A DNA stretch of 29,993 bases, taken from a virus. Below, piece after piece: positions 1-29,993 of the stretch (the first letter of the stretch is position 1; the number at the start of each line of letters is the position of its first letter). The stretch lies in IMG/VR virus record IMGVR_UViG_3300007611_000005, positions 1 through 29,993 of that record; one strand, given 5' to 3'. The notes beneath the pieces were generated by a model. It was not told where the DNA came from, searched no databases, and saw only the letters and a program-made list of their open reading frames with translations. Position numbers and translations under genes: made by a program.

Positions 1-186
1 AAAATCATAAGGAACAAAGTCAATACTACCTCGTGTAGGATGCTGGATTTTCAAAAAGTTTTTGCAGAAATACAACGGTCCGTCTACAGGATCCATGCAC
101 TTTTCTAGATGTTCTATCTGTTCAAGTGTGTATTTTTGAGGCGCATGCGCCTTCTTGATCTGCACACCTTCTAATGACTTGCTCAT
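1..186 (-). CDS. 17: Terminase large subunit (gp17-like), N-terminal part only
   Basis: Only the first 62 codons are in the window; the gene runs off the left edge. The translation begins MSKSLEGVQIKK and contains a stretch ending GSIDFVPYDF, which matches the region of T4-type large terminases just before the ATPase domain, where the adenine-binding Q motif follows. The full protein is the ATP-driven DNA packaging motor and headful nuclease acting at the portal; the Walker motifs and nuclease residues lie outside the window. A terminator precedes the gene, and a TTAAATA late box ends exactly 5 nt before its ATG with no Shine-Dalgarno sequence close by. It is therefore probably transcribed separately from the rest of the minus-strand cluster. 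Identity rests on a short N-terminus and on having gp16 in the same cluster. Confidence 0.75.
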   Translation of the reverse strand, partial: MSKSLEGVQIKKAHAPQKYTLEQIEHLEKCMDPVDGPLYFCKNFLKIQHPTRGSIDFVPYDF

Positions 187-190
187 GTCT

Positions 191-198
191 TTATTTAA
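191..198 (-). promoter_or_regulatory. Late promoter box of gene 17
   Basis: On the minus strand this reads TTAAATAA. The 7-nt box TTAAATA is followed by AAGAC and then ATG, a spacing of exactly 5 nt. It resembles the T4 late box TATAAATA read by the gp55-type sigma factor. With T4 geometry +1 would fall on the A of the start codon. Confidence 0.6.
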
Positions 199-200
199 CC

Positions 201-223
201 AAAAAAAAGGGCCTTGCGGCCCT
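201..223 (-). terminator. Rho-independent terminator between the 238-726 gene and gene 17
   Basis: On the minus strand a 6-bp stem (AGGGCC paired with GGCCCT, loop GCAA) is followed by eight T. It lies 14 nt after the stop of the upstream gene and just ahead of the late box of gene 17, so it separates the two transcription units. Confidence 0.85.
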
Positions 224-237
224 ATTAGACATTTAAT

Positions 238-726
238 TTATGCTAAATTAAAAGATTCTTTAACAGTGCAAGTAACTGCTGTGTAATCTATTTGGTTTGG
301 GGTTCCTGTGCTTTGATCACCCAAGGCCTGTATTTCGTCTTCAATCTGTTCGACTAATGTTTCTTCGCCCGCTCCGTCCCAGTCTTCAGTTAGGTTCGGT
401 GTTTCTATAGCAAACGCCATTACTTGACTGGTGCTGTGTAGGTCGCCTCGAATTACAATCGTTGCATGCTTTTGTACTAATTCAATACATACATTGATTG
501 CTTCTTCTGGTGCTAATTGACCGCTGACGTCGGTACCGAAGTCTAACTCAAATAAAGTAAGTGGCTTGTTGCCATTGTACAAAATATTTGCTAGATTTGT
601 TTCTTCGTTCTTATCGAATGTAGTTCCGTTGCCGTCTGTAAATGTTCCGTCGATGTGGTAATCAGGATGTCTTTTTACCAGTTCAGAACTTCCTCCGCCG
701 ATTGTTGCTGTTGTCAGGTCTGCCAT
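238..726 (-). CDS. Hypothetical acidic protein, probably virion-associated
   Basis: 162 residues, not recognised. The sequence is soluble and acidic, with no membrane segment or signal peptide. It begins MADLTTATIGGG, and the middle has alternating beta and helical character (for example KPLTLFELDFG, then EEAINVCIELVQKHATIVI). It is the last gene before the terminator at 201-223 and sits one base downstream of the 728-1180 gene, so it is co-transcribed with it. A Shine-Dalgarno-like AAGGAA lies about 8 nt upstream of the ATG. Its place between gp16 and gp17 in a late cluster suggests a structural or packaging-related role, but nothing in the sequence gives a function. Confidence 0.7.
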   Translation of the reverse strand: MADLTTATIGGGSSELVKRHPDYHIDGTFTDGNGTTFDKNEETNLANILYNGNKPLTLFELDFGTDVSGQLAPEEAINVCIELVQKHATIVIRGDLHSTSQVMAFAIETPNLTEDWDGAGEETLVEQIEDEIQALGDQSTGTPNQIDYTAVTCTVKESFNLA

Positions 727-727
727 C

Positions 728-1180
728 TTAGTTTTCCTTATATTCTTCTAAAGTTTTTTGCAGTTGTCGACGAATCGATTCTTCTGTTTTTTCAGCCGAT
801 TGCATTGGGTTATCCCCTTTTGAGACAATATCATATGTTTTTTTCGGCTTGTTCATCCCGCCTGCAAGCTTATTAGTCATATAGTCAATGTCTTTTTCTT
901 CCGGCTCAGGTGCATTAGCATACGCTTCTTCTGTCTCTTCTTCGTCGGGCAATGCAATAACTTCTGTATCCGTTGCCTTGGGTGCGCTTATAGACGAAAT
1001 AAGATTTAACAGTTCAGCCATGCCTTCTGCTCCCGTTGCATTCATGTTAACACTCATGCTTGGCTTGGGTTCTGGAACAGGCGCCGGTGCCTGTTGTGGT
1101 ACGTCAACTGCCATTGAGTCTTCGTTTACTACAGACCTGTCTATGTTGTCTAGTTTGTTGATTAAATCATGTAAATCCAT
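728..1180 (-). CDS. Hypothetical Pro/Glu-rich protein in the packaging cluster
   Basis: 150 residues. It opens with a short helix (MDLHDLINKLDNID), continues through a proline-rich, low-complexity linker around residues 28-40, then a helical patch around residues 50-65, a very acidic stretch, and a basic amphipathic C-terminus (SIRRQLQKTLEEYKEN). This looks like a partly disordered scaffold or adaptor protein. Its ATG shares one base with the stop of the upstream gene (TAATG), so translation is probably coupled. I recall similar low-complexity proteins in marine T4-like phages but know no function; an internal head or core protein is one possibility. Confidence 0.7.
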   Translation of the reverse strand: MDLHDLINKLDNIDRSVVNEDSMAVDVPQQAPAPVPEPKPSMSVNMNATGAEGMAELLNLISSISAPKATDTEVIALPDEEETEEAYANAPEPEEKDIDYMTNKLAGGMNKPKKTYDIVSKGDNPMQSAEKTEESIRRQLQKTLEEYKEN

Positions 1181-1749
1181 TATTTGCTCCCAACCGGAGA
1201 ATCGCCAGCAACACTTTCTATTTTGCGGTCGTAAACGTCGGCATTGTTATTTTGTTCTAATTCTTTTTTGCGCTCTTCGGCTGTTTTTTGTAAATCTTTT
1301 AAAAAATTGGTGTTAAATTCGTCACCATAGTAATCTTCTGCCTTAACGCCCTCTGCTTCTTTGTACTCGGGATCGTCAAGCAGGGCACCGTCAGTTAGAT
1401 TAGAATCTTCATCGGCAATTTCTATATCTGCTTCCTGTCCTGCTGTTCTAACTTTGTATCTGTTGCGTTCTATACCCATGTCGCGTAATTCGGTTTCTAG
1501 CTGAGGTCCATTGAGAGGATACTCTGTTACTACTTCGAACATTGTAACTTCGGAATTTTCCATTTCTGGAAAATCATGCGGAAGTTTCTGTATAGGAGTT
1601 TTGCCAGTCTGTTCTAGTGTGGCAACACTATACTTCTCTAACCTACTGTTAAGGTTTTCTTTAAATTTTTCTGGCAAATCGCCAGCAACTTTGACCTTAA
1701 AAGAGTAATATTTTTTGCTCTCCGCAAGATATTCTTTGAAAGTTTTCAT
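1180..1749 (-). CDS. Candidate internal head protein with capsid-targeting-like N-terminus
   Basis: 189 residues. The N-terminus MKTFKEYLAES closely resembles the capsid-targeting sequence of T4 internal head proteins, which starts MKTYQEFIAEA and is cut after Glu by the gp21 prohead protease at (L/I)-x-E. Here L8-A9-E10 would be the site. The rest is a mixed alpha/beta stretch (residues ~13-110), an acidic segment (~110-145) and a charged coiled-coil-like helix (~148-168, KDLQKTAEERKKELEQ). An ATAAATA late box ends exactly 5 nt before the ATG, so the gene likely has its own, possibly leaderless, transcript. The gene is real; the internal-head role is inferred from the N-terminal motif alone. 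Confidence 0.65.
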   Translation of the reverse strand: MKTFKEYLAESKKYYSFKVKVAGDLPEKFKENLNSRLEKYSVATLEQTGKTPIQKLPHDFPEMENSEVTMFEVVTEYPLNGPQLETELRDMGIERNRYKVRTAGQEADIEIADEDSNLTDGALLDDPEYKEAEGVKAEDYYGDEFNTNFLKDLQKTAEERKKELEQNNNADVYDRKIESVAGDSPVGSK

Positions 1750-1754
1750 AGTAG

Positions 1755-1761
1755 TATTTAT
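1755..1761 (-). promoter_or_regulatory. Late promoter box of the 1180-1749 gene
   Basis: The minus strand reads ATAAATA followed by CTACT and ATG: a near-consensus T4 late box with exactly 5 nt to the start codon. An AAAGGA lies upstream of the box rather than between box and ATG, so it would not be part of the predicted transcript. Confidence 0.65.
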
Positions 1762-2252
1762 TCCTTTCCGCCTAATTTCTTAAGCAATTCGTTGCGATCT
1801 GTTACAACATAACCTTCGCCGCTGATTACATCGCCGTCGCCTTCGGTGGCGTTATCTTTATCAATTTTGTATTTTTTAAGTTTAGCGTCTACTGCTTTAA
1901 GTTTTTTATCTACCTTAGCAGTTTTGGCGTCAATTGCATTTTTCATCATCGAGCTTGCTACTTCGAATATTCTACCACTGTAGCGAACTTCTACATTCAT
2001 TCCCAGGTCCATTAAGTCATCATATGCCTGTTCTGCTTTGGAGGCGAGATGATCAAGTTCTGTATCGTCGATAGTGTCTAATTCGCTTACTGCGGGCAAG
2101 TCTCTAGTAATTTCTTGTACCGCTTTATAACTATCGTCCAGACTCTTAACCTGTTCGTGTGTAGGTTCTGGCACTTCCTCCGCAGGAGATTCGTCTTTTC
2201 CAGCTTCTTCTTTGCTGTCTAAATCCCAAAGTTCTTCTAATTTCTTTGTCAT
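1758..2252 (-). CDS. 16: Terminase small subunit (gp16-like)
   Basis: 164 residues. It follows the layout of marine T4-like small terminases: an N-terminal MTKKLEELWDLD helix, an acidic Pro/Glu-rich linker (residues ~15-35), and a long helical oligomerisation core holding DDLMDLGMNVEVRYSGRIFE and then TAKVDKKLKAVDAKLKKYK. A short C-terminal tail ends DRNELLKKLGGKE. Small terminases form a ring that recognises DNA and regulates the gp17 motor. The gene lies 8 nt downstream of gene 4. No good late box precedes it, so it is probably read through from upstream. The late box of the next gene overlaps its 3' end. Identification is by pattern memory of this family. Confidence 0.8.
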   Translation of the reverse strand: MTKKLEELWDLDSKEEAGKDESPAEEVPEPTHEQVKSLDDSYKAVQEITRDLPAVSELDTIDDTELDHLASKAEQAYDDLMDLGMNVEVRYSGRIFEVASSMMKNAIDAKTAKVDKKLKAVDAKLKKYKIDKDNATEGDGDVISGEGYVVTDRNELLKKLGGKE

Positions 2253-2260
2253 AATATTAC

Positions 2261-2701
2261 TTATTTTCTTTTTCCGCCTTGGTGGAAAATATCACCTTCA
2301 TTTATAACACGAAATTTAATACCCTGTTGTTTACACCATGCACTGGCGGCCTCCCATTTGGCGAGGTTTTTGACATACTGTTCTTGATTGTATCTGCTTT
2401 TTCCTACACGTTCTCTCAGTGTCTGGTTACTGGGTTTAACTTCTACAAGTTCGGCTTTTTTAGCACCACTTCTGTTTTTGTACACCACAAAAAAATCTGG
2501 CACATATATAGTCGATTTGCCAGTAAGTGGATCTCTATAAGGTATTTGCACACTTTCGCTTGCCCAGCTTTCTACTCCTGGATGTTCGTCCAGCATTTTC
2601 ATGAACACAAATTCCCAACTGCTTCTAGCATGTGGTTTCCGTGTTCCCACATACTTGTCGGGGTTTTTTGGTTCAAATCGACCCTGTGCAAACTTAGGCA
2701 T
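2261..2701 (-). CDS. 4: Head completion protein (gp4-like), PD-(D/E)XK fold
   Basis: 146 residues, close to the usual length of T4 gp4. It starts MPKFAQGRFEPKNPDKYVG, a hallmark of this family, followed by SSWEFVFMKMLDEHPGVESW. A nuclease-like core contains E30, then VPDFFV (D69) and VEVKP (E87, K89), the arrangement of TnsA-like PD-(D/E)XK enzymes. T4 gp4 acts after packaging to finish the filled head before tail joining; the nuclease residues suggest it trims or binds the packaged DNA end. The stop is followed closely by gp16, and the ATG overlaps the stop of the 2701-3066 gene by one base, indicating coupled translation. Confidence 0.85.
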   Translation of the reverse strand: MPKFAQGRFEPKNPDKYVGTRKPHARSSWEFVFMKMLDEHPGVESWASESVQIPYRDPLTGKSTIYVPDFFVVYKNRSGAKKAELVEVKPSNQTLRERVGKSRYNQEQYVKNLAKWEAASAWCKQQGIKFRVINEGDIFHQGGKRK

Positions 2702-3066
2702 TACGCACCTATTTCTCTCGATTTAATGTCTGATGTAATTTGAGCTCTATAACCCAGCGCAGATGTAGGCACTCTGTTGTTGTTAAGTATTTCTGCAACG
2801 AGCTGACTCAATCTCACAGAGTCTAACTTTTGTAGGCTGTCTAGAATAGTAAAAACATTACTGCCTTCGCGTTTTGCCTGTTGTAGAATTGTAATTGCAC
2901 TTACAACGGCAGCTTCTCGATCAAACCCAGCACTTTCAAAAAAGCTCACTGCCGCGTCAATGTCTACAGCTCTATATTGATTAGGCTCTACGCCATATCT
3001 ATCAAAAAATAAGCGTGTACCGTCAGCTGAATCATTAAACTCTTGTGGAGGTAAATTGGTTGGCAT
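2701..3066 (-). CDS. Conserved T4-like phage protein of unknown function
   Basis: 121 residues, nearly all helical. The core reads RLFFDRYGVEPN, then a helix-turn region FFESAGFDREAAVVSAITIL, then SQLVAEILNNNRVPTSALGY. I recall similar small proteins next to gene 54-like and gene 4 homologues in marine T4-like phages, always without an assigned role. No membrane segment, cysteine pair or catalytic motif is visible. It follows the 54-like gene directly (its ATG is one base after that stop) and overlaps gene 4 by one base, so it is translated with tail and head completion proteins. A small structural or assembly factor fits best. Confidence 0.75.
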   Translation of the reverse strand: MPTNLPPQEFNDSADGTRLFFDRYGVEPNQYRAVDIDAAVSFFESAGFDREAAVVSAITILQQAKREGSNVFTILDSLQKLDSVRLSQLVAEILNNNRVPTSALGYRAQITSDIKSREIGA

Positions 3067-4155
3067 TTACTGTATCCCCGGCGGTGCAACTCTCTTTTGA
3101 GTTGCAGTTGTTGTAGGCTCTTCTGTATTACCTTTAGGAAACACAGCTCCGGCAACACCTGTTATTGTATTAGATATTGTTTCGATCCCCTGCGGACTAG
3201 ATAAAATTCCTATTGCTTCCTGGGCAAGACTATCGCTGTCAAGATCTTTGAGATTTTCGTAAGTATTAATACTTTTCGCTATTGTTCCGATTGCACTTTG
3301 AGGACTACTAAACGCAGTTCCGTCCCCCACTGCACCGAATATCTGTTCCATTCCGTCTAACACGCCGCCTGCACCCGTTAGTGATGCAACACCGCCGCCT
3401 GCAACACTGAGCGGTGATGGAGCAGAATCGTAATGTAAATTAGCAAATCCTGGAGGATTATTAAAATCAACTCTGCCGCCGCCGTATTGCACTGCTTCAA
3501 ACTCTACAGTCATTTGATTCTGTGCAGGCTCTGACAGAGAATAATCCATGTCACTGTGGCTCCATTTGGTTATTTTAGGATTAACGAGCGTATAACTCAA
3601 AAACCGTTGCCTACTCATTGTATATAGATGTATCTTCCTAAACAAGGGTGCACCTATGTTATTGTCTAAACCGTATCTATAGCTGAGGTTTTCTTCTTTA
3701 GATACCGGTGTGTATTTGGTAGCATTATATGCAGACGCTGGCAAATTTCTATCTGCAATATAGTAACCATAATAAATTGCCCACAGGGCATTTGCTACAC
3801 CGTCACTGTCGTCATGAAAACTTAGATTAAGAGCATCATAACTGATCATTTTGTAGAGTATTTTCTTTCTATTATATTGATTTTTAGTGACAGTATCAAA
3901 ACTAAAACTAGGCAGTTGCAGGTTTTTTACAAGCAAGCCTGCTTCTTCTATTTTTCCACGATCAAATTGTGGTGCTTTGATTGCAGTAGGATCTAGTTCA
4001 AATTTTACAAAATAATTAAATTTTGTGCGCGGCGACAGTCTAAAATTGTCGTCTAGATACAACCTTGCGGCATGCTGGTAGGTACTGGGTGTACCTCTTG
4101 GACTGACTATGCCTTTGCCTAGGCCCGAAAGGAACCTTGTGAATTTATTTGCCAT
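3067..4155 (-). CDS. 54: Baseplate tail-tube initiator (gp54-like)
   Basis: 362 residues (T4 gp54 is 320). It begins MANKFTRFLSGLGKGI and has the tube-protein-like region YFVKFELDP, TKNQYNRKKILYKMISYD and SFHDDSDGVANALWAIYYGY, with a later VEFEAVQYGGGRVDF strand. This matches the protein annotated as gp54 in marine T4-like phages. gp54 sits on the baseplate hub and starts polymerisation of the gp19 tube, with which it shares a fold. The C-terminal ~130 residues are Gly/Ala/Ser-rich and low in complexity. A terminator and an ATAAATA late box (5 nt before the ATG) make it a separate unit from gp19 just upstream. A paralogous tube-cap protein (gp48-like) is the main alternative. Confidence 0.7.
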   Translation of the reverse strand: MANKFTRFLSGLGKGIVSPRGTPSTYQHAARLYLDDNFRLSPRTKFNYFVKFELDPTAIKAPQFDRGKIEEAGLLVKNLQLPSFSFDTVTKNQYNRKKILYKMISYDALNLSFHDDSDGVANALWAIYYGYYIADRNLPASAYNATKYTPVSKEENLSYRYGLDNNIGAPLFRKIHLYTMSRQRFLSYTLVNPKITKWSHSDMDYSLSEPAQNQMTVEFEAVQYGGGRVDFNNPPGFANLHYDSAPSPLSVAGGGVASLTGAGGVLDGMEQIFGAVGDGTAFSSPQSAIGTIAKSINTYENLKDLDSDSLAQEAIGILSSPQGIETISNTITGVAGAVFPKGNTEEPTTTATQKRVAPPGIQ

Positions 4156-4160
4156 ACTAA

Positions 4161-4168
4161 TATTTATC
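4161..4168 (-). promoter_or_regulatory. Late promoter box of gene 54-like
   Basis: The minus strand reads GATAAATA, then TTAGT, then ATG. The spacing to the start codon is exactly 5 nt, as at genes 13, 17, the 1180-1749 gene and the HNH gene. It lies directly downstream of the gp19 terminator. Confidence 0.7.
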
Positions 4169-4171
4169 CAT

Positions 4172-4200
4172 AAAAAAAGCCCAGTTTATTCTGGGCTTTT
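4172..4200 (-). terminator. Strong terminator after gene 19
   Basis: A 10-bp stem (AAAAGCCCAG with CTGGGCTTTT) and a 6-nt loop are followed on the minus strand by a run of T. The stem starts 22 nt after the gp19 stop. The plus strand also ends in TTTT, so it could act weakly in both directions, but every neighbouring gene is on the minus strand. Confidence 0.88.
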
Positions 4201-4221
4201 GGCTTGGCCTAGGGTGTATTT

Positions 4222-4863
4222 TTATTCTACAGAACCCGCGCCTGTTGCGGCCTCGCTTGCAATAGCTCTTCCTACTGCTGCACCTATACCGCCTACTGCC
4301 GAAACTTCCGATTCGCCTGCAGCATACTGCTCGAGGTTATCGAAGCGTATGGTAAGTGCAACCGTGGCTGGTTCGTTAGAATCATATGCTAACTCGTTAT
4401 AGTTAACATTCTGTAAGAAGCAACCATACAGATTAAATGTTTCGAGTACGTTTGGTGTATTAGCACCGTTGCCACCGTCTAACATTTCGATTCTTGTGGT
4501 AAACTTGTAGTCAATGCCACTTCTAGCCGAAGCCTGCTCTACAAAGTCGAATTGTTTCTGTAGCTGTTGACCAACAAGCTTTTGTACTAGGCCGGTTGCG
4601 TCGTCACGCAGTGTAAGCGTGATAGTTTCAAGCTGTTGCTTGCCTGCAAGATAAACTCTAGAGTTATAAACATGCAGTTCCATCTCTTCGAAGTTAACCG
4701 TTGGCCTTGTTACATCTGCAACCTGCTTGGTTAGTTCTGTAGATGCTTCTGCACCAAAACTTGTAAGGATGACCCTAAAGCGATAGCGCAGTTTTGGCAT
4801 TAACAGAACTTGGTTGCCGCCGTCGGTTGGAACACCTAAATTGTTAAGTGAAGTAATTGGCAT
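4222..4863 (-). CDS. 19: Tail tube protein (gp19)
   Basis: 213 residues, longer than T4 gp19 (163). It builds the inner tube through which DNA passes. The sequence matches marine T4-like tube proteins: MPITSLNNLGVPTDGGNQ at the start, LMPKLRYRFRVILTSFG, TRPTVNFEEMELHVYNSRVY and LYGCFLQNVNYNELAYD, followed by VALTIRFDNLEQY. The last ~35 residues form an Ala/Gly-rich extension absent from T4. An AGGAG Shine-Dalgarno sequence precedes the ATG. It lies immediately downstream of gene 18 and before a strong terminator, the standard 18-19 pair, so the sheath promoter probably drives both. Confidence 0.92.
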   Translation of the reverse strand: MPITSLNNLGVPTDGGNQVLLMPKLRYRFRVILTSFGAEASTELTKQVADVTRPTVNFEEMELHVYNSRVYLAGKQQLETITLTLRDDATGLVQKLVGQQLQKQFDFVEQASARSGIDYKFTTRIEMLDGGNGANTPNVLETFNLYGCFLQNVNYNELAYDSNEPATVALTIRFDNLEQYAAGESEVSAVGGIGAAVGRAIASEAATGAGSVE

Positions 4864-4865
4864 TT

Positions 4866-7800
4866 TTAAATTTCTCCTGTGTTCTGAACACGCAGCGGAA
4901 TGTATATAAATTCAACTGCTTTGATTGGCTCAATAGCAATGTCTACATACAGTTCGTTTCTATCTACTCTTGCAGGTGTGTTGTTTGTTTCGTCACACAC
5001 CACAGCAAAGTCGCCGATTGCTCTTAATCCAACTAGTTCGAGCAACAAGCTTTCAACTGCCTGTCTTATTTCGTCTCTTGTGATCTGATCATTTGGTTCG
5101 AACACATACGGACGAGCAAGTCTATCAAGCTGTCCACGCAAGTATGCTACCAAGCGCACAACATTTATTCTGTCTAGTGCGCTTGCATTTCTTGCGCGTG
5201 TTTTTTGACCGTAGTTGACAAGTCCTACACCTACAAAGAACGGAATCGGGTTGATCTTGTTGTTATAGAGCGTGTCTCTTTGCCCTTCATTTAGAGCAAT
5301 TGTTTGGAACTCGCCTGTTTCTGCATCAATGTAGCCTACTGCTGTAGCATTTGTGATGCCGCCGCGTCGTGTGCCTGCTGGTGCAAACCACGGAAACGAT
5401 ACATTGTCGCTAAGTGCAATTGTTCTTAGCATCATGTGCGATGCAGGAACAACAACATTAGTGCCACTTAGGTCTGTTGTGAATCCGTTTGGATAGAACA
5501 TACCTAGATACTCGTCAAATGTTACAAGGCCTTCTTCGCTGTTGTCTACTACTAGGTTTTCATTAGTAGCATATGAGCTTATGCTTGTAGCATCATCTGG
5601 AAGTCTCAGTGGTGTATCACCAATCACAAAAGCTGTTAAACCTCTGCTGATATTGAGATTTACAAGATTGCTCATTAGCTCTGTATAGCCAGGACATGCA
5701 ATAAGATTGAAGTTTCTTCTTTCAGTATCGCGTATCTGCTGACTAGTATCTACAACGCTCTTAAGTGCTTGCGTTACAACAATGCGCTGTGCAAATCTAC
5801 CAAAGCTGCCTCTACCGTCCTCTTGGTTTGGCGAAGCTGTTGTCCAGCGATCGGTTGCATAAGCAGTCATGCTTTCGTCGTTTTGACGTGTGTTGTCTGC
5901 AGAAGTATCAATATAATTGTTTCTGTAGACTTTTACGTTACCGCCGCTTCGGCGTGTGTTAAACAACAGCATACCTCTTGGATACAGTGCTGGATCAGGT
6001 GCATCTGGATCTAAGAAGTTAGAAGTTAATAGATCTCTAATTGATGCTGCTGTATTACCTGTAGCACCGGTTGTGCCATAGCGTGCATCAGCAAATAAAA
6101 CACCATCTTCTGTAACCTGATCGGTTGTATCTAGTTGTACCCATTCAAGTAGATCGCCGTTCCAACGGTAAACATCTGGGAATGCGTCGATATTTGAAGT
6201 GTTAATCCATAGATCTCCATCTACTAGTGCATCGCCTGTGCTTTGGACTGTGGGTGCGTCAGACTGCACCTGAGGTCCGTTTGGATCTGTGTTTGGAAAT
6301 GCCGCTGTTCCAAAGTTAACAACATCAGAGCCGTCGTAGCGATAACCTACCCAAGTAGTTCCGTTGTGATACATTATGTCTACATCGGTAAACTCTGGAT
6401 TATACCACAGCTGCCCGTCTGCTGGTTCATTTGTAGGATCATCTGGGCTTGCTTGGAAGTCATCTGCTGCAAGCGGTTTCCAGTTAGAAATCAAATACAC
6501 TGTTTGGCCGCTTGAATCTTCTGCAGCGCCCTGCGGTAGCTGGTAAAAGTTTGCAGTGCCTGATCTGTCGTCTATCGAAAACGGAACAAAGATGTTAGCA
6601 ATACTTGCTGTATCGTCAATTACACGTATATCACCGCCTTGTTTATGTGTAATAGTAAGTCTATTGTCGTCAGTAACACCTGCCTCAACGTGTGTTAAGC
6701 CTGCGGCATTTATTGCTCCAGCAATAGTAAATGCATCATCTGCGCCGCCGGAAGCTTGGAAACTAATGTTTACAATATCACTTAGCGTTTGCTCGCCGTT
6801 TGAACTTTCTCTAAGCGAAAAAGTATTAGTTCCTGCTGTAAAAGTATTGGCTTCAATTATTGTTGAAGTTGCTAAGGTGTTTCCTGTTGAATTCCTATAA
6901 AACACTCTAAACGTTGCAGTAGACGGAGTAGCATCATAACCGTCGTTGTAATTTGCATTTGTTTGAACAAATAAACTATCAGTTGGAATGTTAGCGCCAC
7001 CGCCTGCGCGATCTAGTCCAAACAGAGCGCTGTGTGTCGATGCATACAATGGTGCATCAAACTCTACCCAGGATGTTGTCTCACTGCTCCAGCGTTTAAT
7101 TCTCCAGCGTGCACCAAGATTAGGATCAGTTGTTTTAATCCAAACAGATCCTGTTGGGCGATCTTCGTCGTTCACTTTCCAGGCCGGTACACTTGTGTGT
7201 GGTGCTTGAACAAGTTCTACACCGTTGTATGTGCCTGCTGTTAGATTTAGGGCTTCTAGGCCAGTTCCAGCAAGTGTAATAGCATTGCCGCTTTCTTGTG
7301 CGCCGTCATAGTATAATTTTAGTACAGAATTAACATTCTTTGCTGTTATACCAGGAACATTATTACTATTGATAGTTGCTACAACGTTGTCGAGTGAGTC
7401 GCCGCCGTTAATATCAACATTTTGGCCGTTTATAGTAAATGAATCTGCAGTTAGTGTGCCTGTTACTACACCCGAACCTTCTACGATCGGCCAGCTTGCA
7501 CGCCACTGCGGCGAACCAACTAATACCCATTCGCCTGCGGCCACGCCTGCTTCTGTATTGCCTGCACTCTTGTAATAAACTCTGGCATTTTCTCTGTTTG
7601 CGGCAAAGCTGTCGCCGCCATCAACTGTTTCAAACACAACAGCATAATCACCGATTGAACCCACACCTGCTTTTGGTCTGCGGCCATAGCTGGAAGGTTC
7701 AATTTTGTTAGCGTCTGCATCAGTTAGAACTGTTGGAACTTTGTTTGCAAACTTTTGTCCGCCTGTTACGCTGATAGGTGCGCCGCTCCACTCTTGAATG

Positions 7801-8234
7801 CCGTAGCGTGTGGCTCGTGTGTCAACCCACCATGTCCCATCGTCCGGATTCGCTCCCGGAGCTTCTGCTTGTCCTTCTAATGCGTTTAGGTCAACATCTG
7901 CACGAACAATAAATGCAGAGTTGATAACTCCTAGCATGCTGTAAGCTGCTAGAAGTCCGTATTCGTTTCTTTCGGAACCGTGTATTGGTGTTCCGCTCGG
8001 TGACTTTTCAAAGAAAGGTGCACCAAACAGATCTACTAGTTCTCTCTGACTTGTAACTCTAAATGCGTTGCCGGCCGCTGATTTCAGCGTACCTTGTGCA
8101 ACTCCTGTCCCAGCGCCGTTGGTTTTGTTTTCACCAGTTGCAACAACAATAAGTGGTGTTGTTCCTGGTGCCGCTGGGGTGTAAAAACTTTCATCAATGA
8201 CGTTAACTTCTACGCCCGGTGATTGTAATGCCAT
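4866..8234 (-). CDS. 18: Tail sheath protein (gp18), greatly enlarged
   Basis: 1122 residues against 659 in T4. The start at 8234 (MALQSPGVEVNVIDESFYTP) is chosen because it matches marine sheath proteins and has AGGAG 8 nt upstream; an in-frame extension to 8282 is not family-like. The conserved N-terminal part covers residues ~1-125 and the C-terminal contractile core ~750-1122. Between them are inserts: four small W-rich units (around 131, 358, 605 and 670) of the form G-x-L-W...Y-x-W-N-G...W, and two units (~250-338, ~458-545) resembling the hook-IN repeats of flagellar FliD/FlgK-type proteins. The inserts probably decorate the outer tail surface. A CTAAATA late box lies 31 nt upstream of the start. 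Sheath contraction drives the tube into the host. Confidence 0.93.
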   Translation of the reverse strand: MALQSPGVEVNVIDESFYTPAAPGTTPLIVVATGENKTNGAGTGVAQGTLKSAAGNAFRVTSQRELVDLFGAPFFEKSPSGTPIHGSERNEYGLLAAYSMLGVINSAFIVRADVDLNALEGQAEAPGANPDDGTWWVDTRATRYGIQEWSGAPISVTGGQKFANKVPTVLTDADANKIEPSSYGRRPKAGVGSIGDYAVVFETVDGGDSFAANRENARVYYKSAGNTEAGVAAGEWVLVGSPQWRASWPIVEGSGVVTGTLTADSFTINGQNVDINGGDSLDNVVATINSNNVPGITAKNVNSVLKLYYDGAQESGNAITLAGTGLEALNLTAGTYNGVELVQAPHTSVPAWKVNDEDRPTGSVWIKTTDPNLGARWRIKRWSSETTSWVEFDAPLYASTHSALFGLDRAGGGANIPTDSLFVQTNANYNDGYDATPSTATFRVFYRNSTGNTLATSTIIEANTFTAGTNTFSLRESSNGEQTLSDIVNISFQASGGADDAFTIAGAINAAGLTHVEAGVTDDNRLTITHKQGGDIRVIDDTASIANIFVPFSIDDRSGTANFYQLPQGAAEDSSGQTVYLISNWKPLAADDFQASPDDPTNEPADGQLWYNPEFTDVDIMYHNGTTWVGYRYDGSDVVNFGTAAFPNTDPNGPQVQSDAPTVQSTGDALVDGDLWINTSNIDAFPDVYRWNGDLLEWVQLDTTDQVTEDGVLFADARYGTTGATGNTAASIRDLLTSNFLDPDAPDPALYPRGMLLFNTRRSGGNVKVYRNNYIDTSADNTRQNDESMTAYATDRWTTASPNQEDGRGSFGRFAQRIVVTQALKSVVDTSQQIRDTERRNFNLIACPGYTELMSNLVNLNISRGLTAFVIGDTPLRLPDDATSISSYATNENLVVDNSEEGLVTFDEYLGMFYPNGFTTDLSGTNVVVPASHMMLRTIALSDNVSFPWFAPAGTRRGGITNATAVGYIDAETGEFQTIALNEGQRDTLYNNKINPIPFFVGVGLVNYGQKTRARNASALDRINVVRLVAYLRGQLDRLARPYVFEPNDQITRDEIRQAVESLLLELVGLRAIGDFAVVCDETNNTPARVDRNELYVDIAIEPIKAVEFIYIPLRVQNTGEI

Positions 8235-8265
8235 TCCCACATCTCCTGGTAATAGTTTGTTCTTG

Positions 8266-8272
8266 TATTTAG
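8266..8272 (-). promoter_or_regulatory. Late promoter box of gene 18
   Basis: The minus strand reads CTAAATA, 31 nt before the chosen ATG, leaving room for a normal leader with AGGAG. It lies inside the discarded N-terminal extension of the sheath reading frame, which further supports the downstream start. Confidence 0.5.
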
Positions 8273-8334
8273 TGTGAAACACAAAAATCGCCCGTATATC
8301 AACGGTTAAAAAGGGGAGAAAAAGGTGCGGTCAG

Positions 8335-8341
8335 TTAAATA
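8335..8341 (+). promoter_or_regulatory. Late-type promoter box of the HNH-like gene
   Basis: TTAAATA followed by CGCAC and ATG: the box ends exactly 5 nt before the start codon. A GGGGAG lies upstream of the box and so would not be in the predicted transcript. Confidence 0.55.
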
Positions 8342-8346
8342 CGCAC

Positions 8347-8682
8347 ATGAGACCATTATGCAAATGCGGCGTTAGACCCTGCGCAGTGAACTATAAAAAG
8401 CAGGGCAAAACTTATTACAGAAAGTTATGTGAGGTGTGCTTGAAGCACGGCGTCAACACAGGAGTCCCTAGATGGTACCGTGCCGGCTATAGGATGAACA
8501 ATTACTGCGATAAATGTGGTTATAAAAGTAGGCACAAAGACGTGTTTAGAGTTTATCACATCGATGGTAATCTTGACAATTGTAGACGCAGTAATCTAAA
8601 AACAGTGTGTGCCAATTGTAGAATAGAGTTAGCACACACGGATTCTGTTTGGAAACAGGGAGACTTAGTTGCAGACTTCTAG
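8347..8682 (+). CDS. Small HNH-like zinc protein, possibly a degenerate endonuclease
   Basis: 111 residues with four Cys pairs: CKC and CEVC near the N-terminus, then YCDKCGY and VCANCRIEL. The second half reads FRVYHIDGNLDNC and SNLKTVCANC, the usual order of an HNH/GVE-type nuclease (His in HIDGN, Asn in SNL, zinc-binding CxxC). The final His normally following the CxxC is Arg here, so the metal site may be incomplete. Many phage HNH genes are free-standing homing endonucleases. This one stands alone on the plus strand between genes 18 and 1, and its 3' end overlaps the end of the dNMP kinase gene by 18 nt. It could be an active nuclease, a nicking variant, or a DNA-binding remnant. Confidence 0.7.
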   Translation: MRPLCKCGVRPCAVNYKKQGKTYYRKLCEVCLKHGVNTGVPRWYRAGYRMNNYCDKCGYKSRHKDVFRVYHIDGNLDNCRRSNLKTVCANCRIELAHTDSVWKQGDLVADF

Positions 8683-9288
8683 AATACTTTCGATCTGATC
8701 GTATAAGTGAGTCAAATCATAATTGTTGTCTAAAATGTGATCAAAGTTAGTATTCAGCCAACTCCATTCAGACGAATGGATTTCTAAAACATTCATTGTG
8801 TTAATGCCCCACACTTCGCCCTCGTTTGCAGCTCTTGCCGCATCTAACCAATCTGGCATTGCGCCGCGCTGAACCCAAACCACCTGGCCGCCTGCTTCTT
8901 TGATTGTTTTAACTTCGTTAGGGAATCGGCAGTCTGTGATCACAACGTCGCTGGTGCTGTCTAGCAGTTTTCTCTCTAGGCTGTGAACCCAAATAGAATC
9001 GTGAAAACTTTTGCGGGCAACTTCTGTTCCCCAATACTGCAAGACCCAACGAGGAGTAAGACTGGGCATGTTTAACTTTTTTGCCCACCACTCGTCAACT
9101 TCTTCACGAGCAAGGCGGGCTTCTTTGCTGCGACCTTCTAGCATTTCTCTATCCCATCCAAACACCGCAGATACAGCATCTTTGAGGGTGCTTGCAAAAC
9201 TTTCTCGTTGGAATCCGTGTTGATTGATAAGATAGTCTGCAACAGTATCTTTGCCACAGCCGATAAAGCCGCAAATGCCTATGATCAT
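8665..9288 (-). CDS. 1: Deoxynucleoside monophosphate kinase (gp1-like)
   Basis: 207 residues. It has a P-loop at residues 7-15 (GFIGCGKDT) and the T4 gp1-type layout: FQRESFASTLKDAVSAVFGW, then TPRWVLQYWGTEVARK, then VVITDCRFPNEVKTIKEAGG. The enzyme phosphorylates dNMPs to dNDPs from ATP in the cytoplasm, supplying DNA synthesis. Start: ATG with AAGGAG about 10 nt upstream. A sigma70-like promoter (TTGACT, 16 bp, TATAAT) lies just ahead, so it can be expressed early although it is embedded among late genes. The 3' end overlaps the HNH-like gene on the other strand. Confidence 0.93.
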   Translation of the reverse strand: MIIGICGFIGCGKDTVADYLINQHGFQRESFASTLKDAVSAVFGWDREMLEGRSKEARLAREEVDEWWAKKLNMPSLTPRWVLQYWGTEVARKSFHDSIWVHSLERKLLDSTSDVVITDCRFPNEVKTIKEAGGQVVWVQRGAMPDWLDAARAANEGEVWGINTMNVLEIHSSEWSWLNTNFDHILDNNYDLTHLYDQIESILEVCN

Positions 9289-9313
9289 TATTGTTTTTCT
9301 CCTTTATGGAGTT

Positions 9314-9341
9314 ATTATAACAATCTTAGACTCAAAGTCAA
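9314..9341 (-). promoter_or_regulatory. Sigma70-type early promoter of gene 1
   Basis: On the minus strand the -35 hexamer TTGACT (9336-9341) and the -10 hexamer TATAAT (9314-9319) are separated by 16 bp. The match to the bacterial housekeeping consensus is near perfect. It lies in the 3' end and just downstream of the 9338-9634 gene and faces the dNMP kinase. No other strong sigma70-type promoter was noticed in the window. Confidence 0.8.
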
Positions 9342-9634
9342 GTCATTCTTTTATTTAATTGTCTTACTAATTTAGAAAATGGGTTAACGCGTTTGGTTCT
9401 TTTGGCTTTACGAGCCTGGCGTATTCCTGTGCGTTTGCGTGTAACACGCATCTTTGCCGCTTGTGCAGGGTTCGGAGCCTTAAAGCAGTCAGACGGCTTA
9501 CTAACCACTCTGTTTTTTCTTGGTCCGCTAGGACATCTAAATCTAAGTTTCGGGGTACCTGATTTTGTGCGTTTAAACGCACGTTTAAATTCTGCTAAGG
9601 TTTCTTCCTCGGTAATAAATTCGCTTGCTTTCAT
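9338..9634 (-). CDS. Small very basic head-protein candidate with capsid-targeting-like N-terminus
   Basis: 98 residues. The start at 9634 (MKASEFITEEETLAEFKRAF) is preferred over an ATG 15 nt upstream because it overlaps the gene 13 stop as TAATG and matches relatives I recall in marine T4-like phages. Residues 1-10 resemble the T4 capsid-targeting sequence, with I7-T8-E9 as a possible gp21 cleavage site. The rest is extremely rich in Arg and Lys (RCPSGPRKNRVVSKP, then RKRTGIRQARKAKRTKR), with two Cys, and would bind DNA. A role as an internal protein packed with the genome and condensing it, or injected with it, fits. This is inferred from composition and N-terminus. Confidence 0.75.
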   Translation of the reverse strand: MKASEFITEEETLAEFKRAFKRTKSGTPKLRFRCPSGPRKNRVVSKPSDCFKAPNPAQAAKMRVTRKRTGIRQARKAKRTKRVNPFSKLVRQLNKRMT

Positions 9635-10392
9635 TAGCCTATAATCCAACTGTAGCCCTGTCCCCCAGAAACCTGTGTAGTAAGTTCCTGAATCAATCTG
9701 TCCATGTCTCCTACGGCTTCTGCTTTTAGGCTAGAGCCGTTTAACGCAGTGCCGCCCTGCGGACCTGCAATCGATGCAAATTTTTCTCTAGCTTGGCCCA
9801 ATATCATTTTGCAGTTCGCTAGTGTGTAGTCCTTTAGCCACTGTTTCGAATACACATCAGTAAGCAACACTTCGTCGGGTTTTTCGTTATACACCCACAG
9901 CATGACCAGTTCTGTGCCTCGTGGCCTCTGTTGTATAATTAACTTTTTGTTGTGCGGATGCCACACAAAGTTGATAAACGAGCCAAACATTTTTCCTACA
10001 AGTTCTTGATAACCTGCATACAGTTCGTATGTTAGCAGTCCGCCCATATTGGTCGAACTCAGCAGATAAGTGTTGGTATAAGCTAGGTTAAATGGCTCAA
10101 ACACTGTGCCGCCTGTGCCGCCGCCGCTTCGCGAACCAACAGAACGCCTAAATATCTGTCTGACCTGCTGTGTTTCGCGAGGCAAAATATATTCGTTTTT
10201 GTCTTCTTCTAAATATATAAAAGCATACCTTTCTTCCACAGCATTGTCTGCACGCTGTCTAAAAACACCAAGTGATTTTTCTAGAGCTGTTTCATAATGC
10301 TCTGGATCGAGCTCAACATCGACCATTCCGTCGCCTAGATTGAGGCGGCAGTAATCAAAAACTTCTTGTTTTAGTGTGTCAACTTGGCTCAT
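9634..10392 (-). CDS. 13: Neck protein gp13 (head completion)
   Basis: 252 residues (T4 gp13 is 309). Start at 10392 (MSQVDTLKQEVFDYCRLNLG); a 12-residue upstream extension would include the promoter box and is rejected. Matches to T4 gp13 include an N-terminal region with ELDPEHYETALEKSLGVF, a central FINFVWHPHNKKLII, a C-terminal helix QWLKDYTLANCKMILGQARE like T4 RWVKDYATALAKELNGQ, and a terminal hydrophobic GYSWIIG. gp13 forms the neck with gp14 on the filled head and gives the surface for tail attachment. Its ATAAATA late box ends 5 nt before the ATG and forms an inverted pair with that of gene 14. Confidence 0.85.
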   Translation of the reverse strand: MSQVDTLKQEVFDYCRLNLGDGMVDVELDPEHYETALEKSLGVFRQRADNAVEERYAFIYLEEDKNEYILPRETQQVRQIFRRSVGSRSGGGTGGTVFEPFNLAYTNTYLLSSTNMGGLLTYELYAGYQELVGKMFGSFINFVWHPHNKKLIIQQRPRGTELVMLWVYNEKPDEVLLTDVYSKQWLKDYTLANCKMILGQAREKFASIAGPQGGTALNGSSLKAEAVGDMDRLIQELTTQVSGGQGYSWIIG

Positions 10393-10397
10393 ATTGT

Positions 10398-10405
10398 TAT
10401 TTATC
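10398..10405 (-). promoter_or_regulatory. Late promoter box of gene 13
   Basis: The minus strand reads GATAAATA, then ACAAT and ATG (5-nt spacing). It is one arm of a perfect 8-bp inverted repeat with the box at 10411-10418, the two arms being separated by only 5 bp. Confidence 0.75.
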
Positions 10406-10410
10406 CGTAC

Positions 10411-10418
10411 GATAAATA
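10411..10418 (+). promoter_or_regulatory. Late promoter box of genes 14-15
   Basis: GATAAATA on the plus strand, about 21 nt before the likely gp14 start, with AAGGAG in between. It is divergent from, and symmetric with, the gene 13 box, so head-neck genes on both strands start from one compact element. Confidence 0.75.
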
Positions 10419-10439
10419 TAAAACACAAGGAGAATAGCT

Positions 10440-11828
10440 ATTCCACGCTTAAGTCTATATCGCCCAGAAAAAGGCAATGACTACGACTTTTACGATCGTG
10501 TTATTTGGGAGCAGTTCCAAGTAGGCGGAACCGATGTACTGATTCACAAATATATCGGCCCGGGCGAATCTACATCTGGTGCCACACCAACTACACCTCA
10601 ATATGCGCAAGACAGTGTGAGCAATATTCAGGATTTGTTATTCCTCGAAAACAGAGATAGAAAATATTCTGAGGACGTATATCAACTGCGCGGAATATAC
10701 AATGTAAACGACATTGATTTTAATCTAAGTCAATTTGGATTATTTTTACAAAACGACGTTGTTTTTATTACTTTTCATATCAATGACACAGTTGATAAAC
10801 TGGCTCGTAAAATTATACCAGGCGATGTTATAGAATTGCCGCACCTAAAAGATCAATATGCACTGAACGATTTACAATACGCACTCAAAAGATTCTATGT
10901 TATAGAAGATGTAAATCGAGCAGCAGAGGGTTTTTCTCCTTTGTGGTATCCGCACCTGTACAGAGCCAAGTGCGTGCCATTGGTTGACAGCCAAGAATTC
11001 AAAGACATACTCGATAATCTCGCAAACGAAGAAGACTATCAGGGCGCGTACAACCCTGCTGTGCAATATCAGCCTAATGATGTTGTACTAGGTTCTGATG
11101 GCGAAAAATATATTGTGTCTCAACCTGTGCAGGGTGTTGATCCTACCAGCGCAGAAGGTTCCACATACTACCGTCCTGCAGACAGTCTACGAGATCTAAT
11201 GAGCACATACGAAAAAGAAATGCAGATTACAGAAGCGGTGCTAAATCAAGCAGAAGAGGACGCGCCGCAGGCCGGATACAACACTAAAAGATTTTATACC
11301 CTGCAGCCTGACGAAAACGGAAAAGCTGAAATCGTTGGTGCAGATCTAGATACACAGCTGATTCCTTCTACTGACAGTGAAGGCAACGAGTTGGTTGACG
11401 AAAACGGCGATCCTATTTACATGGATTATAGAGCAGACACAGTATATGCTAGCCCGGAAGGTAGTGCATATGACGGCTATTTGACTGACGACGCAATACC
11501 AGAAAACGGAGCGCCCTTTTCTAGCGGCATTGCATTTCCTTTGAATCCTGTGGAAGGACAGTTTGCTCTGAGAACAGATTACTTGCCAAACAGGCTGTTT
11601 AGATTTAACGGATCTCGTTGGGTCAAAATAGAAGATGATGTAAGAATGACGATGAGCAATTTAGGATCTAGCGACGTAGCCGAAGGGGCTAGGTTCGAAG
11701 GCAAAGAAGATAGACAAAATCAAAAATCCACATTTATTAACAATACAAATACTGACACTATCAATGGTAAAGAAATCCAAGAACGGCAAAGTCTATCTCA
11801 AGCACTTAAACCAAAGGCTGACGAATAA
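10440..11828 (+). CDS. 14: Neck protein gp14, no ATG at the family start
   Basis: About 462 residues (T4 gp14 is 256). The first in-frame ATG or GTG candidate is GTG at 10617, but the conserved family N-terminus (PRLSLYRPEKGNDYDF, then QVGGTDVLIHKYIGP) lies upstream in frame. It can be read from ATT at 10440, 7 nt after AGGAG, or from ATA at 10434 where relatives would have ATG. Both are unusual codons. The core FGLFLQNDVVFITFHIND, GDVIELPHLKDQY and AAEGFSPLWYPHLYRAK parallels T4 gp14. Extra parts are a CBM5/12-like insert (~205-245, YNPAVQYQPNDVV) and a W-N-G-type unit (~360-395). gp14 completes the neck between head and tail. It overlaps gp15 by one base (TAATG). Confidence 0.8.
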   Translation: MPRLSLYRPEKGNDYDFYDRVIWEQFQVGGTDVLIHKYIGPGESTSGATPTTPQYAQDSVSNIQDLLFLENRDRKYSEDVYQLRGIYNVNDIDFNLSQFGLFLQNDVVFITFHINDTVDKLARKIIPGDVIELPHLKDQYALNDLQYALKRFYVIEDVNRAAEGFSPLWYPHLYRAKCVPLVDSQEFKDILDNLANEEDYQGAYNPAVQYQPNDVVLGSDGEKYIVSQPVQGVDPTSAEGSTYYRPADSLRDLMSTYEKEMQITEAVLNQAEEDAPQAGYNTKRFYTLQPDENGKAEIVGADLDTQLIPSTDSEGNELVDENGDPIYMDYRADTVYASPEGSAYDGYLTDDAIPENGAPFSSGIAFPLNPVEGQFALRTDYLPNRLFRFNGSRWVKIEDDVRMTMSNLGSSDVAEGARFEGKEDRQNQKSTFINNTNTDTINGKEIQERQSLSQALKPKADE

Positions 11829-13258
11829 TGAATTATTTTTATGATGGCCAAATAAGACGCTATGTGACTCAATTCATGCGTATCTTTATTGGTTTTAGAA
11901 CCGAGGCGGGGGACGAAACACAGCGTACCGTGCCTGTCATGTACGGCGACCTAACACGTCAAGTTGCTAATATTATTAGAGAGAATTCAGAAAACAAACT
12001 GCCAACTGTTCCTAGGATGGCTTGTTTTATAACTGGATTAGAACTAGACACAAAGCGTCTAACAGATCCTTCGTTTGTCAGTAAAATGAATGTGAGAGAA
12101 AGAGACTATTCGTTTGACTCAAACGGAAATCCTCAGTATACAGGCTCGCAGGGCGGAGCTTATACGATCGAAAGACTAATGCCGACTCCGTTTACATTAT
12201 CGATGCGATGCGACATTTGGACCAGCAATACCGAGCAAAAACTGCAACTCCTAGAACAAATATTGGTTTTATTTAATCCCAGCTTAGAAATACAGACCAC
12301 GGACAACTATATCGATTGGACTAGTTTGAGTGCTGTTTACCTTAACAATATTACATTTACTTCCAGAAGTATACCACAAGGCATAGATTCTGACATAGAT
12401 GTGTGTTCAGTTGACTTTACTATGCCTATCTATATTACTCCGCCTGCCAAGGTTAAAAAGCTCGGAGTTGTGCAAAATATTATTTCAAATATCTTTACAG
12501 AGCAAGGAGACGTAAAAGATATCAACTCATTGGTTTATAACACCCAAGAAGCTAATGCAGAAACTAGAACTCCTGCCATAGATTACAGTGTGTTACTGCT
12601 GAAATCTAACAACGGACAATCGCTTGATTATAATCTAACATTGCTGGATCAAGACGAAATTGCACTTAACCTTCAAAGACTGGGAGGCGAGTTTAAAATT
12701 GGCGACAGCATTGACTGGAACACAATCTTACAAGTCTCAGGACAGTACAAAGCAGGCTCTAATCAAATCTTTTTTAAACAGCCGTCTGGATATGAAGTTG
12801 TAGGCACATTTGCTGTAAACGAGATAGACCCAAGCCAGCTGGTTGTAACACTGGATCAAGACACTATACCTACAAACACAATATTACAAGGTGTTGAAAA
12901 CAGAGGCACAATTGACGCCATAGTGGATCCAGAAAAATTTGATCCTCTGACACAGTTTGGCTCGTTAGACAACATTCCAGTAGGTACAAGGTATCTATTG
13001 TTAGACGACATTGTAGATCGGCCCTTAGGCTGGACTAACCTAGACGGCGAAACTGGTGAGATGGGACTGAATTATATCGTGGAGTGGAACGGCACAGAAT
13101 GGCAGGCAGTGTTTAGTCCGGTGTCTGGCAAAGATCCAACATACATACAAAACCTTCGCACAGGCATACAATATGTTTGGAACGGATCGCAATGGCTTAA
13201 ATCGTTCGAAGGCGAATACGCTTCAGGTTTCTGGAGAATTGAATTAGATTCTGTATAA
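11828..13258 (+). CDS. 15: Tail sheath terminator/stabiliser gp15
   Basis: 476 residues (T4 gp15 is 272). The N-terminal ~230 residues match the family: YFYDGQIRRYVTQFMRIF (T4 has YFYNSSFRRYATLM), TVPVMYGDLTRQVANI, IERLMPTPFTLSMRCDIWTS and LEQILVLFNPSLEIQTTDN, with IYITPPAKVKKLGVVQN. gp15 caps the finished tail as a hexamer and joins it to the neck. The C-terminal half (~250-476) is an extension ending in W-N-G-type units (YIVEWNGTEWQAVF, QYVWNGSQWLKSFEG) like those inserted in gp18. The ATG overlaps the gp14 stop, and both probably come from the late box at 10411. Confidence 0.85.
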   Translation: MNYFYDGQIRRYVTQFMRIFIGFRTEAGDETQRTVPVMYGDLTRQVANIIRENSENKLPTVPRMACFITGLELDTKRLTDPSFVSKMNVRERDYSFDSNGNPQYTGSQGGAYTIERLMPTPFTLSMRCDIWTSNTEQKLQLLEQILVLFNPSLEIQTTDNYIDWTSLSAVYLNNITFTSRSIPQGIDSDIDVCSVDFTMPIYITPPAKVKKLGVVQNIISNIFTEQGDVKDINSLVYNTQEANAETRTPAIDYSVLLLKSNNGQSLDYNLTLLDQDEIALNLQRLGGEFKIGDSIDWNTILQVSGQYKAGSNQIFFKQPSGYEVVGTFAVNEIDPSQLVVTLDQDTIPTNTILQGVENRGTIDAIVDPEKFDPLTQFGSLDNIPVGTRYLLLDDIVDRPLGWTNLDGETGEMGLNYIVEWNGTEWQAVFSPVSGKDPTYIQNLRTGIQYVWNGSQWLKSFEGEYASGFWRIELDSV

Positions 13259-13265
13259 TTAGTGT

Positions 13266-13649
13266 ATGAATCAACGTGCCGGGCTTTTGTACATAAGCAA
13301 GTCGTCAGAAAGAATTCTTTTAATTCTTGAAAATCAAAAGTGGACTGTGCCCACGTTTCCTAAATCTGGTGCATTGATTGAAGATGCAAAAAATACTTTA
13401 GACGAATATGCTCACGGCAAAATTATTCCAATTGAGCTTTACATATCTCGAGACAACGGATTTGAATACAGTACGTATGTATGTATTGTAGATCAAGAAT
13501 TTTTAGCAAGCAAATCAAAAACCTATTGTTGGGCAGGCGTCGATAATTTACCTAAAAATATACACGTGGGTTTAAAAAATACCTTAACCAACAGTATAAC
13601 AAAAGCTAAAATAGAAACAATTTTGGAGTTACAGCATGATGCAACTTGA
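13266..13649 (+). CDS. Nudix-fold-like protein without a Nudix box
   Basis: 127 residues. The start RAGLLYISKSSERILLILE followed by KWTVPTFPKSG resembles the first strands of Nudix hydrolases (…GLL…ILLI…W.VPGG…). The catalytic box GX5EX7REUXEEXGU is not present: the region reads GALIEDAKNTLDEYAHG, lacking the RE and EE metal ligands. If the fold is right, it is a catalytically dead or divergent member that may bind a nucleotide or RNA. It begins 8 nt after the gp15 stop and overlaps the next gene by 14 nt, so it belongs to the 14-15 transcript. Function unknown. Confidence 0.55.
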   Translation: MNQRAGLLYISKSSERILLILENQKWTVPTFPKSGALIEDAKNTLDEYAHGKIIPIELYISRDNGFEYSTYVCIVDQEFLASKSKTYCWAGVDNLPKNIHVGLKNTLTNSITKAKIETILELQHDAT

Positions 13650-13905
13650 AAAAAGCCAAAAATTTAAAAAAGAATTACACACCTATAAAACTGCTATGGC
13701 AGAAATAGATGATCAAAAACAACAACAGGATTTAAGAATTTTAATTGAAAGATTGATAGATGAGGTTAAATTAATAGACAAAATGCATAATGATCTTCAT
13801 ATTACAAACGCTATTCCAGAGACTATAAATTCTAACAGACTTAAGATAGTTTCAATCAGAAAAGATATTCAAAAAATTATTAAGGATAATAAAATTCCTA
13901 GATAG
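13636..13905 (+). CDS. Small coiled-coil hypothetical protein
   Basis: 89 residues, almost wholly helical and highly charged. Heptad-like repeats run through EKSQKFKKELHTYKTAMAEI and LRILIERLIDEVKLIDKM, with a second helix NRLKIVSIRKDIQKIIKD at the end. No known motif. The gene overlaps the Nudix-like gene by 14 nt at its start, and the fibre gene on the opposite strand by 8 nt at its end. It could be a small chaperone or regulator expressed with the neck genes; the sequence gives no more. Confidence 0.7.
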   Translation: MMQLEKSQKFKKELHTYKTAMAEIDDQKQQQDLRILIERLIDEVKLIDKMHNDLHITNAIPETINSNRLKIVSIRKDIQKIIKDNKIPR

Positions 13906-16399
13906 TTGCTATACTTTTAATTTGAATCGAACCAACCATGCTAGAATGCACAGAACATTGATATCTATAACCCCCAGAAATACTAGAAGGTATTTTCCAG
14001 TATAAAGTTCCACTGGTCTTGCCTTGGGCGTTGGTTCCTTCACTCACTGTCCCGTCTGAATCTACATGAACTAATCCTGTGCTGTAATTAGACCCGGCCG
14101 GATCCTGAACCAGAAAAGGATGTCCTTGAATATTATTAAGATCAAATGCTATAGTTAAACCACTTATCGCATATATAGTTGGATTATCACCTGAATATTG
14201 ATCGAATGTGTAGGCCGAAGCTAAATTGTTGTCTACAATTAATTTGGTAATTGCCGGAAGATAAAAATCATCAACTGTCAATGATGCATCTGTTGCATCT
14301 CCTAACTCTGAAAAATTAGCCGCGCCAGCACTACCTGTGAATCCTATTGTTAGAGTATTGCCAGATACAGATGTTGAAATATCTGTGCCGCCGGCGATAG
14401 TTAGTGTTTCTGTAGGACTATCTGCGGTTACGCTGCCGTTATCACCTTCTACAGTTTGGAATAAATCAGGAGTAGCTGCAGAACTAGCAACAGTAATACT
14501 GTTATTATCTGCATCTGTTGTAATAACAATTCCTGAGCCAGCAACTAATGTAAGTGTATCTGTAGAGTTATCTGCTACAACATCAGATTGTCCGCTTACA
14601 GCTATAGTTTCAAAAGTGTTAGACGCTATTCCTCCGCCTGCTGCCGCAATTGTAACTGTATTAGATAGTGCATCATTTGTAAGTGTAATATTCGACCCGG
14701 CCGCAAAGGTAAGCGTGTCTGATGTTGTATCGGCTGTAATGTTGTCTTGCCCAGCAACCGAAATAGTTGAAAATATGTTTTGGTCTGTTGAGGTATTTGT
14801 AATTGTAATGTTACCATCTACATCACTAGTTGTGGTAATTCCTGTGCCGCCTATAAACTTCACACTTTCCTGATTTCTTACTAACCGAATAGTAGAGTCG
14901 TCTGCGGCTATAAAAAATTCCGTTTTTGTTTCGGTTGACGCCGTTACTACTGGGCTTCCGTTTAAAATTAGATTTGTGCCATCGAAAATTAGGTTTTCGC
15001 CTGTATCCTGTATAACCTGTCCTGTTGAAGCATACCTAGCAAGTCTGTTCGCTTGTCCAGTTGATACTCCGCTTGCTTCCCCGTCGCCCGAAGTTCCGCT
15101 AATTGTAATAGAGTCGCCGCCAGGACTTGTGGATATTGATATATTAGGTCCGGCTACAAGTTGAAACGCATCCTCTGCTTGGTCTGCAACAATGTCACTT
15201 TCGCCCGATACCGTTATTCGAGTAAATGCCTGTGTTACAGCTTGCGGCGCAGTGAATGTGATTGTGTTGCTCTCCTCATCTGTTGAGATAGATAAATTGT
15301 TGCCAACTAAATTTAAACTTCCGGTGTCAGACGTTTGTTCTAAAGTAGTTTGTCCTTGCACAGAAAATGCAAGAGATTGCAGACCTGTTGAACTTACTGT
15401 AAAACTATTAGGCGAAGGAGACTGAATACTTATACCGGTTCCATTACTTAATGTCAAACCGTCATATGCAATTGAATTTAAAGGATCTGTGTAACCGACC
15501 GATACAGGATCTCCATAGCTTGTATCTGTAACTAATTTGCGCCATTCTCCTGCATGTGCATAATATAATGCTCCGGACTCATGGACATGCATTGTCATAC
15601 CATGATATGTAGCAGGCGAATAATTTGACAGCTCACTTTCTAGCTGGACAGCATTTGAATATTTGATTATGTTGTTTCCAAAATCATAGGACCCTGCTGC
15701 CCAATCTAGGTTTTCATCAGCAGTGTAGGTTATGTCTAAGGAACTTCCTGATCCGGTTCCTGGGACAGCTACTGCAATTTCGTTTCCCATATTAAGATGA
15801 TTTTGACACCAATAATAAAGAACAGAAGGTGTATCGGTTGTTACTTTAATTCTTACCCTGCGCGAAGTTGCAGATTCGAATCCGTCCCAGTAGGCTTGTT
15901 TGTTAACTGCTACATTGTCTAAAAGGTAAGTTACACCGGCGGTATACACAGTCCCATCACCTGCTTCACCGTTAGGGTCATCTGCTGAAAAATTCAAAGG
16001 ATGTTGATTATTTGTTGTGCCGGTTGCATTAGGATAATATACATTTGTGGAATCATCTTGATTAAATTCATACGTGTATCCTGCTACAAAGTTCAAAACA
16101 GGCTTGTAATCTCCATTCAGAATATACTTGTTTCCATCTCCTGTATTATTGATTGTTACAGTGTAAGATATAAATGCGGATCCCGCCGAATTGATAGCAT
16201 CTTCGAGTGTTTCTATATCTATATTTTTTAAATCGGTTCTAGCTAAAGTAGCTCCGCCTTGAATTTCCCCATCAAAAAATCTTAAGGTCTGGTTTTCTCT
16301 GTCTAGGAAAATTTCTCCTCTAGCTCCGACTCTTCTCTGTAAAAAATCAGTCTCTCTAGGAATAATTCTGATGAAGTTAAATGTTTCTGTTTTTGCCAT
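13898..16399 (-). CDS. Virion fibre protein with two cupredoxin-like domains and beta-repeats
   Basis: 833 residues. Start at 16399 (MAKTETFNFIRIIPRETDF); an upstream in-frame ATG adds only six residues. Residues 1-60 resemble phage-fibre attachment modules (GEIFLDRENQTLRFFDGEIQ). Residues ~100-210 look like a blue-copper fold with HPLNF and YYWCQNHLNMGNEI. Residues ~338-690 hold about five ~50-residue repeats of the form V-x-G-Q-x-x-[IV]-x-A-D-x-x-x-D-x-L…A-G…I-T-[IV]. Residues ~727-833 are a second cupredoxin-like domain (GHPFLVQDP, then YQCSVHSSMVGSI). Both keep His, Cys, His and Met in copper-ligand order. The protein is probably a tail or whisker fibre. It has its own late box and diverges from the island. 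Confidence 0.8.
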   Translation of the reverse strand: MAKTETFNFIRIIPRETDFLQRRVGARGEIFLDRENQTLRFFDGEIQGGATLARTDLKNIDIETLEDAINSAGSAFISYTVTINNTGDGNKYILNGDYKPVLNFVAGYTYEFNQDDSTNVYYPNATGTTNNQHPLNFSADDPNGEAGDGTVYTAGVTYLLDNVAVNKQAYWDGFESATSRRVRIKVTTDTPSVLYYWCQNHLNMGNEIAVAVPGTGSGSSLDITYTADENLDWAAGSYDFGNNIIKYSNAVQLESELSNYSPATYHGMTMHVHESGALYYAHAGEWRKLVTDTSYGDPVSVGYTDPLNSIAYDGLTLSNGTGISIQSPSPNSFTVSSTGLQSLAFSVQGQTTLEQTSDTGSLNLVGNNLSISTDEESNTITFTAPQAVTQAFTRITVSGESDIVADQAEDAFQLVAGPNISISTSPGGDSITISGTSGDGEASGVSTGQANRLARYASTGQVIQDTGENLIFDGTNLILNGSPVVTASTETKTEFFIAADDSTIRLVRNQESVKFIGGTGITTTSDVDGNITITNTSTDQNIFSTISVAGQDNITADTTSDTLTFAAGSNITLTNDALSNTVTIAAAGGGIASNTFETIAVSGQSDVVADNSTDTLTLVAGSGIVITTDADNNSITVASSAATPDLFQTVEGDNGSVTADSPTETLTIAGGTDISTSVSGNTLTIGFTGSAGAANFSELGDATDASLTVDDFYLPAITKLIVDNNLASAYTFDQYSGDNPTIYAISGLTIAFDLNNIQGHPFLVQDPAGSNYSTGLVHVDSDGTVSEGTNAQGKTSGTLYWKIPSSISGGYRYQCSVHSSMVGSIQIKSIATI

Positions 16400-16419
16400 T
16401 TTTAATGTTCCCTGCAATT

Positions 16420-16427
16420 TATTTATC
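16420..16427 (-). promoter_or_regulatory. Late promoter box of the 13898-16399 fibre gene
   Basis: The minus strand reads GATAAATA, 20 nt before the ATG, with a purine-rich CAGGGAAC in between serving as a weak ribosome site. It is divergent from the box at 16457-16463. Confidence 0.7.
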
Positions 16428-16456
16428 GTTAAATCACATAGTCTAAAAATGTAAAA

Positions 16457-16463
16457 CTAAATA
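16457..16463 (+). promoter_or_regulatory. Late-type box of the plus-strand oxygenase-halogenase pair
   Basis: CTAAATA, 21 nt before the ATG at 16485, with a weak GGATAGA ribosome site. Same variant as the gene 18 box. If real, the two island genes on this strand are late genes. Confidence 0.5.
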
Positions 16464-16484
16464 TACTAATAATTTGGATAGACA

Positions 16485-17123
16485 ATGGATAAAATAAACT
16501 TATTCCCCGTTTCAATCTACTCTTTTAACAATGATACCCTCGATAACGACAAGTTGATTTCACTGCTGGATGACGAAACATTCGGTGAACATAATGCACT
16601 AAGCTCTATTGATAATCTGCACGTAAAAGATCAATTTTGTGGCTTATTTAATTGGATAAATTCCTGTTTAAACATGCTGAAAGATGATCATAAGTATGAT
16701 TGCGACATGCTAGAAATTTCAAGCAGTTGGGCTAATAAATATTATCGTAACTCTGATATGTATCATGCTCCACATAGACATTCTATGAGTTTATGGAGTG
16801 GAATTTATTATTTAACAGAGGGCGCGCCTACTGTGTTTGAGGACCCAGTATTTCAAAGAACACATGCTCAAATCGAAGTCCTTCAACATGAATTCTCTCC
16901 TTTTTATCGCATAAACCCAGAACCTGGAAAATTAATTTTATTTCCTAGTTGGATGTATCACTCTACTATGCCTAATTTTGATGACACTGATAGATACACA
17001 ATAAGCTTTAATGTGTTACCCACAGGTAAAATTAATTATAATTTAGCAAGAGATTCTATTGCAGTTATTAAACTAGAATCAACAATTAAGAAAGACTTTT
17101 TTGAGGAACAAACCAATGATTAA
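16485..17123 (+). CDS. Putative Fe(II)/2-oxoglutarate oxygenase (PF13759-like)
   Basis: 212 residues. It fits the 2OG-FeII_Oxy_5-type pattern: an N-terminal FPVSIYSF, then HRHSMSLWSGIYYL (H97/H99), a following D120 in FEDP, and GKLILFPSWMYHS (H159) with R170 in DRYTISFNV. These would supply the iron-binding His/Asp/His set and the 2-oxoglutarate-binding Arg. Such enzymes hydroxylate a substrate using O2 and 2-oxoglutarate. It is the only oxygenase on the plus strand; its 3' end overlaps the halogenase by 8 nt, implying the two act together. Substrate unknown. Confidence 0.75.
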   Translation: MDKINLFPVSIYSFNNDTLDNDKLISLLDDETFGEHNALSSIDNLHVKDQFCGLFNWINSCLNMLKDDHKYDCDMLEISSSWANKYYRNSDMYHAPHRHSMSLWSGIYYLTEGAPTVFEDPVFQRTHAQIEVLQHEFSPFYRINPEPGKLILFPSWMYHSTMPNFDDTDRYTISFNVLPTGKINYNLARDSIAVIKLESTIKKDFFEEQTND

Positions 17124-18627
17124 TAAATTAATTGTGTTGGGAGGCGGAACAGCAGGTCTTATAAGTGCCCTGTGTTGTAAACACGCATTTCCAAAATTAG
17201 ATGTAACCCTGATAGAATCAAAGGATATTGGAATTATAGGAGTTGGTGAGGGGTCAACAGAACACTGGGCACACCTTATGGAATATTTAGAAATCGATAT
17301 TCCTGAATTACTAAGAGAAACAGATGCAACTTTTAAAACCGGTATAAGATTTAATAACTGGCATGGCGATAACACTGAATATTGGCATGCCCTTGCCGAG
17401 TTTACTCTTTCGCAAGACCCGAGGTCGGGCTTGTACCTTAGCATGGTAGATCAAATTGCCAACGGAGAAGATGCGCTTGCATCGGTATGGAAAGAAACTT
17501 TAGAGAGTAGGCACGCCGGGCCTTTTTCTAAAAGCGTAAATCAGTTTCATTTTGATACAAAAAAACTTAATGACTATTTTCATAAAAAGTGTGAGAATAA
17601 AGGCGTAATTTTCATAAATGATACTATAGACGATGTAGAATTAGATGAAAGCGGCTTTGTATCTAAACTTCACGGAAAACAAATTTATACAGCAGATTTC
17701 TTCATTGATTGTAGCGGATTTAGAAGAGTGATTGCATCAAAGCTTGGTGTAAAATGGATAGACTGCAAAGACTATCTTCCTATGAACAGTGCCATCGCAT
17801 TTCCTACAGGATATAAGGAAGACATACCTTCGCACACTGAAGCAAGAGCTTTAAGCTCAGGCTGGATGTGGAGAATACCTACACAAAACAGATTCGGTAA
17901 CGGCTATGTTTACTGTGACGATTTCATAAATGAAGACGAAGCTATAAGCGAGGCGCAATCGCAACATTCGGATAAAATAGAAATAGCTAAAAAAATAAAA
18001 TTTTCTGCAGGATATTTAGACGAAAACTGGACAAAAAATTGTGTTTGTGTAGGTCTTGCCAGTATGTTTGTTGAACCGCTAGAAGCAACCAGCATTGGTT
18101 CTACAATACAACAGATGTTTGGTTTAATTACCAGTTTACCACATTGGCATAAAAATGATAAAACAAGTGCAAAAATATATAATAAGAGATTTAAACAGGT
18201 TTCTGAAAATATAATTGATTTTGTTCAAATACATTATATAACAGAAAGACGCGACAGTGAGTTTTGGCGCTGGATTAATTCTGACTTAATTTTGACAGAT
18301 TTTAACAGAGAATATTTAGATGATTTTAAGAAATATCTTCCTTCTCATCAACCATTCAACGATCATTTTATCATGTTTAAAAGTCTTAATTACACGCAAG
18401 TTATGTGGGGCTTGCGATTATTAGATAGGAAAGAAATAGCTAACCTTTGGGGGCAAATGCCGCATTTACATAAAAAAGCTTATAACATAAGACAGGGTAT
18501 ACTACCCCAAACTGTAAAACATAGAGAAGCAATTAATTTAGCAATGCAAGGAATTGATTTTTTAGATGCAACACCATCAGTAAACGATCTGGTAAATTAT
18601 GCTTCTAGTTTAAAAGTTACTGATTAA
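17116..18627 (+). CDS. Flavin-dependent halogenase (tryptophan-halogenase family), copy 1
   Basis: 503 residues. Start ATG at 17116 with GAGGA about 8 nt upstream; a TTG further upstream is not needed. The FAD-binding motif is at residues 9-14 (GGGTAG), followed by GVGEGS. The diagnostic halogenase motif WxWxIP is present as WMWRIP (250-255). The catalytic Lys equivalent is K74 (ATFKTGIRF), and the Glu in FVEPLEATSIG is E323. The residue after that Glu is Ser in PrnA/RebH but Ala (A324) here. These enzymes use FADH2, O2 and halide to halogenate aromatic rings; a cyanophage member (VirX1) is known to iodinate diverse substrates. No flavin reductase is in the window. The gene converges with the oxygenase operon, with 3 bp between stops. 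Confidence 0.88.
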   Translation: MINKLIVLGGGTAGLISALCCKHAFPKLDVTLIESKDIGIIGVGEGSTEHWAHLMEYLEIDIPELLRETDATFKTGIRFNNWHGDNTEYWHALAEFTLSQDPRSGLYLSMVDQIANGEDALASVWKETLESRHAGPFSKSVNQFHFDTKKLNDYFHKKCENKGVIFINDTIDDVELDESGFVSKLHGKQIYTADFFIDCSGFRRVIASKLGVKWIDCKDYLPMNSAIAFPTGYKEDIPSHTEARALSSGWMWRIPTQNRFGNGYVYCDDFINEDEAISEAQSQHSDKIEIAKKIKFSAGYLDENWTKNCVCVGLASMFVEPLEATSIGSTIQQMFGLITSLPHWHKNDKTSAKIYNKRFKQVSENIIDFVQIHYITERRDSEFWRWINSDLILTDFNREYLDDFKKYLPSHQPFNDHFIMFKSLNYTQVMWGLRLLDRKEIANLWGQMPHLHKKAYNIRQGILPQTVKHREAINLAMQGIDFLDATPSVNDLVNYASSLKVTD

Positions 18628-18630
18628 TGT

Positions 18631-19200
18631 TTAAAAGGTAAAGGGAAGGCCCGGTGCTATTTTGCCATCATATTTGAGATCAGCACTATCGCCGTTTATG
18701 TCTACATATTGAAAAAATGCTTGTGCTTGTTCTTTCCCTTTATAAGGACCGTCACGCCAGTGCGCAAATTGCCTGCCGCTATAAATTACGGCTTCTCCCT
18801 TGTTAAGCACAAATTTGTTTATGTTATTTTCATCATCTAAAATACACAAAGGCCAATTTGAATCATCATATTCCAGTGATAAACTTACTGTAAATTCGCT
18901 GCTTCGTCTGTCATAATGCTTATTTAAACGGGATCCATGTCGATATAACCGTGCATAAGTGTAACTAGGATATAGTTTTAGTTGTAGTTTGTTTTCTATT
19001 ACTGGCTGAATTATTTCCGACAAAACTTCTAAACATGGCGGACAATAAAAATTAAAACTATCCGCAAATCCTTCTTCGTATCCAGAGTGCGGTTCTAATA
19101 TTCTGGCAGCATTGGCTGCTATTTTTAATTCTCTAGTGACAAAATCTAATAATTTTTCGTCGACAATTCTGTTTAAAAAAATTGGTTTATTTAAGTTCAT
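18631..19200 (-). CDS. Putative Fe(II)/2OG oxygenase, last gene of the island operon
   Basis: 189 residues. The double-stranded beta-helix signature is H95-Y-D97 (LNKHYDRRSSEF), followed by a conserved strand LNKGEAVIYSGRQFAHW carrying the distal iron ligand H147. The expected distal Arg is less clear; K154 or K156 in PYKGKEQAQAFFQY occupies the region. A cysteine pair CPPC lies at 53-56. It belongs broadly with prolyl-4-hydroxylase-like enzymes. Its ATG overlaps the previous stop as ATGA, showing translational coupling. It ends 3 bp from the halogenase on the other strand. Confidence 0.7.
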   Translation of the reverse strand: MNLNKPIFLNRIVDEKLLDFVTRELKIAANAARILEPHSGYEEGFADSFNFYCPPCLEVLSEIIQPVIENKLQLKLYPSYTYARLYRHGSRLNKHYDRRSSEFTVSLSLEYDDSNWPLCILDDENNINKFVLNKGEAVIYSGRQFAHWRDGPYKGKEQAQAFFQYVDINGDSADLKYDGKIAPGLPFTF

Positions 19201-19727
19201 AGCGGCATCAATGAAAAATGTCTAAACGGTGGTTCTGGCTTGTCGTGAACATCAAACCCGATTGTTAATCTAGGCTCTATAAAATTGCTTTTTACATTGA
19301 CTTTATGTAATCGATGACCTGGACCTATATAGATATTTCCTATTTTATTTTTTACAGTATAATCTTCGAACTGTGTTTCCGTATCGAAAGGATTAATGTT
19401 GATATATCCATGTATCGGCCAATCGTGCCCGTGCCAACCTAGCACAGTTTCCGGTGTATGATAATTTAGCCAAGCTTGCATCCACAAAGGATCATTATGG
19501 CCTGCAAAATTTCTGATAATTAATTTAAGTTCTTGTAGTAGTTGATACCATACAGGATCGGGAGAGGTTGCACAAAACACATTATAAAGAGGATATGCCT
19601 CTGTGCTATCTCCATAAGGAAATATGTCTTTGAAAAAATCATAGACAAAATATAAATCATTTACCATTTTTGTATGATTTTTGAGAATTAATTGCGAATT
19701 ATGTATCTCGTGATCTTTGCAGTACAT
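19197..19727 (-). CDS. Putative Fe(II)/2OG oxygenase-like protein
   Basis: 176 residues. The likely core is WLNYHTPETVLGWHGHDW followed by HGYINI, with H99/H101 and D102 as candidate proximal ligands. GPGHRLHKVNV supplies a distal H141, and EPRLTIGFDV supplies R153. The spacing matches the double-stranded beta-helix of its neighbours, although the exact HxD is less clear than in most. The start overlaps the upstream gene by 29 nt; an internal Met at residue 21 would remove the overlap and may be the real start. Function inferred from motif order and from position inside a run of clear oxygenases. Confidence 0.6.
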   Translation of the reverse strand: MYCKDHEIHNSQLILKNHTKMVNDLYFVYDFFKDIFPYGDSTEAYPLYNVFCATSPDPVWYQLLQELKLIIRNFAGHNDPLWMQAWLNYHTPETVLGWHGHDWPIHGYININPFDTETQFEDYTVKNKIGNIYIGPGHRLHKVNVKSNFIEPRLTIGFDVHDKPEPPFRHFSLMPL

Positions 19728-20337
19728 CTTGTAATCCTGAAAAATTGATATTTAAAACAATCCGGTAAGGAAATTCTTTGCAAAAACTAGAAGCATGATA
19801 ATAAAATCCTGGAAAGGCAACAATTCTTCCCTTCTTCGGATAAATTTTTTGTTTTACCGAAAAGTTATTTGTGAGCATAAAATCTTGATCTTTATATTCA
19901 TAATTTTTATTAGTATCGTTAAAAATATAGGTAGGCCCGTCATTATCATTTACGTAATAAATAACATTCCAGTGTTCATAAAAACTATCAATGTGTGGTA
20001 GATGATGTTCTTTTGTCGAATTAGGATTTCGCTGTGTAAGGTTCATCCTCATGCGTTCTGTCGAGGCCTTAGGAAACATATTCATGTCCTGAATACTTAA
20101 TATCAACGGATAAAGAAAATCAAAAAATGGCGAATCGACCTTACCATCTTCGAATAAAAAATGATTTAATCCTACTGGATTGCTATCCATATATTCTTTG
20201 CCTTTAGCAAAATTTGGCGTGATTAGATTAGGATTGAAATACCACGGAAATGTGTGAGCAGTAACCCTATCTAAGATTGCATTTTGATAACTTTTTGTTA
20301 TTATATTATCTATTACTATTATATCGTCAGAACTCAT
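19699..20337 (-). CDS. Putative Fe(II)/2OG oxygenase
   Basis: 212 residues. A clear facial triad and 2OG-binding residue are visible: H115-I-D117 (HLPHIDSFYEHWNVIYYV), H181 (IVAFPGFYYHASSF) and R192 (FPYRIVLNINF). The PxxGRIVAFPG strand before the distal His is typical. Its layout (YYHAS, then R, then LNINF) is shared with the 21659-22225 protein, so the two look like diverged paralogues. The ATG overlaps the upstream stop by one base. Role: probably hydroxylation of a protein, sugar or small molecule; substrate unknown. Confidence 0.8.
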   Translation of the reverse strand: MSSDDIIVIDNIITKSYQNAILDRVTAHTFPWYFNPNLITPNFAKGKEYMDSNPVGLNHFLFEDGKVDSPFFDFLYPLILSIQDMNMFPKASTERMRMNLTQRNPNSTKEHHLPHIDSFYEHWNVIYYVNDNDGPTYIFNDTNKNYEYKDQDFMLTNNFSVKQKIYPKKGRIVAFPGFYYHASSFCKEFPYRIVLNINFSGLQDVLQRSRDT

Positions 20338-21005
20338 TAAATTTTACCGTAAAATACCATTGTTAATCTTGAATCATCTTTATCTGAGCCGAAAAAATTA
20401 TCTGCACTGTGCCAAGTTCTCGGATCGTAAATAAATGCTCTGTTAAAAACGTTTTCGACCGTAAGTGAAGGAGTAAATGTTTCTCGTTGCTGTAATCTAT
20501 ATTTACTACATTGTTTTCTTTCATCGGCACTAGATTGAAGGGTGTCCTTCCAAATCATATCTTTAAAGTCATTAGCATATGTGTCTTCCTGATCATCATA
20601 TAAAGTTGTGCCGGTATTGGCTGCAGCATGTGGGTTAAGATATATTACCCCTGAGAAGGTAACTGTAGGATCATCGTCATGCACCCACCCCTGGCCATAT
20701 GTTTCATCGACCAATTGAAAACAAACAGAAAGGTTTTGAAAACCAGAAAAAATAGGAAAATGTTTTAAAAATATACGAGCAAAGTCTGTAAATATATCTG
20801 CATCAATTTGTTCGAGAAATTTACTGCGCTGGCCTGGAATAGGCAGATCAGTATCGTAATAATCTTGTTGTAAGGCTAAGTTTCTCCATACATACGGACA
20901 AGGTAAAAAATCTTCTATAATACGACTAGGAAATCTCGGATATTTTATCCTGTTTTTTAGATCATTTTCTTTTATGAGTCTCGAACTCTCCTCTGGTGAT
21001 AGCAT
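20337..21005 (-). CDS. Putative Fe(II)/2OG oxygenase, paralogue A
   Basis: 222 residues. The iron site is H109-D-D111 in QGWVHDDDPTV and H199 in YDPRTWHSADNFFG, with R213 in DKDDSRLTMVF. The adjacent gene 21005-21658 encodes the same motifs in the same order (QGWIHDDDP, NTGTT, DPRQWHAADNYFG, DDSRYTIVFF), so the pair arose by tandem duplication and then diverged. The type resembles uncharacterised phage and bacterial DUF6445-like oxygenases. The ATG overlaps the upstream stop by one base. Long, charged, helical insert at ~137-175 (DERKQCSKYRLQQRE), matched by a similar insert in the neighbour. Confidence 0.82.
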   Translation of the reverse strand: MLSPEESSRLIKENDLKNRIKYPRFPSRIIEDFLPCPYVWRNLALQQDYYDTDLPIPGQRSKFLEQIDADIFTDFARIFLKHFPIFSGFQNLSVCFQLVDETYGQGWVHDDDPTVTFSGVIYLNPHAAANTGTTLYDDQEDTYANDFKDMIWKDTLQSSADERKQCSKYRLQQRETFTPSLTVENVFNRAFIYDPRTWHSADNFFGSDKDDSRLTMVFYGKI

Positions 21006-21658
21006 TAGTTTAATGAATCCTTGTTGTTTACAAAAAAAACAATTGTATATCTACTATCATCTTTGCTTGTGCCGAAATAATTATCTGCCGCATGCCATTG
21101 TCTCGGATCAAATATTAGACACCTATTATATCTTCCTTCGACTTTGATAGTTTCTTTAAACATTTGTTTTTGTTCTTGTTGGTGTTTTAGATAGAGATCA
21201 TTATGTTTTCTTTCTACATCTGTAACATCATCAAAAAATATATTTCCAAACTTTTCATAACTTGGATCTATCTGTTGATTGTAGATTGTTGTTCCTGTAT
21301 TTTTAGGATATTTTTTATTAAGAAATATCACTCCAGCGGCACCATAAAATTTTGGATCATCGTCATGAATCCATCCCTGGCCCCATTCTTCTGATACACA
21401 TTGTATGCTGATATCATTCTTTGTAAATTTATCGAATTCAAAAAGATGTTGTAAGAGCTTATTATCGATTATATTCTGCAGCTCAGTATTCATATTAGAA
21501 AATAAATCGGATCTATAACCGGGCCAGGTGCCTCTATCGCCTTTAAAATACTCTAATTGTTTTGCATATTCTAACCACAACGACGGCGACTCAAAAAAGT
21601 CATCTATGATAATAGTAGGAACAAGCGGTTTTATATTTTTATTTTTAAAATTTTCCAT
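21005..21658 (-). CDS. Putative Fe(II)/2OG oxygenase, paralogue B
   Basis: 217 residues. Iron ligands H98-D-D100 (GQGWIHDDDPKF) and H189 (DPRQWHAADNYFG), with R203 in DDSRYTIVFF. It is the tandem paralogue of the next gene downstream; the insert between the two halves of the core (~130-170) is rich in Gln, Glu and His (YLKHQQEQKQ). The ATG directly follows the stop of the upstream gene (TAA then ATG), so the ribosome probably moves between them. Two divergent copies suggest two substrates or two positions on one substrate; nothing shows which. Confidence 0.82.
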   Translation of the reverse strand: MENFKNKNIKPLVPTIIIDDFFESPSLWLEYAKQLEYFKGDRGTWPGYRSDLFSNMNTELQNIIDNKLLQHLFEFDKFTKNDISIQCVSEEWGQGWIHDDDPKFYGAAGVIFLNKKYPKNTGTTIYNQQIDPSYEKFGNIFFDDVTDVERKHNDLYLKHQQEQKQMFKETIKVEGRYNRCLIFDPRQWHAADNYFGTSKDDSRYTIVFFVNNKDSLN

Positions 21659-22225
21659 TTAGATAGTAAAATTAATTGTTAATGCAATTCTTTTAGTAAA
21701 TACTTTTGGGCATGTGCTTGCATGATAATAATTTCCATCAAAAACTACCGCCATGTTTTGATCAGGTTCAATGCTCTCCTTAATTGAATATGCATCACTT
21801 TCTTCTGTTTGATTGAAAATTACTGTATTTCCGTCAGAATGCATAAAATGAAAGACTGCTGTTAGATGATCAAAATCTGCATCCTTATGCGGAGAATTAT
21901 AAACATACGGTTGACTTGGAAAAGTGTAGCGTGTATTTAATAAAAAACCTAATCTCATTCTGAATACATTCTTAGGAGTTATATCTAATCTATTCATTAA
22001 TGCTTGGTGCAGAGGCGTAAATTTATCGAGAAAGGGGCTTCGATACCCGTCGTGACCCAACAGTATATGAGCAAAGGCAGGTGTATCAATACTGGGTGTC
22101 CTGCCATTTTCATATGTTGTATCTTTTATATGTGTCCAGGTTATTTCTGTGCCGTTTACAAAATCATTTATTTCTTTAAATTCGTTTGTATCTAATATTC
22201 CGTATACCAATTGAGTTTCAAACAT
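21659..22225 (-). CDS. Putative Fe(II)/2OG oxygenase
   Basis: 188 residues. The triad is H113-K-D115 (YNSPHKDADFDHLTAVFHF) and H168 (VVFDGNYYHASTCPK), with R179 in FTKRIALTINF. It resembles the 19699-20337 protein around the distal His (YYHAS) and in the closing strand. The N-terminal ~110 residues are the helical support region common to these enzymes. The gene abuts its neighbours on both sides without spacing, inside the long minus-strand operon. Confidence 0.8.
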   Translation of the reverse strand: MFETQLVYGILDTNEFKEINDFVNGTEITWTHIKDTTYENGRTPSIDTPAFAHILLGHDGYRSPFLDKFTPLHQALMNRLDITPKNVFRMRLGFLLNTRYTFPSQPYVYNSPHKDADFDHLTAVFHFMHSDGNTVIFNQTEESDAYSIKESIEPDQNMAVVFDGNYYHASTCPKVFTKRIALTINFTI

Positions 22226-22939
22226 TTAATTTATCCTATATATGTTTCTATCATTTTGCAATGCAGGGTCATCAGCTAATGTTCTGCTCCAACAAGGAAT
22301 GCTAATACTTATACGCTCGTTGCATGGTTGTGCACAGTGATAGGCTCTAGCAGGAATGTATAACATATCACCAGGATTCAAAGTTACATCTAACACTGTT
22401 TCTAATTGATCTTCTTTTAGTAGATTGTTCATTAACCCTGTCCTATAGACGCTTGATATTCTATTTTTAAATACTTTCCAATGTGTTGTTCCGTCGATTT
22501 GAACAATAAAATTTGATGGATAATCTTCGTGAATTGAAAAAGAATTAGCATTTTTCAAACCACAATATAAATGCGCATCGGTATAAACATCAAAAAAGTT
22601 TTCAAAACATCTAAGCAAATTATTTATATACTCGTTGTTATTATCGTAATTTGTTATGATTAAGCCATACCCCTGCATAAATTTATTAAAAACAAATTCT
22701 TTATCTTGCACAGTTTTTATTGAATTCCACATCTTCCTATATCTAGGAATTTCAATCTTTTGATTATGAAAATCAATTAATTCAAATTCATACATTGCAG
22801 GAAAGTTAATACAATTTTCGATAGTCGTCCAGTTAGCTAGTATTGACGGGTCGTTAAAAACATTTTCAAAGTGTACTGGTCGATCGTTATACTGTAAATT
22901 ATATTTTTTTAATATTTTTTCACATAAATTTTCAAACAT
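22226..22939 (-). CDS. JmjC/cupin-type Fe(II)/2OG oxygenase
   Basis: 237 residues. Unlike its neighbours it has the JmjC/cupin_8 order: H137-E-D139 in FSIHEDYPSNFIVQIDG, then GTTHWKVF (W154, K155 region), and LNPGDMLYIPARAYHCAQP with H201 as the distal iron ligand. Bacterial members of this group include ribosomal oxygenases such as YcfD that hydroxylate an arginine on a ribosomal protein; others hydroxylate Asn or His in proteins. This makes a protein substrate plausible. The start overlaps the previous stop by 8 nt. It is the only JmjC-type enzyme in the island. Confidence 0.82.
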   Translation of the reverse strand: MFENLCEKILKKYNLQYNDRPVHFENVFNDPSILANWTTIENCINFPAMYEFELIDFHNQKIEIPRYRKMWNSIKTVQDKEFVFNKFMQGYGLIITNYDNNNEYINNLLRCFENFFDVYTDAHLYCGLKNANSFSIHEDYPSNFIVQIDGTTHWKVFKNRISSVYRTGLMNNLLKEDQLETVLDVTLNPGDMLYIPARAYHCAQPCNERISISIPCWSRTLADDPALQNDRNIYRIN

Positions 22940-23528
22940 GCTTTACCTTAATATTAAAAGAGATAGAAATTCGCTCTCTTTCTGTTGAGCTAGGAAGAAC
23001 ACCGTGTTGTAAATTCGAAGGAAATAAGATTAATCTTTTGTTTTTAGACGGATACTTAGCAACAGTTGCACTAACAGGTGTTATTCTCTCAAAATTATTT
23101 CCTAAACTGTTCGTAAAAAATTCTTCGTGATAATTTTTATAAAAGACTATATCTCCTGATCCTTCGGGAGCCGAAAGGTAGTAAACTCCTGAGAAATCAG
23201 ATCCTCCATGAATATGGACTTGATTTATATCTTTTCCTTTGTTACAGTTAAACCACATATTATCCATTTCTAATACATGACAGGTCGGTTCTAATCCATA
23301 ATCTGATAGAATTCTACTTCCTTGGTTTAAAATTAGATCCGATATTTGTAACGTACAGTTGAATTCATTGTGGGCGAAAGATTTACTTTGCCAGCCTCCA
23401 AAATTACTTAATTCTGCTCCTACTGGGTCTTTGGTCCTGAGATCATTATATAATTTTAACAGATCTGTATTATCGAATGTAGTATCTGTCCACCAAACAG
23501 GAGTTGGAAAATAATAATCTAAATTCAT
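22932..23528 (-). CDS. Putative Fe(II)/2OG oxygenase (PF13759-like)
   Basis: 198 residues. Family signature: MNLDYYFPTPVWW at the N-terminus, VHIHGGSDFSGVYYL (H105/H107), a strand GDIVFYKN, then NKRLILFPSNLQHGVLP with H175, and R184/R186 before ISISFNI. These match the 2OG-FeII_Oxy_5 pattern that also fits the 16485, 23548 and 24920 proteins. GGAGAA lies 5-10 nt before the ATG and there is a 19-nt gap to the gene upstream. It overlaps the JmjC gene by 8 nt. Substrate unknown. Confidence 0.82.
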   Translation of the reverse strand: MNLDYYFPTPVWWTDTTFDNTDLLKLYNDLRTKDPVGAELSNFGGWQSKSFAHNEFNCTLQISDLILNQGSRILSDYGLEPTCHVLEMDNMWFNCNKGKDINQVHIHGGSDFSGVYYLSAPEGSGDIVFYKNYHEEFFTNSLGNNFERITPVSATVAKYPSKNKRLILFPSNLQHGVLPSSTERERISISFNIKVKHV

Positions 23529-23547
23529 AACTTCTCCATAAAGATAG

Positions 23548-24156
23548 TCATCCTATTATCAATTGTTGATTAGGAATACTGTTCACGCTGCCACGAACCC
23601 ATGTATCAAAGCTCAAACTTAATCTTTCGGATTGTTCCTGTGATACATATTCAACCGCATGACTTTGATAGCTAGGAAACAATAAAAGTAGTCCAGGTTC
23701 CGGACACACTCTCCATGTATTACTGTTTAACATATTTGTGCACGAAACTTCATACTGTATCTGACTATACCGATCATTTGAAAAAACAATTGCAGATTCG
23801 TGATGTTGCCAAAATAAAACACCACTAATATAGCTATTAGGATGCCTATGTAAATGATGACTTTGATGTGTATGCGTGATATTCAGCCAAGAATGTGTTA
23901 TTTCTATGTCAGCTTCGCAATCTGCATTTAGAACGTTTCGCCAAAATGTATTTAAATTTAATTCAATGTCTTTCTTGAGTATAGATAAACTTTCGTGCTC
24001 TAATATTTTTTGATTCTCAGAAATTTGATTGTTTAAATTATCTTTCCAGACCCAGTCGTCTTTATTAATATCAGGAATATCAATTACCGTTTGAAACAGC
24101 GGAACCGGAAATAGTTCGGTAATTCTAAAATCATGATTGTATTCGAATTTGTTCAT
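23548..24156 (-). CDS. Putative Fe(II)/2OG oxygenase (PF13759-like)
   Basis: 202 residues. The core is HHLHRHPNSYISGVLFW (H103/H105), AIVFSND, then PEPGLLLLFPSYQSHAV with H166 and R178 in SERLSLSFD. FPVPLFQT near the N-terminus is the family's usual first strand. The His-rich patch ITHTHQSHHLHRH at ~94-105 is denser than in its relatives. It has 15- and 19-nt gaps to its neighbours, among the loosest in this operon. No late box was seen upstream, so it probably depends on the operon promoter at 28154. Confidence 0.8.
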   Translation of the reverse strand: MNKFEYNHDFRITELFPVPLFQTVIDIPDINKDDWVWKDNLNNQISENQKILEHESLSILKKDIELNLNTFWRNVLNADCEADIEITHSWLNITHTHQSHHLHRHPNSYISGVLFWQHHESAIVFSNDRYSQIQYEVSCTNMLNSNTWRVCPEPGLLLLFPSYQSHAVEYVSQEQSERLSLSFDTWVRGSVNSIPNQQLIIG

Positions 24157-24171
24157 TTTTATAGTTTAGTT

Positions 24172-24930
24172 TCACCTGTGAGAAAATGCAAATGTATGCG
24201 ACCATCTAAAATTTGTTAAGTCGTCTATAAATGGAGTATGATATTGATTAGATCTGTATACGGTCATTGTATTTTCCATGCTAGGTAAATATCCTTCAAA
24301 CACAAAACCGAAATCAGCCAAAAAATTGCTATCAAAATTAAACCAATTCTCTGATCGTCCTTTCTGCACTAATTCCATATAATCTAAGTGCTTCCTGTGA
24401 TTAGTGTCTACCATAAAATCATATTGACCATTTATTATTTGCCCGTTATAGCTGTATAATGAAGTTCCGCTTTCGCCTCCTTGTTGTTCTAACCATAAGT
24501 TACCTACAATACCATGCAAAAAATCTATATGTGGTAAACGATTACTTATTATTGGTCTTGATTTATCCTTAAAATAAACATTTCCCCATTCAAAAATCTC
24601 AAAATTAGTAGGTGAAGGACTGTCACAGAGAAATTTTAAATAGAAATCTCGCAGTAAGAAACAAACTTCTTTGTAAGCCCACGCAGGGATATGTATGGTA
24701 TCGAACGGATTAGGATCATAATTAGTGTCTATATTATTATTTTTTTGAATAGGAAATGATCCTATAACATTTTTTATTTTTTCGAATCCGTCCTTCTTAA
24801 ATATATCTTTAAAAATCCAACAGTGTATCTCTCCAAAGTTTATGGATTCAATTTCGATATCCTGTAAACTTTTGATCTTTACTTCGTTTTTATAATTGTT
24901 CGCATCCGGAACACACCGATTAAAATTCAT
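24172..24930 (-). CDS. Putative Fe(II)/2OG oxygenase, longer form
   Basis: 252 residues, the longest non-halogenase enzyme of the island. The triad is H134-I-D136 (NRLPHIDFLHGIVGNLW) and H231 (VYRSNQYHTPFIDD), with R242 in NFRWSHTFAFSH. The span between proximal and distal ligands (~95 residues) is larger than in the neighbours and holds an insert (~160-215), which could shape a larger substrate pocket. The N-terminal ~60 residues resemble none of the other proteins. The first 11 nt overlap the end of the upstream gene. Confidence 0.75.
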   Translation of the reverse strand: MNFNRCVPDANNYKNEVKIKSLQDIEIESINFGEIHCWIFKDIFKKDGFEKIKNVIGSFPIQKNNNIDTNYDPNPFDTIHIPAWAYKEVCFLLRDFYLKFLCDSPSPTNFEIFEWGNVYFKDKSRPIISNRLPHIDFLHGIVGNLWLEQQGGESGTSLYSYNGQIINGQYDFMVDTNHRKHLDYMELVQKGRSENWFNFDSNFLADFGFVFEGYLPSMENTMTVYRSNQYHTPFIDDLTNFRWSHTFAFSHR

Positions 24931-25507
24931 AACTTCCTATGTTTATTGTCATTACAACTCTATCTTTATCCCCTCGATTCGGTTGTGTTCTATGTCGAAC
25001 CCAGCCTGGAAATATTAAAATGTCATTTGTTTTGCAATCAACTTCTTTCCATAACAATTCTTCTGGTTCTATTGATGTGTTTGATTTATGGTATTCTAAG
25101 GGATCTCTAAATTCAATATTGCCGGTGTTTTGTGGTTTATCTAAATAACAAGTTACTACTAAATCTGTCTTGTTATGATAATGTTCTAAAGTTTTTCCAC
25201 TAGGCCTGTGAATATTAAACCATGAATTTAAAATTGTATATTGTTTATCCTTAAAGCAATGATATTTACAATTCTGTTTAATTATGTTTGGTAGCCAAAT
25301 TCTAAACTCATTTAATTCGTCCCATAAGTGAATGGGTTGGTCTTGCGACGACACACTAGAGTATGAATCGCCTTCTTCCAAATATGAATGAGAAGTATTG
25401 TTTTCAGAATGCAAATACAGTTTTGCTTTCCACTCTGGAAATCTAAAATTGAACTTATATTTCCAAATTAACGAAGGAAACGGATCGACGCATATTGCAT
25501 TATTCAT
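24920..25507 (-). CDS. Putative Fe(II)/2OG oxygenase (PF13759-like)
   Basis: 195 residues. The sequence has FPSLIWKYKF at the start, TLEHYHNKTDLVVTCYL (H109/H111), NIEFRDPLEYH, then NDILIFPGWVRHRTQP (H172) and R183 in DRVVMTINI. The order and spacing follow the 2OG-FeII_Oxy_5 group. It is the first oxygenase of the minus-strand operon and overlaps the small coiled-coil gene by 8 nt and the next oxygenase by 11 nt. Substrate unknown. Confidence 0.8.
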   Translation of the reverse strand: MNNAICVDPFPSLIWKYKFNFRFPEWKAKLYLHSENNTSHSYLEEGDSYSSVSSQDQPIHLWDELNEFRIWLPNIIKQNCKYHCFKDKQYTILNSWFNIHRPSGKTLEHYHNKTDLVVTCYLDKPQNTGNIEFRDPLEYHKSNTSIEPEELLWKEVDCKTNDILIFPGWVRHRTQPNRGDKDRVVMTINIGSYEF

Positions 25508-25751
25508 CTTTCTCTAAAAAAGCTTCGTCATATGTTTCCATTGCTAGTTGAAGTCCCATTAAGACTCCTTCCATTTTAAGGATATCTTCTAACATTTCAT
25601 TTCTTTCCGAAAAATCTATTGTGGTTATTCCGTAAGGATTCAATGAAGTGTCGTTTAATTCATTTTCTAGCGTTTGTAATTTAATTTCAGTATCTTCTTT
25701 TTTATGTTTAATTTTATCTGTAACTTCTTGTAAACTTATTTTATATGTCAT
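25500..25751 (-). CDS. Small coiled-coil hypothetical protein inside the island operon
   Basis: 83 residues in two predicted helices with heptad-like character (QEVTDKIKHKKEDTEIKLQT and RNEMLEDILKMEGVLMGLQL), joined by a loop containing NPYGITTIDFSE. Not recognised. AAGGAG lies about 10 nt before the ATG, the best ribosome site in the operon. Its position between the DUF6065-like gene and eleven oxygenases suggests a subunit, scaffold or chaperone for the modifying enzymes, but that is only inference. Confidence 0.65.
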   Translation of the reverse strand: MTYKISLQEVTDKIKHKKEDTEIKLQTLENELNDTSLNPYGITTIDFSERNEMLEDILKMEGVLMGLQLAMETYDEAFLEKDE

Positions 25752-25762
25752 ATTATATCTCC

Positions 25763-26536
25763 TTATAAAGCATATTTACTTAGAACTGATTTGACTCTTT
25801 TTAATCTCGATTTTAAAGTGTCATATTTGAGTTCGGAGCATCGGAGAGCATAGTTAAAAGCTCGTTCTTTTTGCTTATCCTTTTCTGTTGCTTCTGTTAC
25901 ACTGAAATCAAAATTTGTTGAAATATATTCGTTCCTTTTTATAGGAATAAACTGTGCTAAAGGAGTTCCGGCTTTGATTATGGTTTTTGAGTTTGTTTCG
26001 TGCCAAAACAACTGAATATTTAAAACATGTGCGTATCTAGGATCTAGGATTCCTTGTGCCGAGGTAAACCTAAATTCGTTATTATAAGACACTGGCATTT
26101 GCAATAATAGATAATCGTCTGAAACTTCAACTCTCCAGGGTGTGTTTACCTTAACAACAGTTTGTAAAGTATTTTTTTTGTTTACTAGTCTGGCAGATTG
26201 ATCTTTGTCATGGAAGCCTATATAAATTTCGTTTCCGGGTGGTTTTTCGTGGGCAAACTTTATGGGTTCAATCCATTGAAAGTCAATACCATCGCCGTTT
26301 GTTTCAATAATAAAATCTGCAGGTGCAGGAATTACCCAGCCTGCATTCATAATAAGTTTTATACCTGGACAATTTTTTGTCCACATATCGCCGTTTGTAT
26401 CATGATTAAAATTAGGTAAATTTAACCACGATCTCTCAATTTGAGATGTTGGAACAACAGGAAACACATCAGGCACTCCGGGCTCGGTACTGTAAAATCG
26501 TATTTTTGGTTTTTTCTTTTTAAAATTAAACATCAT
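25763..26536 (-). CDS. DUF6065-like conserved phage protein
   Basis: 257 residues. The start is taken as ATG 26536, overlapping the halogenase stop by 11 nt; a TTG at 26545 is possible but unnecessary. The pattern KIRFYSTEPGV, then CPGIKLIMNAGWVIPAPADF, FQWIEP and AGTPLAQFIPI matches what I recall as DUF6065, often found in marine phages. The sequence is mostly beta, with a basic helical C-terminus (RAFNYALRCSELK, then SRLKRVKSVL). No iron or flavin motif is visible. It sits directly after halogenase copy 2, so it may be its partner or present its substrate. Function unknown. Confidence 0.7.
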   Translation of the reverse strand: MMFNFKKKKPKIRFYSTEPGVPDVFPVVPTSQIERSWLNLPNFNHDTNGDMWTKNCPGIKLIMNAGWVIPAPADFIIETNGDGIDFQWIEPIKFAHEKPPGNEIYIGFHDKDQSARLVNKKNTLQTVVKVNTPWRVEVSDDYLLLQMPVSYNNEFRFTSAQGILDPRYAHVLNIQLFWHETNSKTIIKAGTPLAQFIPIKRNEYISTNFDFSVTEATEKDKQKERAFNYALRCSELKYDTLKSRLKRVKSVLSKYAL

Positions 26537-28130
26537 AGTTGTCAATATTATTGTATATATTTTCTTTTAAATATTGATAATGTGTTGGGAGGGCGGATAC
26601 ATATTGTCTAACACTGTCTCTTTTGTGTAAAAATTCATTTTTTATCTTTTCAAGCTCACTTAGTCTGTCGTAGTTATATCTTGCTTTAATAAGACCAACG
26701 GTAGAAATTGATCGCATTCCCATACCAGCAATAATAAAGTTATTTCCATGATATCTATCGTTCATTGCTAGGTTTCCTATTATAGGTCCTAAGATATCTT
26801 TATAATCATATCTTGAAGATTGAAAATCGTTAAACTGCAAGGGCTCGTATTCATTTTTTTGAGTTGCCCAACGCCAGTATGCTGTGTCATTTCTTTTAGA
26901 TAATGCATAGTGCATAGAAACAAACTGTTTGAATCCTTCTATATCCGTATCAGCTGCTTTATTAAATGCTTCTCTTTCTGATCTAGTAAGATATCCGCCC
27001 CTTGTGTTTAGCATATCTACTAATCTTATAATATTTTCGTGTGTTGTTAGTAGACCTGTTGATTCTAAAGGTTCAACAAACCCATAACTTAGACCTATAC
27101 CTACTACGTTTCCTATCCAAGCACGAGTCCGCTTACCGTGCCTGATTTGGACGGGGAAAAATTTTGCTTCTTCTAGATCTACATCATGTTTCTCATTTAA
27201 ATGATTTTTAAATTCTTTCAGTGCGCCGTCATCGTCAATAAAACGACTGGAATATACGTAACCGGTCCCTATTCTGTTCCAGAGAGGTATATTCCACACC
27301 CAACCGTTGCCTAACGCATGACAATCAGTTACATTGTGCATTTGCTCTTCTCTGTTTGAATACGGAAGTCTAACTGCCCATGCTCTATCATTTGCAAGAT
27401 AATCTTCGAATGAAATAAATTGTGCGCCCATTATTTTTTCTAATAATAAAGATCTGAATCCAGTGCAATCAATAAATAAATCTGCGCCGATTTCGTCGCC
27501 CGAATCTACAAATAACTTGAATAATTTTCCTTTTCCGTCGTCAGCAAAATTTATTACATTACCTGTGATGTGTTTTACTCCATTGGGTAACGCAATATTA
27601 TTTTTTAACCATTCGCCGAATAACTGTGCATCCATATGATATGCAGTATCTAGACCGAAATCAAAAAACTTTAATTTTTTTTCTTCATTTCTTGTTTGTT
27701 TATTATATGTAGCAAGAGTAGTATTTGATAAAGCATGAAATTCTGCGAACGTCTCAGGAGTAAAAATATCCGGGTATAGGGCAGAAAGTTCATTCCACGT
27801 TTCTAATCCGTTTTCTTTTCCAAAGGTAGAATCGAACCCATGACAAAAAGGATACTCGAAAACTTCATTGTTGTTTTCTCTAAAGCTTGTAAATCTAATC
27901 GAGTTCTTGTATGTAGCATTGCAATCGGCCATCCACATCTCGTCTGTGATATCGAGCATTTTTAGAAATCTATTAATATGTCCTAGGGTAGACTCACCAA
28001 CACCTACAGTGCCGACTGATTTTGACTCTACCAACACGACATCAAGATGAGGACAAAGTTTTGCTAACGAAGCAGCAGTCATCCAGCCCGACGATCCGCC
28101 ACCAACAATACACACCTTTTTTATTTTCAT
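26526..28130 (-). CDS. Flavin-dependent halogenase (tryptophan-halogenase family), copy 2
   Basis: 534 residues, full length for the PrnA/RebH family. FAD motif GGGSSG at residues 10-15, then GVGEST; halogenase motif WVWNIP at 277-282; catalytic Lys candidate K75 (ATYKNSIRF); and FVEPLESTGL with E356 and S357, both as in RebH. It keeps every residue I would expect in an active enzyme, unlike copy 1, which has Ala in place of the Ser. It probably transfers chloride, bromide or iodide to an aromatic ring such as tryptophan or tyrosine, using FADH2 supplied by the host. It is the first gene of a 14-gene minus-strand operon, with GGAGAA upstream of the ATG and a TTAAATA late box. Confidence 0.92.
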   Translation of the reverse strand: MKIKKVCIVGGGSSGWMTAASLAKLCPHLDVVLVESKSVGTVGVGESTLGHINRFLKMLDITDEMWMADCNATYKNSIRFTSFRENNNEVFEYPFCHGFDSTFGKENGLETWNELSALYPDIFTPETFAEFHALSNTTLATYNKQTRNEEKKLKFFDFGLDTAYHMDAQLFGEWLKNNIALPNGVKHITGNVINFADDGKGKLFKLFVDSGDEIGADLFIDCTGFRSLLLEKIMGAQFISFEDYLANDRAWAVRLPYSNREEQMHNVTDCHALGNGWVWNIPLWNRIGTGYVYSSRFIDDDGALKEFKNHLNEKHDVDLEEAKFFPVQIRHGKRTRAWIGNVVGIGLSYGFVEPLESTGLLTTHENIIRLVDMLNTRGGYLTRSEREAFNKAADTDIEGFKQFVSMHYALSKRNDTAYWRWATQKNEYEPLQFNDFQSSRYDYKDILGPIIGNLAMNDRYHGNNFIIAGMGMRSISTVGLIKARYNYDRLSELEKIKNEFLHKRDSVRQYVSALPTHYQYLKENIYNNIDNYDV

Positions 28131-28153
28131 ATTTTCTCCACTAAACTTGGATA

Positions 28154-28160
28154 TATTTAA
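28154..28160 (-). promoter_or_regulatory. Late-type box driving the halogenase-oxygenase operon
   Basis: The minus strand reads TTAAATA, 23 nt before the halogenase ATG, with GGAGAA in the leader. It lies just after the terminator at 28182, so the 9.5-kb operon down to 18631 appears to start here. Confidence 0.55.
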
Positions 28161-28181
28161 CGTTTATTATCAGGGGATGAT

Positions 28182-28207
28182 AAAAAAAGCAGGGCAGGAC
28201 CTGCTTT
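28182..28207 (-). terminator. Rho-independent terminator between adhesin and island operons
   Basis: On the minus strand an 8-bp stem (AAAGCAGG with CCTGCTTT, 6-nt loop) is followed by a T run. The stem starts 17 nt after the stop of the 28224-28445 gene and so ends the adhesin operon. Confidence 0.87.
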
Positions 28208-28223
28208 ATGCAAATAAGATAGT

Positions 28224-28445
28224 TTATTCTGCTACAAATTTAGGATTCATAGCCCTATACCTATGTCCATTATGATCAGCTTCATAATCATTGCCATCGG
28301 TATCGTAAGCTAAAGACACATTATGTCCATTTATTTCTACTACTAGACTAACCTTTTTTTCAAATGAAACTAGAGAAGCTTCAAATAATTTCCCCAAAGA
28401 TACATTCTCGACCGTTACAGGACCAATTGCTCTAAGTGTAGCCAT
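28224..28445 (-). CDS. Small hypothetical protein after the adhesin genes
   Basis: 73 residues, not recognised. The sequence looks beta-rich (VTVENVSLGKLFEASLVSF, then VSLVVEINGHNVSLAYD), with an acidic C-terminal half ending DHNGHRYRAMNPKFVAE. No Cys, signal or membrane segment. Its ATG overlaps the stop of the previous gene by one base (TAATG), so it is translated with the 28445-28951 gene, and it is followed by a terminator. A fibre-tip or assembly accessory is possible from context only. Confidence 0.65.
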   Translation of the reverse strand: MATLRAIGPVTVENVSLGKLFEASLVSFEKKVSLVVEINGHNVSLAYDTDGNDYEADHNGHRYRAMNPKFVAE

Positions 28446-28951
28446 TATACATCTTTCTCCTTATCACCTTCGTAATATTTCCATCCCGGGCATCTTACCC
28501 ATGATGGCATTTCCGGTGTCGAAAATTTCATAGGGGAGTTAACATCCGGCTCGCGTATTGCATCTAAAGCTTCTTGCTCCTCAGGAGATAACTCTTCTTC
28601 GCTTGGAGGAGGCTTAGGAATTGATTTTTTGATTATATCAATATGATTAAACCAAGATCCGCTTGTGAGATTTCCGTCTTTCATATCATGATAAAGCATG
28701 TCTAATTGATCCTCCACGGTGCCATACGCAACTCTTCTTTGCATTCCTAAATCGACTGGAGGTGCATCTCTATTGACCCAAATCATTTTACCTTGAGATG
28801 GGCTATATTCTAGTGTCCATTGTAATGTCACATCATCGGGTGCATCTACCCATGCAAATGTTGCATCTGGACCTTCGTATATGTCAAAGTCACTACCGGG
28901 TTCTTCGACTTGCATTACATAACCTTCTAAGCTTACTAAAACTTTTTTCAT
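28445..28951 (-). CDS. Candidate tail or fibre assembly protein (EDQLDMLYHD motif)
   Basis: 168 residues. The middle reads YGTVEDQLDMLYHDMKDG, a motif I associate with phage tail-associated proteins (Y-x-x-x-x-x-Q-L-D-M-x-Y-x-D) that are often encoded after a fibre gene. The N-terminal ~80 residues are beta-rich; a Pro/Glu-rich linker follows (~110-130), and the C-terminus is Trp-rich (PSWVRCPGWKYYEG). A late box lies 19 nt before the ATG, with AGGA in between. Its position right after the adhesin suggests a chaperone or tail accessory, but the family is not certain. Confidence 0.65.
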   Translation of the reverse strand: MKKVLVSLEGYVMQVEEPGSDFDIYEGPDATFAWVDAPDDVTLQWTLEYSPSQGKMIWVNRDAPPVDLGMQRRVAYGTVEDQLDMLYHDMKDGNLTSGSWFNHIDIIKKSIPKPPPSEEELSPEEQEALDAIREPDVNSPMKFSTPEMPSWVRCPGWKYYEGDKEKDV

Positions 28952-28970
28952 GAATATTTTCCTATAATCC

Positions 28971-28978
28971 TATTTATC
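28971..28978 (-). promoter_or_regulatory. Late promoter box overlapping the end of the adhesin gene
   Basis: The minus strand reads GATAAATA, 19 nt before the ATG of the 28445-28951 gene. The box includes the TAA stop codon of the adhesin gene, so the two small genes can be expressed independently of it. Confidence 0.7.
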
Positions 28979-29828
28979 TGTATTCAGTTACCACAACCAT
29001 TCCGTTGCGACCGATAGCACCCCTGTTTCCATTATAATATCCGCCAGTTCCGCCACTTCCTGGAGCGGCATGATTGCGGTGATTATATGTGAACTGTCCG
29101 CCTTGCGGATGTCCCATTGCGGTGTTACCTCCCCAGAATGATGATCCTCCGGGGCCCGAACTTTCAGTGTGATTTCCACCACCGCCGCCATGAATATTTA
29201 AGTTACCGCCACTTCCTACACCACTAACTCCACCAGAGTGCTGGTTATTTCTGTTTGCGCCGAACCCGCCGCCTGCAGAGCAATACGGTCCAAAGGAGGT
29301 TGATCCTCCGTTGCCGCCGGCACCGGAGTAATACGAACTACCGCCTCGACTCCCTATGCTTATGCTTACCGAACTTATGCTTTCTACATTAATAATTTCT
29401 TCTGCGTAACCGCCTGCACCGCCACTTTCGCCGTGGCCCGAGCCGCCACCACCACCGCCTACAACTTGCACATGAACATATCTTACACCGGCAGGTCTGT
29501 TCCATGTTGAATTGCCCTGATATGCTCTGATTGCATTGATACCTATTCGAGAGTATTCCAGAGCGTTGCCGGCGCCGTTAACACGCAATACTTCTAAGTT
29601 GCTTCCAGCGGACGTTAATCCTGTTCCTCCTGAACCTACGCCCAATGTACCCGTCACTTTATTGCCGCCTAAATCCACTGAACTGTTAGCTAGTTTTGTA
29701 TCTCCAACAGCACTATTAGCTACGGTGCGTGAAATACCTACACCGTTTGCTAATTCTGTTTTTTCAAGCGATCCGTCTACTATATCTTCAGTAGACAATT
29801 GTTTTAAGGTTCTATAATCAAATGCCAT
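28974..29828 (-). CDS. Glycine-rich tail-fibre adhesin
   Basis: 284 residues. The N-terminal ~95 residues contain the fibre-type sequence GTLGVGSGGTGLTSAGSN, which is common in phage fibres and probably forms the trimeric shaft. The C-terminal ~160 residues are glycine-rich, with repeated G-G-x-G-G patches separated by Tyr, His and Asn loops (QVVGGGGGGSGHG, GGGGGNHTESS, QGGQFTYNHRNHAAPGSGG). This architecture is like the gp38-type adhesins of T-even phages, where polyglycine sandwiches display receptor-binding loops. It should therefore recognise the host surface. The end of a second copy lies immediately upstream. AGAGAAAAA precedes the ATG; no clear late box was seen. Confidence 0.82.
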   Translation of the reverse strand: MAFDYRTLKQLSTEDIVDGSLEKTELANGVGISRTVANSAVGDTKLANSSVDLGGNKVTGTLGVGSGGTGLTSAGSNLEVLRVNGAGNALEYSRIGINAIRAYQGNSTWNRPAGVRYVHVQVVGGGGGGSGHGESGGAGGYAEEIINVESISSVSISIGSRGGSSYYSGAGGNGGSTSFGPYCSAGGGFGANRNNQHSGGVSGVGSGGNLNIHGGGGGNHTESSGPGGSSFWGGNTAMGHPQGGQFTYNHRNHAAPGSGGTGGYYNGNRGAIGRNGMVVVTEYR

Positions 29829-29840
29829 ATGTTTTTCTCT

Positions 29841-29993
29841 TTAATAATATTCGTAAACAACGACCATTCCGCCTCGGCCTATAGCACCCCTGTTTCCATT
29901 ATAATGGCCGCCTGCGCCGCCACTTCCCGGAGCGGCATGGTTGCGGTGATTATAAGAAAACTGTCCACCTTGCGGATGTCCTGCGGCTGTGTT
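29841..29993 (-). CDS. C-terminal end of a second glycine-rich adhesin
   Basis: The last 50 codons and stop of a gene that runs off the right edge. The translation ends GNRGAIGRGGMVVVYEYY. Over this stretch it matches the end of the 28974-29828 protein at almost every position (shared HPQGGQF, YNHRNHAAPGSGG and NGNRGAIGR), with changes such as TEYR to YEYY at the very end. It is therefore a tandem duplicate whose stop lies 12 bases before the next copy's ATG. How the two differ in the variable loops cannot be seen here. Confidence 0.85.
   Translation of the reverse strand, partial: NTAAGHPQGGQFSYNHRNHAAPGSGGAGGHYNGNRGAIGRGGMVVVYEYY

Follow-up and report, generated by a model that had tools for sequence, protein, structure and literature searches.

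VirX1, the flavin halogenase of cyanophage Syn10 (PDB 6QGM), is known as an isolated biocatalyst, and the 2OG-Fe(II) oxygenases (PF13759, PF13640) of T4-like cyanophages and pelagiphages, with 24 copies in S-SCSM1 and 10 in S-CREM1, have been reported singly, as metabolic genes. Such oxygenases are frequent in marine phage and unexplained, and are usually taken to be host-metabolism genes. The ribosomal oxygenases NO66, MINA53, YcfD and OGFOD1 are protein hydroxylases, and peptide-modifying dioxygenases linked to glycine-rich or collagen-like proteins have reportedly been predicted in bacteria. In T-even phage, the gp38-type proteins are glycine-rich fibre-tip adhesins. In a marine virus of bacteria we find a 16-gene island that includes 12 oxygenase candidates and 2 flavin halogenases, and the linkage of this oxygenase-halogenase cassette to fibre-tip genes is a new result. 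We give a probability of roughly 60% to the reading, drawn from sequence comparison, that the island forms the enzymatic half of an exchangeable late host-recognition module, and that this module hydroxylates and halogenates receptor-binding fibre tips; the block probably decorates the host-gripping part of the virus chemically rather than feeding host metabolism. The phage oxygenases would resemble the bacterial dioxygenases in acting on glycine-rich proteins, but would differ from them in being encoded by a phage, the accompanying halogenases, the number of enzymes (about 12) and the linkage to fibre tips.

The stretch of DNA analysed (the window, 29,993 nucleotides) is a fragment, and across the island it agrees to 99.99% with a 128.7-kb contig. 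A sequence-only reading had placed 12 oxygenases and 2 halogenases among 16 genes. Its gene count and coordinates are correct, and Pfam, AlphaFold2, hhalign and ligand conservation bear out the observation. The island and the gene on its flank are:

13898-16417, minus strand: baseplate wedge or fibre connector protein, island flank (phrog_677, 2e-49)
16485-17123, plus: oxygenase (PF13759, 2.9e-18), upstream of halB
17101-18627, plus: HalB, the other flavin halogenase, meeting the operon tail to tail (PF04820, 3e-100, 337 bits)
18631-19200, minus: oxygenase-like (phrog_2954, 3e-43, PHROG name 'ferrochelatase'; invariant H95, D97, H147)
19197-19727, minus: ox2696, oxygenase-like (hhalign to PF13759 profile, probability 91%, 1e-6; H99, H101, H141, R153)
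19699-20337, minus: ox274b, PHROG name 'DNA endonuclease V' (PF13640 sub-threshold, 8e-5; H115, D117, H181, R192)
20337-21005, minus: DUF6445 oxygenase-like, paralog of the next (1.7e-11; phrog_1644, 1e-25)
21005-21658, minus: DUF6445 oxygenase-like (1e-15; phrog_1644; H98, D100, H189, R203)
21659-22225, minus: ox274a, PHROG name 'DNA endonuclease V' (PF13640 sub-threshold, 1.1e-3; H113, D115, H168, R179)
22226-22939, minus: JmjC_2/Cupin_8 oxygenase (5.6e-17; H137, D139, H201)
22932-23528, minus: ox5c (PF13759, 2.8e-20; family profile to 3bvc 4e-25, to 2rg4 4e-23)
23548-24156, minus: ox5b (PF13759, 2e-15; phrog_81)
24172-24930, minus: ox1644, PHROG name 'minor coat protein' (AlphaFold2 fold; H134, D136, H231, R242)
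24920-25507, minus: ox5a (PF13759, 3.6e-13; conserved H109, H111, H172, R183)
25500-25751, minus: cc83, 83-aa coiled-coil-like protein, seen in locus comparison
25763-26545, minus: phrog_7084 protein (PHROG match), predicted dUTPase-like fold at moderate confidence
26526-28130, minus: HalA, flavin halogenase, VirX1 ortholog (PF04820, 2.7e-104, 350 bits)

The profile searches bear out the family assignments, with PF04820 (two proteins), PF13759 (four), JmjC_2/Cupin_8 (one) and DUF6445 (two) above cut-off and PF13640 (two) below it. Ten of the oxygenase assignments are strong, one is moderate (19197-19727) and one rests on motif (18631-19200). Facial-triad residues are present by alignment and motif check in all 12 candidates, as HxD..H in seven and as HxH..H in the four PF13759 proteins and ox2696, in which a third His replaces the carboxylate. 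Conservation of the ligands is at least 93% in every oxygenase family except duf6445b, whose mixed family blurs the count. The double-stranded beta-helix is supported by Pfam in seven proteins, by sub-threshold PF13640 matches in two, by AlphaFold2 in ox1644 and by hhalign in ox2696, with weak matches for 18631-19200; both DUF6445 proteins were counted as having the 2OG fold through phrog_1644, which they have in common with ox1644. A 2OG-binding Arg lies 11-14 residues past the distal His in most families and at +8 in the JmjC protein, and none was seen in 18631-19200. Ox1644 had no Pfam match and no significant hhalign alignment to PF13759, and was settled by structure prediction, its AlphaFold2 model (pLDDT 94.8) being a 2OG-oxygenase double-stranded beta helix. 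The best PDB matches of this model are OGFOD1, NO66, 3bvc and 2rg4, with PHD2 and P4H-EF-Tu also among the nearest solved relatives, and the closest PDB entry to the JmjC_2/Cupin_8 protein is the histidyl hydroxylase NO66 (8e-8). The JmjC and ox1644 proteins thus have the fold of the ribosomal oxygenases and have them as closest solved relatives, but at low sequence identity. Protein hydroxylases among the nearest relatives argue for tip-protein modification; resemblance of the ox1644 model to ABH2 and AndA, which act on DNA or small molecules, argues against it. Public annotation treats each cassette gene separately, and its scattered names, among them 'ferrochelatase', 'DNA endonuclease V' and 'minor coat protein', are partly wrong. 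A ferrochelatase identity for phrog_2954 was rejected, as none of 11 members has a ferrochelatase Pfam match and a ferrochelatase chain appears only at E=0.88; hhalign of this family against PF13759 was also without significance, and the 18631-19200 protein has no more than weak Pfam hits to 2OG families.

Both halogenases match PF04820 over their full length and above its cut-off of 21 bits, and both have the GxGxxG and WxWxIP motifs and the catalytic Lys and Glu of the superfamily. In HalA, K75, W277/W279 (WVWNIP) and E353/E356, and in HalB, K74, W250/W252 (WMWRIP) and E320/E323, are at least 93% conserved; the Lys and Glu in each are those we take to be catalytic by analogy with RebH and PrnA. 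HalA is homologous to 6QGM over its full length (E=7e-187), belongs to the VirX1 subfamily (625 bits to VirX1 vs 259 to Trp halogenases, full length), and is 53% identical to its Syn9/Syn10 counterparts and 57% to that of S-CREM1. HalB is not VirX1-like, and its closest PDB entries are tryptophan halogenases. The Syn10 halogenase locus is ordered as in Syn9 (p168 homolog, halogenase, phrog_7084 homolog), and so VirX1, in contrast to its standing as an isolated biocatalyst, is placed here as the first enzyme of a fibre-linked operon. Of the two remaining operon genes, cc83 has no Pfam or PHROG match, and the label 'DUF6065-like' once given to 25763-26545 falls away, with no Pfam family at E<=0.1. 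A cellular origin was rejected, since every hit in a single scan of genome contigs with the phrog_7084 profile was phage-like: part of a Nonlabens assembly that resembles P-TIM40, and a contig from a single Prochlorococcus cell.

Immediately upstream of halA lie the operon start and the fibre-tip genes:

28131-28223, minus: operon start region, a terminator-like hairpin (AAGCAGG...CCTGCTT and T run), then a degenerate late-type box (TTAAATATA)
28224-28445, minus: p73, 73-aa protein found in some relatives
28445-28951, minus: p168, 168-aa conserved protein (phrog_1787), which most loci have between the adhesin and halogenase genes
28974-29828, minus: glycine-rich fibre-tip adhesin-like protein (PF21722, 2.9e-9; phrog_863, 9e-49), the proposed substrate
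29829-29993, minus: end of an upstream adhesin paralog (83.6% DNA repeat), cut by the window end

The late-type box that the sequence-only reading placed before the operon finds its support in halA orthologs, 45 of 78 of which (58%, vs 0.9% expected) have an ATAAATA box upstream, but not in the window, where its own copy is degenerate and ATAAATA-type boxes occur at chance level. The box also precedes p168 in 67%, is near zero at internal operon genes, and in the window stands at 16426-16420, upstream of the 13898-16417 gene. The marine tips are, like gp38-type adhesins, short glycine-rich proteins downstream of a long fibre gene, but differ from them in invariant His, Tyr and Glu: E134, Y167, F179, H197 and H220 are invariant in 148 sequences of the adhesin-like family. 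BLAST with the glycine-rich protein returned one record, probably owing to the low-complexity filter, and PF21722 and our own profile were used instead; no solved structure matches the protein in sequence. One related locus has three adhesin genes in tandem, and p168 is possibly a fibre assembly chaperone. The adhesin motif GGGGxxH resembles the NO66 site in Rpl8, which we take to be GGGNH; this is a lead only. Halogenase-linked tips are richer in His, Tyr and Trp (12.4% vs 4.9%), which argues for tip modification, although the His/Tyr enrichment, while real, has adhesin subfamily as a confounder and loses weight in the light of Syn33. In that phage a related His/Tyr-rich tip protein has only 1-2 neighbouring oxygenase-like genes and no halogenase, so that the conserved His is not halogenase-dependent.

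The sequence-only reading knew of no earlier account of so dense a coordinated set, and in fact the cassette is already present in public genomes such as Syn9, although in the papers found its fixed order and adhesin linkage are undescribed, and the literature searched gave no recognition of it as one unit. Its conservation as a unit in related phages is clear, in nearly fixed order, from Syn9/Syn10, S-CREM1, S-RIM44, P-RSM6 and P-TIM40, and from dozens of marine phages that have not been cultivated. In halogenase-seeded loci an adhesin or p168 lies at most five genes upstream of halA in 67 of 71, 92% of adjacent gene pairs are canonical, and a median of 10 oxygenases follows downstream. JmjC-seeded loci with full flanks have glycine-rich tip genes and a halogenase in every case (42/42), and the nine JmjC-seeded loci that lack an adhesin are each a shorter contig piece. 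The linkage extends to oxygenases alone: PF13759 lies within 6 kb of PF21722 in 13 of 15 T4-like phages (rotation p=5e-5) and in six of the eight without a halogenase close to the tip gene (p=0.003), and the halogenase-free S-SM1 and S-RSM4 have oxygenase clusters behind a glycine-rich tip gene, in S-SM1 about 10 oxygenase-like genes and an Fe-S protein. Against the tip-modification reading stand four loci (L063, L068-L070) with a halogenase and no tip genes nearby, the PF13759 genes that occur elsewhere in the same genomes, and the nine oxygenases of S-SZBM1, described as scattered (PMC9146016).

Enzyme similarity between loci follows that of the fibre tips (Mantel rho 0.90, p=2e-4) but not that of the sheath (rho 0.10, p=0.26), a co-divergence that shows linkage and not function, as neighbours co-transfer whatever their role. 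Portal identity is 63-76% within the lineage of the window and about 33% to Kyanoviridae, whereas for cassette proteins both comparisons give about 45%. Cassette and tip genes have, by these comparisons, been exchanged as one block between unrelated phage lineages. Of the virion-modification pathway proposed in the sequence-only reading, a part is supported, and through tip synteny, co-divergence, the late promoter of orthologs and block exchange it is now the best-supported reading.

We infer the catalytic activity, substrate, reaction order and benefit of the cassette as follows. A late transcript from just before halA would encode about 11 Fe(II) oxygenases together with the VirX1-type halogenase and the dUTPase-fold and coiled-coil proteins, and their synthesis would coincide with that of the fibre-tip proteins, whose genes lie directly upstream. 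Before assembly, the oxygenases would hydroxylate side chains of the glycine-rich tip proteins, the long fibre or both, and the halogenases would use host FADH2 and sea-water halide on aromatic side chains of the same proteins. Such modification may tune or protect the receptor-binding surface, and tip genes and matching enzymes are swapped between phages as one block. Against this reading, the available part of the report on the S-CREM1 virion proteome (PMC9964418) mentions no such modification, but it names no search for one.

The same tip-linkage data fit enzymes that act on a host target at a late stage of infection (a surface glycan, an outer-membrane or a ribosomal protein), for instance so as to prevent superinfection, with adjacency to the tips reflecting the same receptor, and the nearness of the JmjC enzyme to ribosomal-protein hydroxylases such as NO66 makes a host ribosome target possible. 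We consider this unlikely, as the promoter box in orthologs is late for host take-over, and no export signal or membrane segment was noticed in a non-systematic look. In addition, psbA is present in four Kyanoviridae-type records and was found in none of 10 contigs (up to 266 kb) that belong to the lineage of the window or are similar; a cassette common to both argues against a host target and against a metabolic role specific to cyanobacteria.

Tailoring of natural products is a common task of flavin halogenases and 2OG oxygenases, and the block might make a secreted or intracellular halogenated, hydroxylated small molecule; VirX1 iodinates diverse substrates, going by the title under which PMC10452541 cites Gkotsi et al. 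2019, and PMC9964418 proposes PrnA-like antibiotic protection. This is quite improbable, as it does not predict tight linkage to, and co-divergence with, fibre tips. Related loci have the same gene set, and neither Pfam, PHROG nor the comparison of loci brought out a PKS/NRPS or other scaffold-building gene, or a carrier, ligase or transport gene, in the block. Eight cassette proteins were also compared with PADLOC defence models, and none matched at E<=1e-3. Auxiliary metabolic or repair roles (2OG drawdown steering nitrogen signalling, DNA repair, or haem metabolism through the 'ferrochelatase') follow published interpretations (PMC3037559; PMC9602691; PMC11561400; PMC9146016) but are highly improbable, as they leave the late box, fixed order, dozen divergent paralogs and adhesin linkage unexplained, and the 189-aa 'ferrochelatase' of the window has a conserved HxD..H and a 2OG oxygenase as its nearest, weak Pfam match.

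Extending the fibre-tip reading, we suggest tentatively, at somewhat under even odds, that many marine T4-like phages have a dedicated modular post-translational pathway of about 12 Fe(II) oxygenases and iodinating, brominating or chlorinating flavin halogenases, which would hydroxylate and halogenate glycine-rich tips and be swapped with them. Service in this pathway would then be what VirX1 does in nature, as would many marine phage genes now classed as 2OG-oxygenase or 'ferrochelatase' auxiliary metabolic genes. If many of the marine phage oxygenases are fibre-tip modifiers, surveys of auxiliary genes need rereading. The natural role of the iodinase VirX1 could then be tested in phages already in culture (Syn9/Syn10, S-CREM1), and marine host range would rest on chemistry not visible in fibre sequence alone.

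The window is a virus fragment from IMG/VR. The island at 16485-28130, over which a 128.7-kb contig matches the window at 99.99% identity, comprises 16 genes that, with two small genes, sit between flanking virion genes. Two encode PF04820 halogenases and twelve encode Fe(II)/2OG-oxygenase candidates. Eleven of the oxygenases form a closely packed minus-strand operon with the VirX1-type halogenase HalA, a phrog_7084 protein and cc83, a coiled-coil-like protein of 83 aa; a plus-strand pair, one oxygenase and the halogenase HalB, is convergent to it.

13898-16417, baseplate-wedge/fibre-connector gene, flank of the island
17101-18627, plus strand, HalB
18631-19200, minus strand, oxygenase-like protein named 'ferrochelatase' in PHROGs (phrog_2954)
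19699-20337, minus strand, oxygenase-like protein named 'DNA endonuclease V' (phrog_274)
21659-22225, minus strand, oxygenase-like protein, also phrog_274
24172-24930, minus strand, 252-aa oxygenase-like protein named 'minor coat protein' (phrog_1644)
25763-26536, minus strand, phrog_7084 protein
26526-28130, minus strand, HalA
28974-29828, Gly-rich fibre-tip gene, other flank

Seven oxygenase candidates exceed the Pfam cut-off (four PF13759, one JmjC_2, two DUF6445), and two further candidates match PF13640 below it. The 252-aa protein has a predicted 2OG-oxygenase fold (pLDDT 94.8), with OGFOD1, NO66 and PF13759 structures as its best solved matches, and as both DUF6445 proteins belong, like it, to phrog_1644, the fold can be extended to them. 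The 176-aa protein (ox2696) aligns with the PF13759 profile, and in it and the PF13759 members HxH..H replaces HxD..H. The 189-aa 'ferrochelatase' has an invariant HxD..H and weak 2OG-family matches, and its assignment as a putative oxygenase is the least certain. The PHROG names recur in GenBank/RefSeq records (Syn9, P-TIM40) and one ecological survey. The phrog_7084 protein has a predicted dUTPase-like fold and ILDPRY and GTPL(A/C)Q stretches similar to dUTPase motifs; the haloarchaeal tailed viruses HRTV-7 and HRTV-15 encode distant relatives.

Among 80 halogenase-seeded viral loci, 71 had enough upstream sequence for a tip check, and in 67 of these a Gly-rich gene or p168 (a conserved 168-aa protein) lies within five genes before halA. 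The canonical order, [long fibre] - small genes - Gly-rich x3 - p168 - halA - phrog_7084 - cc83 - ox5a - ox1644 - ox5c - JmjC - ox274a - DUF6445 x2 - ox274b - ox2696 - 'ferrochelatase', is kept in 592/642 adjacent gene pairs, with a median of 10 oxygenases per locus (53 loci with 8.5 kb downstream). The cultured Kyanoviridae Syn9 (two halogenases), S-CREM1, P-TIM40, Sf-FP1, S-RIM44 and P-RSM6 carry the same block. As a falsification test, loci were seeded instead with the JmjC enzyme: all 42 with full flanks held Gly-rich tip genes and a halogenase, and each of the nine lacking a tip gene was a shorter contig piece. Upstream, one locus (L091:3411-11377) encodes two long fibre-like proteins, of 1868 and 775 aa, that carry several, possibly chitin-binding, CBM_5_12 carbohydrate-binding modules. 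A P-TIM40-like stretch within an assembly labelled Nonlabens xiamenensis is probably a contaminating or co-assembled phage.

PF13759 genes also lie within 6 kb of the Gly-rich tip gene in six of eight phages without a nearby halogenase (p=0.003) and in 13/15 of all genomes tested (p=5e-5), both p-values being optimistic as the phages are related. Behind the tip gene, S-SM1 and S-RSM4 have some ten oxygenase-like genes together with a 4Fe-4S protein, and pelagiphage HTVC008M groups five to six such genes there, with a halogenase about 8 kb off. The 4Fe-4S protein (233 aa, phrog_33749; L114:9317-10018 and L115:3941-4642) resembles a QueG-type C-terminal domain. In the window, the Gly-rich adhesin paralogs are in tandem (28974-29993), with DNA repeats conserved at 77-86% that suggest gene conversion among them; the second Syn9 copy appears internally duplicated and frameshifted.

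ATAAATA boxes within 100 nt upstream precede halA in 45/78 genes and p168 in 42/63 (expected 0.9%) and are almost absent before internal operon genes, so the cassette is likely, on promoter motifs, to be expressed late together with fibre genes. Upstream of halA the window itself has a terminator-like hairpin and a degenerate box. Six of its ten ATAAATA matches (1755, 4161, 10398, 10412, 16420 and 28971) lie just upstream of starts of mostly virion genes in the correct orientation, which fits T4-type late promoters.

The window comes from a phage that is no typical cyanophage. Its sheath most resembles the sheaths of PA5oct-like and Phosso jumbo phages, the Kyanoviridae alignment being limited to the last ~175 residues (41%), and its portal shares 63-76% identity with contigs of its own lineage versus about 33% with Kyanoviridae. 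The sheath (4866-8282) is unusually long (1138 aa), and there are two tail-tube-like paralogs (3067-4863). None of ten contigs of this kind, all fragments, yielded psbA, so a cyanobacterium is probably not the host. The cassette proteins, in contrast, show 44-45% similarity to Syn9/S-CREM1 versus 45-47% to most lineage mates. Over ten genomes, enzyme similarity follows that of the fibre tip (rho 0.90, p=2e-4) and is uncorrelated with that of the sheath (rho 0.10, p=0.26); genome G009 has the most similar sheath, yet quite a different tip and enzyme set. The enzyme block is thus a module that moves with the fibre tip and not with the virion core, although co-divergence does not by itself indicate a function, since adjacent genes co-transfer anyway.

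In the literature searched, which included few subscription papers, such genes are annotated singly, and no description of the operon or of its tie to the fibre tip was found. Proposals for them include nitrogen/2OG signalling or DNA repair (PMC3037559), a host-metabolism role (PMC9602691) and antibiotic protection (PMC9964418, PMC2984593). 'Ferrochelatase' and 2OG oxygenases are reported as seasonal auxiliary genes of pelagiphages (PMC11561400), a pairing that, judged from the window locus, may be a set of oxygenases. We rank host targets of the enzymes, small-molecule production and metabolic roles below modification of the virion. Hints in favour of virion modification are that the enzymes' nearest solved relatives include protein hydroxylases, that the tip proteins of halogenase-bearing phages are rich in His and Tyr, and that certain His, Tyr and Glu residues are invariant across 148 tip proteins. 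These invariant residues could equally have a structural role, and Syn33 tips are still His-rich without a halogenase. The simplest account, with a probability of roughly 0.6, is that the island enzymes modify virion receptor-binding proteins, which the oxygenases would hydroxylate and whose aromatic side chains HalA and HalB would halogenate.
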